A stretch of DNA of 64,000 nt, taken from NCBI GenBank assembly GCA_900469955.1, contig UBYX01000031.1, positions 62,001 to 126,000 on the forward strand, in the 5' to 3' direction. Below are positions 1 through 64,000 of this stretch, one piece after another. How positions within the stretch are numbered: the first letter of the stretch is position 1; each line of letters opens with the position of its first letter. The DNA comes from Hyphomicrobiales bacterium. GTDB taxonomy: Bacteria; Pseudomonadota; Alphaproteobacteria; Rhizobiales; Rhizobiaceae. The position numbers and the translations under genes were made by a program. Under the pieces are notes generated by a model that was not told where the DNA came from, ran no database searches, and saw only the letters and a program-made list of their open reading frames with translations.

Positions 1-1075
1 CGAGGAAGCGGCTTCTCCGCGTTGGCCGACGCACCGAAAGCCAGGCGATCGGCACCGCAGCGGCGGTCGTCGCGATACCTCCGATCAGGCAGATCACGAG
101 CGTCTGGAACAGCGAAAGCCCGACCTCGTCCACCTGCCAGACCCCGGCGCCGCCGGCAACAAGCCAGCGGCCGATGGTGAGCGTGGGGATGCCGAGAGAA
201 AATCCGGCAGTGACGATCGGCAGCAGCAGGCAGGGATATGTCCACTTGCCGAGCCTGGTGATCTTCGGCCGCCGCGCGGCACCAGACCCGAGCCGGGCAT
301 AACGGCTCCGGCCTCTGAAGCCCGCCTCCAGGCCGAGCAGCACGAAACAGCAGGCCACCAGCACCAGCGCCAGCATATGCGCTGCCACACCGTTGTAGGT
401 CGACTGGAACTGGTCGATGATCGCGGTCGTGAAGGTATCGAACCGGATCATCGCATAGAGCCCGTATTCGGAAAGCAGATGCAGGCCGATCAGCAGAGCG
501 CCGCCGCAGAGCGCCAGGCGAAGCTGGGGCAGCACCACGCGCCGGAAGACCGCAGGAGGCGCAAGCCCCAACGACGCCGCCTGATCCTCCAGCGCCGGAT
601 CGAGCAGCCGGAAGGCTGCCGAGACCGGCAGATAGAGAAACGGGAAATAGGCGACCACTGAAATGACGACCCCGGCAAACAGCCCGTTGAGGCTGGGCCA
701 CATGCCGATCCACGCATAGGAATGCACGAAGGCCGGGACGGCGAGCGGCGCCACCGAAAGCCATGACCAGAGCCTTGCGCCCGGCAGGTCGCTCCGCTCC
801 GTCAGCCAGGCGAGCGATACGGCAAGCACGGCGCAGATCGGAACGGTGAAGGCGACGAGCAGGATCGTATTGACCATCAGGTCGCCGACCCGGGCCCGGA
901 AGATCAGTTGGAAAGCCGTTTCCCAGCCGGTCTCGACCGTGGCCCAGAGGACGAAACCAAGCGGCAACAGCGCCAGCATCGCCAACGCAAACGCGATTGT
1001 CAGCGTCCAGGATGCTGCCGCCTGCAGGCGGCGCCGTGGTGCTGCGGTTATCCTGGTGTCTGCGATGGAGGTCAT
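1..1075 (-). CDS. Ferric iron ABC transporter permease (FbpB/ThiP type), 3' end outside window
   Basis: Inner-membrane permease of a ferric-iron type ABC importer. Reading back from the ATG at 1075 gives 358 codons without a stop up to the window edge, so the C-terminus is missing. The protein starts [16 protein letters not shown], then shows many hydrophobic spans (one near residue 25-45) and a permease coupling loop, [20 protein letters not shown], of the EAA type near residue 170. FbpB proteins carry two permease halves (about 530-560 residues), which fits a frame still open at residue 358. It lies 67 bases downstream of the binding-protein gene on the same strand, with a hairpin between them. 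The substrate is inferred from that partner; thiamine or another oxyanion is less likely. Confidence 0.88.
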
Positions 1076-1092
1076 TGTTTGTCCGAGAAAAC

Positions 1093-1123
1093 GAGACATC
1101 GCAGCGACGAGCCGCGATGTCTC
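1093..1123 (-). terminator. Intercistronic hairpin between binding protein and permease genes
   Basis: A perfect 10-base inverted repeat, GAGACATCGC at 1093-1102 and GCGATGTCTC at 1114-1123, encloses an 11-base loop. Read on the minus strand it is followed by GTTTTCTC, so it resembles a partial terminator or mRNA-protecting stem that would give more binding protein than permease. Confidence 0.6.
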
Positions 1124-1142
1124 CCTGCAATCATTTTGTCCG

Positions 1143-2162
1143 TCAGAGCAGGCCCGCTGCGGTCATCAGGTCTGTGACCTTGGCATTGTTGAGCGTCGAG
1201 GGCTCGACCTTCGGCGCTTGCAGGTCGGCAAGCGGCACGAGCGCCTTGTTGGAAGCCTCGCCCTTGCCGACTGCATATTCGAAGGACGTGCCGTCGCGCA
1301 GCACGGTCTGGCCACCCTTGCCGGTTACCCATTTCAGGAAGGCCTGCGCCTGCTCCTTGTGTTTGGAAGACGCAAGCACGCCGCCGCCGGAGATGGACAC
1401 GAAGGCGCCCGGATCCTGGTTCTTGAAGTAATGCAGCGCGACGTTCTTCGAGTTCTCGCCGGTCTTCGCCTGGTCGCCGAAATAGTAATAGTGATAGATC
1501 AGCGCGCCCTCGGTCTGGCCCGCATTGACGGCCTTCATAGCGGTGGAATTGCCCCGGTAGGCAGTGAAATTCTCCTTCATGCCCTTCAGCCATTCGCCGG
1601 CCGCCTGCTCACCCTTCAGCTGCAGCAGCGCGCCGACGATCGCCTGGAAATCGGCCCCCGAAGGAGAAGCCGCCCAGCGGCCCTTCCATTCCGGCTTGGC
1701 AAGATCGAGCATCGACTTCGGCAGCTTGTCTTCCAAAAGCTTCGTCTTGTCGTAGGCAAACACGGTGGAGCGCGCCGCAATCCCGACCCAGTGGCCATTG
1801 CCAGGCCGGAACCCTTCGGGCACCTGATCGAGTGTCGCCTGATCGACCGGCTCGAACAGGCCCTTGCCGTCGACCAGCGCCATGGCGGGGGAATTTTCGG
1901 TGAGGAACACGTCGGCAGGCGAGTTCGCGCCTTCCTGGACGATCTGGTTGGCGAATTCGAGATCCGAGCCGTTACGAACTGTCACGACGATACCGGTCTC
2001 TTCTGTAAAGGCCTCGACCCATTCCTTCGTCAGCCCTTCGTGCTGGGCGTTGTAGATGGTGATGCTGTCGGCCACCTGTGCCGAAGCCGGCACAGAGCCT
2101 GCGAGGATGGAAAGGCCAAGCGCAGCGGCGCCCGCAGATAGGGTGAATACAGTGCTCAACAT
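1143..2162 (-). CDS. Ferric iron ABC transporter substrate-binding protein (FbpA family)
   Basis: Periplasmic binding protein that captures ferric iron for the adjacent permease. From the ATG at 2162 the product has 339 residues, the usual FbpA size, with a hydrophobic signal peptide ending PASAQ near residue 29 and then a mature start of [11 protein letters not shown], the family hallmark. The tyrosine cluster IYHYYYFG (Tyr about 225-227) matches the paired tyrosines that ligate iron in FbpA, HitA and SfuA. An in-frame ATG at 2195 would add 11 residues. The chosen start has GGAGG only two bases upstream and the longer one has no obvious ribosome site, so the start is uncertain. The gene is divergent from the helicase gene and heads the iron operon. 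Confidence 0.88.
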
Positions 2163-2293
2163 CGCCTCCACGCAGAAACTTAAGTAAGCCGTCATATCGA
2201 AACGGGAGAACCGGGGTCAAGTTAAGGCGCATTCCCAAATGCGTGAAGGCCGGAATGCGGGGCGACTGGAGAGTAAAGGAAGGCGAAGCCGGA

Positions 2294-2315
2294 CGAATCA
2301 GCTAGAGCTAATTCG
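2294..2315. promoter_or_regulatory. Candidate operator palindrome upstream of iron transporter operon
   Basis: CGAATCAGCT at 2294-2303 and AGCTAATTCG at 2306-2315 form 10-base arms with a single mismatched pair, around a two-base centre. It lies between the divergent iron-transport and helicase genes. An iron regulator such as RirA or Irr is a natural candidate, but I cannot match a specific consensus. Confidence 0.4.
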
Positions 2316-2318
2316 AAC

Positions 2319-2361
2319 ACATCAGGAACAGGCCCAATCAGGAACGGCCAATCAGGAACGG
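2319..2361 (+). repeat. Short tandem repeats covering the helicase ribosome-binding region
   Basis: The 14-base unit CCAATCAGGAACGG occurs twice in exact tandem (2334-2347, 2348-2361), ending one base before the helicase ATG at 2363. A degenerate third copy (ATCAGGAACAGG) precedes it at 2321-2332. Each copy carries an AGGAAC that could serve as a weak Shine-Dalgarno, so the copy number might affect translation. Confidence 0.75.
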
Positions 2362-2362
2362 A

Positions 2363-4435
2363 ATGTCGGTCGCCTATCTGGAAAAACTCAACGATGCGCA
2401 GCGCCGGGCGGTCGAGCACGGTTCGGACGTGCCGAACGGCGGGCCCGCAGGCCCGCTTCTGGTGATTGCCGGCGCAGGCTCGGGCAAGACCAACACGCTC
2501 GCCCATCGCGTCGCGCATCTGATCGTCTCCGGTGCCGATCCGCGCCGCATCCTGCTGATGACCTTTTCCCGCCGCGCCGCATCCGAAATGGCCCGCCGCG
2601 TCGAACGCATCTGTGCGCAGGTGCTGGGCAAGAATTCCGGCATCATGACCGATGCGCTCGCCTGGGCCGGCACCTTCCACGGCATCGGCGCCCGTCTGCT
2701 TCGTCTGCATGCCGAACAAATCGGACTGGATCCGGATTTCACCATCCACGATCGGGAAGATTCCGCCGACCTGATGAACCTCGTCCGCCACGAACTCGGC
2801 TTCTCGAAGACAGAGAGCCGTTTCCCGACCAAAGGCACTTGCCTCGCCATCTATTCCCGCGCGGTCAATTCGGAAACGCCGCTGGACGAGGTGCTGAAAC
2901 ACCATTTCCCCTGGTGCCAGAACTGGGAAAAGCAGCTCCGCGAACTTTTCGCGACCTATGTGGAAGCCAAGCAGGCCCAGAACGTCCTCGATTACGACGA
3001 TCTCCTGCTCTACTGGGCGCAGATGATGAGCGAACCTGTCATCGCCGAGGATATCGGCAGCCGTTTCGACCACGTTCTGGTTGATGAATACCAGGACACC
3101 AACCGCCTGCAGTCCTCGGTCCTGATGGCGATGAAGCCCGGCGGCCGCGGCCTGACCGTCGTCGGCGACGACGCACAGTCGATCTATTCCTTCCGCGCCG
3201 CGACGATCCGAAACATTCTCGACTTCCCGAACACGTTCGATCCGCCGGCCAATATCGTCACCCTCGACCGCAACTACCGTTCCACCACCACCATCCTCGC
3301 CGCCGCCAACGGCGTTATCGATCTTGCCCGCGAGCGCTTCACCAAGAACCTCTGGACCGAGCGGCAGTCCGAGGAACGCCCGCGCCTTGTCGCCGTCAAG
3401 GACGAGAATGAGCAGGCGAATTACGTCGTCGAAAAGATCCTCGAAAACCGCGAAACCGGAATGGCGCTGAAGAGCCAGGCCGTGCTCTTCCGCGCCTCGC
3501 ATCATTCCGGGCCGCTCGAAGTTGAGCTCACGCGCCGCAACATCCCCTTCGTGAAGTTCGGCGGGCTGAAATTCCTCGACAGCGCCCATGTGAAAGACAT
3601 GCTGGCCGCGCTGCGCTTTGCCCAAAACCCGCGCGACCGCGTCGCCGGCTTCCGGCTGATGCAGCTCATTCCGGGGATCGGGCCGCAGACGGCCGGCAAG
3701 ATCCTCGACGCCATCGCCACCGATCCCGAACCGCTCGCCGCGTTGCAGGAAATCCCCGCCCCACCGCGTTCGGGCGAGGATTGGCCGGCCTTCGCCGACA
3801 TGCTCGCGGCACTTCGCAAAAGCGGCCCCGGCTGGCCCGCCGAGATCGGCCTTGCCCGCCAATGGTACGAGCCCCATCTCGCCCGCATCCACGAGGATGC
3901 GGAGACGAGAAAAGCCGACCTCCTGCAGCTCGAACAGATCGCTTCCGGCTATAATTCCCGCGAACGTTTCCTGACCGAACTGACGCTCGATCCGCCGGAT
4001 GCGACAAGCGCCGAAGCCGGAACGCCGCTGCTTGACGAGGATTACCTGATCCTCTCGACCATCCATTCCTCCAAGGGCCAGGAATGGCGTTCGGTCTTCC
4101 TGCTCAACTGCGTCGACGGCTGTATTCCCTCCGATCTTGGCGTCGGTTCGACCGCCGAGATCGAGGAGGAACGCCGCCTGCTCTACGTCGCGATGACGCG
4201 GGCGAAGGACCACCTGCACCTCATCACCCCGCAACGTTTCTTCGTCCACGGCCAGGCGTCGCAGGGCGACAAGCATGTCTATGCCGCCCGCACCCGCTTC
4301 ATTCCGGCAACGCTGCTGCAATTCTTCGAAACCGCCGCCTGGCCGGTCGTCGCCCCCATGACCGACGCCGAACGCCAGGCCCGCCATCAGGTGCGCATCG
4401 ACGTGACTGCCCGCATGCGGGGCATGTGGCGATAG
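2363..4435 (+). CDS. UvrD/Rep-family superfamily 1 ATP-dependent helicase
   Basis: 3'-to-5' DNA helicase of superfamily 1A, expected to unwind DNA in repair or replication restart in the cytoplasm. The 690-residue product begins YLEKLNDAQRRAVEHG (Q motif), followed by Walker A GAGSGKT at residues 37-43, the Walker B region VDEYQDTN, motif III DDAQSIYSFRAA, and late motifs STIHSSKGQEW and VAMTRAKDHL. All helicase motifs are intact. Its length is near Rep/PcrA (about 670-720) and it lacks the nuclease domain of AddA or RecB. The start is ATG 2363, next to tandem repeats that hold the only plausible ribosome site. It stands alone between the divergent iron operon and an exporter gene 38 bases downstream. 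Its role relative to the main UvrD of the cell is unknown. Confidence 0.95.
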   Translation: MSVAYLEKLNDAQRRAVEHGSDVPNGGPAGPLLVIAGAGSGKTNTLAHRVAHLIVSGADPRRILLMTFSRRAASEMARRVERICAQVLGKNSGIMTDALAWAGTFHGIGARLLRLHAEQIGLDPDFTIHDREDSADLMNLVRHELGFSKTESRFPTKGTCLAIYSRAVNSETPLDEVLKHHFPWCQNWEKQLRELFATYVEAKQAQNVLDYDDLLLYWAQMMSEPVIAEDIGSRFDHVLVDEYQDTNRLQSSVLMAMKPGGRGLTVVGDDAQSIYSFRAATIRNILDFPNTFDPPANIVTLDRNYRSTTTILAAANGVIDLARERFTKNLWTERQSEERPRLVAVKDENEQANYVVEKILENRETGMALKSQAVLFRASHHSGPLEVELTRRNIPFVKFGGLKFLDSAHVKDMLAALRFAQNPRDRVAGFRLMQLIPGIGPQTAGKILDAIATDPEPLAALQEIPAPPRSGEDWPAFADMLAALRKSGPGWPAEIGLARQWYEPHLARIHEDAETRKADLLQLEQIASGYNSRERFLTELTLDPPDATSAEAGTPLLDEDYLILSTIHSSKGQEWRSVFLLNCVDGCIPSDLGVGSTAEIEEERRLLYVAMTRAKDHLHLITPQRFFVHGQASQGDKHVYAARTRFIPATLLQFFETAAWPVVAPMTDAERQARHQVRIDVTARMRGMWR

Positions 4436-4473
4436 GCTTCATCGCCTCCGTTCTGCGTCCAGAGGAGACCCAA

Positions 4474-5355
4474 GTGAACAATAGTCAATCGAACGTGAAG
4501 GCTGCGGCCTGGATGATGGCGTCGATCGCCCTGCTTCTGCTGATGGCCGTTTCGGGCCGTGCCATCACGCGTGAGCTCGATGTCTTCCAGGTCATGGAGA
4601 TGCGCTCCGTGATCGCGTTTTTCATGATTCTGCCGTTTGTCTTTCGCGAGGGCGGTATCCGGGCGATGCGAACGTCCATCCTGCCGAGCCATATCGGCCG
4701 CAACGTCGCCCACTATGTGGGCCAATTCGCATGGCTGATGGGTCTCACGCTGATCCCGATGGCGCAGGTCATCGCCATCGAGTTTACCGCCCCGATCTGG
4801 GCAGCCCTGATGGCTGCCGCGTTTCTCGGCGAACGGCTGACATGGCGCAAAGGTGTGGCGATCCTGTTTGGTGTCGTGGGCGTCGTGCTGATCGTCCGGC
4901 CGGGGGCGGCACCTCTCAACCCCGGTCACCTGGTCGTGCTTGGAGCCGCCTTCGTCTTCGCCATATCCTTCATCATGACGAAACTCCTGACCCGTACCGA
5001 CAGTGCGACGAAGATCATTTTCTGGATGCTGATCATCCAGTCGGTGGTCGGGCTCGTACCGGCACTCAGGGTCTGGGTCTGGCCATCCGCAGAAATATGG
5101 CCCTGGATATTCGTCATCGCGTTTTCAGGCACATTTGCCCATTATTGCATGGCCAAGGCTCTATCCCATGGCGACGCGATGACGGTCATGCCGATGGACT
5201 ATCTGCGGGTGCCGCTGTCAGCCTTGCTGGGATATCTGCTCTATACCGAGGCTGTCGACGGCCTGACGGCGCTCGGCGCAGCCCTGATCCTTGCCGGTAA
5301 CCTCTTCAACCTGCGTCGGCCGAACGCCAACCGCATCCAGTGCACGCCGACCTGA
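4474..5355 (+). CDS. EamA-family (DMT superfamily) transporter
   Basis: Inner-membrane drug/metabolite-type exporter of 293 residues with about ten hydrophobic helices arranged as two EamA repeats. Helical segments include WMMASIALLLLMAVSG near the N-terminus, and a clear second repeat begins around residue 150 (LVVLGAAFVFAISFIMTK). The GTG at 4474 is chosen because GAGGAG lies six bases upstream (4462-4467). Upstream in-frame codons overlap the helicase gene and give no DMT-like sequence. The substrate cannot be read from sequence; members export amino acids, purines or drugs. Confidence 0.9.
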   Translation: MNNSQSNVKAAAWMMASIALLLLMAVSGRAITRELDVFQVMEMRSVIAFFMILPFVFREGGIRAMRTSILPSHIGRNVAHYVGQFAWLMGLTLIPMAQVIAIEFTAPIWAALMAAAFLGERLTWRKGVAILFGVVGVVLIVRPGAAPLNPGHLVVLGAAFVFAISFIMTKLLTRTDSATKIIFWMLIIQSVVGLVPALRVWVWPSAEIWPWIFVIAFSGTFAHYCMAKALSHGDAMTVMPMDYLRVPLSALLGYLLYTEAVDGLTALGAALILAGNLFNLRRPNANRIQCTPT

Positions 5356-5381
5356 TGAATCGTCGCCGGTCGCCAGAAAAA

Positions 5382-6101
5382 CTACCCCCGCTGCGTATCG
5401 CCCCGCCGCTCCAGAAGGTCGATCTGGATCTGCTGCAATTCGGCTAGCCGCTCCCACTGATGTGCCATCTGGTGATCGATCTTCTCGTGGAGCTGACGGA
5501 TTTCGAGTTCGGCACGCAGATTGATCATGTAGTCGTTCTCGGCGCGCCGCCTGTCCTTCTCCTCCTGGCGCCGCTGGCTCATCATGATCACCGGCGCCTG
5601 CAGCGCGGCAAGGCAGGAAAGCACGAGGTTCAGCAGGATGAAGGGATAGGGATCGAAGGGCACGGCGAAAAGGCCGGATACGTTGAGCGCCATCCAGGCG
5701 AAAAGCACGCCCATGAAGAACAGGATGAACGTCCAGGAGCCGCCGAACGAGGCTACCCGGTCGGCTGTCCGCTCGCCGAAGGTGGGATTGCGGTCGAGCA
5801 CGCTGGCAGCGCTGCTCTGCACCGTGGAAACGCCCTTCTCGAAACTATCGAGCACCTGTCTGTCGAGTTCGGAAAGCTCTCCGCGCTCCTCCGCGAGCAG
5901 CTTCTCGACGTAGCGGCGGCGATAGTGGGCGAGATCTTCGTCGCAGATCAGGCTTTCGGCCCCGCAATCGGCAACTTCGGCGGCAATCATTTCATGGAGA
6001 CCCGGCCTGAGCTGGCCGATCTTGCGCAGCTTCGGCAACGGAAAGGCTCGGCCGCAGACAACGCACTGCGCCGTCCTGTTCGTTCCCGGATGGCGGGTCA
6101 T
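5382..6101 (-). CDS. DUF1003 membrane protein
   Basis: Predicted inner-membrane protein of 239 residues from the DUF1003 family, function unknown. The N-terminus has a CVVC pair (residues 13-16) and a later CDED that could bind a metal. The central part has the family signature DRVASFGGSWTFILFF followed by two membrane helices (about 125-145 and 155-180). The C-terminal third is a charged, likely coiled-coil segment (RRQEEKDRRRAENDY, then RAELEIRQLHEKID). ATG 6101 is one base beyond the stop of the upstream ABC gene, with GAGG seven bases before it, so the two are almost certainly co-transcribed and translationally coupled. A longer in-frame start at 6149 would overlap that gene and is less likely. 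Confidence 0.9.
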   Translation of the reverse strand: MTRHPGTNRTAQCVVCGRAFPLPKLRKIGQLRPGLHEMIAAEVADCGAESLICDEDLAHYRRRYVEKLLAEERGELSELDRQVLDSFEKGVSTVQSSAASVLDRNPTFGERTADRVASFGGSWTFILFFMGVLFAWMALNVSGLFAVPFDPYPFILLNLVLSCLAALQAPVIMMSQRRQEEKDRRRAENDYMINLRAELEIRQLHEKIDHQMAHQWERLAELQQIQIDLLERRGDTQRG

Positions 6102-6102
6102 G

Positions 6103-7899
6103 TCATGCCTCTTCCTTGGCTTCGGCCACCTTGTGAGAGCCGTTGCCATTCTGATTCAATGGCGACAGATGGAAAATCGTCGGCGAGAACTTGTCGAGAT
6201 AATCCTCTGCGCGGCCGATATAGACCAGGGTCGAGGTGTCGAGACCGGCGAGCACGTCGAGCATGCGCTCCCGCGTCTCCGGCTCGAGCCCTTCCAGAAC
6301 GTCGTCCATGATCAGCCATTCCGGCTTGCGCAGCACGGCATTGGCAATCGAAAGAAGCGCTTCCTCGTCCTTGTCGAGAACCCTGTCCCACCGCTCCACG
6401 TCGTCCAGCCGGTCCACGAGCCGGTGCAGCCCGACCTTTTCCAATGCCTCGGCCAGCGCCTCGTCGCTACCCTCCGGCAGCCCGGTCGGATAGGTCATCG
6501 CCTCCTTCAGGGTCGCTGTCGGCAGGTAGCCGTCCTGCGGCAGGAAGATCATGCCGTCCCGCGGCGGCAGGTCGATCTCGCCACGTCCCCACGGCCAGAT
6601 GCGCGCGAGCGACTGGAAGAAGAGATGCCGGTCGGCGCCCGGATCGCCGTTGATCATCACCCTCTCGCCGGCCCGGATCAAGCATTCGCCTTCCCTCAGA
6701 CGGATGCCGTGCCCTGCCGCGCCTCGGTCGGGATCGCCATGGACGGTGACGTTGCATAGGCGGATTCCCTGCGCATCCGATCCCTCGCGATAGGTGAGCA
6801 GTTCGCCTTCCACCGCCGGCGTGTCCATTGCAAGCAGCGCGTTGCGGAAGGAGGAGACCCGAGCCAGCGTCGCCTTCCAGTCGGCAATCACGCCGAAATT
6901 GTTGACATACCATCTGAGCGCCAGGTTGACCTGGTTGAAGGCGCCGACGGCCATCATCAAGCCGCCGAAGGTAAGGCCACCGGAGAAATACATCGGCGAG
7001 GCGATGATGATCGGCGCGACCAGCGCCAGCCAGCCGAAGCCCGCCGAGACCCAGGTGAGGTTGGTCAACGCCCAGGCAACCTTGCGGAGCATTTCGAGCA
7101 CGTTGCCGATCGCCAGGTGGACCCGGCGGAGCTCGCTGTTTTCACCGCGGGCAAGCGTGATCGGCTTCATGTTTTCGTTCGTGCGCATCAGCACGGCGCG
7201 CAGGTCCGCTTCACGCGCGTAACGGTCCGCATTGAGCCTCGGCAACCGGGCGCCGACAACATTGCTGAGCATCGAGCCGATCACCGCGTAGAGCACCGTT
7301 GCCCAGACCATGTAGCCGGGGATCGAGATCCTTCTATCGCCGAAGTGGAACACGAAATCGGACGAAATGGCCCAAAGCACGCCGATGAAGCTTGCCAGTA
7401 GGATGGTGGAATTGACGAGCCCGATTGCCAGGTTTGTGGTGTTTTCGGCAAGGATGCGCGTATCCTCGTGCAGGCGCTGGTCGGGATTGGCGGCGATCGC
7501 GCCCGCGCTTGTGAGCTTCAGCGCCCGCCCCGGCACGAGCCAGACATTCGCGAGGTCGCGCGCCAGCCCCTCCCGCATTCGCATTGCGGTGATCTGGTTG
7601 AGCCATGCCTGGATGACGTTGAGAAGTGTCAGCGTGAAGGCGAGGACGGCGAATACCACGAGCTGGTTGAGGAATTCCGGCATGTCGCGCCGCTCGAGCG
7701 CATCGTAGAAAGGCCCGTTCCATTCATTGAGACGGTATTGGGCGTATGTCGTGGAAAAGATGACGATCAAAAGCGCCACCGTCAGGAGAAGCACCCGATT
7801 GCGGACCGGCGCTCCCCAGAAGGCGCCGATCATCATCCGAAGCTGGCCGCTGAACGCCAGCTCGTAGCTCTGAGGCCTCGCCTCCGGAATTTCAACCAT
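6103..7899 (-). CDS. SbmA/YddA-type ABC transporter (membrane domain plus degenerate nucleotide-binding domain)
   Basis: Half-size ABC transporter of 598 residues of the ABC_membrane_2 (YddA, SbmA/BacA-related) type. The N-terminal 340 residues hold the membrane domain with the family segment YRLNEWNGPFYDALERRD (residues 55-72) and about six helices. The C-terminal part follows an ABC layout, but its catalytic motifs are eroded. The Walker A position reads GDPGADRHLF (418-427) without the GK[ST] lysine. The signature position reads VLDKDEEAL (near 507-515) instead of LSxGE. The Walker B end is LIMDD (529-533) instead of DE. Surrounding framework such as RKPEWLIMDD is well kept, so the reading frame is under selection and a non-hydrolysing or partner-dependent protein is inferred. 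It is divergent from tetR and coupled to the DUF1003 gene. Confidence 0.85.
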   Translation of the reverse strand: MVEIPEARPQSYELAFSGQLRMMIGAFWGAPVRNRVLLLTVALLIVIFSTTYAQYRLNEWNGPFYDALERRDMPEFLNQLVVFAVLAFTLTLLNVIQAWLNQITAMRMREGLARDLANVWLVPGRALKLTSAGAIAANPDQRLHEDTRILAENTTNLAIGLVNSTILLASFIGVLWAISSDFVFHFGDRRISIPGYMVWATVLYAVIGSMLSNVVGARLPRLNADRYAREADLRAVLMRTNENMKPITLARGENSELRRVHLAIGNVLEMLRKVAWALTNLTWVSAGFGWLALVAPIIIASPMYFSGGLTFGGLMMAVGAFNQVNLALRWYVNNFGVIADWKATLARVSSFRNALLAMDTPAVEGELLTYREGSDAQGIRLCNVTVHGDPDRGAAGHGIRLREGECLIRAGERVMINGDPGADRHLFFQSLARIWPWGRGEIDLPPRDGMIFLPQDGYLPTATLKEAMTYPTGLPEGSDEALAEALEKVGLHRLVDRLDDVERWDRVLDKDEEALLSIANAVLRKPEWLIMDDVLEGLEPETRERMLDVLAGLDTSTLVYIGRAEDYLDKFSPTIFHLSPLNQNGNGSHKVAEAKEEA

Positions 7900-8021
7900 T
7901 CTCCCGTCTCTCGCCCTCGAACGCCTTCACTAATAAAACCCGCCCTCCGCTTCATTATACTGCACCCACCCCTACCACCACCCTAATGACTTTTGTTTGC
8001 AAAATCCTCCAAAGGGTGATA

Positions 8022-8041
8022 ATGACCGACCAGTCAGTCAT
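8022..8041. promoter_or_regulatory. TetR-type operator upstream of the efflux operon
   Basis: ATGACCGACCAGTCAGTCAT is a near-perfect 20-base palindrome: arms TGACCGAC and GTCAGTCA differ at one pair around a CA centre. It ends 15 bases before the tetR ATG and lies in the 157-base divergent gap, so it can control tetR and its operon, and possibly the opposite ABC gene. Its form is typical of TetR-family sites. Confidence 0.75.
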
Positions 8042-8056
8042 ATGTAGAATAAGTCG

Positions 8057-8692
8057 ATGGTCGAAAAACGAAGAGAAAAGCGGGATCCCCAGCAACGCCG
8101 GGCGGAAATCCTGAACGCCGCCTTTGCCTGTTTTGCCGAGCGAGGATTTGCCGCCACCCGAATGGAGGATGTCGCCGCCCGCGCCGGCATCGCCAAAGGC
8201 ACCGTCTACCTCCATTTTCCGGATAAGGACGCGCTGTTCACCGAGCTGGTGTCGGGCGTCGCCTCACCCATCCTCGGCCAAATGGGGGAACTCGTCGCGA
8301 ACGAAAGCGTCACGCCGCGCTTTGCCGTCTCGATGTTCTACTCCCTCTTCAGGCGGGAGGTTCTGGAAACGGACCGCCGGCATCTGTTGCGGCTTGTCCT
8401 GGCGGAAGGACCGATGTTTCCGGCCGTTGCCGAATTCTATCACAGGGAAATCATCTCCCGAGGGCTCGGCGTGCTGCGCATCCTGCTCGCCCGAGCGGTC
8501 GCGCATGGCGAACTGCGCAATCCCGGGATTGCCGAGACGCCGCAGATCGTCATGGCACCGGCCCTGCTCTCGATCGTCTGGACGACGCTTTTCGAACCCT
8601 ATGAGCATCTCGACACGCAAAAGCTCTTCGACACGTTTCTCGACACGCTCTTCGTGCCAGCTGGGGACCTCCTGGAAGGAGGCGCGCAATGA
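8057..8692 (+). CDS. TetR/AcrR-family transcriptional regulator (CecR-like position)
   Basis: One-component repressor of 211 residues. Residues 15-62 form the TetR helix-turn-helix: RAEILNAAFACFAERGF, then VAARAGIAKGTVYLHFPDKD, a textbook recognition helix. The remainder is a helical ligand-binding domain with no recognisable ligand motif. The gene is first in an operon whose next genes encode an HlyD-type adaptor, an ABC ATPase and a permease; the adaptor start overlaps its last codons (8689-8692). The arrangement mirrors Escherichia coli cecR (ybiH)-ybhGFSR, where the regulator controls the exporter. A palindrome 15 bases upstream suggests autorepression. Confidence 0.93.
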   Translation: MVEKRREKRDPQQRRAEILNAAFACFAERGFAATRMEDVAARAGIAKGTVYLHFPDKDALFTELVSGVASPILGQMGELVANESVTPRFAVSMFYSLFRREVLETDRRHLLRLVLAEGPMFPAVAEFYHREIISRGLGVLRILLARAVAHGELRNPGIAETPQIVMAPALLSIVWTTLFEPYEHLDTQKLFDTFLDTLFVPAGDLLEGGAQ

Positions 8693-9654
8693 AACGGGTG
8701 TTCGTCATCGCGCTGCTCGCGGGTATCGCGCTCGCCGCACTGCCTTTCCTCTTCGCTGAGACGAGCCCGCGGCCCTATCAGGGCTGGGTGGAAGCCGATA
8801 CGCTTTTCATAGGCGCGGAAGGCACGGCCCGGCTTGAAACGCTCGCCGTGGACGAAGGCCGGGCGATCAGCGCCGGCGCGCCACTCTTCAAGCTCGAATC
8901 GGCAAGCGAGGAGGCCGCGGTCGCGGCCGCCCGTGCCGCCCTCGCCCGCAGCCAGGCTGAGCTGGAACTTGCCGAAGCAGCGCAGAAACGCCCGGAAGAG
9001 ATCGATGTGCTGCGCGCCTCCGAACGCGAAGCTATCGCGCGGCTTGCGCTTTCCGAGCAGGAACTCGGCCGCACCCGTTCGCTCGCCACGCGCGGCACCG
9101 CCACCCAGGCCAGCCTCGACGTGGCAATCGCCACCGAAACCGCCAATCGCGCAGCCCTCGACAGCGTCCGCAGCCAGATCACGCTCGCCAATCTTCCCGC
9201 CCGCGAGCAGAACCTCCGCCAGGCGAAGGAAGCCGTGGCGGCGGCAAAGGCCGACCTCGCATCGGCTGAAGCGGCCCTCGCCCGCCGATCGGTCGCCGCA
9301 CCCGCCGCCGGAAGCGTCGAGACCGTCTACTACCGTGTCGGAGAGGTCGTGCCCGCCGGCCGGCCTGTTGTCGCTCTCCTGCCCCCTGAAAATATCCGCA
9401 TTCGCTTCTTCGCCCCGGAAACCGAGATCGCCCATTTTTCCCTCGGCCAACAGGTCCGCGTCTCCTGCAACGCCTGTGAGCCGCAGGATGCAAGGATCAG
9501 CTTCATCGCCAAGACCGCCGAGTTCACACCACCGGAGATCTACAGTCTGGAAGAGCGTGCAAAGCTCGTCTTTCGCATCGAAGCAATCCCGGTGGCGCCC
9601 ATGTCCTTGCGCCCCGGCCAGCCCGTCGATATCGCCGCCGGAGCCCGGCCATGA
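8689..9654 (+). CDS. HlyD/YbhG-family periplasmic adaptor of an ABC exporter
   Basis: Membrane-fusion protein of 321 residues that would connect the inner-membrane ABC exporter to an outer-membrane channel. It starts MKRVFVIALLAGIALAALPF, a single N-terminal membrane anchor or signal. A biotinyl-lipoyl half follows (GWVEADTLFIGAEGTARL), then a long alpha-helical hairpin (residues 75-200, rich in Ala, Glu and Arg), the second lipoyl half (RRSVAAPAAGSVETVYYRVG) and a beta-barrel region. The start has AAGGAGG upstream and overlaps tetR by four bases. The following ATPase gene overlaps it by four bases, so the operon is translationally coupled. Confidence 0.93.
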   Translation: MKRVFVIALLAGIALAALPFLFAETSPRPYQGWVEADTLFIGAEGTARLETLAVDEGRAISAGAPLFKLESASEEAAVAAARAALARSQAELELAEAAQKRPEEIDVLRASEREAIARLALSEQELGRTRSLATRGTATQASLDVAIATETANRAALDSVRSQITLANLPAREQNLRQAKEAVAAAKADLASAEAALARRSVAAPAAGSVETVYYRVGEVVPAGRPVVALLPPENIRIRFFAPETEIAHFSLGQQVRVSCNACEPQDARISFIAKTAEFTPPEIYSLEERAKLVFRIEAIPVAPMSLRPGQPVDIAAGARP

Positions 9655-10601
9655 GCACCGCGCCCGCAACCGTCGAAGGCCCCGAAACGGTGATCGACGT
9701 CCATCACCTGACCAAGAGCTTTGGCGGTCGCAAGGTGGTCGACGACGTCTCGATGTCGGTGAAGAAGGGCCGCATCCACGGTTTTCTCGGCCCCAACGGC
9801 TCCGGCAAGACCACCACCATCCGCATGCTCTGCGGCCTGTTGACCCCGGATAGCGGCGACGGCACCTGTCTCGGCTTCGATATCCTGACCCAGAGCGACC
9901 GCATCCGCCGGCGCGTCGGCTATATGACGCAGAAATTCTCGCTCTATCAGGATCTTTCCATCCGCGAGAACCTGGAATTCGTCGCCCGCGTCTACGGGCT
10001 TCCCGATGCACGCGGCAAGGCGAAGGCTGCGATCGAGCGGCTCGGCCTGAAAGGCCGCGAAAAGCAGCTCGCGGGCGATCTTTCCGGTGGCTGGAAACAG
10101 CGCCTCGCGCTCGGCGCCTGCATCCTGCCCGAGCCCGCGCTTCTCCTCCTCGACGAACCGACCGCAGGTGTCGACCCGCAGGCGCGCCGCGATTTCTGGA
10201 ACGAGATCCATGCGCTCGCCACAGATGGCCTCTCGGTGCTGGTTTCCACCCACTACATGGACGAGGCGGAGCGCTGTCACGAGATTGCCTATATCGCCTA
10301 CGGCAAGCTGTTGGTGCAGGGCACCGTCGACGAGGTTATCGAAGGCACCGGCCTTGTCACCTGGACCGTATCCGGCCCCGATGTTCACCACCTCCAGACC
10401 GAACTCTCGAAGCAGCCGGGCATCGACATGATCGCGCCGTTCGGGTTGAGCCTCCATGTGGCGGGACATGACGAAACTGCGCTCGAACAGGCGATCGCGC
10501 CCTATCGGGATCGCTCCGGCTTCAAATGGGAAAAGGGCGAAGCCACGCTGGAGGATGCCTTCATCGACCTGATGGGCCGTTCGCAGGACAATTTCAGATG
10601 A
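9651..10601 (+). CDS. ABC exporter ATP-binding protein (YbhF-like, single domain)
   Basis: Cytoplasmic ATPase of 316 residues that drives the adjacent permease. It has Walker A GPNGSGKTTT near residue 47, signature LSGGWKQRLALG near residue 145, Walker B LLLLDEPTAGVD and the switch histidine in STHYMDEAE. All catalytic positions look intact. E. coli YbhF carries two nucleotide-binding domains in one chain of about 578 residues; this protein has only one, so a homodimer is expected. It overlaps the adaptor gene by four bases and the permease gene by four bases (ATGA). The substrate is unknown; YbhFSR-type systems export cations or drugs. Confidence 0.95.
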   Translation: MSTAPATVEGPETVIDVHHLTKSFGGRKVVDDVSMSVKKGRIHGFLGPNGSGKTTTIRMLCGLLTPDSGDGTCLGFDILTQSDRIRRRVGYMTQKFSLYQDLSIRENLEFVARVYGLPDARGKAKAAIERLGLKGREKQLAGDLSGGWKQRLALGACILPEPALLLLDEPTAGVDPQARRDFWNEIHALATDGLSVLVSTHYMDEAERCHEIAYIAYGKLLVQGTVDEVIEGTGLVTWTVSGPDVHHLQTELSKQPGIDMIAPFGLSLHVAGHDETALEQAIAPYRDRSGFKWEKGEATLEDAFIDLMGRSQDNFR

Positions 10602-11755
10602 CCGCGCCCTACGATCCGCAACTCAACGGCAACGGAGGCTTCTTCAAGCGCTTCTGGGCGATGACCGTCAAGGAGTTCATCCAGATGACCCGTGATCGGG
10701 TGACGTTGGCCACCATGATCATGATCCCGGTCATGCAGCTCCTGCTGTTCGGTTTCGCGATCAACACCACGCCGCACGACCTGCCGACCGCCGTCCTGAT
10801 GCGCGAAAACAGCGATGTCGGCCGTTCTATCCTCGCCGCATTGAAGAACACCGACTTCTTCGAGGTCCAGTCCGTCATCACCCGCTCCGAGGATATGGAT
10901 TCGCTGCTGAAATCGGGCCGGGTGCTTTTCGTGGTCGAGATACCGGAAGGTTTCGAACGGGCGGTAAGACGGGGCGAGACGCCTGCCCTTCTCGTCGCCG
11001 CCGATGCCACCGATCCGGTCGCAGCGAGTTCAGCGCTCGGCGCGCTCAGCGGCATCGTTACCTCGGCACTCGCCAACGATCGGCAGATCGAGTTTTCGGA
11101 ACCCTCGAAGCCCGCGTTTTCGATCGTGCAGCACCGCCGCTACAACCCGGCGGGTTCGTCGACCCTCAACATCGTGCCCGGTCTCCTCGGCACGATCCTG
11201 ACGATGACGCTTCTGATCTTCACCGCCCTTTCCGTCACCCGCGAGATGGAGCGCGGGACGATGGAAAACCTGCTGTCCATGCCGATCAGGCCGCTCGAAA
11301 TCATGTTCGGCAAGATCACGCCCTATGTCCTGATAGGCCTCATCCAGGCCCTGATCATCATTTCGGCGGGCATCCTGGTCTTCCGGGTCCCGATTCTCGG
11401 CGACCTGCCGTCGCTCGCCATAGCGACGGCGCTATTCGTCATCGCCAACCTGTCGATCGGCTACACCTTTTCGACCTTGGCGACCAATCAGCTCCAGGCC
11501 ATTCAGATGGCGATGATGTTCTTCCTGCCGAATATCCTGCTCTCGGGCTTTATGTTCCCCTTCGCCGGCATGCCGGGCTGGGCGCAATGGATCGGCGAGG
11601 CGCTGCCGCTGACGCACTACATACGCATCGTCCGCGCAGTCATGCTGAAAGGCGCCGACATCGTCACGCTCGCCTATGATACGGGCGTCCTCGCCGGCCT
11701 GATGATGCTCGCCATGCTGATTGCCGTGCGCCGTTTCCGCCGAACGCTGGATTGA
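10598..11755 (+). CDS. ABC exporter permease (ABC-2 type, YbhS/YbhR-like)
   Basis: Inner-membrane permease of 385 residues of the ABC-2 family. A short cytoplasmic N-terminus (FWAMTVKEFIQMTRDRVT) leads into helix 1. A large periplasmic domain covers about residues 55-175. Five more helices fill the C-terminal half, including the ABC-2 signature region LSGFMFPFAGMPGWAQWIGE. ATG 10598 overlaps the ATPase stop (ATGA). Only one permease gene is present where E. coli has the pair ybhS and ybhR, which fits a homodimeric exporter with the single-domain ATPase. No terminator is obvious in the 148 bases that follow. Confidence 0.93.
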   Translation: MTAPYDPQLNGNGGFFKRFWAMTVKEFIQMTRDRVTLATMIMIPVMQLLLFGFAINTTPHDLPTAVLMRENSDVGRSILAALKNTDFFEVQSVITRSEDMDSLLKSGRVLFVVEIPEGFERAVRRGETPALLVAADATDPVAASSALGALSGIVTSALANDRQIEFSEPSKPAFSIVQHRRYNPAGSSTLNIVPGLLGTILTMTLLIFTALSVTREMERGTMENLLSMPIRPLEIMFGKITPYVLIGLIQALIIISAGILVFRVPILGDLPSLAIATALFVIANLSIGYTFSTLATNQLQAIQMAMMFFLPNILLSGFMFPFAGMPGWAQWIGEALPLTHYIRIVRAVMLKGADIVTLAYDTGVLAGLMMLAMLIAVRRFRRTLD

Positions 11756-11813
11756 CGGTTTTCTCGGCGCATTCGTCTCGATAACCGGAACAAGGACAAC
11801 CTCGGAATCCGCC

Positions 11814-11849
11814 TTGCATTATTCTCGTGCATTGCACAAAATCCTTGCA
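11814..11849 (+). promoter_or_regulatory. TTGCA-rich control region before the transglutaminase operon
   Basis: TTGCA occurs three times (11814, 11832, 11845), and the middle one lies in the perfect palindrome GTGCATTGCAC (11827-11837). The cluster lies 55-90 bases upstream of the ATG at 11904 and is a candidate operator or promoter. The AAGGGG repeats just before the ATG supply the ribosome site. Confidence 0.35.
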
Positions 11850-11903
11850 ACGATCATCGATCGGCCATCGTAGAGGCCGGCAAGGGGCAGCCAAAGGGGC
11901 AAA

Positions 11904-14900
11904 ATGGCGATCAAGGCGAGTATCTATCACCTCACCCATTATAAATACGACAGGCCCGTTCGCCTCGGTCCACAGATCATCCGGTTGAAGCCCGCCGCTC
12001 ATTCCCGCACCAAGGTCTTGAGCCACTCGCTGAAGGTCACGCCGTCGAACCATTTCGTGAACCTGCAGCAGGACCCGTACGGCAACTATCTGGCCCGCTA
12101 CGTCTTCCCCGACCCGGTGACCGAGTTGAAGATCGAGGTCGACCTGATCGCCGACATGACGGTCTACAATCCCTTCGACTTTTTCGTCGAGGAGGAAGCC
12201 ACCAAATGGCCTTTCGACTATCCGGAAACGCTGGTGGAGGACCTCTCCATCTACCGGATGCCCGAGCCCGCGACGCCGCTGCTTCAGGCTTTCGTCAACA
12301 CGATCGACCAGTCGCCGGACCAGCCGACGGTCGACATGGTCGTCGGCCTGAATGCGCGCCTGCAGCGCGAGATCGGCTATGTCATCCGCATGGAGCCCGG
12401 CGTGCAGACGCCAGAAGAGACGCTGGCCTCCGCCAAAGGCTCCTGCCGCGATACAAGCTGGCTGCTGGTCCAGATCCTTCGCCACCTCGGTCTCGCCGCC
12501 CGTTTCGTCTCGGGTTATCTCATCCAGCTGACGCCCGACCTGAAGGCGCTCGACGGCCCCTCCGGCACAGAAGTCGATTTCACCGACCTGCACGCCTGGT
12601 GTGAAGTCTATCTGCCGGGCGCCGGCTGGGTGGGTCTCGACCCCACCTCCGGCCTCTTGACCGGCGAAAGCCATATCCCGCTTGCCGCAACGCCGCACTA
12701 TCGCAACGCCGCGCCGATCTCCGGCGGTTATTTCGGCGAGGCGGAAACCTCCTTCGACTTCGATATGACGGTTAGCCGCGTCGCCGAGCATCCGCGCATC
12801 ACCAAGCCCTTCTCCGACGAGTCCTGGGAGGCGCTCGACGATCTCGGCGAAGAGGTCGATCGCATCCTGCATGCACAGGATGTCCGCCTCACCATGGGTG
12901 GGGAACCGACCTTCGTATCGATCGACGACTTCGAATCCGGTGAATGGAACACCGACGCCGTCGGCCCCACCAAACGCGAAAAGGCCGATATCCTGATCCG
13001 CAGGCTGCGCGAGCGTTTCGCGCCGGGCGGCTTCCTGCATTACGGCCAGGGCAAATGGTATCCCGGCGAGAGCCTGCCGCGCTGGACCTTCTCGCTCTAC
13101 TGGCGCAAGGACGACCGTCCCATCTGGAGCAATCCCGACCTCGTGGCGCAGGAAGGCCGCGATTACGGCATCGGCGATGACGATGCGGAAAAGCTGCTGA
13201 CCGGCATTGCCGACGAGCTTGGCCTGAGCCCGGATTACGTCGCGCCGGCCTACGAGGATCCGGCAGAATGGATCATCAAGGAAGGCAGCCTGCCGGAAAA
13301 CGTCGATCCGTCGAATTCCAAGCTCAAGGATCCGGAGGAACGCAACCGCATCGCCCGCGTCTTCGAACGCGGCCTGACGCGCCCGAGCGGCTACGTCCTG
13401 CCCGTCCAGGCCTGGAATGCCCAGGCCAGGGGAACGGCACCCCGCAAGCGCTGGATCAGCGAGAAATGGCGCACCCGGCGCGGCAAGATCTTCCTTGTCC
13501 CCGGAGACAGCCCGGTCGGTTATCGCCTGCCGCTCGGGACGCTCCCTTACGTGCCCCCGTCGCAGTTTCCGTATATCCACGAGGCAGACCCCTCGATCCC
13601 CCGCCAGCCCCTGCCCGACGCGATCGTGCCGGTGGGCCGCGCCATGCCGGAATCCTCGTTCAAGGCGGGCGATGCGGCCAATCTCGGCCGCGTCGAGCAA
13701 GTGCTCGGCGAGATCGGCGGCGCGGTCCGCACCGCCATATCCGTGGAGCCCCGCGACGGCAGGCTCTGCGTCTTCATGCCGCCGGTGGAAAAGATCGAGG
13801 ATTATCTCGAGCTGATCGCCGCTGCCGAAAACGCCGCCACCGAACTCGGCCTGCCGGTCCATATCGAAGGTTATGCGCCGCCGCACGACGAACGCATCAA
13901 CGTCATCCGCGTCGCGCCTGATCCCGGCGTCATCGAGGTCAACATCCATCCGGCCGCAAGCTGGAAGGAAACCGTCTCGATCACTACGGCCATATATGAG
14001 GAGGCTCGCCAGAGCCGGCTCGGCGCCGACAAGTTCATGATCGACGGCCGCCACACCGGCACCGGCGGCGGCAACCATGTGGTGGTCGGCGGCGCCAATC
14101 CGAACGACAGCCCCTTCCTGCGCCGCCCGGACCTTTTGAAGAGCATCGTGCTGCACTGGCAGCGGCATCCGTCGCTGTCCTATCTCTTCTCCGGTCTCTT
14201 CATCGGCCCCACCTCCCAGGCGCCGCGCATCGATGAAGCCCGCCACGATTCCATGTACGAGCTCGAGATCGCGCTGGCCCAGGTGCCCGCACCCGGACAA
14301 GGCGTGCCACCCCTGCCCTGGCTGGTCGACCGCCTTTTCCGCAACCTTTTGACCGACGTCACCGGCAATACCCACCGATCCGAAATCTGCATCGACAAGC
14401 TGTTTTCGCCGGACGGCCCGACCGGTCGCCTCGGCCTCGTCGAGTTCCGCGGCTTCGAGATGCCGCCGAATGCGCGCATGTCGCTCGCCCAGCAGCTTCT
14501 CGTCCGCGCGCTGATCGCAAGGTTCTGGAAGAACCCGGTACAGGGCAGGTTCGTCCGCTGGGGCACGACGCTCGCCGACCGCTTCATGCTGCCGCATTAC
14601 GTCTGGGCCGATTTCCTCGACGTGCTGCAGGATCTGCGCGAAAACGGCTTCGACCTTCGTCCCGAATGGTTCGATGCGCAGCTCGAGTTCCGTTTTCCCT
14701 TCTTTGGCGAGGTGGATTACAAAGGCTCGAAACTGGAGCTTCGTCAGGCGCTCGAACCCTGGCACGTCATGGGCGAACAGGGCGCCATCGGCGGCACTGT
14801 CCGTTATGTCGATTCCTCCGTCGAGCGGTTGCAGGTGCGGCTCGAAACTGCCAATCCGTCCCGTTACACCGTCGCCTGCAATGGGCGCGCCGTGCCCTTG

Positions 14901-15242
14901 AAGGAGACAGGAACGTCCGGCGTCGCGGTTGCCGGGGTGCGTTTCAAGGCCTGGCAGCCATCCGCCGGCCTGCATCCGGTCTTGCCGGTTAATACGCCGC
15001 TCACCTTCGACATTTATGATACATGGTCCGGCCGATCGATCGGCGGCTGCATCTACCATGTTGCCCATCCGGGCGGTCGCAACTATGAGACCTTCCCAGT
15101 CAACGGCAACGAGGCCGAGGCCCGCCGGCTTGCCCGGTTCGAACCGTGGGGGCACACGGCCGGGCGCTATGCGCTGATGCCGGAAACGCCCTCCCCCGAA
15201 TTTCCGCTGACGCTCGATCTGCGCCGGCCGCTAGGAGTCTGA
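11904..15242 (+). CDS. Transglutaminase-like protease fold plus DUF2126 protein
   Basis: Large cytoplasmic protein of 1112 residues. Residues 1-270 are a bacterial transglutaminase-like module with an N-terminal beta domain ([20 protein letters not shown]) and a complete triad: Cys181 in GSCRDTSW, His230 in [10 protein letters not shown], Asp246 in GLDPTSG. From about residue 320 to the end it is DUF2126, with the hallmark [11 protein letters not shown], the tract [13 protein letters not shown] and a conserved His/Gly patch [11 protein letters not shown] near residue 716. The triad suggests peptide-bond cleavage or amide exchange; DUF2126 has no proven activity that I know of. It begins a three-gene operon with an ATP-grasp/alpha-E protein nine bases downstream and a second transglutaminase. 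Substrate and product are unknown. Confidence 0.93.
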
Positions 15243-15250
15243 AACGCCCG

Positions 15251-17662
15251 ATGTCCAAGGCACCGGCAACCGACCGCGCAACCGAAACGCGGACCCCGAA
15301 GGATCCGATTCTCGGTTACGCAGCATTGCCGGGCATTGCCGACGAGATGCTGGACGCCAACGGCCAGATCCGGCCGGTCTGGCGCAACCTGATCTCGCAT
15401 TTGAGCCGGATGCCGGAAGGCGATCTTCAGGAGCGCTTCGCACGCGCCGACCGGTATCTCCGCGATGCCGGCGTCTTCTACCGGACCTATGGCGCGCAAG
15501 GCAGCGGCGAACGCAACTGGCCGATCTCGCACGTCCCCGTACTGATCGACGGCAAGGAATGGGAAGCGGTCTCGAAAGGCCTCGTTCAGCGTGCCGACCT
15601 CCTGGAAGCGGTCGTTTCCGATATCTACGGCGAGAACCGGCTCGTGCAGGAAGGTTTCCTGCCGCCGGCTCTGATCGCCGGCAATTCAGAATTCCTGCGG
15701 CCGCTGGTGGGTGTCAGACCGGTCGGCGGCCACTATCTGCATTTCTGTTCCTTCGAGATCGGCCGCGGCCCGGACGGCAACTGGTGGGTGCTCGCCGACC
15801 GCACCCAGGCGCCGTCGGGCGCAGGCTTCGCCCTGGAAAACCGGGTCGCCACCACCCGCGCGCTTTCCGATATCTACGGCGAAAGCCACGTTCATCGTCT
15901 CGCCTCCTTCTTCGGCGCCTTCCGTGACGCGCTGCAGGCACACAAGCAATATCCGGAGGACCGGATCGCGGTGCTGACGCCGGGTCCGGCCAACGAGACC
16001 TATTTCGAACACGCCTATATCGCCCGCTATCTCGGCTTCATGCTGCTCGAGGGCGAGGACCTGACGGTCGTCAACAACCGCGTCATGGTTCGCACGGTCG
16101 CCGGCCTGAAACCGATCGGCGTCCTCTGGCGGCGTCTCGATGCCTCCTATGCGGATCCCCTGGAGCTGAACCAGAACTCCCATATCGGCACCCCCGGCAT
16201 GGTCCGGGCGCTGCGCGCCGGCGCGGTCACCTTCGTCAACGCGCTCGGCTCCGGCATCCTCGAAACGCGGGCCTTGCTCGCCTTCATGCCGACCGTCTGC
16301 CGCCGGCTGCTCGGCGAAGACCTCTTGATGCCGTCGATCGCCACCTGGTGGTGCGGCCAGAAGGCCGAACGGGATCATGTGGCGAAGAACATCGAGAAGA
16401 TGGTCATCGGCCCCGCCTATTCCCGCCTCCCCTTCTTCGACGACAACGGCCAGTCGGTGCTCGGCTCGTCGCTGCGCAAGGCGGCGAAGGAATCGGTGGG
16501 CGACTGGTTGTCCTCCGAGGGATCCAAACTCGTCGGCCAGGAGGTCGTGACGCTCTCCACCACGCCTGCCTACGTGAACGGAAAGCTCGTCCCTCGGCCG
16601 ATGTCGCTGCGCGTCTTCGCCGCGCGGACCGAAAACGGCTGGCAGATCATGCCCGGCGGCTTTGCCCGTATCGGCTCGGGCCCCGACGTCGCGGCGATCG
16701 CCATGCAGGCCGGCGGTGCGGCCGCCGACGTCTGGATCGTCAGCGACAAGCCTGTGCCCAAGCCGACGCTGCTCCCGCCGGAGGAAAGCTTCACCCGCAA
16801 CATGCCCGGCAGCCTGCCGAGCCGCGCGGCCGACAACCTCTACTGGCTCGGCCGATATATCGAGCGGGCGGAAGGGGCGCTACGCATCCTGCGCGCTTGG
16901 CATCTGCGCTACGCCGAATCCGCCGATCCGAAGCAGCCGCTGCTGGCCGACGTGACGCGTTACCTCAAGGCGATCGACATCGACATGTCGAAGGCCGTGC
17001 CGGCCCCGCTCCTGCGCAATATCGACAGCGCCATCTATTCCGCAAGCAACATCCGCGACCGTTTTTCGCCGGACGGCTGGCTGGCCTTGACGGACCTTGC
17101 CAAGACCGCCCGCCGGTTTCACGAGGCGGTCCAGCCCGGCGACGACGCCAGCCACGCCACCACTATCCTGCTCCGCAAGCTCGCGGGTTTTGCCGGTCTC
17201 GTCCACGAAAACATGTACCGCTTCACGGGCTGGCGTTTCCTGTCGATCGGCCGGCATCTGGAACGCGCCCTGCACATGACCCGCCTGCTCGGCCATATGT
17301 CCGGCCCCGAAGCACCGGACGGTTCGCTGGACATGCTGCTGGAGATCGGCGACAGCGTCATGACCCATCGCCGCCGCTACAATGTCGCCACGGCCCGTCT
17401 GACGGTCGCCGACCTCTTGGCGCTCGACCCGTTGAACCCGCGCTCGATCCTTTTCCAGCTGAACGAGATCCGCACCGAGGTGGAGCAATTGCCGAACGCC
17501 TTCGTCAACGGCCAGATGTCACCCTTCTACCGCGAGGCGATGCGGCTCCATTCCGGCCTCGCCGTCATGACCCCGGAGGCGATGGATCACGAAGTCTACC
17601 GCAAGCTCGAACTGGAGATGGAGAAGCTGTCCGACATCCTCGGCCAGACTTACTTCAGCTAG
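15251..17662 (+). CDS. Circularly permuted ATP-grasp fused to alpha-E domain
   Basis: Cytoplasmic fusion of 803 residues. Residues 1-500 form the circularly permuted ATP-grasp module (old DUF404/DUF407 families) with conserved tracts FYRTYGAQGSGERNWPISHV, VLTPGPANETYFEHAY and GVLWRRLDASYADPLELN. ATP-grasp enzymes join a carboxylate to an amine through an acyl phosphate. Residues from about 518 to the end form the helical alpha-E domain (DUF403), recognisable by LPSRAADNLYWLGRYIERAE. In many genomes these are two neighbouring genes; here they are one chain. ATG 15251 is chosen because AGGAG lies about 13 bases upstream and the longer frame overlaps the preceding gene. Its position between two transglutaminase genes implies that amide-bond formation and hydrolysis or editing are coupled, by inference. 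Confidence 0.93.
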   Translation: MSKAPATDRATETRTPKDPILGYAALPGIADEMLDANGQIRPVWRNLISHLSRMPEGDLQERFARADRYLRDAGVFYRTYGAQGSGERNWPISHVPVLIDGKEWEAVSKGLVQRADLLEAVVSDIYGENRLVQEGFLPPALIAGNSEFLRPLVGVRPVGGHYLHFCSFEIGRGPDGNWWVLADRTQAPSGAGFALENRVATTRALSDIYGESHVHRLASFFGAFRDALQAHKQYPEDRIAVLTPGPANETYFEHAYIARYLGFMLLEGEDLTVVNNRVMVRTVAGLKPIGVLWRRLDASYADPLELNQNSHIGTPGMVRALRAGAVTFVNALGSGILETRALLAFMPTVCRRLLGEDLLMPSIATWWCGQKAERDHVAKNIEKMVIGPAYSRLPFFDDNGQSVLGSSLRKAAKESVGDWLSSEGSKLVGQEVVTLSTTPAYVNGKLVPRPMSLRVFAARTENGWQIMPGGFARIGSGPDVAAIAMQAGGAAADVWIVSDKPVPKPTLLPPEESFTRNMPGSLPSRAADNLYWLGRYIERAEGALRILRAWHLRYAESADPKQPLLADVTRYLKAIDIDMSKAVPAPLLRNIDSAIYSASNIRDRFSPDGWLALTDLAKTARRFHEAVQPGDDASHATTILLRKLAGFAGLVHENMYRFTGWRFLSIGRHLERALHMTRLLGHMSGPEAPDGSLDMLLEIGDSVMTHRRRYNVATARLTVADLLALDPLNPRSILFQLNEIRTEVEQLPNAFVNGQMSPFYREAMRLHSGLAVMTPEAMDHEVYRKLELEMEKLSDILGQTYFS

Positions 17663-17674
17663 GGCAGAGGACGG

Positions 17675-18562
17675 GTGGCGATGCTCTACGATCTCAACCT
17701 CCACATGGGTTACGTCTACGACGTTCCGGCCTCGGGCGCCCGTCACGTGATCCGGGTCCTGCCCTTGTCGCTTCCCGACCGGCAGCGGCTGATTGCCGGC
17801 TCCGTGACCGTCACGCCCAATGCCGACGAGCGAACCACCTTCGTCGATTTCTTCGGCCAGCAGGCGACCTCGGTTCTCGTCCGCGCGCCGCACGACCGGC
17901 TCGATATCCGCATGCAGGCCCGCGTTATGGTGGAGGCGCCGACAATGACGGCGGACCTCTCGCCGGAGCTCGACGAACTCAAGGAGGAGCTCGCGGAGCT
18001 CTGGTCGGTCGATCCGGCCTCGCCGCATCATCTCGCCGGCCCGAGCCCCCGTCTCGCGGAAGAGCCGCAGATCGCCGCCTACGCCCGAGAAATAGCCAGG
18101 CCGGGACAGACCGTGCGCGAAATCGCGCTCGCCTTGTGCGCCCGCATCCACAAGGATTTCACCTACGACCCTGAGGCCACCACGGTCGACACCACGCCGA
18201 AGGAGGCCTTCCGGCTGCAGCGCGGCGTCTGCCAGGATTTCGCCCATGTGATGATCGTCGGCTTGCGCAGTCTTGGCATTCCCGCGGGTTACGTCTCGGG
18301 GTTCCTGCGCACCATTCCGCCACCCGGCAAGGAACGCCTCGAAGGCGCGGATGCCATGCATGCCTGGGTCCGGGTATGGTGCGGCGAGACCGTCGGTTAT
18401 CTGGAGCTCGATCCGACCAACGACATCCCGGCCGGCAGCGATCACATCGTCGTCGCCTATGGCCGCGACTATGCCGACATCGCGCCGGTCGTCGGAGTCC
18501 TCAAGGGTTACGGAAATCAGAAAGTCGTCCAGGCGGTCGATGTCGTCCCCTTGAAATCTTGA
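17675..18562 (+). CDS. Stand-alone transglutaminase-like protein
   Basis: Predicted cytoplasmic cysteine peptidase or transglutaminase-fold enzyme of 295 residues. An N-terminal beta domain (HMGYVYDVPASGARHVIRV) precedes the catalytic core, with Cys186 in RGVCQDFAH, His229 in DAMHAWVRVW and Asp246 in LELDPTND. The C-terminal signature HIVVAYGRDYADIAPV is typical of this COG1305 group. Translation may begin at GTG 17675 (used here) or ATG 17681; GCAGAGGA lies at 17664-17671. It follows the ATP-grasp gene by 12 bases and completes the operon. Related operons in other bacteria often include an Anbu-type peptidase; none is in this window. Confidence 0.93.
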   Translation: MAMLYDLNLHMGYVYDVPASGARHVIRVLPLSLPDRQRLIAGSVTVTPNADERTTFVDFFGQQATSVLVRAPHDRLDIRMQARVMVEAPTMTADLSPELDELKEELAELWSVDPASPHHLAGPSPRLAEEPQIAAYAREIARPGQTVREIALALCARIHKDFTYDPEATTVDTTPKEAFRLQRGVCQDFAHVMIVGLRSLGIPAGYVSGFLRTIPPPGKERLEGADAMHAWVRVWCGETVGYLELDPTNDIPAGSDHIVVAYGRDYADIAPVVGVLKGYGNQKVVQAVDVVPLKS

Positions 18563-18569
18563 GGATTCC

Positions 18570-18584
18570 GCCTCGTTATGAGGC
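18570..18584 (+). terminator. Possible weak terminator of the transglutaminase operon
   Basis: GCCTC at 18570-18574 and GAGGC at 18580-18584 form a short stem with a GTTAT loop, followed by TAATCTTTTG. The stem is only five pairs, so termination would be inefficient. Confidence 0.4.
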
Positions 18585-18663
18585 TAATCTTTTGTAATTG
18601 CTAAAATTCTATTAATTCTCTTAGGCCTTCCTACACACGCCTTAACCTACCATGGCGCCAGTT

Positions 18664-18680
18664 GTTCAAATGATTTGAAC
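18664..18680. promoter_or_regulatory. Perfect palindrome in front of the TadG-like gene
   Basis: GTTCAAATGATTTGAAC has two perfect 8-base arms around one central base and ends 13 bases before the ATG at 18694. This is a strong candidate repressor site or leader hairpin overlapping the ribosome-binding region. Confidence 0.65.
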
Positions 18681-18693
18681 GGGGATTGGGGCT

Positions 18694-19989
18694 ATGAAAA
18701 CCTGCACGCAGTTTGCGCGCCTGATGAAGGACCGCGCGGGAAATTTTGGAATCATGACGGCCGTGGCGATACCGGTCCTCATGGGCGCCGCCGGCGTCGC
18801 GATGGATCTGACGCGCGTCATCGAGGAGAAAACGCATCTCCAGGCGGCCGCCGACGCGGCCACTCTCGCCGCGGCCTCGGCCATGTCCGAGGAAGGCAGC
18901 ATGAGCGAGACCGAAGCTGAAAAGCTGATGATGGATTTCTACATCGCCCAGGCCGCCCAGACGATCAACACGTCCGACATGACGGAGGAAGAAAAAGCCG
19001 CGGCCCTGGAGGCACTCAAGCTGAACACCGAGGCTATGGCGACGGTGACCACCACCACCAGCACAGCCGCAAGCTACGACATCCGCCTCAAGACGAGCTA
19101 CGACGTGCCGCTGAGCGGCCTGACTGCGCTTCTCGGCTTCGACAAGATGACGATCGGCATCGAGAGCCAGTCCGCAAGCGGCCGCGAGGGCAATGCACTC
19201 TCCATGTATCTGGCGCTCGACGAATCCGGTTCGATGGCCTGGGACACTACCTCCGTGGATCCCGCTCAGCCCACCAAGCAGGTTCAGAAATCGAGGCAGG
19301 AAGAATACAGCTGCCCCAACAAATGGAACCCGCACAAAATGTGCACGCGTACCGTCTACTACTATGATGAGGTACCGAATTACCTGACCAAGATGGCATC
19401 GCTGAAGGCAGCGGCGGCGGTGATGTTCGAGGAACTCGACAAGGCGGATCCCAATAAGGAACTCATCCGCGTCGGCGCTGATTCATACGACGACAGGACC
19501 AAGGCCGAGCAGTCGATCCAATGGGGCAGAACCGCGGTCAAGACTTATGTAAGCAATCTTCCCGCGGTTCCGGACGGCGGAACCGACGCCAGCGGCGCCA
19601 TGGCCAATGCGTTCGCTGCATTGAAAGCGGCGAACACGGCCGAAAAGGCCGCCCATAACGGCAAGGGCAATCCGACCTTCGAGCGCTTCATCGTGCTGAT
19701 GACCGATGGCGAGATGACCGGCAACAGCGCCAACTGGAATTCGACGATCGATCTCAAGGTGCGCGCGCTCTGCGAGCAGGCAAAGGCGGACAAGGACAAC
19801 GCCGGCAATGGCATCAAGATCTACGCGATCGCCTTCATGGCTCCGGCAAGGGGCAAGGAACTGCTGGAATACTGCTCCAGCGGCAAGGACGATTATTACT
19901 ACGAGCCGAACAACATGACCCAGCTTGTCCAGAGCTTCGGCGAGATTGCCCGCAAGGCCGCAAAGACCGGCACCCGCCTGACCAACTGA
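18694..19989 (+). CDS. TadG-like pilus-assembly/von Willebrand A domain protein
   Basis: Membrane-anchored extracytoplasmic protein of 431 residues. The N-terminus DRAGNFGIMTAVAIPVLMGA is a TadE/TadG-type segment with a single hydrophobic helix (residues 20-40), followed by the Ala-rich helix LQAAADAATLAAASAMSEE seen in TadG proteins. From about residue 165 a von Willebrand A domain begins, with MIDAS motif DESGSM (DxSxS) and later MTDGEMTGN. It also has a Cys pair (CPNKW, HKMCTRTVY) likely to form a disulfide outside the cytoplasm. No tad/flp pilus genes lie nearby, so it is an orphan TadG-like gene. A paralogue occurs at 41550. It is transcribed alone, between a palindrome and a strong terminator. 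Confidence 0.88.
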   Translation: MKTCTQFARLMKDRAGNFGIMTAVAIPVLMGAAGVAMDLTRVIEEKTHLQAAADAATLAAASAMSEEGSMSETEAEKLMMDFYIAQAAQTINTSDMTEEEKAAALEALKLNTEAMATVTTTTSTAASYDIRLKTSYDVPLSGLTALLGFDKMTIGIESQSASGREGNALSMYLALDESGSMAWDTTSVDPAQPTKQVQKSRQEEYSCPNKWNPHKMCTRTVYYYDEVPNYLTKMASLKAAAAVMFEELDKADPNKELIRVGADSYDDRTKAEQSIQWGRTAVKTYVSNLPAVPDGGTDASGAMANAFAALKAANTAEKAAHNGKGNPTFERFIVLMTDGEMTGNSANWNSTIDLKVRALCEQAKADKDNAGNGIKIYAIAFMAPARGKELLEYCSSGKDDYYYEPNNMTQLVQSFGEIARKAAKTGTRLTN

Positions 19990-20012
19990 CCCCGGCCAAC
20001 CGGACAACAGGA

Positions 20013-20038
20013 CGCTCCGCCCTCGGCGGGGCGTTTTT
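20013..20038 (+). terminator. Rho-independent terminator after the TadG-like gene
   Basis: A nine-pair stem (CGCTCCGCC and GGCGGGGCG with one G-T pair) around a CTC loop is followed by TTTTTC. It lies 24 bases after the stop codon. Confidence 0.85.
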
Positions 20039-20040
20039 CT

Positions 20041-20065
20041 TGCGCGTTTGCCCAGCAAATGCGCA
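20041..20065. promoter_or_regulatory. Second hairpin/palindrome upstream of glgP
   Basis: TGCGCGTTTGC at 20041-20051 and GCAAATGCGCA at 20055-20065 pair over 11 positions (one G-T) around a CCA loop. It starts three bases after the upstream terminator and lies 117 bases before glgP. It has no T-run on the plus strand, so it may be an operator or a terminator for antisense transcription. Confidence 0.5.
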
Positions 20066-20182
20066 AAGATAAAACGACCGTTGCAACTGGGTCATATCGG
20101 TGCATAAACTGTCGTCACAACATCGTGCCAGATGGACTGAATCGGACGCTATCCCCCCGCTCCACCAGAAAGTTGGCGACTT

Positions 20183-22645
20183 ATGAATGAAACGTCTTCC
20201 ACGGCTGAAATCCTTCAGCCGGCTCCCCGCAGCTCCCGCCCCGAGATTATGGCGGAAGAGATCATCGAACGCCTGACCTACCGCATCGGCAAGGATGCGA
20301 AGGTTGCCAAGCCGCATGACTGGCTGACCGCCGCGATCCTCGTGGTGCGCGACCGGATCATCGACAAGTGGATGGAGAGCACCCGCAAGGTCTACCGCAC
20401 CGGCGGCAAGCGCGTTTATTATCTCTCGCTCGAATTCCTGATCGGCCGGCTGATGCGCGACGCCGTCAGCAATATGGGCCTGATGAAGGAAATCCGCGAC
20501 GCCTTGACCTCGCTTGGCGTTGATGTCGACGTGATTGCCGGCCTCGAGCCGGACGCAGCACTCGGCAACGGCGGCCTCGGACGTCTCGCCGCCTGTTTCA
20601 TGGAATCCATGGCGACGGTCGACATTCCGGCCTACGGCTACGGCATTCGCTACATCCACGGCCTCTTCCGCCAGCAGATGGCAGACGGCTGGCAGGTGGA
20701 ATTGCCCGAAACCTGGCTCGCGCACGGCAACCCCTGGGAATTCGAACGCCGGGAAAGCTCCTACGAAATCGGCTTCGGCGGCACGGTGGAGACTGTCGGC
20801 GGCTATGACGAAACGCCCCGCTATGTCTGGAAGCCGGCCGAGCGCGTTATCGCCATGGCCTATGACACGCCGATCGTCGGCTGGCGCGGCAAGCGCGTCA
20901 ACACGCTGCGCCTCTGGTCGGCCCAGCCGATCGACCCGATCCTGCTCGACGCCTTCAACGCCGGCGACCATATCGGCGCGCTGCGCGAGAGCAACAAGGC
21001 GGAAAGCCTGACCCGCGTCCTCTATCCGGCCGATGCCAATCCGGCCGGGCAGGAACTGCGCCTGCGCCAGGAATTCTTCTTCTCCTCCGCCTCGCTGCAG
21101 GACATTCTGCGCCGCCACCTGCAGCAGTATCCGGATTTCACCAACCTTCACGAAAAGGTGGCGATCCAACTCAACGACACCCATCCGGCCGTTTCGATTG
21201 CCGAACTGATGCGCCTGCTGACGGACATCCACGGGCTCGACTTCGAGCAGGCTTGGGACATCACCCGCCAGACCTTCTCCTACACCAACCATACGCTGCT
21301 GCCGGAAGCGCTGGAAAGCTGGCCGGTTCCGCTGTTCGAACGGCTGCTGCCGCGCCATATGCAGATCGTCTATGCGGTCAACGCCCTGATCCTGGTCGAG
21401 GCGCGCAAGCACAAGAGCTTCTCCGATACCCAGATCCGCTCGATCTCGCTGATCGACGAAGCCGGCGAACGCCGCGTGCGCATGGGCAACCTCGCCTTTG
21501 TCGGCTCCCATTCGGTCAACGGCGTCTCGGCGCTCCATACCGATCTGATGAAGGTCACGGTCTTTGCCGACCTCCACACGCTCTACCCGACCCGCATCAA
21601 CAACAAGACCAACGGCATTACGCCGCGCCGCTGGCTGATGCAGTGCAATCCCGGTCTCGTCTCGCTCGTTCAGGACGCGATTGGCGACAAGTTCCTGGAC
21701 GACACGGATGCATTGACGGCGCTCGACGCCTTTGCCGACAACGCCGCCTTTCAGGAGAAGTTCGCGGCGGTCAAGCGGGCGAACAAGGTGCAGCTCGCCA
21801 ATCTCGTCGGCAGCCGCATGGGCATCCGGCTCGATCCGTCGGCCATGTTCGACATCCAGATCAAGCGCATCCACGAATACAAGCGCCAGTTGCTCAACAT
21901 CATCGAAGCCGTGGCGCTCTACGACCAGATCCGCTCGCATCCGGAGCTCGACTGGGTTCCGCGTGTGAAGCTCTTCGCCGGCAAGGCGGCGCCGAGCTAT
22001 CACAACGCCAAACTGATCATCAAGCTCGCCAATGACGTGGCGCGCGTCATCAACAACGACCCGGCCGTACGCGGTCTGCTCAAGGTCGTCTTCGTGCCGA
22101 ACTACAACGTCTCTCTGGCCGAGATCATGGTTCCGGCGGCAGACCTTTCCGAGCAGATTTCCACCGCCGGCATGGAAGCCTCCGGCACGGGCAACATGAA
22201 GTTCGCGCTGAACGGTGCGCTGACGATCGGCACACTCGACGGTGCCAATGTCGAGATGCGCGACCATGTCGGCGACGAGAACATCGTCATCTTCGGCCTC
22301 AAGGCCGACGAAGTGGCGAAGGTGCGCACCGACGGCCACAACCCGCGCGCCATCATCGAAAAATCCCGCGAGCTTTCCCAGGCGCTGAACGCCATTGCCA
22401 CCGGCGTCTTCTCGCCGGACGACCGCTCCCGCTTCACCACTCTCATCGACGGCATCTACAATCACGACTGGTTCATGGTCGCCGCCGATTTCGACGCCTA
22501 TGCCGAAGCGCAGCGGCACGTTGACCAAATCTGGACCGACCCTAAATCCTGGTATTCCAAGACGATTCGAAATACCGCCCGAATGGGATGGTTCTCCTCT
22601 GACAGAACTATTCGCCAGTACGCGTCGGAAATCTGGAGAGCCTGA
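20183..22645 (+). CDS. glgP: Glycogen/maltodextrin phosphorylase
   Basis: Cytoplasmic PLP enzyme that releases glucose 1-phosphate from glycogen ends. The 820-residue product matches the family length. Early conserved tracts are YYLSLEFLIGRLMRDAV and ALGNGGLGRLAACFMESMA; the PLP-lysine motif EASGTGNMKFALNGALT is near residue 673, followed by IGTLDGANVEMRD. It opens the glycogen operon. Its stop overlaps the glgB start (TGATG at 22643-22647). The ribosome site is weak (GAAAG upstream of ATG 20183). Having the degrading enzyme first in the same operon as synthesis genes is the usual rhizobial order. Confidence 0.97.
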   Translation: MNETSSTAEILQPAPRSSRPEIMAEEIIERLTYRIGKDAKVAKPHDWLTAAILVVRDRIIDKWMESTRKVYRTGGKRVYYLSLEFLIGRLMRDAVSNMGLMKEIRDALTSLGVDVDVIAGLEPDAALGNGGLGRLAACFMESMATVDIPAYGYGIRYIHGLFRQQMADGWQVELPETWLAHGNPWEFERRESSYEIGFGGTVETVGGYDETPRYVWKPAERVIAMAYDTPIVGWRGKRVNTLRLWSAQPIDPILLDAFNAGDHIGALRESNKAESLTRVLYPADANPAGQELRLRQEFFFSSASLQDILRRHLQQYPDFTNLHEKVAIQLNDTHPAVSIAELMRLLTDIHGLDFEQAWDITRQTFSYTNHTLLPEALESWPVPLFERLLPRHMQIVYAVNALILVEARKHKSFSDTQIRSISLIDEAGERRVRMGNLAFVGSHSVNGVSALHTDLMKVTVFADLHTLYPTRINNKTNGITPRRWLMQCNPGLVSLVQDAIGDKFLDDTDALTALDAFADNAAFQEKFAAVKRANKVQLANLVGSRMGIRLDPSAMFDIQIKRIHEYKRQLLNIIEAVALYDQIRSHPELDWVPRVKLFAGKAAPSYHNAKLIIKLANDVARVINNDPAVRGLLKVVFVPNYNVSLAEIMVPAADLSEQISTAGMEASGTGNMKFALNGALTIGTLDGANVEMRDHVGDENIVIFGLKADEVAKVRTDGHNPRAIIEKSRELSQALNAIATGVFSPDDRSRFTTLIDGIYNHDWFMVAADFDAYAEAQRHVDQIWTDPKSWYSKTIRNTARMGWFSSDRTIRQYASEIWRA

Positions 22646-24855
22646 TGAAGAAATCGCCGCGCGTCATCGATGACGGAAGAGCCCCAGGCGAAATTCCGTT
22701 ATCCGAGATCGAGGCGATTTTGGAAGGCAGACATACCAATCCCTTCGCCGTCCTCGGGCTTCACAAGCTCGGGGACGCGTTCCGGGCTCGCTGTTTCATT
22801 CCCGGCGCCGAGGCGGTCACCGCGCTGACGCTTGGCGGAACCGAACTCGGGGAACTCACCCGCCGTCACGACGCTGGCTATTTCGAAGGCCTCGTCAGCG
22901 CCGCTCACCTGCAGCCCGTCCGCTATCGCGCCCGCCGCGGCGACGATGAATGGGCGGTGACCGATCCCTATTCCTTCGGTCCCGTCCTCGGCCCGATGGA
23001 CGACTATTTCGTCCGGGAAGGCTCGCATCTGCGGCTCTTCGACAAGATGGGCGCCCACCCGATGAAGCATGAAGGGGTGGAAGGTTTCCACTTCGCCGTC
23101 TGGGCCCCGAACGCCAAACGCGTCTCGGTCGTCGGCGACTTCAACAACTGGGACGGCCGCCGTCATGTGATGCGGCTGAGGGTCGATACCGGCATCTGGG
23201 AAATCTTCGCGCCGGATGTCCGTGCAGGTTCCGCCTACAAGTTCGAGATCGTCGGCAAGAACGGCAAAGTCCTGCCCTTGAAGGCGGACCCCTATGCCCG
23301 CCGCGCCGAAATGCGCCCCAAGAACGCCTCCGTGACGGCGCCGGAACTGGAACAGAAATGGGAGGACGAGGCCCATCGCGAATTCTGGGAGAAGGCCGAT
23401 CACCGCCGCCAGCCGATCTCGATATACGAGGTGCATGCCGGCTCCTGGCGCAGAAAGCCGGACGGCTCCTTTCTCACCTGGGACGAACTCGCGGCCGAAC
23501 TGATCCCCTATTGCGCCGACATGGGCTTCACCCATATCGAGTTTCTGCCGATCACCGAACATCCCTTCGATCCGTCCTGGGGCTACCAGACGACCGGCCT
23601 CTTTGCGCCGACCGCCCGCTTCGGGGAACCGGAGGGCTTTGCCCGCTTCGTCAACGGCTGCCACAAGGTGGGCATCGGCGTCATCCTCGACTGGGTGCCG
23701 GCGCATTTCCCCACCGACGAGCACGGCCTGCGCGAGTTCGACGGCACGGCGCTCTACGAACACGAAGACCCGCGCCAGGGTTTCCATCCGGACTGGAACA
23801 CGGCGATCTACAATTTTGGCCGCATCGAGGTTCTCTCCTACCTCGTCAACAACGCGCTCTATTGGGCGGAAAAATTCCACCTCGACGGCCTGCGCGTCGA
23901 TGCGGTCGCTTCCATGCTCTACCTCGACTATTCGCGGAAAGAAGGCGAATGGGTGCCGAACGAATATGGCGGCCGCGAGAACCTGGAGACCGTGCGCTTT
24001 CTCCAGAAGATGAATTCGCTCTCCTACGGCGCCCATCCCAATGTGATGACGATAGCCGAGGAAAGCACCTCCTGGCCGAAGGTCTCGCATCCCGTCCACG
24101 AAGGCGGCCTGGGCTTCGGCTTCAAGTGGAACATGGGCTTCATGCACGACACGCTGAGCTACCTGAAGCGAGAGCCCGTGCACCGCAAGCACCATCACAA
24201 CGAGATTACCTTCGGCCTCGTTTATGCCTTTGCGGAAAACTTCGTGCTGCCGCTCTCCCATGACGAAGTGGTGCATGGAAAGGGCTCGCTGATCGCCAAG
24301 ATGGCCGGCGACGACTGGCAGAAATTCGCCAATCTGCGCGCCTATTACGGCTTCATGTGGGGATATCCCGGCAAGAAGCTCTTGTTCATGGGCCAGGAGT
24401 TTGCCCAGTGGGGCGAATGGAGCGAGGCCAAATCGCTCGACTGGAACCTCCTTCAGTACCATCCGCATGAAGGCGTGCGCCGCCTCGTGCGCGACCTGAA
24501 CCTCTGCTACCGTTCCAAGCCCGCCCTGCACGCCCGCGATTGCGAAGGCGAAGGTTTCAGCTGGCTGGTCGTCGACGACGCCGAAAATTCCGTCTTTGCC
24601 TGGCTGCGCATGGCGCCGGGAGAAAAGCCGGTGGCGGTGATCAGCAATTTCACCCCCGTCTATCGGGAAAATTACCGCCTTCCCTTGCCAAACGAAGGCA
24701 GATGGCGGGAAATCCTCAATACCGACGCCGAAATCTACGGAGGCAGCGGCAAGGGTAATGGCGGACGCGTTCAGGCAGTGAACGCGGGAGGGGCCGTCAG
24801 CGCCGAGGTTACGCTGCCGCCGCTCGCGACGATCATGCTGGAATTTGAACAATAG
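22645..24855 (+). CDS. glgB: 1,4-alpha-glucan branching enzyme
   Basis: Transfers oligoglucan chains to create alpha-1,6 branches in glycogen. The 736-residue GH13 protein has an N-terminal CBM48-type module ([20 protein letters not shown], about residues 152-171) and a catalytic barrel with [13 protein letters not shown] (nucleophile Asp), [10 protein letters not shown] (acid Glu) and [13 protein letters not shown]. The additional N-terminal beta module found in E. coli GlgB is also present ([11 protein letters not shown]). The start overlaps the glgP stop, so translation is coupled. glgC follows after ten bases. Confidence 0.97.
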
Positions 24856-24865
24856 GGAGGGACCG

Positions 24866-26127
24866 ATGAACGAAAAGAGAATTCAGCCTCTGTCGCGCGA
24901 TGCGATGGCCTATGTGCTTGCCGGAGGACGCGGCAGCCGGTTGAAGGAACTCACCGACCGCCGCGCCAAGCCCGCCGTCTATTTCGGCGGCAAAGCGCGC
25001 ATCATCGATTTCGCTCTCTCCAATGCCCTCAATTCCGGCATCCGCCGCATCGGCGTCGCCACTCAATACAAGGCCCATTCGCTGATCCGCCACATGCAGC
25101 GCGGCTGGAACTTCTTCCGCCCCGAACGCAACGAAAGCTTCGACATCCTGCCTGCCTCCCAGCGAGTCTCCGAGACGCAATGGTACGAAGGCACCGCCGA
25201 TGCGGTGTTCCAGAACATCGACATCATCGAGTCATACGCTCCGGAATACATGGTCATCCTCGCCGGCGACCATGTCTACAAGATGGACTACGAATACATG
25301 CTCCAGCAGCATGTGGATTCCGGCGCGGACGTCACGGTCGGCTGCCTCGAAGTGCCGCGCATGGAGGCGACCGGCTTCGGCGTCATGCATGTGAACGAGA
25401 AGGACGAGATCATCGCCTTCGTGGAAAAACCCGCCGACCCGCCCGGCATTCCGGGCAATCCGGATTTCGCGCTGGCCTCCATGGGCATCTACGTCTTCCA
25501 CACCAAGTTCCTGATGGAAGCGCTGAAGCGAGACGCCGCCCAACCGGGTTCGAGCCGCGACTTCGGCAAGGACATCATCCCCTACATCGTCGAGCATGGC
25601 AAAGCTTGCGCTCACCGATTCGCCGCCTCCTGCGTCCGCTCCGATTTCGAGCGGGAGCCTTACTGGCGCGACGTCGGCACCATCGACGCTTATTGGCAGG
25701 CGAATGTCGATCTTACCGCCGTCACGCCGGAACTCGACATCTACGACAAGTCCTGGCCGATCTGGACCTATGCCGAGATCAACCCGCCCGCGAAATTCGT
25801 GCATGACGACGACAACCGCCGCGGATCGGCGATTTCCTCGGTCGTGTCGGGCGACTGCATCATCTCCGGCTCGACGCTCTATAACAGCCTGCTCTTCACC
25901 GGCGTGCGCGCCAATTCCTATTCCCGCCTTGAAGGTGCCGTCATTCTCCCCAATGTCCGCATCGGCCGGCGCGCGCAGCTTCGCAATGTCGTCATCGATC
26001 ACGGTGTAACCATTCCTGAAGGCCTGGTGGTCGGCGAGGATCCGATACTCGATGCGAAGCGATTCCGCCGGACGGAAACCGGCATCTGCCTGATCACCCA
26101 GCCGATGATCGACAAACTGGATCTGTA

Positions 26128-26128
<1 letters not shown>
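24866..26128 (+). CDS. glgC: Glucose-1-phosphate adenylyltransferase (ADP-glucose pyrophosphorylase)
   Basis: Makes ADP-glucose from ATP and glucose 1-phosphate, the committed and allosterically controlled step of glycogen synthesis. The product of 420 residues has the nucleotidyltransferase motif [20 protein letters not shown] near residue 15, [15 protein letters not shown], and [10 protein letters not shown] in the active site. The C-terminal left-handed beta-helix (residues 300-420) ends [12 protein letters not shown] 24866 follows GGGAGGG with proper spacing; an in-frame ATG at 24845 overlaps glgB and adds only seven residues. The stop overlaps the glgA start (TAATG). Confidence 0.98.
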
Positions 26129-29216
<3,088 letters not shown>

Positions 29217-29253
29217 TCGCTTAAGACGCAAGACCGGAGACGACGACGATCCG

Positions 29254-31209
29254 ATGGTAAAACCCTCCGATCCCAAACTCGGCGTAGCCCTTACACCAGA
29301 CGGCGCGGATTTCGCCGTCTGGTCACATCATGCCGAACGCATCGAACTCTGTCTTTTCGATGCCGAGGGCAAGAAGGAAACCGCCCGCCACCGGCTGGTT
29401 CGCGGCCGTGACGACATCCATCGCGTATCGGTGCAGGGCCTTGCCGCCGGACAACGCTACGGCTATCGCGCCTCAGGCACCTATGATCCCGACCGGGGCA
29501 TGTGGTTCGACGCTTCGAAGCTTCTTGTCGACCCATACGCCCGCGAACTCGACCGGCCATTCCGGCACGATACGAAACTTTCCGTATTCGGCGTCGATAC
29601 CGCCGACCTGGTGCCGAAGGCGATCCTGACCAGCGACCCGCTGGCGAAAATCCGCAACCCCATCCTGCCGCCGGGCGGCTTCATCTACGAGGTGGCGGTC
29701 AAACCCTTCACCATTCTCCACCCCGACATCCCCGAAGCGAACCGCGGCACGGTCGCCGCGCTCGCCCATCCGTCCGTCATCGCACATCTGAAAAAGATCG
29801 GCGTCGACGCGATCGAGCTGATGCCGATCACCGCCTGGATCGACGAGCGCCACCTGCCGCCGCTGAAGCTCGCCAATGGTTGGGGTTACAACCCGGTCGC
29901 CTTCATGGCGCTCGACCCGCGCCTTTGCCCCGGCGGCGTGAGGGAGCTGCGTGAAACCGTCTCGGCGCTGCACCAGGCCGGCATCGGCGTCATCCTGGAC
30001 CTTGTCTTCAACCATACTGGCGAGAGCGACCGCCATGGCGCGACGCTCTCCATGCGCGGTCTCGACAACCTTTCCTACTATCGCAATGTGCCCAGTGAAC
30101 CGGGCCATCTCGTCAACGATACCGGCACCGGCAACACCGTCGCCTGCGACGCGCCCCAGGTTCGCCGCCTGGTCATCGACACGCTCCGCCATTTCGTCAT
30201 CCATGCCGGCGTGGACGGCTTCCGTTTCGACCTGGCGCCTGTGATCGGCCGCACCGCGGGAGGGTTTGAACCGGAAGGCGAGACACTGAAGGCCATGCTT
30301 GCCGACGAAGCGCTGAAGGACCGCGTCCTGATTGCCGAACCCTGGGATATCGGCCCCGGCGGCTACCAGCTCGGCAATTTCCCCGCGCCCTTCCTGGAAT
30401 GGAACGACCGCGCCCGCGACGACATCCGCCGCTACTGGCGCGGCGAGCGCTGGACGACCGGCGCCCTCGCCACCCGACTTGCCGGATCCTCCGACATCTT
30501 CGCCCGCCACGGCCGCCAATCCACCCGAACCGTCAACTTCCTCGCCGCCCATGACGGCTTCACGCTGATGGATCTGGTCTCCCACGAAAACAAGCATAAC
30601 CAGGCGAACGGGGAGGAAAACCGCGACGGCCACAACGACAACTTTTCCTGGAACAACGGGATCGAAGGCGAGACGGATGATCCCGTGATCCTCGAAAATC
30701 GCCGCCGCGATGTCGAGGCCCTTCTCTCCACACTGTTCGCCAGCCGCGGCACCATCATGCTGACCATGGGCGACGAGGCCGGCCGCTCGCAGCGCGGCAA
30801 CAACAATGCCTATGCCCAGGACAATGAGATCACCTGGCTCGACTGGAGCACGATCGACGAACATCTCGTCGAGCATACCGCCGCGCTTGCCGCTATTCGA
30901 AAGCGCTTCGCGGTCTTTTCCGAAACCGGCTTCTTCGCCGGCAATGGCGATATCGAGTGGCTGGCCGCCAGCGGCCAACCGATGGAGGTCGGCGACTGGG
31001 ACAATCCCGACAATCCCGTCCTCGGGATGGTTCTCGCGACGCTCGACCGACAGACCGGCAGGAAGGTCCGCCTGGCCGTCCTTTTCAATCGCGGTCATGA
31101 ACAGGCAAGCTTCGCCCTGCCCGGCTGGGGCTGGAAGCATTTCGGGTCCGGCGATCTCTGGAATCAGGTCCTGCCGGCCCGCTCCGTCCGCTTCTGCGTC
31201 GAGGAATAA
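29254..31209 (+). CDS. glgX: Glycogen debranching enzyme
   Basis: GH13 isoamylase-type enzyme that hydrolyses alpha-1,6 branches left after phosphorylase action. The 651-residue product has a CBM48-like N-terminus (GVALTPDGADFAVWSHHAER). The catalytic barrel includes DLVFNHTGESDRHG, FRFDLAPVIGR (nucleophile Asp), VLIAEPWDIGPGGYQ (acid Glu) and FLAAHDGFTLMDLVSHENKH. It follows pgm by 37 bases and ends the glg operon. No strong terminator is visible in the 79 bases before the next gene. Confidence 0.96.
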   Translation: MVKPSDPKLGVALTPDGADFAVWSHHAERIELCLFDAEGKKETARHRLVRGRDDIHRVSVQGLAAGQRYGYRASGTYDPDRGMWFDASKLLVDPYARELDRPFRHDTKLSVFGVDTADLVPKAILTSDPLAKIRNPILPPGGFIYEVAVKPFTILHPDIPEANRGTVAALAHPSVIAHLKKIGVDAIELMPITAWIDERHLPPLKLANGWGYNPVAFMALDPRLCPGGVRELRETVSALHQAGIGVILDLVFNHTGESDRHGATLSMRGLDNLSYYRNVPSEPGHLVNDTGTGNTVACDAPQVRRLVIDTLRHFVIHAGVDGFRFDLAPVIGRTAGGFEPEGETLKAMLADEALKDRVLIAEPWDIGPGGYQLGNFPAPFLEWNDRARDDIRRYWRGERWTTGALATRLAGSSDIFARHGRQSTRTVNFLAAHDGFTLMDLVSHENKHNQANGEENRDGHNDNFSWNNGIEGETDDPVILENRRRDVEALLSTLFASRGTIMLTMGDEAGRSQRGNNNAYAQDNEITWLDWSTIDEHLVEHTAALAAIRKRFAVFSETGFFAGNGDIEWLAASGQPMEVGDWDNPDNPVLGMVLATLDRQTGRKVRLAVLFNRGHEQASFALPGWGWKHFGSGDLWNQVLPARSVRFCVEE

Positions 31210-31288
31210 TGCGGCGCAAGATCTTCCCTCGCCAAGCGGGTCAAATCCTGTAAACTCCTATGGCCATTACGGAAATCAGTGAGGTCGC

Positions 31289-31774
31289 ATGCATGAAGTT
31301 TCGCTCGCCGAAGTCGGCGCCCTAGTCGGCACCGAACTCGGCGTATCTGAGTGGATCACCGTCGACCAGACGATGATCAATCTCTTTGCCGATGCGACCC
31401 ACGACCACCAGTTCATCCATGTCGATCCGGAACGCGCCGCCGCAGAAAGCCCCTTCGGCGGCACGATCGCCCATGGTTTTCTGACGCTCTCGCTGCTCTC
31501 GGCCATGAACTACGACTGCGTGCCCAAGATCCGCGAGCAGACCATGGGCATCAACTACGGTTTCGATCGCATCCGCTTCATGTCTCCGGTCAAGTCCGGC
31601 GCCCGCGTTCGCGGCCATTTCAAGCTTTCGGAGGCCCGCTTTCGGGGCGGCGGCATGCTGATGATCACCTATGACGTGTCGGTCGAGATCGAAAACGAGC
31701 TGAAGCCGGCGCTGACCGCCATCTGGACCACCATCGTCCAGTTCGACCCCAAGGACCGTCCGGAAGACGTTTGA
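31289..31774 (+). CDS. MaoC-family dehydratase (R-specific enoyl-CoA hydratase-like)
   Basis: Hot-dog-fold protein of 161 residues expected to hydrate enoyl-CoA thioesters in the cytoplasm. The hydratase-2 active-site pattern is present: DATHDHQFIHVDPERAA (catalytic Asp and His near residues 33-38), followed by SPFGGTIAHGFLTLSLLS. The start ATG 31289 has GAGG upstream. The size matches stand-alone PhaJ/MaoC-like hydratases. Its physiological substrate is not readable from this context, which is otherwise glycogen metabolism and small membrane proteins. Confidence 0.92.
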   Translation: MHEVSLAEVGALVGTELGVSEWITVDQTMINLFADATHDHQFIHVDPERAAAESPFGGTIAHGFLTLSLLSAMNYDCVPKIREQTMGINYGFDRIRFMSPVKSGARVRGHFKLSEARFRGGGMLMITYDVSVEIENELKPALTAIWTTIVQFDPKDRPEDV

Positions 31775-31779
31775 GCGCC

Positions 31780-32019
31780 ATGGGAATTCTCAATCCGGCC
31801 GAGATAGAACAGACAAAGCTTCTGGCGAATGCTTTCGATCGGGAATCGACGGCATGTGTGACCGTGGGTATCGTCACGCCATTGGCGGGCTATCTCTACA
31901 ATTTTTCGAACTTTAACGCCATTTCCGGCGGCAGGATGGCCGTTTATCTTGCAGGTTGGTTTTTGAGTGCCGTTCTACTACATTATATGGCAAGACGAAT
32001 ATTGAGGAGACTGGCCTAA
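31780..32019 (+). CDS. Small two-helix membrane protein, unknown function
   Basis: A 79-residue protein starting MGILNPAEIEQTKLLANAFD. Residues 28-48 (VTVGIVTPLAGYLYNF) and 55-75 (MAVYLAGWFLSAVLLHYMAR) are probable membrane helices, ending in the basic tail RRILRRLA. ATG 31780 lies just after the MaoC stop. The next small gene starts within its stop codon (TAATG), which supports both as real coupled genes. No function is recognised. Confidence 0.7.
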   Translation: MGILNPAEIEQTKLLANAFDRESTACVTVGIVTPLAGYLYNFSNFNAISGGRMAVYLAGWFLSAVLLHYMARRILRRLA

Positions 32020-32144
32020 TGGACTTCTGGCTTTTCTATTCCGTCGGATTACCGGCGATCATCGTCTTGATTGCCTATATCGCCATGCGCCTGCACGAAT
32101 GGGATCTCGACCGGAAACACAAGAACCGTCATCCGGGCGAGTGA
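32019..32144 (+). CDS. 41-residue single-helix membrane protein
   Basis: A very short product, MDFWLFYSVGLPAIIVLIAY followed by a charged tail (RLHEWDLDRKHKNRHPGE). It has one predicted membrane helix. The start overlaps the preceding stop, and GAGGAGA at 32003-32009 is a good ribosome site, which argues for a real gene. Function unknown. Confidence 0.6.
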   Translation: MDFWLFYSVGLPAIIVLIAYIAMRLHEWDLDRKHKNRHPGE

Positions 32145-32155
32145 TTCCCCGCGCG

Positions 32156-32464
32156 TTAGGCGCCCATTTCCATGATCACGAAGGCAAGCATCGGCGGCAC
32201 GGCCGTGCCGATCAGGATATTGGCCGTGGTGGGAGCAGAAAGGCCGAGCAAAGCGCCGGACACGCCCGCCCCAATGAGGCCTGCGAGCGGCATGGCAAGG
32301 CTTCTGTCGAAGCCAGGTACAAAGAATGCCACGATTGCGGCCAGCGATGCCACGACGGCGACGAAAATCCCCTTCCATATCCCGACCTGAGCCAGCCTGG
32401 CGGCAACCGCCCCGCCGATCACCGCCAGCAGGACCGCAATTGCCATTAACTGATATTCGCCCAT
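32156..32464 (-). CDS. Small polytopic membrane protein, unknown function
   Basis: A 102-residue, very hydrophobic protein with about three to four helices and Gly/Ala-rich segments (LLAVIGGAVAARLAQVG, MPLAGLIGAGVSGALLGL). The minus-strand ATG at 32464 has GGGAGGGG a few bases upstream, a strong ribosome site. It is convergent with the two small membrane genes (11-base gap). No family was recognised. Confidence 0.7.
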   Translation of the reverse strand: MGEYQLMAIAVLLAVIGGAVAARLAQVGIWKGIFVAVVASLAAIVAFFVPGFDRSLAMPLAGLIGAGVSGALLGLSAPTTANILIGTAVPPMLAFVIMEMGA

Positions 32465-32678
32465 GAACCCCTCCCGCTTCGATGTGCGAGAGTGCGGTTC
32501 CTGCGCCGCAAGTCAAGTCCGGCTATCGTCTTAGATCTCGCCGGGGGCCAGTTGCTTTATCACGTAATTTTCTCGGCGGGTCGGGAGATCGGCACAGGCA
32601 GGACTTACGTCAAAAGGTGGCGATGCGTTCGCGGGAAGAGGCGTTAGAATCGGACGACTAACCGACCACGAGGCCGTC

Positions 32679-33107
32679 ATGGGCAAGTTGGTGTCTTTCG
32701 CGCTCACAATTCTGATCTCAACGGAAGCCCTTGCGCAGCCGGGCGACCGATACGCATTTCATACAGGAACTGCCGAGCTATCAAACCGCGTTTGGTCGCT
32801 TCACGGCGTTGCCGTTGATCGCCAGCAGAACAGAACGTGGTGGTGCGTTTACTACGTCAACGTGGAGACGATCGTCACAAAGCTTGAGTGTCTGCGTCGG
32901 TCTGATCCATCGCCGGATCTCGTTCCAAGTTGGATACCCCTGGCGCGCCGGAACGCCTATCCGCCGAAAGTCGACTGGTCCATCAGCTCGGACAGCGGTG
33001 CCCTCCAAGCCTGTATTTCGTTCACGAAAACCTCGTGCAAGAGTGTTCAGCTCGGACCGTTTCCTAGGTTGCTCGAGACTGTTTCGCCTACAACGATAAA
33101 CAGATAG
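32679..33107 (+). CDS. Hypothetical secreted protein with four cysteines
   Basis: A 142-residue product with a probable signal peptide (MGKLVSFALTILISTEALAQ, cleavage after ALA). The mature part has four cysteines, in WWCVYYV, LECLRRS, QACISF and TSCKSV, possibly two disulfides, and many aromatic residues. Codon use is less biased and the DNA looks lower in GC than neighbouring genes, suggesting acquisition or weak selection. The ribosome site (GAGG five bases upstream) is modest. It is preceded by a 214-base gap with no other feature and is convergent with soxG. No family was recognised; a spurious frame cannot be excluded. Confidence 0.5.
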   Translation: MGKLVSFALTILISTEALAQPGDRYAFHTGTAELSNRVWSLHGVAVDRQQNRTWWCVYYVNVETIVTKLECLRRSDPSPDLVPSWIPLARRNAYPPKVDWSISSDSGALQACISFTKTSCKSVQLGPFPRLLETVSPTTINR

Positions 33108-33150
33108 CGCTGAGGCTCCAGGATGTGCCATTCGCGCACGTCCCCCGTGA

Positions 33151-33723
33151 CTAGACTTTGACAGCAGCATCCCGCGCACCCTCCGACAGCAGCCCGAAGG
33201 CATAGTCGGAAAACGACCGCCAGACCTCGACCCGGAAGGCATCCTCGGCCGTCCTCAGCAGCACGATTTCCACCTTGCCGAAAATGGTGCGCGAGCATGC
33301 CCCGACCGGGAACTCCTTCAGCGACAGGTCCTGCGGGCAGCCGGCATTGATCGCTTTGGCGGCACCAGTCCCGGAGACGAGGATCGCTGTATTGCGGTGG
33401 GAAACATCGGCCGCGGAATGCAACGCGCCGGAATTTTGGGCCGCCTGCATCAAACCGTTGCCGACTCCGGTCCCGCTTTCGTCGATCACCAGCCATTCGT
33501 CCGGTCCGAGCCAGAGCGCCGTGCGCCTGTTGGCGGAAGCGGAAGTCTTCGGCTTGACCGGCAGGTCGACACCGAGTGCGCCGGAAAGCGCCGCGACGTC
33601 TTCCGCTCTTACCCTGAGCGAAATCCGCTCGGCCGGCGGCGCGGCCTCGAGCCGGACGGTAGACGAACCACCATGAAAGCCCGCGAGAGGCAGGGCACGG
33701 GTAGCAGTTCCAAGATCAGCCAT
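33151..33723 (-). CDS. soxG: Sarcosine oxidase subunit gamma
   Basis: Smallest GcvT-like subunit of heterotetrameric sarcosine oxidase, which oxidises sarcosine to glycine while passing a C1 unit to tetrahydrofolate and producing hydrogen peroxide. The 190-residue product has the SoxG features TALWLGPDEWLVI near residue 70, an AADVSHRNTAILVSG tract near residue 94 and a C-terminal WRSFSDYAFGLL. It overlaps the end of soxA by eight bases (33716-33723) and is the last gene of the operon. Confidence 0.94.
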   Translation of the reverse strand: MADLGTATRALPLAGFHGGSSTVRLEAAPPAERISLRVRAEDVAALSGALGVDLPVKPKTSASANRRTALWLGPDEWLVIDESGTGVGNGLMQAAQNSGALHSAADVSHRNTAILVSGTGAAKAINAGCPQDLSLKEFPVGACSRTIFGKVEIVLLRTAEDAFRVEVWRSFSDYAFGLLSEGARDAAVKV

Positions 33724-36694
33724 GGATGCGGCCTCCTTCCTTGTCGAAGAACACCATGTCGGTCACTTCCACTTCGATCGTCTGATCCTTGAGCGGCACG
33801 TAGAGCGTCTTGCCGACCAGCGACCTTCCGCCGGCAACCAGCGCCAGCGCGATCGAACGGCCGCAGTTTTCCGACCAATAGGCCGAGGTCACATGGCCGA
33901 GCATGGTCATCGGCTTCGGCTGGTTCGGATCGGCGACGATCTGGCCGCCCTCCTCCAGCACGACATCCGGGCTTTTGGTCAAAAGCCCGACAAGCTGCTT
34001 GCGCCCGTCGCGGACGAGGTCCGGACGCTTCAAACCGCGGATACCGACATAGTCCGTCTTCTTCTTGGAGACCGCCCAGCCGAGCGCTGCGTCGTCAGGA
34101 GTCACCGTGCCGTCCGTATCCTGGCCGACGATGATATAACCCTTCTCCGCGCGTAGCACGTGCATGGTTTCGGTGCCGTAGAGGCAGGCGCCCATGCTTT
34201 CCGCTCGCTCCCAGATCGCCTTCCAGACCGCCGGGCCGTAATCGGCCGGCACGTTGACTTCGAAGCCGAGTTCGCCAGTAAACGACATGCGGAACAGCCG
34301 CGACGGCACTCCCATGACGGTGCATTCCGCAACGCTCATATGCGGGAAGGCCTCGTTCGAAATGTCGATCCCTTCCACGAAGGGCTGGATGATCTCGCGC
34401 GCCTTCGGCCCCTGAACCGCGATCACCGCCCATTGCTCGGTGGTCGAGGTCAGCCAGACCTTGAGATGCGGGAATTCCGTCTGGAGATAGTCCTCCATGT
34501 GATGCAGCACGCGCGGCGCACCGCCGGTCGTGGTCGTCACATGGAAACGGTCTTCGGCAAGACGTCCGACGACGCCGTCGTCGTACACGAAACCGTCCTC
34601 GCGGGTCATGATGCCATAGCGGCATTTGCCGGGTTTCAGCGTGTCCCAGGCATTCGTGTAGAGCAGGTTGAGGAATTGCGCCGCATCGGGGCCGACCACC
34701 TCGATCTTGCCAAGCGTCGAGGCGTCGAACACGCCTGCTACGTCGCGCACCGTCCGGCATTCCCGGTTGACGGCCGCATGCATATCCTCGCCGCGCTTCG
34801 GGAAATACCAGGCGCGCTTCCAGTTGCCGACATCTTCGAACTCGGCGCCTTCGGCCGCTTCGAGCGCATGCATCGGCGTCTTGCGGGCCGGGTCGAAGAG
34901 GTCGCCGCGCGAATGGCCGACCAGCGTGCCATAAGTGACAGGCGTATAGGGCGCCCGGAACGTGGTGAGCCCGACCTTGGGGATCGGACGCCCGAGCATT
35001 TCGGCGGCGATCGCAAGCCCGTGCATGTTCGAAAGCTTGCCTTGGTCGGAAGCCATGCCATTGGTGGTGAAACGCTTGATGTGCTCGATCGAATGCATGC
35101 CTTCGCGCACTGCCAGACGGATGTCCTTGGCGGTCACGTCATGCTGGAAATCGACGAAAGCCTTCACGACCGTATCCGGCCCTGCCCCTTCCGCCGCGCC
35201 GATCATGCCGCCGGTCCATTCGAAGCTGTTCTCGCCGGTTAGTGCGAGCGTGCCGCCGCCGGCCGCAATCGCCTCGTCGATCAGATCGGAAAGATCGTCG
35301 GTGCCGTTGCAGGCGCCCACCGATACGCAGTCCTGAGCGTAGATATCCGGCAGGAAACGCTGGTTCTGCTCGTCGAAGCGCAGCTTCCCCCGCGACTGGG
35401 AGAAGAGATGCACCGAGGGCGTCCAGCCGGCCGAAACGATCAGCGCGTCGACGGCGATCTTGCGGGCGTTCGACCCACCGTTGCGCGCCACGGTCATGGA
35501 GGAGACACGCAAGCGTCCGGATGTGTTGATAACGGAATGCCCGGTCAGCACGTCGATGCCGAGCGCGCGGGCCTCCGCGAGAACCGCATCGCCCGGATGG
35601 CTGCGGCAATCGACGATCGCCGCGATCGAGACGCCGGCGCGCTTCAGGTCGAAGGCGGCTTCATAAGCCGAATCGTGCGCCGTATAGACGCCGACTTGTC
35701 TGCCTACCGCGACGCCGTGGTGGTTCAGGAAGGTTCGTGCCGCCGAGGCCAGCATGATGCCCGGCCGGTCGTTGTTGGCAAAAACCATGTGCCGCTCGAT
35801 CGAGCCGGTCGCAAGGACCACGCGTTTCGCTCGCACCTGCCATAGCCGCTCGCGGGGGAGATCCCTGCCCGGACGGGCGAGATGATCGGTGACGCGCTCC
35901 ACAAGGCCAAGGAAACCGTGATTGTAGTAACCGAACACGGTCGTGCGGGTCAGCACCGTGACGTTCGGCATTGCCTTGAGTCTGGCGACCGCCGCCTGTG
36001 CCCACTCGTAACCGTTCTGGCCGTCGATCGTGGTCCCCGCATCGAAATGCAGCGCACCGCCGACTTCCGGCTGTTCGTCTACGAGGAAGACGCTCACGCC
36101 CGTTGCAGCGGCCGAAAGCGCCGCCGTAAGTCCCGCCACGCCGGCCCCGGCGATCAGCACGTCGCAATGGGCGTAGCGGCTGGTGTAGTGGTCCGGGTCC
36201 TCTTCCTTCGGCGCTTCGCCGAGGCCCGCCGCACGGCGGATGAAGGGTTCGTAGAGTTTGTGCCAGGCTTCCTTCGGCCACATGAAGGTCTTGTAGTAGA
36301 AGCCAGCGGCGAAGAACGGCGAAAGCAGATCGTTGAAGGCGCCGACGTCATGCTTCAGCGACGGCCAGCGGTTCTGCGAGGCGATCCTGACGCCGTCGAA
36401 GACTTCCTGCACGGTGGCGCGCACGTTCGGCTGGCGCCGGCCCGCATCGCGGGAAACGTCGAGCAGCGCATTCGGCTCTTCCGGCCCGGCGGAGAGAATG
36501 CCGCGCGGACGATGATATTTGAACGAGCGGCCGACCAGATGCACGCCATGCGCCAGAAGCGCGGAGGCAACCGTATCGCCTTCCATGGCCGTATAGGTCT
36601 TGCCGTCGAAGGTGAACCGCGCGGTCCTTGCCGGTGTGTGGCGACCGGCATCCTTGATGCGGAATGCGCCGAGGTCTCTCGCAGAAGCGCTCAT
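33716..36694 (-). CDS. soxA: Sarcosine oxidase subunit alpha
   Basis: Largest subunit, 992 residues. An N-terminal 2Fe-2S-ferredoxin-like fold without the cluster cysteines (YTAMEGDTVASALLAHG) precedes the NAD-binding pyridine nucleotide-disulfide oxidoreductase core, with DVLIAGAGVAGLTAALSAA near residue 178. The C-terminal half is a GcvT-type aminomethyltransferase domain that binds tetrahydrofolate (FLNLLYTNAWDTLKPGKCRY, then SFTGELGFEVNVPA). The ATG at 36694 overlaps the soxD stop by four bases, so translation is coupled to soxD upstream and soxG downstream. Confidence 0.97.
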   Translation of the reverse strand: MSASARDLGAFRIKDAGRHTPARTARFTFDGKTYTAMEGDTVASALLAHGVHLVGRSFKYHRPRGILSAGPEEPNALLDVSRDAGRRQPNVRATVQEVFDGVRIASQNRWPSLKHDVGAFNDLLSPFFAAGFYYKTFMWPKEAWHKLYEPFIRRAAGLGEAPKEEDPDHYTSRYAHCDVLIAGAGVAGLTAALSAAATGVSVFLVDEQPEVGGALHFDAGTTIDGQNGYEWAQAAVARLKAMPNVTVLTRTTVFGYYNHGFLGLVERVTDHLARPGRDLPRERLWQVRAKRVVLATGSIERHMVFANNDRPGIMLASAARTFLNHHGVAVGRQVGVYTAHDSAYEAAFDLKRAGVSIAAIVDCRSHPGDAVLAEARALGIDVLTGHSVINTSGRLRVSSMTVARNGGSNARKIAVDALIVSAGWTPSVHLFSQSRGKLRFDEQNQRFLPDIYAQDCVSVGACNGTDDLSDLIDEAIAAGGGTLALTGENSFEWTGGMIGAAEGAGPDTVVKAFVDFQHDVTAKDIRLAVREGMHSIEHIKRFTTNGMASDQGKLSNMHGLAIAAEMLGRPIPKVGLTTFRAPYTPVTYGTLVGHSRGDLFDPARKTPMHALEAAEGAEFEDVGNWKRAWYFPKRGEDMHAAVNRECRTVRDVAGVFDASTLGKIEVVGPDAAQFLNLLYTNAWDTLKPGKCRYGIMTREDGFVYDDGVVGRLAEDRFHVTTTTGGAPRVLHHMEDYLQTEFPHLKVWLTSTTEQWAVIAVQGPKAREIIQPFVEGIDISNEAFPHMSVAECTVMGVPSRLFRMSFTGELGFEVNVPADYGPAVWKAIWERAESMGACLYGTETMHVLRAEKGYIIVGQDTDGTVTPDDAALGWAVSKKKTDYVGIRGLKRPDLVRDGRKQLVGLLTKSPDVVLEEGGQIVADPNQPKPMTMLGHVTSAYWSENCGRSIALALVAGGRSLVGKTLYVPLKDQTIEVEVTDMVFFDKEGGRIHG

Positions 36695-37047
36695 CGGGCG
36701 TCTCCTTCCGTCGCTTCCCAGGTTTCGACGGTCTTTTCCTCCGCGATCGCAGCCGTTTCTTCCGCTGTCGGAATCGGCTGTTTCGGCAGGCCTGCCTTGT
36801 ACGTCATCAGGAACCTGTCGCTCACGGTGTCGCGGGCCGCATTGAAGAAACGGCCGCAGCCATGGATATGCCGCCAGCGCTCATAGGTGAGGCCTTTTTC
36901 GTTGTTGCGCAGGAAGAAGTATTCGGCGAATTCCTCGTCGGTGATCGCCGCGATGTTTTCCGGGCGGGCGATATGCGCCTCGCCGGCCCAGCGGAATTCG
37001 AGTTCCGAGCGATCTTCCTCGCAATAGGGACAATGGATCAGGAGCAT
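36691..37047 (-). CDS. soxD: Sarcosine oxidase subunit delta
   Basis: Small zinc-binding subunit of 118 residues. It begins MLLIHCPYCEEDRSELEF with the CPYC zinc pair, and later residues HIHGCGRFFNAARDT supply further ligands. The tract FFLRNNEKG matches the family. The gene overlaps soxA by four bases and lies 11 bases downstream of the extra YebY-like gene that separates it from soxB. Confidence 0.96.
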   Translation of the reverse strand: MLLIHCPYCEEDRSELEFRWAGEAHIARPENIAAITDEEFAEYFFLRNNEKGLTYERWRHIHGCGRFFNAARDTVSDRFLMTYKAGLPKQPIPTAEETAAIAEEKTVETWEATEGDAR

Positions 37048-37058
37048 CGTCGGTTCAC

Positions 37059-37469
37059 CTAAAGAGCAGTATCCCGAAGCTTGGCTCCGGCGGGTTGATC
37101 ACACAGGCGCTTTCCCATCGCGAGATAAGGAGAGAGCCGCTTTACGAGCTGTTCGAAATTGTCAAAGGGCCTGAGCACCGAGTTGCGCCCGAGGTTGACC
37201 AGAGCCACCGTCATCATGTTCTCATGGAGCGCGAACGGATATTCGCTCTCGCCCTCTTCATCTTCCGGCACGAAATAGACGAACCGATTCTCCCAGCTCG
37301 GCGCGCAAAGAAGCAGCCCTTTTTCGGCAACGAAAGGCCAATCCGTTTCGCCTCGAACCCGGTGAATCTCCTGGCTGCGAAAATCCTTGGGTTCCGGAAT
37401 GAAATCATTGACTGGCGCGGCTGTTGCCGCGCCTCCGATGCCGACTGAAAGAAGGGCCGCCGCCATCAT
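37059..37469 (-). CDS. Periplasmic protein resembling YebY (DUF2511), embedded in the sox operon
   Basis: A 136-residue protein with a signal peptide MMAAALLSVGIGGAATAAPV. The mature part has DWPFVAEKGLLLCAP near residues 43-57 and a final LSPYLAMGKRLCD near 112-124, a two-cysteine layout. These resemble from memory the W-F-x-x-E-x-x-x-L-x-C and terminal L-C pattern of E. coli YebY (DUF2511), a small periplasmic protein linked to copper handling; I could not confirm it by profile search. The ATG at 37469 overlaps the soxB stop (TGATG) and soxD follows after 11 bases, so it is an integral operon member. An upstream TTG would lengthen the basic n-region. Why a periplasmic protein is made with a cytoplasmic oxidase is unexplained. 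Confidence 0.75.
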   Translation of the reverse strand: MMAAALLSVGIGGAATAAPVNDFIPEPKDFRSQEIHRVRGETDWPFVAEKGLLLCAPSWENRFVYFVPEDEEGESEYPFALHENMMTVALVNLGRNSVLRPFDNFEQLVKRLSPYLAMGKRLCDQPAGAKLRDTAL

Positions 37470-38722
37470 CAATGTGCCACGGCGGCAGCCGCCGCTTCGT
37501 CGATCAGGCGCCCGGTGCGGAACCGGTCGAGCGTCAGCCCCGAGGCCAGGCGGTGCGGCTCGCCCCTGGCGATCAGATGCGCGAAGAGGTTTGCCGAACC
37601 CGGCGTCGCCTTGAACCCGCCGGTACCCCAGCCGCAATTGACGAACAGGCCCGGCACCGGGGTCACGCCCTGGATCGGCGAACGGTCGGGCGTGTTGTCG
37701 GTGATGCCGCCCCACTGGCGCATCATCTTGACGCGCCGGAAGATCGGGAAAAGCTCGCAGATCGCATCCAAAGTATGGGTGATGATCTGCAGGCCGCCGG
37801 TCTGGGAATAGGAATTGTACTGGTCGGTGCCGGCGCCGATCACGAGCTCGCCCTTGTCGGACTGCGAGATATAGGCATGCACGGTGTTCGACATGACGAC
37901 GCAGGGGAAGATCGGCTTGAGCGGCTCGGAAACCAGCGCCTGAAGCGGGGTGGAATGCAGCGGCACGCGCACGCCTGCCATTTCCATGACGACCGACGAA
38001 TGGCCGGCAGCCGAGACACCGATCTTCTTCGCGCCGATGAAGCCGCGGGTCGTTTCGACGCCCTGCACCTCGCCGTTCGGCCCTCGGCGGATGCCGGTCA
38101 CTTCGGAATTCTGGATGACATGCACGCCGCGATCCGACGCCGCACGGGCATAACCCCAGGCGACGGCATCGTGGCGGGCCGTGCCGCCGCGCCGCTGCAG
38201 GGTCGCGCCGTTGATCGGGTAGCGCGCCGTCTTGGAGATATCGAGCGGCGGGCAATAAGCCTTGGCCTGCTCCGGCGTCAGCCATTCGTTGTCGATGCCG
38301 TAGAGCCTGTGGGCGTTGATATGCCGTTTGAACGACTGCTGGTCATGCACATTGTGCGACAGCATCATCACGCCCCGCGGCGAATACATGACGTTGTAAT
38401 TGAGTTCCTGGCTCAGGCCTTCCCAGAGTTTCAGGGAATGCTCGTAGATGTCCATGCTCTCTTCATAGAGATAGTTGGATCGGATGATCGTCGTGTTGCG
38501 GCCTGTATTGCCACCGCCGAGCCATCCCTTTTCGATCACCGCGACATTGGTGATGCCGTGTTCCTTGGCGAGATAATAGGCGGCACCCAGGCCATGGCCG
38601 CCGGCACCGATGATGATGACGTCATAGCTCGAGCGCGGCTCCGGCGAATTCCACTGAGCCTCCCAGCCCTTGTGGGCGCGCATCGCCTCGCGGGCTATGG
38701 CGAAAATCGAATATTTGCGCAT
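37469..38722 (-). CDS. soxB: Sarcosine oxidase subunit beta
   Basis: Flavin subunit carrying the sarcosine-oxidising site, 417 residues. The Rossmann motif YDVIIIGAGGHGLGAAYYLA is near residue 33, followed by GNTGRNTTIIRSNYLYEES. A C-terminal dehydrogenase region contains the conserved TPVPGLFVNCGWGTGGFKA. It is the first gene of a five-gene operon (soxB, YebY-like gene, soxD, soxA, soxG). GAGGCGAG lies a few bases upstream of the ATG. An inverted repeat at 38794-38817 in the upstream region may be its control site. Confidence 0.97.
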   Translation of the reverse strand: MRKYSIFAIAREAMRAHKGWEAQWNSPEPRSSYDVIIIGAGGHGLGAAYYLAKEHGITNVAVIEKGWLGGGNTGRNTTIIRSNYLYEESMDIYEHSLKLWEGLSQELNYNVMYSPRGVMMLSHNVHDQQSFKRHINAHRLYGIDNEWLTPEQAKAYCPPLDISKTARYPINGATLQRRGGTARHDAVAWGYARAASDRGVHVIQNSEVTGIRRGPNGEVQGVETTRGFIGAKKIGVSAAGHSSVVMEMAGVRVPLHSTPLQALVSEPLKPIFPCVVMSNTVHAYISQSDKGELVIGAGTDQYNSYSQTGGLQIITHTLDAICELFPIFRRVKMMRQWGGITDNTPDRSPIQGVTPVPGLFVNCGWGTGGFKATPGSANLFAHLIARGEPHRLASGLTLDRFRTGRLIDEAAAAAVAH

Positions 38723-38793
38723 CTCGCCTCAAACTCCTGGGATCGACAAACCGGCCATTCTGGGTAGAGCCATACCCATCGCAAATCAATATC

Positions 38794-38817
38794 CGTCGCA
38801 ATGGCTGTTTTGCGACG
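38794..38817. promoter_or_regulatory. Inverted repeat upstream of the sarcosine oxidase operon
   Basis: CGTCGCAA (38794-38801) and TTGCGACG (38810-38817) are perfect 8-base arms with an 8-base spacer, centred about 83 bases upstream of the soxB ATG. It is a good candidate operator. The opposite-side gene converges here, so only soxB would be served. Confidence 0.55.
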
Positions 38818-38868
38818 CATTCGAGGATTGTTTCGACACGGGAGATGGCGGGCCTGATAGCTCGCCCG

Positions 38869-39843
38869 TCATGCCCTGAGCAGCACCTTGCCTCTACGCC
38901 CGGGCTCGGCCGCGGCAGCAGCGGCCTTCGCGACATCCGACAGGTCGAAGACTTCCGAGACCGTGAGCTGGACCGCACCACCGGAAACGCCCTGGATGAT
39001 CTCGCCGATCAGGCTTCTCATCTTCTCGGGCGACAGCGTCGGCGCGAGTTTGGCAAGCCAGAAACCCTTGACCACCGCCTGTTTGAAGATCAAGTCGCTG
39101 GCCGACAGTTCCATGGGCTTGCCGGACATCAGCCCGAAGGAGACGAGCACACCCTTTTCCTCGAGAAGCGACAGCAGTTCGCCGGACGAACGCCCGCCCA
39201 CACCGTCTATGGCCGCAGCGATCGGCGCACCGCCGGTCATCTCTTTCACACGCCCTTCCCAGCCCTCGCTCGCCGTGGAAACGACATTCTCGACGCCAAG
39301 CTGATTAAGTTCGGCGACGGCCTCGTCGCGACGGACAAGATTGACCACCCGGATGCCGCGCGGTTTCGCAAACATCGCAAGCGCCTTGCCCACGGCGCCG
39401 TTGGCGGCATTCTGGACAATCCAGCCGCCCGCCTCGACACCGACGAAATCGAGAAGCGTCAGCGCGCTCAACGGCATCGAGATCAGCTGTGCGCCGGCCT
39501 CGTCCGATATGGAATCCGGCAGTGGAACGACGGTGACCGCGGAGGCGATATAATAGTCGGACCAGGTGCCGCGACCGGAAGCAGCGACCCGCTGCCCGAC
39601 CTTCAGATGCAAGACACCATCGCCGACGGCGTCGACGAGCCCCGCGGCTTCGGTGCCGGCAACCGCCGGCAGTTGGGGCTTGTAGCCGTACTGACCGCTG
39701 ACGGTCAGCAGGTCGTGGTTGTGGATAGCCGACATGATCATCCTGATCCGCACCTCGCCAGCACCGGGCTCAGGCAACGGCCTTTCATCGAGCCGAAGAA
39801 CGTCGGAAGGAGAACCGAATTGCGAATGGACTGCGCTGCGCAT
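38869..39843 (-). CDS. Zinc-binding-type/quinone oxidoreductase (MDR family)
   Basis: Cytoplasmic NAD(P)H-dependent reductase of 324 residues of the medium-chain dehydrogenase/reductase superfamily. It has a GroES-like N-domain (RPLPEPGAGEVRIRMIMSAI), VAGTEAAGLVDAVGDGV, and a nucleotide-binding domain (IVQNAANGAVGKALAMFA). Catalytic-zinc cysteines are absent, so it is more like quinone or enoyl reductases. ATG 39843 follows GGGAG; an in-frame upstream ATG at 39912 would add a non-homologous extension. Substrate unknown. Confidence 0.9.
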   Translation of the reverse strand: MRSAVHSQFGSPSDVLRLDERPLPEPGAGEVRIRMIMSAIHNHDLLTVSGQYGYKPQLPAVAGTEAAGLVDAVGDGVLHLKVGQRVAASGRGTWSDYYIASAVTVVPLPDSISDEAGAQLISMPLSALTLLDFVGVEAGGWIVQNAANGAVGKALAMFAKPRGIRVVNLVRRDEAVAELNQLGVENVVSTASEGWEGRVKEMTGGAPIAAAIDGVGGRSSGELLSLLEEKGVLVSFGLMSGKPMELSASDLIFKQAVVKGFWLAKLAPTLSPEKMRSLIGEIIQGVSGGAVQLTVSEVFDLSDVAKAAAAAAEPGRRGKVLLRA

Positions 39844-40097
39844 GAAACTCTCCCGATGCTGTTTCCACTGAGGCAGGATCAAAGGTTGTGATATAGACCC
39901 AAAGTCCTCCATTCAAAGCACCTCGTGCCGGAAAGCTTGTTTTGATCGATAAAGGGCATCGACCGTCTGGACTTCCGCAGACTCTTCTGCTATCTGCCTT
40001 CACCAATCGCTCAGGCTCACGCCGGGCGGACGTTATTTTTTCGCCTCGAATCGTACCGATCAGGGCGAGCAACCAAAACCAAAGGAACGGGATTCAC

Positions 40098-40328
40098 GTG
40101 CAGGTACTAGTCCGCGACAACAACGTCGACCAGGCGCTCCGCGCTCTCAAGAAAAAGATGCAGCGCGAAGGCATTTTCCGTGAAATGAAGATGCGCGACT
40201 ATTACGAAAAGCCGTCGCAGAAGCGCGCCCGCGAAAAGGCCGAAGCTGTTCGTCGCGTTCGCAAGCTTGCACGCAAGCGTGCTCAGCGCGAAGGCCTGAT
40301 CGCCGCCCCCGCGCGCCCGAGCCGTTGA
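40098..40328 (+). CDS. rpsU: 30S ribosomal protein S21
   Basis: Small basic ribosomal protein of 76 residues that sits near the anti-Shine-Dalgarno end of 16S rRNA. It starts at GTG 40098 (read as Met) with [19 protein letters not shown], and the basic tail [15 protein letters not shown] is typical of alphaproteobacterial S21. AAGGA lies about 11 bases upstream. It is monocistronic, ending at a strong terminator. Confidence 0.97.
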
Positions 40329-40361
40329 TCGGCCGTTATTTCGACGTTTTCTAATGCTTGT

Positions 40362-40396
40362 AGGGCGGTGGCGACATGGGCGCCGCCGCTCTTTTT
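40362..40396 (+). terminator. Rho-independent terminator after rpsU
   Basis: A 12-pair stem (AGGGCGGTGGCG with CGCCGCCGCTCT, two wobble pairs) around a seven-base loop is followed by TTTTT at 40392-40396. It is 34 bases downstream of the rpsU stop. Confidence 0.85.
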
Positions 40397-40414
40397 GATT
40401 TGGTCCAGAACCGA

Positions 40415-40451
40415 CTGCATGCTCGGCCCCGAATGGGGTAAAGGCATGCAG
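40415..40451 (+). promoter_or_regulatory. Large hairpin upstream of the TPR lipoprotein gene
   Basis: Perfect outer arms CTGCATGC (40415-40422) and GCATGCAG (40444-40451) enclose an inner CCCC/GGGG stem with a GAAT loop. It ends 38 bases before the ATG at 40490. It may be an operator, a leader stem or an mRNA stabiliser. Confidence 0.55.
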
Positions 40452-40489
40452 GAAACTACCCTTTCGCCCGATAAGAGGAAAAGCGTCTG

Positions 40490-41377
40490 ATGGCCGCCAA
40501 AACTGCCGTTCTCAATCGTGGAACTGAAATTTCCGGCCCTTCGATCATCTTTTCCAGTATTCGCGGCAAGACGGCACTTTCCGCTACCCTTATGGCGCTT
40601 GCGCTCGCCGGTTGCTCGACGACCAACACCACCTCGGACATGATCACCGTGGACCGCGCACAGGGCAGCCAGGAAAACATCGCGTCGCTGTCCACCGTTA
40701 TCAATTCCAGCCCGAACGATCCGGAAGGCTATAACGTGCGTGGAACGGCCTATGGGCGCGCCGGTGAATTCTCCCGCGCACTCAACGATTTCAATCGCGC
40801 CATCCAGATCAATCCGCAGTTCTACCAGGCCTATGCCAACCGGGCGCTCGTCTACCGCAACATGGGCAAGCCCGTGGAAGCCGCCAACGACTACAATCGG
40901 GCGCTGCAGATCAATCCGAACTATGACGTCGCCTATATCGGCCGCGGCAACATCTACCGGCAGGCGGGCCGCACCAACGAGGCCTTCAACGATTTCTCCA
41001 AGGCGATCGATCTGGACACCACCGACGGCCGCGCCTACCACAATCGCGGCCTGATCTACCAGCTTCGCGGCCAGCATGCCCAGGCAATCGAGGACTTCGC
41101 CAAGGCGATCTCGCTCTCGCCGAATTCGGCCGAACCCTATAACGGTCGTGGCATTTCCTATGTGGCGTTGAACGACGACGACAATGCGTTCGCGGATTTC
41201 AATCATGCCATCGAACTCAACGACAAGCTCGCCGAATCATGGGCAAACCAGGCATTGGTCTATGAGCGGCGTGGCGACAAGGCGCGCGCCTACAAGTCCT
41301 ATTCGCACGCCATCCGCCTGGACCCGAACTACAAGCCGGCACAGGACGGCGCCGCACGCACCCGCGCGACGAGCTGA
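40490..41377 (+). CDS. TPR-repeat lipoprotein
   Basis: Envelope lipoprotein of 295 residues. After a basic N-terminus, a hydrophobic segment ends in the lipobox LALAGC (Cys near residue 43), so it should be lipidated. From about residue 75 to the end, roughly six tetratricopeptide repeats are visible with motifs such as NPQFYQAYANRALVYRNMGK and NPNYDVAYIGRGNIYRQAGR. This is an NlpI-like layout; TPR lipoproteins often scaffold peptidoglycan enzymes. It is transcribed alone, after the rpsU terminator and a hairpin leader. Partner proteins cannot be read from the context. Confidence 0.9.
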   Translation: MAAKTAVLNRGTEISGPSIIFSSIRGKTALSATLMALALAGCSTTNTTSDMITVDRAQGSQENIASLSTVINSSPNDPEGYNVRGTAYGRAGEFSRALNDFNRAIQINPQFYQAYANRALVYRNMGKPVEAANDYNRALQINPNYDVAYIGRGNIYRQAGRTNEAFNDFSKAIDLDTTDGRAYHNRGLIYQLRGQHAQAIEDFAKAISLSPNSAEPYNGRGISYVALNDDDNAFADFNHAIELNDKLAESWANQALVYERRGDKARAYKSYSHAIRLDPNYKPAQDGAARTRATS

Positions 41378-41422
41378 CGCGGCATCATAGCGGACTGACC
41401 GAGGCAGGCTGACGGAGCGAAT

Positions 41423-41440
41423 GCCAGGACACGACCTGGC
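41423..41440. repeat. Short perfect inverted repeat after the TPR gene
   Basis: GCCAGG (41423-41428) and CCTGGC (41435-41440) flank a six-base loop. No T-run follows, so it is a hairpin of unclear role in the 172-base gap before the second TadG-like gene. The rest of the gap is AT-rich (41465-41520) and may hold that gene's promoter. Confidence 0.45.
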
Positions 41441-41549
41441 AATATCACAGCCTCCACGTCCTTATCCCTAATATGCGTAAACTATAATCTCTAATAAAGG
41501 CGTTACGCTTATAAGATATTCTGTGCCCGTCGAAATGGAGGGGCGTGGG

Positions 41550-42842
41550 ATGCTTGAGAGATTACTGAGAGACAAATCCGGCAACTTTGGCCTGATGAGC
41601 GCTCTGATGCTCGTCCCGCTTATCGGCGTCGCCGGCCTCTCCATCGATTTCGCAGACGCCCTGATGATCAAGCAGCAGCTTCAGGATTCCGCCGACGCGG
41701 CGGCGCTCGGAGCGGTCGCGGAAAGCTCGATCGGGGTCGCGGAAGCGATGAAGATGACGGGCAACGGCTCCATCGAAGTCGCCATCAAGGATGCCGAGAA
41801 CATATTCCGCGGGCAGCTTGCGAAAAGCGGCGGATTCACACTCAACGACATCGATGCCAAGGTGGTCCGCGAGGACAATCAGCTCAAGGCCGTCTTCAGC
41901 TATTCGGCCACCATTCCGACCACCCTGCTCAACGTCATCGGCAAGGATACGATGACCATCGCGGGCACGGCCACGGCGGTCTTCCAGACGGAAACCTTCC
42001 GTGATTTTTATCTGCTGCTCGACAATACGCCGTCCATGGGCGTCGGCGCCACCCTTGCTGATATCAACACGATGGTGGCGAGCACGCCGGACCAGTGCGC
42101 TTTTGCCTGCCATATCGTCAAGAACGGGGTGGAAGACCCGAACAGCTACTACAATCTCGCCAAGGCACTCGGCGTCACCATCCGCATCAATGTCGTCGCC
42201 CAGGCGACCGCCGCGCTGATGGACACGGCCATGAAAGTCCGCAAGAGCCCCAACCAGTTCCGTATGGCGGTCTATACCTTCGGTAAAAAGGCGGAAGACA
42301 CCAAGCTTCTGGAAATCAGTTCCCTCAGCGATAACCTGGAGAACGCCAAGTCCAACGCTGCGCTCATCGATCTGATGTCAATCCCCTATCAGGGATATGA
42401 TGACGACCAGCAGACGGATTTCGATCGCGCACTCAGGGATATCGGCAAGAAGATCGACAAGCCGGGAACCGGTCTCAGCGCGGCCAGTCCGGAAAAGATC
42501 ATCTTCTTCGTTTCCGACGGTGTGAACGACAGCGCCAAGGGCTCCGGCTGCACGAAAAAAACGAGAGGGACCCGTTGTCAGGAGCCCATCGACATCAAGT
42601 CCTGCAACAAGCTGAAAGAGGACGGCTACAAGATCGCGGTGCTCTATACGACCTATCTGCCGCTGCCCACCAACTCTTGGTACAGGAATTGGATCGGACC
42701 GTTCCAAGGCGAGATCGGCCCCCGCATGCAGGCCTGCGCCACTCCCGGCTATTTCTTCGAAGTCGGCCCCTCGCAAGGCATTACCGAAGCGATGAACGCC
42801 CTGTTCCTGAAGATCGTCAGCACGCCGCGTCTCGCCAGCTGA
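41550..42842 (+). CDS. TadG-like pilus-assembly/von Willebrand A domain protein (paralogue)
   Basis: Membrane-anchored protein of 430 residues. It opens MLERLLRDKSGNFGLMSALM, with a hydrophobic helix (PLIGVAGLSIDFADAL) and the Ala-rich LQDSADAAALGAVAESS segment, as in the TadE/TadG family. The von Willebrand-like region begins near residue 155 with LLLDNTPSMG, a DxTxS variant of the metal site, and later FFVSDGVNDSAKGSGC. Cysteines in the insert (CAFACH, CTKKTRGTRC) suggest disulfides outside the cytoplasm. ATG 41550 has GGAGGGG upstream; a GTG at 41523 is also in frame. No tad/flp genes lie nearby. It is a paralogue of the protein at 18694. Confidence 0.87.
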   Translation: MLERLLRDKSGNFGLMSALMLVPLIGVAGLSIDFADALMIKQQLQDSADAAALGAVAESSIGVAEAMKMTGNGSIEVAIKDAENIFRGQLAKSGGFTLNDIDAKVVREDNQLKAVFSYSATIPTTLLNVIGKDTMTIAGTATAVFQTETFRDFYLLLDNTPSMGVGATLADINTMVASTPDQCAFACHIVKNGVEDPNSYYNLAKALGVTIRINVVAQATAALMDTAMKVRKSPNQFRMAVYTFGKKAEDTKLLEISSLSDNLENAKSNAALIDLMSIPYQGYDDDQQTDFDRALRDIGKKIDKPGTGLSAASPEKIIFFVSDGVNDSAKGSGCTKKTRGTRCQEPIDIKSCNKLKEDGYKIAVLYTTYLPLPTNSWYRNWIGPFQGEIGPRMQACATPGYFFEVGPSQGITEAMNALFLKIVSTPRLAS

Positions 42843-42857
42843 CGCCCGGAAAGCTCG

Positions 42858-43583
42858 TCAAATATAAAGGGCGGCCATCCTGCGCCAGGCCCCGGCCCGG
42901 TGGGCGCGCCCGTCCCATACATGCATTTGATGACCGACACCTTTTTCGGCAAGCACCTGGCTCAGGTGGCGGTTGTTGTCGAGGAAGGGATCGGCATTGC
43001 CGATGGTGAGCACGATCTCGACCTGTCTCAGCCTGTCAAGCCGCCAGTCGCCGGAAAGCCCGGGAAGAAAATGCGACGGGGTGTGGAAATAGACGTTCTC
43101 GTCATAGTAGCCGTCCAGAAGATCTCCGAAGGACTCGACCTTCAGCGTGAGATCGTAGCGGCCTGAAAATGCGACGAGCTTTTGGAAAAGATGCGGGTGC
43201 CGGAAGACCAGATTGGCCGCCTGAAAGGCGCCCAGACTGCAGCCGTGCGCAATGGTGCAGTCGTGCGGGTTCCTACCCATGAGCGGCAGGACCTCGTCGA
43301 GGATATAGGCTTCGAAGGCTTCATGGCGGCGGAGCCGGTCGGCCGGATGCCAGTGCGAGGCGTAGAACGTCTCTCTTGCCAGCCCCTCGACGCAATAGAG
43401 CTGCAGATGGCCGGCAGTGATCTTATCGGTCAGGCTCGCGACGACGCCGAGTTCTTCATATTCGAAGAACCGCCCGTCCCGCGTCGGGAACATCAGCACC
43501 TTGGCCCCGGCATGGCCGAACACCAGGAGTTCCATATCCCGGTGAAGCCTGGGGCTGTACCAGCGATGATATTCGCGGTTCAT
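42858..43583 (-). CDS. Alpha/beta-hydrolase, putative esterase family
   Basis: Cytoplasmic esterase-D-like protein of 241 residues. The nucleophile elbow is GCSLGAFQ (Ser near residue 115), preceded by DCTIAH. The N-terminus has HRWYSPRLHRDMELLVFGH and FPTRDGRFFEYEE, conserved in this esterase group. A candidate catalytic Asp is in GNADPFLDNN and the His in MHVWDGRAHR. The start overlaps the stop of the upstream AXE1-type gene by four bases (ATGA). It is the last gene of an overlapping four-gene unit that starts with a toxin-antitoxin pair. The substrate is unknown. Confidence 0.85.
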   Translation of the reverse strand: MNREYHRWYSPRLHRDMELLVFGHAGAKVLMFPTRDGRFFEYEELGVVASLTDKITAGHLQLYCVEGLARETFYASHWHPADRLRRHEAFEAYILDEVLPLMGRNPHDCTIAHGCSLGAFQAANLVFRHPHLFQKLVAFSGRYDLTLKVESFGDLLDGYYDENVYFHTPSHFLPGLSGDWRLDRLRQVEIVLTIGNADPFLDNNRHLSQVLAEKGVGHQMHVWDGRAHRAGAWRRMAALYI

Positions 43584-44545
43584 GATGCTCCGAAGAAAGA
43601 CCTGACCTTCTCGCTGAGGATTGCGTGTTGCGCCTCCTGGCCAGGATAATCGAAATGCCCGGCGTCCAGGATGAAGATTTCATTAAATTTTGAGGGCGGA
43701 AGCGCATTGGCGATCGAAAATTGGCAGGGCGGCGCCACGGCAGGATCGAAGAGCGCAACGCTCATCAGCATCGGCACGGTGATACGGCCCGCGGCAACTG
43801 CCGAATCGTGCAGGCGCAGTGTCGCAAGCGCGTTCCCGTATGTCCGCTGATACATCTGCACGGCCGCGGCACTGCCGATGCTCGGCAGCCTGAGCCTCAG
43901 TTCCTGATGCCCGAAGGTCGGCAGCGACAGATGTCCACGGCCGATGCGGCTGTCATAGGCAATGCCGAGCCCGCCGATGCCGCCGCCGAAGCTGACGCCG
44001 CTATAGCCGATCCGACCGGCAAGCCAGGGGTAGTGGAGGAGCAGCGTCGTGACAGCGATCCAGAGATCGTCGACGCAGCCCCCGATGATGTAGCGCTCTG
44101 GTTTGTCGATGTCATGCAGCACGTGCCAGCTGGACTCGGACGAGATCGGCGGCCGGGCACTCCGCGACATGCCCCGGAAGCAGGGGAAAAGCAGCGCCGT
44201 CTCTTCCACAGGCATGTCGAAATCCGGCGCATCGCGCCCGCCATAGCCATGCCCGACGACCAGTCCGCGCCGCACTTCCCCTTGCCGCGGAAGAAGAAGC
44301 CAGCCGCCGATCGGAAAGGCGCCGCTCGACATATAGGTAAGGTCGAAGACATGCCATTTCGGATGGGCGAGCTTGCTCTTTTGAAGTTTGGGCCGGGGAT
44401 CGACGCTCAGCGCCCGGCGATAACGGCGCTCCCAGAATTCATCGAAACCCTCCGGCGCCTCCGGCGGCGCGATCGCTCCAAGCTCCTTGAGCCCCAGGCC
44501 GTAGGTCGGATCGAAATCGAAGGGGTGGGGAGTGGGGATGGTCAT
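43580..44545 (-). CDS. Acetylxylan esterase (AXE1)-like alpha/beta hydrolase
   Basis: A 321-residue hydrolase of the AXE1/cephalosporin-deacetylase type. The N-terminus has FDEFWERRYRRALSVDPRP, a typical AXE1 opening. VVGHGYGGRDAPDF forms the oxyanion region, and YSGVSFGGGIGGLG is the nucleophile elbow (Ser near residue 185). Candidate acid and base are in SVALFDPAVAPP and LDAGHFDYPG. No signal peptide is seen, so it is cytoplasmic. It overlaps the toxin gene upstream and the esterase gene downstream by four bases each, so all are translationally coupled. Confidence 0.88.
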   Translation of the reverse strand: MTIPTPHPFDFDPTYGLGLKELGAIAPPEAPEGFDEFWERRYRRALSVDPRPKLQKSKLAHPKWHVFDLTYMSSGAFPIGGWLLLPRQGEVRRGLVVGHGYGGRDAPDFDMPVEETALLFPCFRGMSRSARPPISSESSWHVLHDIDKPERYIIGGCVDDLWIAVTTLLLHYPWLAGRIGYSGVSFGGGIGGLGIAYDSRIGRGHLSLPTFGHQELRLRLPSIGSAAAVQMYQRTYGNALATLRLHDSAVAAGRITVPMLMSVALFDPAVAPPCQFSIANALPPSKFNEIFILDAGHFDYPGQEAQHAILSEKVRSFFGAS

Positions 44546-44946
44546 ATAGATCTTTTAAGAGGATTGATGATCGAAAGGCTCTCGATTCGGATGCCGTCTT
44601 GAAGATCCTCGGAAAACAGAACGTCACAATCGCCGGCAAGCGCCGCGGCCACGATCATCGCATCATAGATCGAGAAATTATACCGTTCAGCCAGCTGCAG
44701 GCCTTTGTCGTGGATTTGGGTGGTCAGGGGAACCACGGTCAATAGTGCTCGGATCGTTGTCAGAAAGGAATGAGTATCCTCCCAGGAAAATCCCATCTTG
44801 CGCCGTGCGACGTGAACGAATTCGTTCAGCACCTGGACGCTGATCGCCCCACCCAAATCGACCGCGCGCTCGGCCGCCGCAGCCTTCGTGACGTCACCTG
44901 AAGCAAAATAGAGCAGGATATTGGTGTCATAGAAATTACCGGGCAT
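44542..44946 (-). CDS. PIN-domain toxin (VapC family)
   Basis: Putative ribonuclease toxin of 134 residues. It starts MPGNFYDTNILLYFASGD, giving the first PIN acidic residue (Asp7), with later acidic positions in LNEFVHVARRK, NFSIYDAMIVAAAL and LFSEDLQDG. The gene starts inside the end of the antitoxin gene (11-base overlap) and its stop overlaps the next hydrolase start (ATGA). The order antitoxin then toxin is standard for VapBC pairs. A longer in-frame start at 45060 gives a non-PIN leader and is rejected. Confidence 0.92.
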   Translation of the reverse strand: MPGNFYDTNILLYFASGDVTKAAAAERAVDLGGAISVQVLNEFVHVARRKMGFSWEDTHSFLTTIRALLTVVPLTTQIHDKGLQLAERYNFSIYDAMIVAAALAGDCDVLFSEDLQDGIRIESLSIINPLKRSI

Positions 44947-45166
44947 TCGCCTCGTCCCGGTCAAATACGAAGTCCTCGGGCAGACGGCCCCGGAATTTCC
45001 GCAACCGCTGAAGAAGTTCCTCGCGTGTAGGCTTGCGCGCCACTTCGAACTCCCTTGCATCGACGGCGCGTATCTGGATCTCGTCGCCTTCCTTCAGTTC
45101 AAGAGCTTCGACCACTGCAGCGGGCAGCCGAACCGCGAGACTGTTACCCCATTTGGAAACCTGCAT
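44936..45166 (-). CDS. AbrB/MazE-type antitoxin of the PIN toxin
   Basis: DNA-binding antitoxin of 76 residues with a swapped-hairpin AbrB fold: MQVSKWGNSLAVRLPAAVVE, followed by LELKEGDEIQI. The C-terminal part (RKFRGRLPEDFVFDRDEA) is likely the toxin-binding tail. ATG 45166 has GGGAGAG upstream; a longer start at 45187 adds seven residues. It heads the four-gene operon, with an AT-rich, partly palindromic upstream region for autorepression. Confidence 0.93.
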   Translation of the reverse strand: MQVSKWGNSLAVRLPAAVVEALELKEGDEIQIRAVDAREFEVARKPTREELLQRLRKFRGRLPEDFVFDRDEANAR

Positions 45167-45200
45167 GGCGCTCTCCCGGATAAACATCTTGACGGTGTAT

Positions 45201-45214
45201 ATCTAGCATATCTG
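45201..45214. promoter_or_regulatory. Candidate antitoxin-operator sequence
   Basis: ATATCTAGCATATC, about 35-48 bases upstream of the antitoxin ATG, is an imperfect inverted repeat (ATAT arms around CTAGC) in an AT-rich stretch. AbrB-type antitoxins usually bind such sites. The assignment is inferred from position. Confidence 0.35.
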
Positions 45215-45221
45215 ATGCATT

Positions 45222-45248
45222 AAAAAAGCCCGGCGATGCCGGGCTTTT
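45222..45248 (-). terminator. Terminator of the pnt operon (bidirectional)
   Basis: AAAAGCCCGGC, GAT loop, GCCGGGCTTTT: a seven-pair GC stem extended by A-T pairs, 29 bases beyond the pntB stop. The flanking A and T runs allow termination on either strand. Confidence 0.85.
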
Positions 45249-45276
45249 CGTTCGTTATTCGCTGTCTGAAGATCGG

Positions 45277-46677
45277 TCAGTGCTTCATCGCCTTGACGAT
45301 ATCTTCCGTCATCTTCTTGGCGTCGCCGAGCAACATCATCGTGCCGTCCTTGTAGAACAGCGTGTTGTCGATGCCGGCGTAGCCGGAGCCGAGCGAGCGT
45401 TTGACGAAGAGGCAGGTCTTGGCCTTGTCGACGTCGAGGATCGGCATGCCGTAGATCGGCGAGGTCTTGTCGTCGCGAGCCGCCGGGTTGGTGACGTCGT
45501 TGGCGCCGATGACATAGGCGACATCGGCTTGCGCGAACTCCGCATTGATGTCTTCGAGCTCGAAAACCTCGTCATAGGGCACGTTGGCTTCGGCGAGCAG
45601 CACGTTCATGTGGCCTGGCATACGCCCGGCGACCGGGTGGATCGCGTATTTGACTTCGACGCCGTGGCTCTTCAGCGTGTCGGCGAGTTCGCGCAGCGCA
45701 TGCTGCGCCTGGGCGACCGCCATGCCGTAACCCGGCACGATGATCACCTTCTCGGCATTCTGCATCAGGAAAGCCGCGTCGTCGGCAGAACCCTGCTTTA
45801 CTGTCCGCTGCACGCCGTCGTCACCAGCGGCCCCAGCCGTCTCGCCGCCGAAGCCGCCGAGGATGACCGAGATGAAGGAGCGGTTCATGCCCTTGCACAT
45901 GATGTAGGAGAGGATCGCACCGGACGACCCGACCAGCGCGCCGGTGATGATCAGCGCCAGGTTGCCGAGCGTGAAACCGATGCCGGCGGCAGCCCAGCCC
46001 GAATAGGAATTCAGCATTGACACGACGACCGGCATGTCGGCGCCGCCGATCGGCACGATGATCAACACGCCAAGCGCCAGCGACAGGGCGACGATCAGCC
46101 AGAAATCAGCATGACTTTCGGTCTGTACGAGCCCGATCATGAAGATGACGATCAGCAGCAGCAGGCCCGCATTGATGAAGTGCCTGTAGGGCAGCATGAT
46201 CGGTTTGCCGGACATCCGCCCGTCGAGCTTCAGGAAGGCGATAACCGATCCGGTAAAAGTGATCGCGCCGATCGCCGCGCCGAGCGCCAGTTCGATCAGC
46301 GCCTGGCCGTGGATCGCGCCGGGCTCGCCGATGCCGAAGGAGTCAGGCGCATAGAGCGCTGCGGCCGCCACCATCACGGCGGCAAAACCGACCAGCGAGT
46401 GGAAGCCGGCGACGAGCTGCGGCATCGCCGTCATCGGAATGGTGCGGGCGATATAGGCCCCTGCCCCGCCGCCGATGGCAAGCGCCAGCACGATCAGGAT
46501 GAACCCGCCGAAGCTTGGCGTGGCGAGAAGCAGGGTCGTGCCGATGGCAATCCCCATGCCCACCATGCCGTAGACATTGCCCTTGCGGCTGGTGGTCGGG
46601 TGGGAAAGGCCGCGCAGCGCCATGATGAACAGCACGCCGGAGACGAGGTAAAGGAAGGCTGCGAAATTCTGCGACAT
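45277..46677 (-). CDS. pntB: Proton-translocating NAD(P) transhydrogenase subunit beta
   Basis: Membrane subunit that binds NADP(H) and couples hydride transfer to proton movement. The 466-residue product has about eight to nine helices from residue 5 to 265 (PTTSRKGNVYGMVGMGIAIG) and a C-terminal NADP-binding Rossmann domain with VIIVPGYGMAVAQAQHALRE and the family motif VIGANDVTNPAARDD. It is last in pntAA-pntAB-pntB, 16 bases after pntAB, and followed by a clear terminator. Confidence 0.97.
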   Translation of the reverse strand: MSQNFAAFLYLVSGVLFIMALRGLSHPTTSRKGNVYGMVGMGIAIGTTLLLATPSFGGFILIVLALAIGGGAGAYIARTIPMTAMPQLVAGFHSLVGFAAVMVAAAALYAPDSFGIGEPGAIHGQALIELALGAAIGAITFTGSVIAFLKLDGRMSGKPIMLPYRHFINAGLLLLIVIFMIGLVQTESHADFWLIVALSLALGVLIIVPIGGADMPVVVSMLNSYSGWAAAGIGFTLGNLALIITGALVGSSGAILSYIMCKGMNRSFISVILGGFGGETAGAAGDDGVQRTVKQGSADDAAFLMQNAEKVIIVPGYGMAVAQAQHALRELADTLKSHGVEVKYAIHPVAGRMPGHMNVLLAEANVPYDEVFELEDINAEFAQADVAYVIGANDVTNPAARDDKTSPIYGMPILDVDKAKTCLFVKRSLGSGYAGIDNTLFYKDGTMMLLGDAKKMTEDIVKAMKH

Positions 46678-46693
46678 ATGTTTCCAGAACCCC

Positions 46694-47107
46694 TCAGCGA
46701 TCTTTTTTCTTGTACATGGCGAGCATCCGGCTGGTCACCAGGAAGCCGCCGAAGATGTTCACCGAGACGAGCACCAGCGCGACGAAGCCGAAGCCGGTGG
46801 CAAAGCCGCTTGCCGCAACGCCGACCGCCAGAAGCGCGCCGACGACGATGACCGAGGAAATGGCATTGGTGACGGCCATCAACGGCGTATGCAGCGCCGG
46901 CGTCACCGACCAGACGACGTAATAGCCGACGAAGATCGACAGGACGAAGATCGCAAACCGGAAAACGAAGGGATCGATCGCCCCGCCCGATACGCCATGT
47001 GCTGCCTGCGCCACCGCATCGGGTGCCGTTTCCGCGGCGGCCTTGACGGCGGCAACCGCCTGGTCGAGCCCTTCCAGCGCCTTGTTCATCATTTCGTTCG
47101 CCATCAA
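46694..47107 (-). CDS. pntAB: NAD(P) transhydrogenase subunit alpha, membrane part
   Basis: Small membrane subunit of 137 residues found where the alpha chain is split, as in alphaproteobacteria. After a soluble N-terminus (ALEGLDQAVAAVKAAAET) come three to four helices, with the conserved YYVVWSVTPALHTPLMAVTN. The ATG at 47107 overlaps the pntAA stop (ATGA); an ATG at 47104 is also possible. Confidence 0.95.
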   Translation of the reverse strand: MMANEMMNKALEGLDQAVAAVKAAAETAPDAVAQAAHGVSGGAIDPFVFRFAIFVLSIFVGYYVVWSVTPALHTPLMAVTNAISSVIVVGALLAVGVAASGFATGFGFVALVLVSVNIFGGFLVTSRMLAMYKKKDR

Positions 47108-48357
47108 AGCTCCTCCCCCTTCGCGGCGCCTTCCGCCACGGCCTTCTTGCGCGGCCGGACGGCTTTTGCCGGCGCCGGCTCGGCGACGACGGCAGGTCCG
47201 GCCGGCGCCTCGCTGACGAGAGCCGCAACAGCCGACGCAAAATTCGGGTGCACGACGCGGCCAGCATGGGTCAGCATGGTCGCCTTGACCAGTTCGTCCT
47301 CCGGATTGACCGCAAACTCCTTCGAGGTCTTGTCGACCATGGTCTCCAGGAAGGCGAAGAGGTTCCTGGCATAGAGCGCCGAGGCGGAGGCGGCGATCCG
47401 CCCTGCCACATTGGCATAACCGATCACGGCAACGCCTTCGACGCTTGCCACCTTGCCCTTTTCCGAACCTTCGATATTGCCGCCGCGCTCGACGGCGAGG
47501 TCGACCGCGACGGAACCGGGCTTCATCGAGGCGAGCATCGCCCGCGTCACGAGCCGCGGCGCCGGACGACCGGGGATCAGCGCGGTGGTGATGACGATGT
47601 CCTGCTTGGCAATGTGTTCGGCCACGAGAGCGGCCTGCTTCGCCTGATAGGCTTCCGACATCGGCTTGGCGTAGCCGGCAGCGGTTTCCGCAGCCTTGAA
47701 CTCCTCGTCCTCAACGGCGATGAACTTGGCGCCGAGCGAGCCGACCTGTTCTTTTGCCGCCGGACGAACGTCGGTCGCCGACACCACCGCCCCCAGGCGG
47801 CGGGCCGTGGCGATCGCCTGCAGGCCGGCGACACCAGCCCCCATGACGAAGACCTTTGCGGCGGGCACGGTGCCGGCCGCCGTCATCATCATCGGCATCG
47901 CCCGTCCATATTCATGGGATGCGTCGATGACGGCCCGATAACCGGCAAGGTTTGCCTGGGACGACAGCACGTCCATCGATTGCGCCCGGGTGATGCGCGG
48001 CATCAGCTCCATGGAAAAGGTCGTCAGGCCCGCCTTGGCCATCGCGGCAAGCGCCGCTTCGTTGCCATAGGGGTCCATGACCGCAAAGACGACCGCGCCG
48101 GATTTGTAGGAGGCGGCTTCCGCAGCCGTCGGCCGGTTGACCCGAAGCACGATGTCGGCAGAACCGGCATCCGAAGCCGTGCCGATGCGCGCGCCTGCCG
48201 CCTCGAAATCGCCGTCCGGAATGCCGGAGGCTAGTCCCGCGCCGCTCTCGACCACGATGGTGAAGCCGAGACCCGCGAGACGCTTCACCGTCTCGGGTGA
48301 GGCCGATACGCGCGGTTCATCCGAACCTTCGCGACTAACATAAATGATCTTCGCCAA
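47104..48357 (-). CDS. pntAA: NAD(P) transhydrogenase subunit alpha, NAD-binding part
   Basis: Soluble NAD-binding subunit of 417 residues, related to alanine dehydrogenase. It shows MELMPRITRAQSMDVLSSQA and the NAD Rossmann loop VFVMGAGVAGLQAIATARRL, followed by TDVRPAAKEQVGSLGAKF. Translation starts at TTG 48357, with GGAGGAG seven bases upstream; no ATG or GTG gives the conserved N-terminus MAKIIYVSRE. An Ala/Lys-rich tail (RPRKKAVAEGAAKGEEL) ends the protein. Together with pntAB and pntB it sets the NADPH/NADH ratio using the proton gradient. Confidence 0.96.
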   Translation of the reverse strand: MAKIIYVSREGSDEPRVSASPETVKRLAGLGFTIVVESGAGLASGIPDGDFEAAGARIGTASDAGSADIVLRVNRPTAAEAASYKSGAVVFAVMDPYGNEAALAAMAKAGLTTFSMELMPRITRAQSMDVLSSQANLAGYRAVIDASHEYGRAMPMMMTAAGTVPAAKVFVMGAGVAGLQAIATARRLGAVVSATDVRPAAKEQVGSLGAKFIAVEDEEFKAAETAAGYAKPMSEAYQAKQAALVAEHIAKQDIVITTALIPGRPAPRLVTRAMLASMKPGSVAVDLAVERGGNIEGSEKGKVASVEGVAVIGYANVAGRIAASASALYARNLFAFLETMVDKTSKEFAVNPEDELVKATMLTHAGRVVHPNFASAVAALVSEAPAGPAVVAEPAPAKAVRPRKKAVAEGAAKGEEL

Positions 48358-48442
48358 AGACTGTCTCCTCCCAGTCGATATCGCAACAGAACGGAATGCT
48401 CCGTCCCTCCTCAGGCCACGGGCAAAAGCCGGCTCGCGAAGA

Positions 48443-48667
48443 TCAGCGCAGCAGGAAGACGCCGGCGATGTTGAGAATGATGAACAGGATGAGGCTGCCG
48501 AGGAAGCCTACGCCGCCGAAGAAGCCGGCGGCCATGGCAATCAAAAGCACGACGACGACCATGGTGCCCCATTTGGAGGCGGCAAGGAACATGCTGTAGG
48601 TCTTTTCATGTTCCGCATAATCCATGGGAGCGCCCGTTTCCACCGGTCCGCTATGGTGATTGTCCAT
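48443..48667 (-). CDS. aa3-type cytochrome c oxidase subunit IV-like small membrane protein
   Basis: A 74-residue protein with a short soluble start (MDYAEHEKTYSMFLAASKWG) and two hydrophobic stretches ending in FLLR. This is the pattern of bacterial aa3-oxidase subunit IV. AAGGAG lies seven to eight bases before ATG 48667. It lies 85 bases upstream of pntAA on the same strand, a common neighbour of pnt genes in rhizobia, and may share its promoter, which would then be in the 245-base gap 48668-48912. That gap shows no other clear gene. Confidence 0.85.
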   Translation of the reverse strand: MDNHHSGPVETGAPMDYAEHEKTYSMFLAASKWGTMVVVVLLIAMAAGFFGGVGFLGSLILFIILNIAGVFLLR

Positions 48668-48912
48668 CAGTCGCGTCTCCTTGAAGCAAGCCGCACACGG
48701 CCTTGCAGATGAAAGCATCCGCGTGCGGAAAATATCCTCGTCGCTGCCCGGAATCATGCCTTTGAAGGGCACGCCGAACGTTACCTCAGGCCTTACACAA
48801 AGGCGTGAGAAAGCGCAATGGCACCGAACGGCTCTCGGGTACGCCAGGTCTGCGGTGGTGGTAAAATGCCGCGAGGGGCCGGCCAGGCGGAGTTATCCAG
48901 TCTCGGCGCGGG

Positions 48913-51240
48913 TCACCGCTCAGCGGTCGTAAGCCGGCGGGCGGGCGTCTGTCTGGCGCCGCGCCGAACGGTTGAAAGCTTGATGGGCCTGGCTTCCGCG
49001 GCGAGGCCCGGAATCAGAGCCGAATCGACGGGCATGGAGAAGACGAAGCCCTGAACCAGATCGGCAAAGCGGTGACGGTTGATCAGCGCAAGCTGTTCCT
49101 TCGTCTCGACGCCTTCCACGACGATCCTCAGGCCGAGTTCGCGCGACAGATTGACGATGCCGCGCAGGAGCTTCAGCTTGCGTGCGTCTTCGCCGACATT
49201 GCGGATGAAGGCACGATCGATCTTCACGACGTCCACCGGCAGCGTATCCAGATAGCTGAGGCTCGAAAACCCGGTGCCGAAATCGTCTATCGCGATGGTC
49301 ACGCCGGTGGCGCGGAACCGGTTGAGAATTGCGCTGACCGCCACCGGCTCGTCCATGAAACAGCTTTCCGTCACCTCCAGACGCAGCCGCGACGGCGAGA
49401 GCGAATAGCGCTCAAGGACCTCCGCCACGTGGGGCACGATATCGTCGTTGCCGAGGTCCTGGATCGACAGGTTGACGGAGACCGCCATCCCCTCCGGCCA
49501 GGTCGAGCAGTCGCGGCAGGCCTGCTCGATGACCTGGTGGGTGATCTGCGATATGAGGTTCATATCCTCGGCCATCGGAATGAACACGTTCGGCCCGACC
49601 ACGCCGCGTTCCGGATGGCGCCAGCGCACCAGCGCTTCGCTGCATTCGATTCCCGAACCGTCCGGCAGGTACAGCGGTTGATAGACCACATGCAGGGCGC
49701 GGTCCTGGATGGCGTGCCGAAGGTCGGCGCGAAGCTTCTGTTCGTCGATATATTGCGCATCCATTTCCGGGCGGAAGAAGACGAGCGTGCCGTTGCCAGC
49801 CGATTTAGCATGGTTGACCGCAAGGTCCGCCTTGATCTGCCAGTCTTCCATGTCGAAGTCCCGGGACGGCAGGATGACGCAGCCGCCGTTCATCGTGACC
49901 GGCAGGCGAAGGCCTTCCACCTTGTAGTCGCCCTGCACATCCGCATGGATCTGCCGGATCCGCTGCTCGAGTTCGCTAGCGTCGACATCGCCGGAAAGCA
50001 GGAGGACGAATTCGTCGCCGGTAAGGCGCCCGATGACCACCCCTTCGATGCCGAGGGCGAGGAGCCGCGCCCCGATCGCGGCAAGCAGGCGATCGCCCAT
50101 CACATGGCCGCGCATGTCGTTGACGTGTTTGAAACCGTCGACGTCGAAGACCGCGAGCGCTGCCGGAGCCTCCGGCCGCTCGCGCAGCTTTTCCCCCGCC
50201 AGATCGGCAAAATGAGCGCGGTTCGGAAGGCCGGTCAGCGCGTCGAACTGCAGCATGTGCCGCATCTTCTCCTCGGCCTCGATCCGTGCGCTGACATCTT
50301 CGAAGATCAGCACCACGCCGCCGTCGGAACGGGGGCTGACGGAGAATTCCAGATGGCGGTCGTCCTTGAATGTCAGAAGCGCGCGCTCCAGCGAACCATC
50401 CGCCAGCCGATGGAGCTGCCTGAGAGTGCCCGCCGGAACGTTTCCCGCATCTTCGCAAAGCACGGCGGCGAAATCCCGGTCCTTGAGCTCACGCTGCAGG
50501 TGAAGCCCGAGCAGATCACGGGCGCGGCGGTTGACCACCTGGATCCTCCCTTCCCGGTCGAGCATCACGAGCCCGTGGGAGATGGTGTTCAGCGCGATGT
50601 CGAACCGCCCGGCGATGATCGCCATGGTCCGCGAGGAGATGACGTTCTGATAGAGAAAATCGCGAATGCCGTTCGCCATGAACCGGGTCGTGAGCGCGAA
50701 CGGGACCAGCAGGACGGCTAACACCGCGAGATTGAGATCACCAGTAAACAGGCAGGCGATCAGGATCGGTCCGCAGCACCCGAGCATCTGGAGATCAATG
50801 GCGGCGCGCGAGCCGTAATTGCGGCCGATGATCGACATCATCGAACCGAGAGGGATAGCCACCGCTGTGACGCTGACGAAGGGGTCCTGCAATTCCAGCA
50901 AGGCATACCCGCTGGCCACGCCAAGAAGCAAGGCCGTCAGAAAAGCGCCGATGACGTATTGACGTTCCCAGGCGGCGATCTCATCATGCTTGAGCGCTTG
51001 CTTATTCACCTGGTCGAACCGATGGAACCAGTACATGCGATAGGCAAAAATCGCAGCGAAACAACCGGCGAACAGGAGATAGAGCTCGGAGCCGTTGAAA
51101 TAGAAGACGAACAGGCACCAGAGGACATGGACGATCACGCCCGTCCACAGTGTCCCACGGTTTCCAAACAGCGAGGCGACGAACGACAGGAAAACATCCG
51201 TCGATAACGTCTCCGCTTCGATCTCTCTCATCGGGTTCAT
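48913..51240 (-). CDS. Membrane-bound GGDEF/EAL cyclic-di-GMP protein
   Basis: A 775-residue inner-membrane protein. Six or so helices occupy residues 15-190, followed by a PAS-like region (210-318, LNTISHGLVMLDREGRIQVV), a GGDEF domain (325-480) and an EAL domain (about 515-755). The GGDEF active site reads RLTGDEF (405-411), with Thr in place of the first Gly. The EAL motifs look complete: EALVRW, NLS, TES, DDFGTG, KIDRAFI, EGVE. It is therefore predicted to be an active phosphodiesterase with uncertain cyclase activity. ATG 51240 sits directly after AAAGGG; a second ATG at 51231 has better spacing from that GGG. It controls motility or biofilm pathways only by family analogy. Confidence 0.94.
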   Translation of the reverse strand: MNPMREIEAETLSTDVFLSFVASLFGNRGTLWTGVIVHVLWCLFVFYFNGSELYLLFAGCFAAIFAYRMYWFHRFDQVNKQALKHDEIAAWERQYVIGAFLTALLLGVASGYALLELQDPFVSVTAVAIPLGSMMSIIGRNYGSRAAIDLQMLGCCGPILIACLFTGDLNLAVLAVLLVPFALTTRFMANGIRDFLYQNVISSRTMAIIAGRFDIALNTISHGLVMLDREGRIQVVNRRARDLLGLHLQRELKDRDFAAVLCEDAGNVPAGTLRQLHRLADGSLERALLTFKDDRHLEFSVSPRSDGGVVLIFEDVSARIEAEEKMRHMLQFDALTGLPNRAHFADLAGEKLRERPEAPAALAVFDVDGFKHVNDMRGHVMGDRLLAAIGARLLALGIEGVVIGRLTGDEFVLLLSGDVDASELEQRIRQIHADVQGDYKVEGLRLPVTMNGGCVILPSRDFDMEDWQIKADLAVNHAKSAGNGTLVFFRPEMDAQYIDEQKLRADLRHAIQDRALHVVYQPLYLPDGSGIECSEALVRWRHPERGVVGPNVFIPMAEDMNLISQITHQVIEQACRDCSTWPEGMAVSVNLSIQDLGNDDIVPHVAEVLERYSLSPSRLRLEVTESCFMDEPVAVSAILNRFRATGVTIAIDDFGTGFSSLSYLDTLPVDVVKIDRAFIRNVGEDARKLKLLRGIVNLSRELGLRIVVEGVETKEQLALINRHRFADLVQGFVFSMPVDSALIPGLAAEARPIKLSTVRRGARQTPARRLTTAER

Positions 51241-51547
51241 CCCTTTGCGTTCGAGGGACCGTGCGGAAAACCCTTTAAGATTTCATTGTTCCCGCCGCTC
51301 GTATCGCACTGTACATCGGTTTCCGGCGGGTTTGCTCAACAAATTCCGATGCCGAAGGCTAAAATTCTCCGGGCTTGCCGAAGGCGAGGCGTTTGCGGCG
51401 CGATCAGCCGTCTCGTCCAACCGGCTCTGCTGCGAGATTTTACGGGGTAAAAAGCCGGTCTATTAGGACTTTCCTTTTCATAGTCCTTGGTTTACATCGC
51501 CATTCAAGGACGGGCGGGATAACAGAGACCCGTTGGATGGGGAAAGC
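51241..51547. other. Intergenic region between the c-di-GMP gene and the TRAP genes
   Basis: This 307-base divergent gap contains no convincing gene on either strand. It must hold the promoters of the leftward c-di-GMP gene and the rightward TRAP operon. No strong inverted repeat or riboswitch-like fold was noticed. Confidence 0.6.
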
Positions 51548-52087
51548 ATGGCTGCACTGTTGAAGATCAGCGGTCTCATCGACCGCCTCAGCGAAATTAT
51601 TGGCAAATTTTCCGGATATCTGGTTCTCGCCTGCTGCCTCATCAGCGCTGGCAACGCCGTGATCCGCTACCTTTTCAACTACAGTTCCAACGGCTGGCTC
51701 GAGATCCAGTGGTATCTCTTCGCCTTCATCGTATTGCTCGGCGCATCCCATACTCTGAGGCTCAACGAACACGTTCGCGTCGATCTCATATACGGCGCCG
51801 TCTCCGACCGCGCCCGCCTCTGGATCGACGTGGTTGGCCTGATCGTCTTCCTGATCCCCGCCTGCCTCTATCTGGCATGGCTATCCTGGCCCTTCTTTTC
51901 GCTGTCCTACATCCAGGGCGAGATTTCCTCCAATGCCGGGGGCCTCATTCGCTGGCCGGTCAAATTGATTATCGTCGCTGGTTTTGCCCTGCTTGCCTTG
52001 CAGGGCCTCTCCGAACTCGTGAAGCGCATCGCAGGCCTCATGGGCGTCGTCCAGGTCGACACGACCTACGAAAAGCCGCTTCAATAA
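51548..52087 (+). CDS. TRAP transporter small permease (DctQ/TakQ type)
   Basis: Inner-membrane small subunit of 179 residues with four predicted helices. NAVIRYLFNYSSNGWLEIQW near residue 36 and AFIVLLGASHTLRLNEHVRV near residue 59 are DctQ-family tracts. ATG 51548 has GGGGA about five bases upstream; an in-frame TTG at 51533 is unlikely. The large permease follows after 27 bases. The matching binding protein is not in this operon but faces it from the other strand at 54024-55130. Confidence 0.94.
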   Translation: MAALLKISGLIDRLSEIIGKFSGYLVLACCLISAGNAVIRYLFNYSSNGWLEIQWYLFAFIVLLGASHTLRLNEHVRVDLIYGAVSDRARLWIDVVGLIVFLIPACLYLAWLSWPFFSLSYIQGEISSNAGGLIRWPVKLIIVAGFALLALQGLSELVKRIAGLMGVVQVDTTYEKPLQ

Positions 52088-52114
52088 CAACAATCCTTCG
52101 GGGATAAGCCAGTC

Positions 52115-53617
52115 ATGTTTCAATACGGTATAATGCCGCCAGCCATGTTCCTGGGCATGATCATCTTCATGCTCTACGGATTTCCGGTAGCCTTCTCGCT
52201 CTCGGCCGTCGGCCTCTTTTTCGGCCTTCTCGGTATCGCCACCGGCCATTTCGAATTCGCCTTCATGCAGGCGCTGCCGCTGCGCATCTTCGGCATCGTT
52301 TCGAACGACCTGCTGCTCGCCATTCCCTTCTTCACCTTCATGGGCGCGGTGCTGGAACGCTGCGGGCTTGCGGAAGACCTTCTCGAGGGAACCGGCAAAT
52401 TGTTCGGCGCGATCCCGGGCGGCCTTGCCTACGCGGTTATCGTCGTCGGCGCCATTCTCGGCGCGATCACCGGCACGGTCGCGGCATCGGTCATTACCAT
52501 GGGCGTGATCTCGCTGCCGATCATGCTGAAATACGGCTACAACCCTCGGCTCGCGACAGGCGTCATCGCCGCCTCCGGCACGATCACCCAGGTCATCCCG
52601 CCGTCGCTCGTGCTGATCGTTCTGGCCGACCAGCTCGGCCGTTCGGTCGGCGACATGTATCTCGGCGCGATCGGCCCATCGATCCTGCAGGTCACGATCT
52701 TCATGCTCTTCATCCTGGGCCTGTCGATCTTCCGGCCGAAGGACGTGCCCCCGCTGCCGCCCGAAGCGCGCGGCGAACTCAATGCTGCACTGGTCATCAA
52801 GGTCCTCTGGGGAATGATCCCCTCGATCGTGCTGATCTTCCTGGTGCTCGGCACCATTTTCATGGGCCTCGCGACACCGACGGAAGCAGGCGCGCTCGGC
52901 GTCGTCGGCGCCATGGCCATTGCCGCCATGCATCGCCGTCTCACCTGGGATTTGCTGCGTCAGGGCATGCATTCGACGATGACGATCACCTCCATGGTCG
53001 TCTTCATCCTGGTGGGCGCCACCTGCTTCAGCCTGGTCTTCCAGGGCATGGACGGCGGCCTCTGGATCGAGCACCTGCTGTCGCACGTGCCCGGCGGCGC
53101 GGTCGGCTTCCTGATCTTCGTCAACATCTTCATCTTCTTCCTCGCCTTCTTCCTCGACTTCTTCGAGATCGCCTTCATCGTCATCCCGATGCTCGCCCCG
53201 GTGGCGAGTGCGCTCGGCATCGACCTGATCTGGTTCGGCGTACTGCTCTGCATCAACATGCAGACCAGCTTCATGCACCCGCCCTTCGGTTTCGCGCTCT
53301 TCTACCTGCGCTCGATCGCGCCCAAGAGCGTCAAGACAAAGGACATCTATCTTGGCGCCATCCCCTGGCTGTTCATGCAGCTGATCCTGGTCGCGATCGT
53401 CATCTTCTGGCCGGAATCGGTGACCTACTGGCTAGACAAGGGTCCTGAGGTCGATCTGAACACGATCAAGATCGAAGTTCCCGGCTTCGGCAACGGCGGC
53501 GGCAATGAGATGCCGAACTTCGGCTTGCCGCCGATGGACGGAGCGCCCGCCCAGCCGGGACAACCGGCCCAGCCCGTCATGCCGAATTTCGGCGAGCCGC
53601 CCAAGATCAACCCATGA
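52115..53617 (+). CDS. TRAP transporter large permease (DctM/TakM type)
   Basis: Large membrane subunit of 500 residues with about 12 helices of the DctM family, driving uptake by sodium or proton gradient. Conserved tracts are FFTFMGAVLERCGLAEDLLE, GAILGAITGTVAASVITMG and ASGTITQVIPPSLVLIVLAD. The C-terminal 50 residues form an unusual Pro/Gly-rich tail with MPNFGLPP and MPNFGEPP repeats and no helix. It follows the small permease in one operon and is ended by a terminator. Confidence 0.95.
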   Translation: MFQYGIMPPAMFLGMIIFMLYGFPVAFSLSAVGLFFGLLGIATGHFEFAFMQALPLRIFGIVSNDLLLAIPFFTFMGAVLERCGLAEDLLEGTGKLFGAIPGGLAYAVIVVGAILGAITGTVAASVITMGVISLPIMLKYGYNPRLATGVIAASGTITQVIPPSLVLIVLADQLGRSVGDMYLGAIGPSILQVTIFMLFILGLSIFRPKDVPPLPPEARGELNAALVIKVLWGMIPSIVLIFLVLGTIFMGLATPTEAGALGVVGAMAIAAMHRRLTWDLLRQGMHSTMTITSMVVFILVGATCFSLVFQGMDGGLWIEHLLSHVPGGAVGFLIFVNIFIFFLAFFLDFFEIAFIVIPMLAPVASALGIDLIWFGVLLCINMQTSFMHPPFGFALFYLRSIAPKSVKTKDIYLGAIPWLFMQLILVAIVIFWPESVTYWLDKGPEVDLNTIKIEVPGFGNGGGNEMPNFGLPPMDGAPAQPGQPAQPVMPNFGEPPKINP

Positions 53618-53663
53618 GGCGGCTTTTCTTGTCACTGCGTTGACGGGAAAGTATATTTCGGAG

Positions 53664-53692
53664 CGGAGGACAGAGTTGGCGCTCTGCCTCCG
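53664..53692 (+). terminator. First hairpin after the TRAP permease genes
   Basis: CGGAGG-A-CAGAG and CTCTG-CCTCCG pair over 11 positions with one bulge around a six-base loop. It is followed by CTTGTTAC, a poor T-run. It may stabilise the transcript end ahead of the stronger terminator at 53715. Confidence 0.5.
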
Positions 53693-53714
53693 CTTGTTAC
53701 TTGCCTAAGATGAT

Positions 53715-53750
53715 AAACCGGACAGTGACCGATCAGTTCGTCCGGTTTTT
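53715..53750 (+). terminator. Rho-independent terminator of the TRAP permease operon
   Basis: AAACCGGAC and GTCCGGTTTTT form a nine-pair stem around a 16-base loop, 97 bases after the permease stop. Confidence 0.8.
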
Positions 53751-53960
53751 CCTAAACAGTAACGTAATGCTCAGTGGTTTCCACATCGCACTACCTCCAG
53801 TTCGAGAGCAAGGCTTTTGCCTAAGTCGGTGAAGCCCGTCTTCACCGATGCTCCGGCCGGCCGCGAAGCGTGCTGCTTCTGTCCCCAAACATCGCGATCA
53901 ATGAGAACCGGTGTACTTGTCGAGACAGTACAACCCGCGACAACCAGTAAAACCTTCGCA

Positions 53961-53998
53961 AAAGAAAAACCCCGGACCTTGGAGGCCCGGGGTCTGTT
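53961..53998 (-). terminator. Terminator of the TRAP binding-protein gene
   Basis: A GC-rich stem (CCCCGGACC with GGCCCGGGG, one mismatch) and an AAAAA run on its left read as a terminator with a T-run on the minus strand, 26 bases beyond the takP-like stop. The whole 406-base stretch 53618-54023 holds only terminators and no convincing gene. Confidence 0.8.
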
Positions 53999-54023
53999 GA
54001 AGCCGTGCTTCAATGCAAGACGA

Positions 54024-56206
<2,183 letters not shown>

Positions 56207-56276
56207 TCGCGGAGCTTTACATTACGAGAATAGACGGTATGTAGCCATTGAAACAGGCTGTCTCGATAGTAGTATT

Positions 56277-56299
56277 TGTTGAAACAACACTTTTATAAT
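56277..56299 (+). promoter_or_regulatory. Palindrome and -10-like element in an AT-rich tract
   Basis: TGTTGAAACAACA (56277-56289) is a palindrome with 5-base arms, followed by TATAAT at 56294-56299. It lies 70-92 bases upstream of the small membrane gene in a stretch much richer in AT than the window average. Confidence 0.4.
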
Positions 56300-56368
56300 C
56301 GCAATATTCACTTTGCTTTTTTATTATATTTGACATCATTTCCGGAACCTTTTGCACCGAGGCTTAAA

Positions 56369-56581
56369 ATGGAAGATACCAGAACACCGGTTAGAAAAGC
56401 GATTTCGATCGTGGTTGGTCTTTTGATGTTAGCCGGCGGAGTATTCGGTTTTATATATATGTTTCTTTTTTCCTTGCCTGTTAAGGGCTGGTTCTGGATG
56501 GCTCCCGTTTTTGTGGCGACAATCGGCGGCCTAATTCTTTGGGACGATATGCGCTCTTTTTTCAGTCGACAGCAACGGTAG
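56369..56581 (+). CDS. Small two-helix membrane protein
   Basis: A 70-residue protein, MEDTRTPVRKAISIVVGLLM at the start, with two membrane helices (about residues 10-32 and 38-55) and a basic end (RSFFSRQQR). ATG 56369 is preceded by GAGGC. DNA here and upstream is AT-rich relative to the window, possibly a separately acquired segment. Function unknown. Confidence 0.65.
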   Translation: MEDTRTPVRKAISIVVGLLMLAGGVFGFIYMFLFSLPVKGWFWMAPVFVATIGGLILWDDMRSFFSRQQR

Positions 56582-56654
56582 TGCAATGGCTGCCATTAAC
56601 CTCGCTCCACGGTTCACTTCAAAGCAGTGAGTGCGGCTTCCGAGAAATGACGGC

Positions 56655-57680
56655 CTAATGCGTCCGCGGCTTGTAGATGCCGGTCGACTGGCGGATGCGC
56701 ATTTCCGGCTTGATAAGGTGAAGGCCGTCCGGCTCATGGCTGCCGGCCAGCCGGTCGAGCAGCGCACGCGCCGCAAGCCTGCCGACATCGGCCTGGCCAT
56801 TTGAGACCGTCGTCAGCGCCGGCGTCGCGATCGAGGCCTCCTCGAGATCGTCGTAGCCGGTGACCGAAATATCCTGGCCCGGCACGAAGCCGGCGCGGGC
56901 GATGCCGTTCATCAGGCCGATCGCCACGAGGTCGTTCCAGCAGACCGCGGCCGTCGGCTTCTGCGGGAGGGACAGGAAGTTGACCGCCGCCTCGAAGCCA
57001 CCTTGCTTGGAGCGCGGGCCTGGAATGCGCAGGTTCGGATCGACCTCGATCTCCGCCTTGCGCAGCGCGTTGACATAACCCTGATAGCGGTCGCGGCCTG
57101 TCGAGGTCTGATCGGTGCCGCCGATCATGGCGATGACCCGATGGCCGAGCCCGATCAGATGATTGGTGGCGAGCGAGATGCCGTAGCTATCGTCGCCGCG
57201 ATAGGTCGGCAGGTCCACACCTTCCATGGAGCGGGCGACCAGGATGGCCGGCATGCCGTTCTGCTCGCAGAGCTTCACGTCTTCCACCGGCGTGCCGATC
57301 GCCGGAGACATGATCACCCCGTCGCCGCCGAGCTGCAGCAGGGTTTCCACGAAGGTCCGCTGCTTTTCGACCGAATCATAATGGTTCGAGAGGATGAAGG
57401 TGTGGCGGCTGCGGTCCAGCTCGCTTTCGATCGCCTTCAGGATTTCCCCGTAGAAGGGGTTCATGATGTCGTGCACCACGACGCCGATGATGCCGGAACG
57501 CGACGTGCGCAGGCTCGCGGCACGGCGGTTGTAGATATAGCCGAGCGCCCGGGCCTGTTCCTTGATCTTTTCGCGTGTATCGATCGCCACCAGCGGACTG
57601 TCGCGAAGAGCAAGGGAAATGGTGGCAGTGGAAAGACCGAGACTCTCGGCAATCGTCGACAACTTGACTTTCTGCGCCAT
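56655..57680 (-). CDS. LacI-family transcriptional regulator
   Basis: One-component regulator of 341 residues. The N-terminal helix-turn-helix reads LSTIAESLGLSTATISLALR, followed by the hinge. A periplasmic-binding-protein-like effector domain starts at SGIIGVVVHDIMNPFYGEIL near residue 62. It starts at ATG 57680 after CGGGGG. An AT-rich stretch with ATTAAA/TTTAAT arms (57724-57749) lies upstream. No sugar transport operon is adjacent, so its target is not evident. It lies downstream of the MarR gene on the same strand. Confidence 0.94.
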   Translation of the reverse strand: MAQKVKLSTIAESLGLSTATISLALRDSPLVAIDTREKIKEQARALGYIYNRRAASLRTSRSGIIGVVVHDIMNPFYGEILKAIESELDRSRHTFILSNHYDSVEKQRTFVETLLQLGGDGVIMSPAIGTPVEDVKLCEQNGMPAILVARSMEGVDLPTYRGDDSYGISLATNHLIGLGHRVIAMIGGTDQTSTGRDRYQGYVNALRKAEIEVDPNLRIPGPRSKQGGFEAAVNFLSLPQKPTAAVCWNDLVAIGLMNGIARAGFVPGQDISVTGYDDLEEASIATPALTTVSNGQADVGRLAARALLDRLAGSHEPDGLHLIKPEMRIRQSTGIYKPRTH

Positions 57681-57773
57681 ATCCCCCCGCCCGCGCCGGC
57701 CGGCATCGCCTCCCGATGCTCGAATTAAACTTTAAATAAACAATTTAATCCGGAGGGACAAGAGGAGGGATGT

Positions 57774-58268
57774 TCAGCCTTCGGGAGGCCCAGGCTGGAG
57801 ATTGTGCTCGACGGCACGCAACAGCTTGAGAAGGGTGCGCACCTCCTTGTCGGAAAGATCGCCTGCCGCCAGCGACCCGCAATCGGCAATCGAGTGGCCG
57901 ATCGCCTCGACGGTCTGCCGGCCGATGTCCGTCAGGTGCACCTTGGTAAGACGCCCGTCCGTTTCGTCCGGGCGACGCTCGACAAATCCCTGCGCCTCCA
58001 TGCGGCCGATCGTGCGGGTGATGGTCGGTGCCTTGACCCCAAGCTTGAACGCGAGCTGGCCGGGCGTCAGCCCGTCCTCCTCCGCCAATGCCAGAACGAC
58101 GCCGTCCTGCCCGGCGTAAAGGCCGGTCTCCAGAAGGTTGCGCCCCAGCATGGTCCGCATGGCACGGGCGACCTGAGTGATGGCCGGAGCAAGCTCGGCG
58201 GCGGAAAGACTGCCCGCCTCCTTTTTCTTGCCCGACTTAGCCTTCTTGTCGCCCTTCTTCTTGCTCAT
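57774..58268 (-). CDS. MarR-family transcriptional regulator
   Basis: Winged-helix regulator of 164 residues. The N-terminus is very lysine-rich (MSKKKGDKKAKSGKKKEAG), then dimerisation helices and a DNA-binding wing are visible: GLTPGQLAFKLGVKAPTITR and GFVERRPDETDGRLTKVHLT. It is divergent from the creatininase-family gene, with an 83-base gap, so it may control that gene and itself. ATG 58268 is chosen because the longer frame from 58607 lies on the opposite strand of that gene. Confidence 0.92.
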   Translation of the reverse strand: MSKKKGDKKAKSGKKKEAGSLSAAELAPAITQVARAMRTMLGRNLLETGLYAGQDGVVLALAEEDGLTPGQLAFKLGVKAPTITRTIGRMEAQGFVERRPDETDGRLTKVHLTDIGRQTVEAIGHSIADCGSLAAGDLSDKEVRTLLKLLRAVEHNLQPGPPEG

Positions 58269-58351
58269 CGGCTCCGCCCGCTTTGTCCTTTCGGATTTAT
58301 CTTTATATCGGTATCGCGCTATCCATACCGAAACAGGGAGTTGACCGCCAG

Positions 58352-59143
58352 ATGCCGTATCCGCTGTCGCGTTATCATGACAATGATCCGATGCTTGCGT
58401 CCACAGAAAGGCGCGACTGGATCGCCGTCCTACCGCTTGGCGCGCATGAACAGCACGGACCGCACCTGCCATTCGAAACCGATACGCTGATCGCAGAGGG
58501 GCTGGTCGCGCGGCTGATCCCTGCCCTCCCAGCCGGTCTGCCGGTGACTTTCCTGCCCGCAGAGCCGACCGGCTATTCGATCGAACACATGGATGTCGCC
58601 GGCACAAGAAGCCTTGGCTTCGACCAGGCCGTGAACCGCTGGCTCGACATTGCCGGGGAATTGCATGAAAAGGGAATCCGCAAACTGGTGCTGCTCAACG
58701 CCCATGGTGGCAATTCTCCGTTGCTGACCATCGTCGCAACCGAAGCGCGGATACGATTCAACATGCTTGCCGTGGCGACGAGCTGGACCCGTTTCGGCCA
58801 ACCAGAGGGCTGGATATCGCCGGAAGAAAAGGCGCTCGACATCCATGGCGGCGATATCGAAACATCGGTCATGCTGGCGCTTTATCCAGACCGTGTGAAC
58901 ATGGCGAAAGCCGAAAACTTCAGCTCCTGCCAATCGGACTATGCCCGCCAGTTTAAGCACCTGCGCGCCTACGGACCGCATGCCTTCGGCTGGAAGATGT
59001 CCGATCTCAACCCCAAAGGTGTCGCCGGCAACGCCGCGGCGGCGACCGCCGAAAGGGGCGAACAACTCGTCGCCCACGCGGTGAAAGGCATCATCGAACT
59101 GTTGGAGGATGTGGCGAGGTTCGACGTGGAGAAGCTTGATTGA
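58352..59143 (+). CDS. Creatininase-family metal-dependent amidohydrolase
   Basis: Cytoplasmic enzyme of 263 residues in the creatininase/FAPy deformylase family. The metal-site motifs are present: LPLGAHEQHGPHLPFETDT near residue 29, GYSIEHMDVAGT, LVLLNAHGGNSPLLTIVATE near residue 118, and DIHGGDIETSVMLAL with Glu. AGGGAG lies 11 bases before ATG 58352. The substrate may be a cyclic amide such as creatinine or a formamide; sequence does not settle it. It is divergent from the MarR gene. Confidence 0.9.
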   Translation: MPYPLSRYHDNDPMLASTERRDWIAVLPLGAHEQHGPHLPFETDTLIAEGLVARLIPALPAGLPVTFLPAEPTGYSIEHMDVAGTRSLGFDQAVNRWLDIAGELHEKGIRKLVLLNAHGGNSPLLTIVATEARIRFNMLAVATSWTRFGQPEGWISPEEKALDIHGGDIETSVMLALYPDRVNMAKAENFSSCQSDYARQFKHLRAYGPHAFGWKMSDLNPKGVAGNAAAATAERGEQLVAHAVKGIIELLEDVARFDVEKLD

Positions 59144-59202
59144 CGTGAAGTGCAGGCGTGCCTACTTTAAGATGGTCCATCAACTCGGACCAAGAGGACG
59201 AG

Positions 59203-59460
59203 ATGAAGGTACCTGTCAGTGAAGCAAAGGCGAGCCTTACCGAACTCCTTCATCGCGCGGAAGCAGGCGAGGAGATCATTTTGACTCGCCGGGGCCGTAG
59301 TGTCGTACGTATCGTGCCGATAGAGCCGGAATTGACATACGAACAGCGACGCGTACTGATCGAAAAGGTCAGATCGATGGCGCCTCCCCTCGCCCCTGAC
59401 GAACTGCCGGCCGAACGAAGCCAGGATTTTCTCTACGGCGACGACGGCTTGCCTGAATGA
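59203..59460 (+). CDS. Phd-type antitoxin of a second PIN toxin
   Basis: An 85-residue antitoxin. MKVPVSEAKASLTELLHRAE is the Phd/YefM fold opening, followed by GEEIILTRRGRSVVRIVP. The C-terminal segment (ERSQDFLYGDDGLPE) should wrap the toxin. ATG 59203 has AGAGGA upstream. It overlaps the toxin gene by four bases. Confidence 0.93.
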   Translation: MKVPVSEAKASLTELLHRAEAGEEIILTRRGRSVVRIVPIEPELTYEQRRVLIEKVRSMAPPLAPDELPAERSQDFLYGDDGLPE

Positions 59461-59855
59461 TCGTCGTTGATACTTCCGCTCTGATCGCCATCGTCAAGAA
59501 CGAGGGTATGGCCCTGATTTGTCAGGAAATCCTGGCCCGCCAAACCCGGATACTCGTGAACGCGGCGACGCTGACGGAAACGCTGATCGTCGCAAGGGCA
59601 AAGAAATGCCTTGCCGGTCTGACATTGCTGGTCAACGAATTGCCCCTGGTAGTGATTGAAGTTGATGAAATCAGAGCCGAACGGGCTGCAGCCGCTTACG
59701 CCCAGTGGGGCAAGGGCTTTCATCAAGCTTCCCTCAACTTCGGCGATTGCTTCGCTTATGCCACTGCCAAGGAATTCGATTGCCCGCTGCTTTACGTCGG
59801 TGACGACTTCGCGTTGACGGACGTAAAGTCCGCCATTTCCGCGACTGCTACGTGA
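59457..59855 (+). CDS. PIN-domain toxin (VapC family), second pair
   Basis: A 132-residue PIN ribonuclease. It starts MIVVDTSALIAIVKNEG with Asp5, has Glu near residue 41 (ATLTETLIVARAK), and Asp in NFGDCFAYATAKE and YVGDDFALTD. All four acidic positions look present. It follows its antitoxin with a four-base overlap. It is a different antitoxin class from the pair at 44.5-45.2 kb. Confidence 0.93.
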   Translation: MIVVDTSALIAIVKNEGMALICQEILARQTRILVNAATLTETLIVARAKKCLAGLTLLVNELPLVVIEVDEIRAERAAAAYAQWGKGFHQASLNFGDCFAYATAKEFDCPLLYVGDDFALTDVKSAISATAT

Positions 59856-59856
59856 T

Positions 59857-59874
59857 GTGATCTTATAACATTCA
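59857..59874. promoter_or_regulatory. Zur-like operator before the CobW-type GTPase gene
   Basis: GTGATCTTATAACATTCA contains ATCTTATAACAT, one base from the palindrome ATGTTATAACAT typical of zinc-uptake regulator boxes. It lies 89 bases upstream of ATG 59963. The match is from memory of the Zur consensus in alphaproteobacteria. Confidence 0.55.
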
Positions 59875-59962
59875 AAACCCTTTGAACTCGTCCCGGCTTG
59901 CCCTTATATGAGGCGGACCAAGTTCCGCGCCTGCTGGCGCATATAACCCCTCGAGGTTTTCC

Positions 59963-61099
59963 ATGACCGACACAGCCATCCAGAAGCCCGTTCCCGTCAC
60001 CGTGCTGACCGGTTATCTCGGCGCCGGCAAGACGACGCTTTTGAACCGCATCCTGTCCGAAAGCCACGGCAAGAAATATGCCGTCATCGTCAACGAGTTC
60101 GGCGAGATCGGCATCGACAACGACCTGATCGTCGAGTCGGACGAAGAAATCTACGAGATGAACAACGGCTGCGTCTGCTGCACCGTGCGCGGCGACCTGA
60201 TCCGCGTCGTCGAAGGCCTGATGCGCCGCCCCGGCCGCTTCGACGGCATCATCGTCGAGACCACCGGTCTTGCCGATCCGGTGCCGGTCGCGCAGACCTT
60301 CTTCATGGATGACGACGTACGCGCCAAGACCGAGCTCGATGCCGTCGTGGCACTGGTCGATGCCAAGCACCTGCCGCTGCGCCTCAAGGACAGCCGCGAG
60401 GCCGAAGACCAGATCGCCTTTGCCGACGTCGTCGTCATCAACAAGACCGACCTCGTCAGCCCGGAAGAACTGGCCGTGATCGAGGATGTCGTGCGCGCCA
60501 TCAACCCAACCGCCCGTGTCTACAAGACAAGCCGCTCCGGCGTCGATCTTGCCCGCGTGCTGGACCAGGGCGCCTTCAACCTGGAACGCGCGCTCGAAAA
60601 CGATCCCCATTTTCTGGACCACGGCCATGACGACCATGTCTGCGGCCCGGATTGCGATCACGACCACGGTCACGACCATCATCACCATGCACACGACCAC
60701 CATGCACACGACCACCATGACCACGATCATCATGATCATGATCATGATCATGATCACCACCATCATCACCATGGCGAGATGTCGCCGATCCATGACGTGA
60801 CGGTGAAGTCGATTTCGCTGCGCGGCGGCGAAATGAACCCGGAACGCTTCTTCCCCTGGATCCAGAAGATCACCCAGACGGACGGCCCGAGCATTTTGCG
60901 CCTGAAGGGCATCATCGCGTTCAAGGGCGATGAGGAACGCTATGTCGTCCAGGGCGTCCACATGATCGTCGAGGGCGACCACCAGCGTCCCTGGAAGGAT
61001 GGCGAAAAGCGCGAATCCCGGCTCGTCTTCATCGGTCGCGATCTCGATGTCGACAAGATCGAGAAGAGCTTCCGGGCCTGCGAGGCGCAAGCTGCCTAA
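59963..61099 (+). CDS. CobW-family GTP-binding metallochaperone with a His-rich insert
   Basis: Cytoplasmic G3E GTPase of 378 residues, of the COG0523 group that delivers zinc or other metals to enzymes. Walker A GYLGAGKTT is at residues 17-25, followed by NEFGEIGIDNDLIVE and the metal-binding CxCC motif GCVCC (Cys70, 72, 73). A histidine/aspartate-rich stretch (about 221-270) joins the C-terminal CobW_C domain. Its DNA (60625-60775) has imperfect CATGAT and CACGAC repeats. The upstream Zur-like site suggests expression at low zinc. The next gene overlaps its stop by one base (TAATG). Confidence 0.93.
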   Translation: MTDTAIQKPVPVTVLTGYLGAGKTTLLNRILSESHGKKYAVIVNEFGEIGIDNDLIVESDEEIYEMNNGCVCCTVRGDLIRVVEGLMRRPGRFDGIIVETTGLADPVPVAQTFFMDDDVRAKTELDAVVALVDAKHLPLRLKDSREAEDQIAFADVVVINKTDLVSPEELAVIEDVVRAINPTARVYKTSRSGVDLARVLDQGAFNLERALENDPHFLDHGHDDHVCGPDCDHDHGHDHHHHAHDHHAHDHHDHDHHDHDHDHDHHHHHHGEMSPIHDVTVKSISLRGGEMNPERFFPWIQKITQTDGPSILRLKGIIAFKGDEERYVVQGVHMIVEGDHQRPWKDGEKRESRLVFIGRDLDVDKIEKSFRACEAQAA

Positions 61100-62085
61100 T
61101 GCCGACTGTCGCACCGCTTGATCTGGAAGGTCACGTCGTCGCCGCCCATTTTCTCGACGACGTTCCTTTCTTCGCCAGTGCCGCCGGCACGATCCACAGG
61201 CTCGATGGCGGCGAGAAAGTCGCCGAGGCCCATCAGGGTCTGCTCACCTGCATCCGCGATCCGTTCAGCGCGACGTTGCTGACCGGCGGCGAGGACGGCA
61301 AAGTCTGCCGCATCGCCAAGGACGGCACGGCGACGGTCGTCGCCGAAGCGCCGCGCAAATGGATCAGCGTCGTCGCCGGAGGTCCGCAGAACGCCGTCGC
61401 CTATGCCTATGGCAAATCGAGTTTCGTGCGCCAGAACGACGGCACGGTGAAGGAGTTTGCCGAGGAGCGTAGCGTCGAGGGCATCGCCTTTGCGGGCAAG
61501 GGGCTCAGGATCGCCGCCGCCCGCTACAACGGCGTGTCGCTACATTGGGTCGGCACCACCGCGCCGGCGCAGGATCTCGAGTGGAAGGGCGCCCATACCG
61601 GCGTCGTTTTCTCGCCGGACGGCCGTTTCCTCGTCACGACCATGCAGGAAAATGCCCTGCATGGCTGGAAGCTCGACGGCAAGCCGGGCGAAAACCGCCA
61701 TATGCGGATGACCGGCTATCCGGCCAAGGTGAAATCGCTCTCGTGGTCGCCGAAGGGCAAGTGGCTCGCCTCCTCCGGCGCGCCCGCAGCGATCGTCTGG
61801 CCGTTCTCCTCGAAGGACGGGCCGATGGGCAAGGCGCCGCTGGAACTCGGCACCCGCGCCAACATCATGGTCACCCAGGTAGCGTTCCATCCGGCCGAAG
61901 AGGTGCTGGCGATCGGCTTCGTCGACGGCATGATCCTGGGCGTCAGGATCGCCGACTCGAAAGAGGCGCTGCTGCGCCGACCGGGCAAGGGCGCGATCAC
62001 CGGCTTGAGCTGGAGCGCCAACGGCAAGCTTCTCGCCTTCTCATCCGAGGCGGGCGACTGCGGTGTGATCGACATATCCGCTTGA
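61099..62085 (+). CDS. WD40-repeat protein co-transcribed with the CobW GTPase
   Basis: A 328-residue beta-propeller of probable cytoplasmic location, without a signal peptide. Repeats are recognisable by blade ends such as GVVFSPDGRFLVTTMQEN, SLSWSPKGKWLASSGAPA and GLSWSANGKLLAFSSEAG. Five to seven blades are expected. The start overlaps the CobW stop, so the two are translationally coupled. WD40 proteins next to COG0523 GTPases are seen elsewhere in rhizobia, suggesting a partner or scaffold for metal delivery. Confidence 0.9.
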   Translation: MPTVAPLDLEGHVVAAHFLDDVPFFASAAGTIHRLDGGEKVAEAHQGLLTCIRDPFSATLLTGGEDGKVCRIAKDGTATVVAEAPRKWISVVAGGPQNAVAYAYGKSSFVRQNDGTVKEFAEERSVEGIAFAGKGLRIAAARYNGVSLHWVGTTAPAQDLEWKGAHTGVVFSPDGRFLVTTMQENALHGWKLDGKPGENRHMRMTGYPAKVKSLSWSPKGKWLASSGAPAAIVWPFSSKDGPMGKAPLELGTRANIMVTQVAFHPAEEVLAIGFVDGMILGVRIADSKEALLRRPGKGAITGLSWSANGKLLAFSSEAGDCGVIDISA

Positions 62086-62475
62086 AAAAACACGAATATC
62101 CGCAGCGGAGAAAATCTTCGCTACGGCCTGATCCAGATGGGATGGGCAGGCAGTGTGTATCGGGTAGTGTGAGTGTCAGGCTTTTCCGCCTGCCCGATCG
62201 CTTCGGCTTTTCCTGAAAGAGCGGTTCCGGAGGGTCCAAATTCCGAAACGTCTCCCGGCGGCTGGCGCCCTGACGGCGCTTCGCCTGCCTTTACGACCAT
62301 CACCGGACGCCGGATTGCTCCCGTGGCAAACCGGTTCGCGAACCCGGCTCCCTGCCCGATGACGCCCTCAAAATAGCGCCGGCATGCGCGAGGTGGATGA
62401 TGGAGGCATGGATCGCGCAGAGAGAGACTGAATACAAACGGCTATTTCTCGCCGACGCCGCCCAAACATCCCCGC
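62086..62475. other. Non-coding stretch after the WD40 gene
   Basis: This 390-base gap has no convincing coding frame. GGGCAGGC (62144-62151) and GCCTGCCC (62188-62195) form perfect 8-base arms around a 36-base loop, which may be part of a transcript end or a decayed element. Both flanking genes converge here. Confidence 0.5.
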
Positions 62476-63507
62476 TCATGCCTTCCGCACCACGCCGATG
62501 ATCTCGGCGAGCAGATTGTGCAGGTCGTCGCGATAGCCGCTGCGGGCGGACGGTCCGGTGTCTGCGGAGGTCGTGACGACGGTTAAACCCAGAGACGGGA
62601 CGATATAGAGCATCTGGCCGCCGTAACCCCAGCCGAACTTGACCTCCTCGCCGCCGATATCGCGCATGAACCAACCGTAACCATAGCCATCGCCGGAGAA
62701 GCGGGAATTGGTGCGCGGCATCCAGGACTGGTCGATCCAACCCTTCGAGACGATCTGCCTCCCGTCCCTTGTTTTCCCGCCGTTCCGGTAGAGTTCCCCG
62801 AAAGCGAGCAGCGAGCGGGCGGTCATGGCCATCTGATTGCCGCCGAGATAGATGCCCTGAGGATCGCGTTCCCAAGAGCCTATGCGGAAACCTTCGACCG
62901 GCGCCAGCCATTCCCGCGCCAGAGCAAGCGTCGACTTCCTGCCGACCCGCGTGAGGATCGCCGAAAGCAGATGCGTCGAGGCGGTGGAATAGAGCATCGA
63001 ACCGCCTGGCTCTCCGTCGAACGGCTCGGCAAGCGCGAAGCGCACCCAGTTCCGGCTTGAGATCCAGCGACCGTAGTTCGGCCCGGACATGCGGCTGAGG
63101 CCCGCCTGCATGGAAAGGAGGTTGCCGATGGTGATCTCGTGGATGCGGGGATCGGGATTGGTCGGCAGGTCGGCCTTCAGGATCGGCGCGATCTTCTGGT
63201 CCGGCCCTTCCAGCAGCCGCCTGTCGATCGCGATGCCGACAAGGCAGGAGACGATCGATTTCGACGCCGACTTGATGTTGGCCGAGGCATTGAGAGAATG
63301 GCCATTGAACGCCCGCTCGGCGAGCATCTCGCCATTCCGCGAAACGAGCACCACCTTCAGCGGCTCCATTTCCGCTGCCCCTTCGAAAACCATGTTCAAC
63401 GTCACCGGCGGCTGGGGCACAGGCAGCTGCGACGCCGTCTGAGCAAAGCCGCGGGCGGCGGAAAGCGCGAAAGGCAGGGATATCAAAGTGGCGCGGCGTG
63501 TGATCAT
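62476..63507 (-). CDS. Beta-lactamase-fold serine hydrolase (class C/esterase type), exported
   Basis: A 343-residue serine hydrolase. The N-terminus MITRRATLISLPFALSAARG is a twin-arginine-like signal peptide cleaved after GFAQ. The catalytic SxxK motif is in KSASKSIVSCLVG near residue 80, followed by NLLSMQAGLSRMSG. The tyrosine-site region is in MLYSTASTHLLSAIL. The C-terminal site reads GWGYGGQMLYIVPSLG in place of the usual KTG or HTG. It resembles esterase or DD-peptidase-like members more than drug-degrading AmpC. It is alone and convergent with the WD40 gene. Confidence 0.9.
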   Translation of the reverse strand: MITRRATLISLPFALSAARGFAQTASQLPVPQPPVTLNMVFEGAAEMEPLKVVLVSRNGEMLAERAFNGHSLNASANIKSASKSIVSCLVGIAIDRRLLEGPDQKIAPILKADLPTNPDPRIHEITIGNLLSMQAGLSRMSGPNYGRWISSRNWVRFALAEPFDGEPGGSMLYSTASTHLLSAILTRVGRKSTLALAREWLAPVEGFRIGSWERDPQGIYLGGNQMAMTARSLLAFGELYRNGGKTRDGRQIVSKGWIDQSWMPRTNSRFSGDGYGYGWFMRDIGGEEVKFGWGYGGQMLYIVPSLGLTVVTTSADTGPSARSGYRDDLHNLLAEIIGVVRKA

Positions 63508-63676
63508 GCCGGCAAACTAGAGCAGGATCCTTCACGGGAATATAGCCGAGCGGCCGGATTCACACGGAGGTGATCATGTGTGAGAGCTTGGGCGATCTGG
63601 GTGATCGCGGCACCCAGCAGCTATATGGGATGAAAAACGACGCCAGCGTCGGGCTCTATCGCCGCTCTTCGCCGGG

Positions 63677-64000
63677 CTATGGCACTTGCTTCACCGTGAT
63701 GACGACCTTCCCCTTCGCACGACCCGTTTCGACATAGTCCAATGCCTCGTTGGTTTTTTCGAACGGGAAAACACGATCCATTACCGGCCGTATGTGACCC
63801 GCCTCGATCAGGGAGGCGATCTTTCCGAGCTGCCCACCGTTGGCTGTCATGAAGAGAAACGAATAGCTGATGCCTCGGCGTTTCGATTTTCTTCTGATGC
63901 CGAAACTCAGCAGGCGCATGACCTGTTGAAGCGGCCAGCCGAAGCCGTTCTGCCTCGCGAACTGCGGATCGGGCGGACCGGAGATCGAGATCAGCTTTCC
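63677..64000 (-). CDS. NAD(P)-dependent alcohol dehydrogenase/quinone reductase, C-terminal end only
   Basis: A frame open to the window edge, 107 codons before the stop at 63677. The visible part starts GKLISISGPPDPQFARQNGF and ends KGKVVITVKQVP. The tract GHIRPVMDRVFPFEKTNEAL is the typical C-terminus of medium-chain dehydrogenase/reductase proteins. The start and cofactor-binding core lie outside the window. Confidence 0.85.
   Translation of the reverse strand, partial: GKLISISGPPDPQFARQNGFGWPLQQVMRLLSFGIRRKSKRRGISYSFLFMTANGGQLGKIASLIEAGHIRPVMDRVFPFEKTNEALDYVETGRAKGKVVITVKQVP

Follow-up and report, generated by a model that had tools for sequence, protein, structure and literature searches.

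The window (the whole 64,000-nucleotide stretch of DNA that we analysed, from a Rhizobiaceae genome) contains an unbroken open reading frame encoding a half-transporter of type IV that belongs to the SbmA/BclA/ExsE superfamily, listed with its features in Table 1. Pfam and an AlphaFold2 model built from 63 sequences (pLDDT 81.9, pTM 0.70) both place the transmembrane domain (TMD) and the nucleotide-binding domain (NBD) on a single chain. The TMD, scored at 104 bits for ABC_membrane_2 and 85 bits for SbmA_BacA, is modelled as an elbow helix (residues 16–29) followed by six long helices, and the NBD, with a pLDDT mostly of 79–91, is predicted to be folded. Foldseek returned Rv1819c (6tqe, TM-score 0.80) as the top PDB match, with ABCD fatty-acid transporters also among the best. 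An earlier note on this DNA had described the rest of the domain, outside its eroded motifs, as well conserved; this is accurate for the membrane domain but overgenerous for the NBD, whose ABC_tran score of 17.7 bits lies below the cut-off of 25.

Table 1. Features of the locus and of its NBD-less relatives; positions are those of the window.
Feature	Position or locus	Strand	Basis or remark
ExsE-clade ABC half-transporter with putatively non-catalytic NBD, 598 aa	6103..7899	(-)	intact ORF
Transmembrane domain (TMD), residues 14-360	6820..7860	(-)	Pfam ABC_membrane_2 / SbmA_BacA, AlphaFold2, Foldseek
Second intracellular (coupling) loop, residues 236-262; E242, G252, E253, E256	7114..7194	(-)	orthologue conservation
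NBD, residues 375-578, predicted folded, catalytic motifs missing	6166..6777	(-)	ABC_tran, pLDDT, dN/dS
Walker A position, NGDPGADRHL, Lys to invariant Arg424	6622..6651	(-)	alignment
Q-loop LPQ, Gln455 retained	6535..6543	(-)	alignment
Signature position, LDKDEE	6361..6378	(-)	alignment
Walker B / D-loop position, LIMDDVLEGLE	6283..6315	(-)	alignment
H-loop position, YIGRA, His to Arg563	6208..6222	(-)	alignment
DUF1003 membrane protein, 239 aa	5382..6101	(-)	start at 6101, 1 nt past the ABC stop codon (6103-6105); linked only in inner clade
NBD-less ExsE relatives, about 360-384 aa	L063, L216-L229, L231		16 Rhizobiaceae genomes

The gene for a DUF1003 membrane protein, to which the transporter had been described as coupled, does adjoin it here and in 32 of the 34 genomes of an inner, Neorhizobium-like clade of orthologues (at least 64% identity), being absent from G054 and G056. 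The coupling does not extend to the family as a whole, since in the outer clade DUF1003 is unlinked or absent; the DUF1003 protein is, on this distribution, a subclade accessory. In front of its membrane domain it carries an N-terminal, zinc-ribbon-like CxxC...C..C pattern. On the other side of the transporter gene, a divergent operon (8057-11755, forward strand) encodes a TetR regulator, an HlyD-type membrane fusion protein, an ABC ATPase and an ABC-2 permease; it adjoins the gene in Neorhizobium and Xaviernesmea and is missing in several other inner-clade genomes. Further on (11904-15242, forward strand) lies the gene for a 1112-residue protein with a large C-terminal domain, which we take to be transglutaminase-like and which is encoded close to the ExsE-type gene in many genomes of the inner clade, as well as at L085. 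Neighbours differ between clades, and an operon partner common to the whole family was rejected.

Firstly, we compared the ATPase motifs with their canonical forms. The Walker A stretch GDPGADRH departs from GxxGxGK[ST] (AGESGSGKST in the canonical paralogue L002): Arg424 occupies the Lys position, Asp substitutes for Gly423 and His for Ser/Thr. LDKDEE stands in place of the LSGGEK/Q signature, Walker B reads LIMDD with the catalytic Glu changed to Asp (D533), the D-loop reads EGLE in place of SALD, and the H-loop reads IGRA in place of VGHR, so that the His has become R563. Every catalytic motif is thus changed, and Gln455 of the Q-loop is retained. The earlier description of eroded Walker A, signature and Walker B motifs in an intact frame is hence borne out, and the erosion reaches the H-loop and D-loop too. 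Changes of the Walker A Lys are generally known to abolish hydrolysis in ABC transporters. Judged by its motifs, the protein is very unlikely to hydrolyse ATP in the normal manner, as the earlier note had held; nucleotide binding might still be possible with Arg at this position, and slow or atypical hydrolysis likewise. The automatic name given to such genes, 'ABC transporter ATP-binding protein/permease', is probably misleading.

Secondly, we established that the altered motifs are fixed. Arg occupies the Walker A Lys position in 122 of 122 non-redundant Rhizobium/Neorhizobium/Agrobacterium-type orthologues (34 from the inner and 88 from the outer clade, all from rows at least 49% identical to the window protein), and all six Arg codons are used (CGC 68, CGG 33, CGT 10, CGA 6, AGG 4, AGA 1). 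New residues are nearly fixed at N417, D509, E536, E539, Y560 and R563. Within the NBD, conservation is highest in the altered motif columns, whose mean entropy is 0.87 versus 1.74 for the other columns, and in a circular-shift test of the motif pattern only one of 204 shifts, the observed one, was this conserved. Outside the 122-sequence set, the more divergent proteins L055 and L235 show a residue other than Lys or Arg at this Walker A position; L055 (3009-4874 in genome G005), an NBD-bearing member of the Rhizobium-type clade on a long branch, reads DADLHL there, and the DUF1003 homologue of its genome sits elsewhere.

Thirdly, we measured substitution rates. Pairwise dN/dS within the inner clade is 0.03–0.20 for the TMD and 0.05–0.38 for the NBD (Nei–Gojobori estimates, with dS high in the wider pairs), versus about 0.05–0.16 for the NBD of the BclA paralogue in pairs with measurable dS. 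The dN of the NBD is about twice that of the TMD, a ratio that stands at 1.5 for canonical BclA. Compared with a working NBD, constraint on this NBD is some two to three times weaker, yet its evolution is far from neutral; such purifying selection implies some function, without thereby demonstrating transport. Invariant Arg written with all six codons, conserved motif columns and these dN/dS values argue against a recent pseudogene or a sequence error, the two possibilities that the earlier note had raised against its own reading. An error is further ruled out by an independent assembly of Neorhizobium alkalisoli (L073), the nearest named relative, in which a 98% identical protein has the same motif residues, and canonical or half-canonical orthologues are confined to genera and families other than Rhizobium sensu lato. 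In single genomes the ExsE-type gene is broken or truncated (L054, L066, L062, L230): it is split into two frames in G043, fragmented with most of the NBD missing in G031, and interrupted inside the NBD in G106 and G408.

The closest named protein is ExsE of S. meliloti (44% identity over 94% of the protein), which we identified through its neighbours exsH and queCDE on pSymB; ExsE falls within Clade A of the SbmA/BacA-like proteins (PMC12003926). Trees built from the TMD alone group the window protein with S. meliloti ExsE and leave BclA outside. They show a graded loss of motifs. BclA-type proteins and the basal L183 and L187 carry near-complete motifs (GKST, LSLG-Q, DEAT, HR). Members of the next grade, from S. 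meliloti, Ensifer and many other genera, have lost the signature Gly and the H-loop His and kept the Walker A Lys. The Lys was lost later, at least four times in one tree and five in the other, with G, R, L, Q or H in its place; the largest case is the Rhizobium-type clade that contains the window protein (SH-aLRT 100). In the open-access literature we came across no paper noting that ExsE proteins have lost ATPase motifs. Long-chain fatty acid transport is stated for ExsE (PMC12003926); for the window protein the link to fatty acids consists of the fold similarity to ABCD1/3 detected by Foldseek. In an S. meliloti bacA mutant, the gentamicin phenotype is complemented in part by ExsE of P. zundukense (PMC12003926), so at least one member of the ExsE clade seems to transport; that ExsE may be one that keeps the Lys or one that lacks it.

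A group that the earlier note did not anticipate consists of relatives without an NBD. A search of a sample of 298 Rhizobiaceae genomes, with the unusually short L063 as query, gave matches in 110, and in 16 of these the protein ends directly past the last TMD helix. No NBD remnant was present downstream in the 3–4 kb read per locus (only 139 bases for L227); weak NBD-like matches 3.4 kb away from L223 and L224 resemble unrelated ABC genes. The NBD-less proteins form two groups in the tree, one beside L056 among the Lys-keepers and the other within or beside the Lys-less clade. A single loss of the NBD is rejected, implying at least two, at a p-AU of 0.016 that carries the caveats of long branches, a group picked after inspection of the tree and a quick tree search. 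In the Rhizobium-type lineage the NBD-less sequences nest inside the Lys-less clade, and a tree with them outside is also acceptable (p-AU 0.27); Lys loss before NBD loss is thus one of two acceptable orders there. The TMDs of NBD-less proteins are under purifying selection (dN/dS 0.025–0.06 in three groups, 0.18–0.32 in a fourth). By this measure selection preserves the membrane domain even with no ATPase attached, and these proteins are candidate SbmA-like transporters that arose separately.

We then related the altered NBD to the coupling loop. Both the NBD fold and the coupling loops are recovered (AlphaFold2, Foldseek), and glutamates of the second intracellular loop are conserved: among the 122 NBD-bearing orthologues lacking the Lys, E242 and E256 are kept in all and E253 in 119. 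E242, G252, E253 and E256 are in fact kept in NBD-bearing members whether or not the Walker A Lys is present, whereas in NBD-less proteins the E242 position is T/S/D/Q/R, the G252 position mixed, the E253 position S/R/E and the E256 position A/K/H/Q/E/R/T. Our chief ground for regarding the altered NBD as probably still coupled to the membrane domain is that the loop glutamates persist alongside it and erode where the NBD is gone.

These observations bear on whether the protein acts like SbmA/BacA, as the earlier note had suggested, that is, as a secondary transporter driven by protons through a glutamate ladder, its NBD an evolutionary remnant. The Pfam SbmA_BacA match and the existence of NBD-less relatives agree with this, and the latter uphold the part of the suggestion that concerns a membrane domain maintained without an ATPase. 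The proton coupling fares worse. SbmA residues E193, E203, E269, E276, E287 and E378 align with E145, T155, N223, E230, N241 and D340, so the ladder is present only in part (E145, E230 and D340). Equivalents of E203 and E287 are absent from Lys-less and NBD-less proteins alike; the same gap, with the same partial ladder, occurs in YddA (PMC13316013). The alignment revealed no acidic residue gained in the TMD when either the Lys or the NBD was lost: the changes accompanying Walker A loss are K/Q105 to A, R280 to N and Q325 to N, while D146 and E230 are invariant in every sequence counted. The model has an elbow helix where SbmA has its TM0 helices, and selection on the NBD and the coupling loop argues that the NBD is no passive remnant. 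SbmA/BacA and the window family share about 20% identity, and our trees carry no supported placement of SbmA/BacA. Since its ladder is incomplete, a literal SbmA proton mechanism is not supported by the alignment, and we consider this explanation unlikely; another gradient-driven mechanism is possible.

A somewhat less probable explanation is an atypical working ATPase or an ATP-gated transporter, in which Arg424 and the new conserved residues would bind and perhaps slowly hydrolyse ATP. Lys to Arg is a conservative change, invariant in the 122 orthologues, and G418, Q455 and, in the inner clade, D532 of Walker B are kept. However, the signature, catalytic Glu, D-loop and H-loop are all altered, even the Walker B Asp is gone in 15 of the 88 outer-clade sequences, the Lys was lost several times independently to different residues, and related lineages dispense with the NBD altogether.

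Pairing with a catalytically active partner, also proposed in the earlier note, is not supported by the survey and is very improbable. Heterodimers with one degenerate site are common (PMC7756269), and the genome of the window encodes a canonical BclA-type paralogue (31% identity) as well as BacA/SbmA. However, this only canonical paralogue of the same family (threshold E ≤ 1e-30) is lacking in 33 of the 54 same-genus genomes whose ExsE-type gene is unbroken (53 with Arg, G005/L055 with Leu), among them G023, the 98% identical relative; a heterodimer within the family therefore cannot be general. The operon encodes no ATPase partner, and with changes in Walker A as well as in the signature, the window protein would leave both composite sites incomplete even beside an active subunit. 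A decaying gene heading for loss, to which absence or breakage in a few relatives (G037; L054, L066) and an NBD evolving faster than that of BclA might point, is scarcely credible given a dN/dS well under 1 in both domains, a frame open in more than 110 species and new residues fixed at the motif positions.

The explanation that we favour, with some reserve, is that this member of the ExsE clade acts as a homodimeric transporter in the inner membrane, would no longer be an ATPase and would keep its dead NBD as a scaffold while moving substrate by means of a gradient. The homodimer is assumed from the family. Its NBD may now serve in dimerisation, gating or nucleotide sensing, and the substrate gradient would drive the membrane domain through alternating access; alternatively, a proton gradient might be used via residues other than the full SbmA ladder, with E145, D146, E152, E230 and D340 as candidates. 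Its substrates would probably resemble those of other SbmA/BclA/ExsE proteins, being small hydrophilic, peptide-like or amphipathic compounds. In two related lineages the change went on to complete loss of the NBD. More tentatively, we propose that the ExsE family could display, in living species, the passage from an ABC transporter driven by ATP to a transporter that does without it, in which signature and H-loop were lost first and the Lys then repeatedly, the dead NBD became a coupled non-catalytic gate, and the NBD was finally lost at least twice, independently of SbmA/BacA. The proton-driven SbmA has been proposed to derive from an ABC transporter by loss of the NBD, with intermediates not shown (PMC13316013). 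The ExsE family would supply such intermediates in living species, more than 100 of which keep the dead NBD, while at least two lineages have shed it. Natural proteins thereby allow direct tests of how a pump comes to work without ATP and of what use a catalytically dead NBD still is.

Among known systems, S. meliloti ExsE shares the domain order and the TMD-tree branch of the window protein and has likewise lost the signature (LGDDEQ) and the H-loop, but it keeps GKT (GDPRAGKTL) and the Walker B DE, whereas the window copy has lost both Lys and catalytic Glu. The best structural match, Rv1819c (BacA) of Mycobacterium tuberculosis, is also a type IV half-transporter (sequence E 4e-35); it retains a working Walker A (GRSGAGKTT) and is reportedly ATP-driven. 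BclA/YddA, represented in the window genome by the paralogue C29, belongs to the same superfamily (31% identity) but has the full set of ATPase motifs (GESGSGKST, LSGGEK, MDEATSALD, GHR). In the heterodimeric exporters TM287/288, TAP and MRP1, degenerate motifs are also kept by selection, but each dimer there has one canonical site, whereas all sites would be non-canonical in the window protein. Finally, SbmA/BacA (SLiPT) has a homologous six-helix TMD, and ATPase-free transport is plausible for both; SbmA, however, has no NBD and possesses TM0 helices and the full ladder, whereas the window protein keeps its NBD and lacks equivalents of E203 and E287.

Follow-up and report, generated by a model that had tools for sequence, protein, structure and literature searches.

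Which parts of a transglutaminase/ATP-grasp/Alpha-E operon could form an amide bond, and which could cut or transfer it? The question is raised by three genes in the analyzed stretch of Hyphomicrobiales DNA (64 kb, hereafter the window). All three lie on the + strand, at 11904-15242 (gene 1), 15251-17662 (gene 2) and 17675-18562 (gene 3), and checking the ORF coordinates confirmed the gaps of 8 bases (15243-15250) and 12 bases (17663-17674) given in an earlier, sequence-only reading. The same genes are found together in 71/80 named loci, with median ORF gaps of 6 and -4 bases. Four of the nine loci without the full trio end with their contig, and in the other five the two remaining genes are missing from approximately 10 kb of downstream DNA. 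The three-gene arrangement is not a matter of chance. Gene 3 is followed by a terminator-like hairpin (18570..18584, + strand), which is weak, as the region contains nine such sites compared to 4.7 in shuffles.

Pfam profiles match all the expected domains. Gene 1 (1112 aa) consists of Bact_transglu_N, Transglut_core (12288..12644, + strand) and DUF2126 (PF09899; 12738..15224, + strand), the latter covered over profile positions 2-826 of 826 (E=0, 1336.1 bits). In gene 2, a CP_ATPgrasp_2 domain (15536..16672, + strand; 2.5e-137) and an Alpha-E domain (PF04168; 16814..17656, + strand; 1.1e-58, 199.8 bits, profile 1-294 of 294) are indeed fused in one chain of 803 residues. Gene 3 encodes a stand-alone transglutaminase-like protein of 295 aa when started from GTG, with a second possible start at an in-frame ATG (17681), and combines Bact_transglu_N with Transglut_core.

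The two transglutaminase units carry the Cys-His-Asp triad by which a papain-like transglutaminase fold is predicted to be active. In gene 1, C181, H230 and D246 are identical in 130/130 sequences; in gene 3, C186 and H229 are found in 125/125 and D246 in 124/125, with one gap (the window's own sequences counted in). The triads had been called intact, and the alignments bear this out. Two intact cysteine units also agree with the proposal of an amide-chemistry operon in which the transglutaminases would hydrolyse or transfer.

The same reading let the ATP-grasp unit perform the ligation, and here it is not supported. The predicted fold itself is that of an ATP-grasp: the gene 2 model matches the putative protein 3n6x with Z 43.1 (440 residues, rmsd 3.0), followed by human glutathione synthetase (Z 24.6) and E. 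coli GspS (Z 21.3). Seven residues of the ATP/metal-site type were scored, namely E and N of the metal site, a pair of lysines and the glycine loop, whose roles were assigned by motif comparison. In a profile alignment of this domain and the GspS family, the E-x-N motifs come into register (E 0.24, not significant). In the window's protein, A182, R184, R340 and G387 stand in place of the E, N, K and K of the stand-alone type. Because 58/58 stand-alone homologues keep 7/7 of these residues and 126/126 fused proteins (the window's included) keep only 0-3, the fused ATP-grasp probably performs no ligation. In detail, 72 fused proteins keep none, 38 one, 15 two and 1 three. Three fused proteins taken from plasmid records, one of them acidobacterial, retain one or two. 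Glutamate does not rank among the six most frequent residues at position 155, and lysine occurs in just 2/126 at position 316 and 8/126 at position 363. Judged by its residues, gene 2 thus appears to lack the metal site, lysines and glycine loop of an active CP-ATP-grasp ligase. The first reading had named missing catalytic residues among near relatives as evidence against itself; this is seen for the ATP-grasp and not for the transglutaminases. The Pfam text on PF04174 reportedly describes frequent fusion of inactive versions to Alpha-E, and a lack of activity in the fused form has therefore probably already been predicted in print.

The fused ATP-grasp also diverges faster. Between the same genome pairs, the mean identity of the fused ATP-grasp is 44.6% versus 62.6% for the stand-alone one (lower in 318/325 pairs), and that of gene 1 is 65.2%. 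For Alpha-E the gap is smaller, with 37.4% in the fused and 45.0% in the stand-alone type (lower in 223/325 pairs). In a midpoint-rooted ATP-grasp tree (n=184) the fused proteins group in a single, weakly supported clade (0.618), and the stand-alone ones are not monophyletic. The ER motif of Alpha-E (E538 and R539) is invariant in a 24-row alignment. The helical part of the gene 2 model reaches Z 7-10 with various helical proteins, below the level that the tool considers meaningful for helical bundles.

The likelier ligase of the operon is DUF2126. It had been credited with a possible further step, and the model suggests something more specific, namely the fold of a glutamine synthetase (GS)-like carboxylate-amine ligase. 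The model is only of fair quality (pLDDT 70.8). Compared with glutamine synthetases, its best match is 4s17 (Z 11.5, 284 residues, rmsd 4.2), many further GS structures score Z 10-11, and YbdK scores Z 9.4. In a Foldseek search the first glutamine synthetase appears at E=0.05, which is weak taken alone. The polar residues E334, E389, E678, N680, H725, E847 and R849 are identical in 130/130 sequences. The predicted activity fits a 2008 report, the available text of which describes a protein family that has a transglutaminase at the N-terminus and a carboxylate-amine ligase domain at the C-terminus (PMC2588565).

Elsewhere in the same genome, a second operon contains an active-type ATP-grasp, a separate Alpha-E and a transglutaminase; Anbu was not detected in it. 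The two gene sets belong together, as shown by their nested occurrence in samples of the order (120 genomes) and the phylum (199 genomes). In the order, Alpha-E is present in 90/120 genomes; DUF2126 is found in 53, and these same genomes, and no others, have two Alpha-E genes. In the phylum, an Alpha-E gene accompanies DUF2126 in 60/60 genomes, compared to 115/199 overall. No genome in either sample has DUF2126 without an Alpha-E gene (53/53 and 60/60), and four DUF2126 genomes carry only one. The tie between genes 1 and 2 is less strict: the DUF2126 loci of three genomes lack the fused ATP-grasp, and seven genomes have the fused gene without DUF2126.

In several lineages and on one Enterobacter plasmid, both sets are even united in one cluster. 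ATP-grasp-1 and Alpha-E-1 lie within 20 kb of DUF2126 in 15/22 loci outside the order, a set whose choice was partly guided by coordinates. The composite cluster is also found in 1/80 named loci and, within the order, in a single family (L074, L080). Burkholderia cenocepacia has both triplets in a row, and the Enterobacter plasmid has five system genes in a row. The only near match to this cassette among plasmids was its own record, and none was found in E. coli genomes.

We give about an even chance to the reading that a two-part ligase/cysteine-amidase system is at work, with this operon as its second half. The stand-alone operon would be the hub. Gene 1 would supply a papain-like Cys-His-Asp unit and, attached to it, the GS-like DUF2126 ligase, and gene 3 would contribute another cysteine enzyme, a hydrolase or acyl-transferase. 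Gene 2 would be a pseudo-ligase, an ATP-grasp fold minus the ATP/metal site and fused to Alpha-E, that may act as a scaffold, hold the substrate or regulate the active paralogue. The ligases could then furnish a small molecule or peptide with an amide, which the cysteine units would cut or transfer. A bolder version, which we consider unlikely, makes the fused protein an obligate pseudo-ligase in which an arginine-bearing site has replaced the metal/ATP site. Via Alpha-E it would join the active ATP-grasp/Alpha-E and the DUF2126 ligase in a hetero-complex, one nitrogen-starvation-induced machine that would build an amide on an amine or peptide and afterwards cleave it. The Enterobacter cassette would then be its compact, complete and movable form.

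Nitrogen starvation as a trigger is suggested by published data on relatives rather than by this genome. In the available text of PMC5491218, the B. cenocepacia genes for DUF404/407, DUF403, transglutaminase and large transglutaminase are listed as NtrC/sigma-54 targets. In P. putida, PP_2686-2688 are reported as up under nitrogen limitation, with PP_2685 (Anbu) only 1.1-fold changed in one table column (PMC7801951), and PP_2685 and PP_2688 as up on nitrate versus ammonium (PMC8050072). The available parts of reports on Caulobacter NtrC (PMC10274813) and Bradyrhizobium RpoN (PMC13207237) refer to an ATP-grasp gene and a homologue of transglutaminases that could not be linked to this family. 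Sigma-54 sites with at least 9/11 consensus bases are enriched before stand-alone ATP-grasp genes (14/58, versus 46/1457 control upstreams) and more weakly before gene 1 (12/129). The best site upstream of this operon has only 7/11, which led to rejection of a sigma-54 promoter here, and that of the genome's own stand-alone operon has 8/11. In the B. cenocepacia composite cluster, no site of note lies within 400 bases of the first ORF. A 27-base element (11813..11839, + strand) precedes gene 1 here and in Rhizobium-group relatives. It has one copy in the genome within 3 mismatches, so a genome-wide regulon is not supported; a looser pattern finds five more sites, versus three for a reversed control.

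GS-like ligase/amidase pathways for amines provide the model for a nitrogen salvage route, in which the GS-like ligase would glutamylate an amine and the cysteine units would free the nitrogen. By analogy it is conceivable, if rather improbable. Besides the NtrC control in relatives, it is favored by the solved structures of GmaS and 1-naphthylamine GS among the structural neighbours of DUF2126, and by a metagenomic association, given in the available text of PMC3597751, that links domains of urea metabolism to Alpha-E, ATP-grasp and Bact_transglu_N. Ordinary glutamine synthetases, however, match the DUF2126 model equally well. Furthermore, no gene family occurs in more than 5/27 flanks, and there is therefore no constant amine transporter or oxidase. 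In line with the first reading, the searchable literature yielded no substrate.

Protein or peptide tagging, in which a peptide tag attached by the ligases would be taken off again by the cysteine units or by Anbu, has been proposed in print (PMC6376114, PMC5666114, as far as their available text goes) and is in our view quite unlikely here. In the order sample, Anbu is confined to genomes with Alpha-E genes (78/78). The first reading noted that related operons often have Anbu, which in the order holds for the stand-alone type (29/34 loci) and fails for the fused/DUF2126 type (0/28). It also found no Anbu gene in the window, and none was found in the whole genome. An Anbu query at E 1e-5 matched 78/120 genomes of the order and not this one. 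A failure of the Pfam model was rejected, as it detects an Anbu control. The sole proteasome-family match in the genome is a 175-aa ORF, which is read as HslV. In the accessible text of PMC6376114, Anbu shows no peptidase activity and no specific binding to its operon partners in a pull-down. Nor did the suggested survey of neighbours reveal a conserved small tag or substrate ORF such as stands beside the ligase in pupylation-like systems: among ORFs of at least 25 aa within 5 kb, with those overlapping system genes by more than 30 bases excluded, no family recurs in more than 5/27 loci. The available text of PMC2588565 states the same absence for Rv2566-type genes.

Finally, the fused ATP-grasp could be an active ligase with a rebuilt site, where another acid or nucleotide is used and a new conserved motif does the work. 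The altered stretch is conserved in the 126 fused proteins, with R in 113/126 and H in 10/126 at the N157 position and E in 108/126 at the P402 position, and the gene 2 fold is confidently predicted (pLDDT 87.3). Most of them nevertheless lack the acidic metal ligand, the two lysines and the glycine loop, and the domain diverges faster than its active paralogue, which makes this a decidedly improbable option. An anti-phage defence or phage system was rejected (PADLOC, 0 families for 5 proteins; no PHROGs match), and so was a structured RNA, as Rfam gave no match in 10000-20200.

The paper by Iyer et al. (2009) is said to be the source for the whole system. The available texts of PMC5666114, PMC6376114 and PMC2588565 place the ATP-grasp/Alpha-E/transglutaminase architecture and its predicted peptide synthesis or modification chemistry in print since 2008-2009. 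The Anbu-type operon (CP-ATP-grasp, Alpha-E, transglutaminase and Anbu) shares three domain families with the operon described here. In the latter, however, ATP-grasp and Alpha-E are fused rather than encoded separately, residues of the ATP site have been lost, DUF2126 comes in addition and Anbu is absent. Glutathionylspermidine and glutathione synthetases have the ATP-grasp fold in common with gene 2, which lacks catalytic-type residues; GSP_synth (PF03738) has no Pfam match in gene 2 or elsewhere in the genome. The Rlo operon of Pseudomonas also combines an ATP-grasp with a transglutaminase-like protein. As defined in the available text of PMC12239564, its transglutaminase is membrane-bound and inactive and its retropepsin is secreted, whereas the triads here are intact and genes 1-3 contain no such protease by Pfam. 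Another close relative is the Rv2566 transglutaminase-carboxylate-amine ligase family (PMC2588565, available text): compared by family description, gene 1 has the same architecture, with PF09899 over its whole length and no known difference. Of the predicted ligases in this widespread system, the fused ATP-grasp is probably dead and DUF2126 likely works, and the compact five-gene cassette offers a place to rebuild and assay the system.

The operon in the window consists of three genes on the plus strand. According to Pfam, gene 1 (11904-15242) contains Bact_transglu_N, Transglut_core and DUF2126 (PF09899, 1336 bits), gene 2 (15251-17662) CP_ATPgrasp_2/CP_ATPgrasp_1 and Alpha-E, and gene 3 (17675-18562) Bact_transglu_N and Transglut_core. 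In NCBIfam, none of them has a match at E 0.001. With gaps of 8 bases (genes 1-2) and 12 bases (genes 2-3), the three-gene operon of the sequence-only reading is borne out. The two transglutaminase triads are intact, as had been stated: that of gene 1 is complete in 130/130 sequences, and in gene 3 the C and H are found in 125/125 and the D in 124/125. The flanks look unrelated to the three genes. By Pfam, an SbmA/BacA-like ABC transporter (6103-7899, minus strand; ABC_membrane_2 and SbmA_BacA) and a TetR-HlyD-ABC set lie upstream, and a Tad/VWA protein, a glycogen-phosphorylase-type protein and a GlgB-type protein downstream.

The proposal that the ATP-grasp unit ligates was not supported. 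An alignment was made of 58 stand-alone and 126 fused ATP-grasps, the class being assigned by BLAST score; for later loci, stand-alone ORFs of up to 400 aa and fused ORFs of up to 600 aa were excluded. Seven residues, numbered on L003 (a locus on contig C68 of the same genome), were compared: E155, N157, K316, K363, G369, G370 and G372. All seven are retained in 58/58 stand-alone proteins. The fused proteins keep between zero and three (72 none, 38 one, 15 two and 1 three); one or two are likewise left in three fused sequences found in plasmid records, among them one of the acidobacterium Granulicella. In gene 2 the positions of E155, N157, K316 and K363 are occupied by A, R, R and G. Judged from the alignment, the altered site is not random, because nearly all of the 126 fused proteins have R (113) or H (10) in place of N157. 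The seven residues would bind metal and ATP, as suggested by the glutathionylspermidine synthetase motif and the shared fold: E103-x-N105 of that enzyme lies opposite E155-x-N157 in a profile alignment that is not significant, and the gene 2 model (pLDDT 87.3) scores Z 43.1 against 3n6x and Z 20-25 against glutathione and glutathionylspermidine synthetases. Across pairs of the same 26 genomes, mean identity is 44.6% for the fused versus 62.6% for the stand-alone ATP-grasp (fused lower in 318/325 pairs), 37.4% versus 45.0% for Alpha-E (lower in 223/325) and 65.2% for gene 1. The residue loss, the fold and motif comparison and the greater divergence of the fused ATP-grasp therefore make gene 2 most likely a pseudo-ligase. 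Inactive versions fused to Alpha-E are reportedly already predicted in the Pfam text. In genome G221, the Alpha-E part of a fused-type ATP-grasp (L235, 8101-10677) is strongly diverged (118.7 bits); neither DUF2126 nor a transglutaminase was found beside this gene.

A better ligase candidate than the fused ATP-grasp is DUF2126, as far as the predicted structure indicates. In the gene 1 model (pLDDT 70.8) the transglutaminase half matches 3isr (Z 13.6, rmsd 8.6). The DUF2126 half resembles glutamine synthetases (best Z 11.5 over 284 residues, rmsd 4.2) and YbdK (Z 9.4); Foldseek alone gave weak matches for the gene 1 model, the first glutamine synthetase at E=0.05. Many polar DUF2126 residues, including E334, E389, E678, N680, H725, E847 and R849, are identical in 130/130 sequences.

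The genome holds a second operon. Alpha-E is found at two loci, the window and C68, and Bact_transglu_N at three places (gene 1, gene 3 and C68). On C68, L003 encodes consecutively a stand-alone ATP-grasp (6195-7604), a separate Alpha-E (7614-8555) and a transglutaminase (8582-9430). Directly after it, in the place of the proteasome-family peptidase gene Anbu in related operons, lies a small ORF (9537-9968, minus strand), which we take to resemble a PIN/VapC toxin. The reported absence of Anbu from the window extends to the genome: a direct query matched 78/120 genomes of the order Rhizobiales and nothing here, and a proteasome model matched a single ORF, read as HslV. Across loci of the order, the Anbu family (identity verified on one member) recurs in 29/34 of the stand-alone type versus 0/28 of the fused type. 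An Anbu gene adjoins the transglutaminase-DUF2126 gene in loci L236, L237, L223 and L240.

The fused-type and stand-alone-type sets belong together. Among 120 genomes of the order, DUF2126 occurs in 53 and Alpha-E in 90, and those 53 are precisely the genomes having two Alpha-E genes; Anbu is present in 33/37 one-Alpha-E and 45/53 two-Alpha-E genomes and in none elsewhere. Among 199 genomes of the phylum Pseudomonadota, Alpha-E occurs in 115 overall and in 60/60 with DUF2126, 56 of these having two or more. The formal probabilities (6e-10 and 6e-19) make the association look stronger than it is, since the samples overlap and the genomes share ancestry. A stricter rule has exceptions. The DUF2126 loci fetched from G151, G175 and G187 (the last with two Alpha-E genes, short frames in both) showed no fused ATP-grasp, and seven genomes have the fused-type gene without DUF2126. 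Four DUF2126 genomes have one Alpha-E gene; in G162 and G192 DUF2126 sits at a contig end. Family f27 includes two genomes in which separate contigs carry DUF2126 and the fused gene. The DUF2126 match of G019 (C1:562941-565401) comes in two slightly overlapping pieces in separate open frames, possibly a frameshift.

Both sets can also be united in one cluster. The stand-alone-type ATP-grasp and Alpha-E genes lie inside the same 20 kb in 15/22 DUF2126 loci from outside the order, which is not an unbiased rate because some loci were picked on coordinates already suggesting a joint cluster. Joint clusters are also seen inside the order, in L074 and L080, which belong to a single family. Of 80 named loci, one (L143) has such a cluster. 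On the Enterobacter roggenkampii IncFII plasmid NZ_CP116251.1 (L264, 5603-14794), five system genes, their labels checked, are consecutive: stand-alone-type ATP-grasp, Alpha-E, transglutaminase-DUF2126, fused ATP-grasp and transglutaminase. The cassette is near arsC and an IS6 transposase; searches for a near copy returned only itself from plasmid records and none from E. coli genomes. In a Burkholderia cenocepacia replicon (L263), a stretch carrying no annotation, both triplets are consecutive, the start of the last gene being provisional.

Published data bear on regulation. In B. cenocepacia H111, I35_5080-5083 are reported as common NtrC and sigma-54 targets and described as DUF404/DUF407, DUF403, transglutaminase and large transglutaminase proteins (PMC5491218); as described there, their order equals that of the leading four L263 genes, L263 being from another strain. 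P. putida PP_2686-2688 are reported up in every strain of one study when nitrogen is limiting; PP_2685 (Anbu) is there little changed in two of three columns, yet cited as induced earlier (PMC7801951). PP_2685 and PP_2688 are reported higher on nitrate versus ammonium (PMC8050072). In S. meliloti SM11, the regulatory region of a COG2308 gene is associated with nodule competitiveness (PMC8407117); COG2308 is the ATP-grasp family, and the gene may be of either stand-alone or fused type. Sigma-54-like sites are enriched 5' of the stand-alone ATP-grasp (14/58 versus 46/1457 control upstreams) and more weakly 5' of gene 1 (12/129); no convincing site was found upstream of the window operon. A 27-base element lies upstream of gene 1 (11813-11839), in otherwise poorly conserved DNA. 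It recurs with at most 2 mismatches in 15 further gene 1 upstreams (129 examined, including the window) and with at most 4 in 16/80 named loci; carriers are Rhizobium, Agrobacterium, Ciceribacter, Metarhizobium, Sinorhizobium, Martelella and 'Rhizobiales bacterium'. Allowing 3 mismatches, the element is present only once in this genome.

What is shown here is the gene anatomy, and anything said on substrate, complex and direction of the chemistry is inferred; the mechanism is probably as follows. The stand-alone operon would supply an ATP-grasp of the phosphate-releasing type, by analogy with a Yersinia homologue reported to release phosphate from ATP (PMC6376114). The window operon would supply a second, predicted glutamine synthetase-like ligase; its pseudo-ligase with Alpha-E may hold the substrate or the active paralogue, and the two cysteine units (genes 1 and 3) would cut or transfer the amide. 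The survey of neighbours suggested by the sequence-only reading yielded no conserved small peptide: a search of 27 loci out to 5 kb, leaving aside ORFs that overlap system genes, showed no recurrent gene for a small tag, which is evidence against a Pup-like tag system.

Earlier publications cover the domain architecture, the predicted chemistry and the neighbourhood association; no literature on substrate or function was recognised in a search lying mostly outside subscription journals. Added here are the residue counts that point to a pseudo-ligase, the nested occurrence of the two sets, the cassette of five genes and the element upstream of gene 1. Rv2566 and its relatives were reported in 2008 as a transglutaminase fused to a carboxylate-amine ligase domain (PMC2588565), and this architecture, as described there, agrees with the predicted ligase reading of DUF2126.
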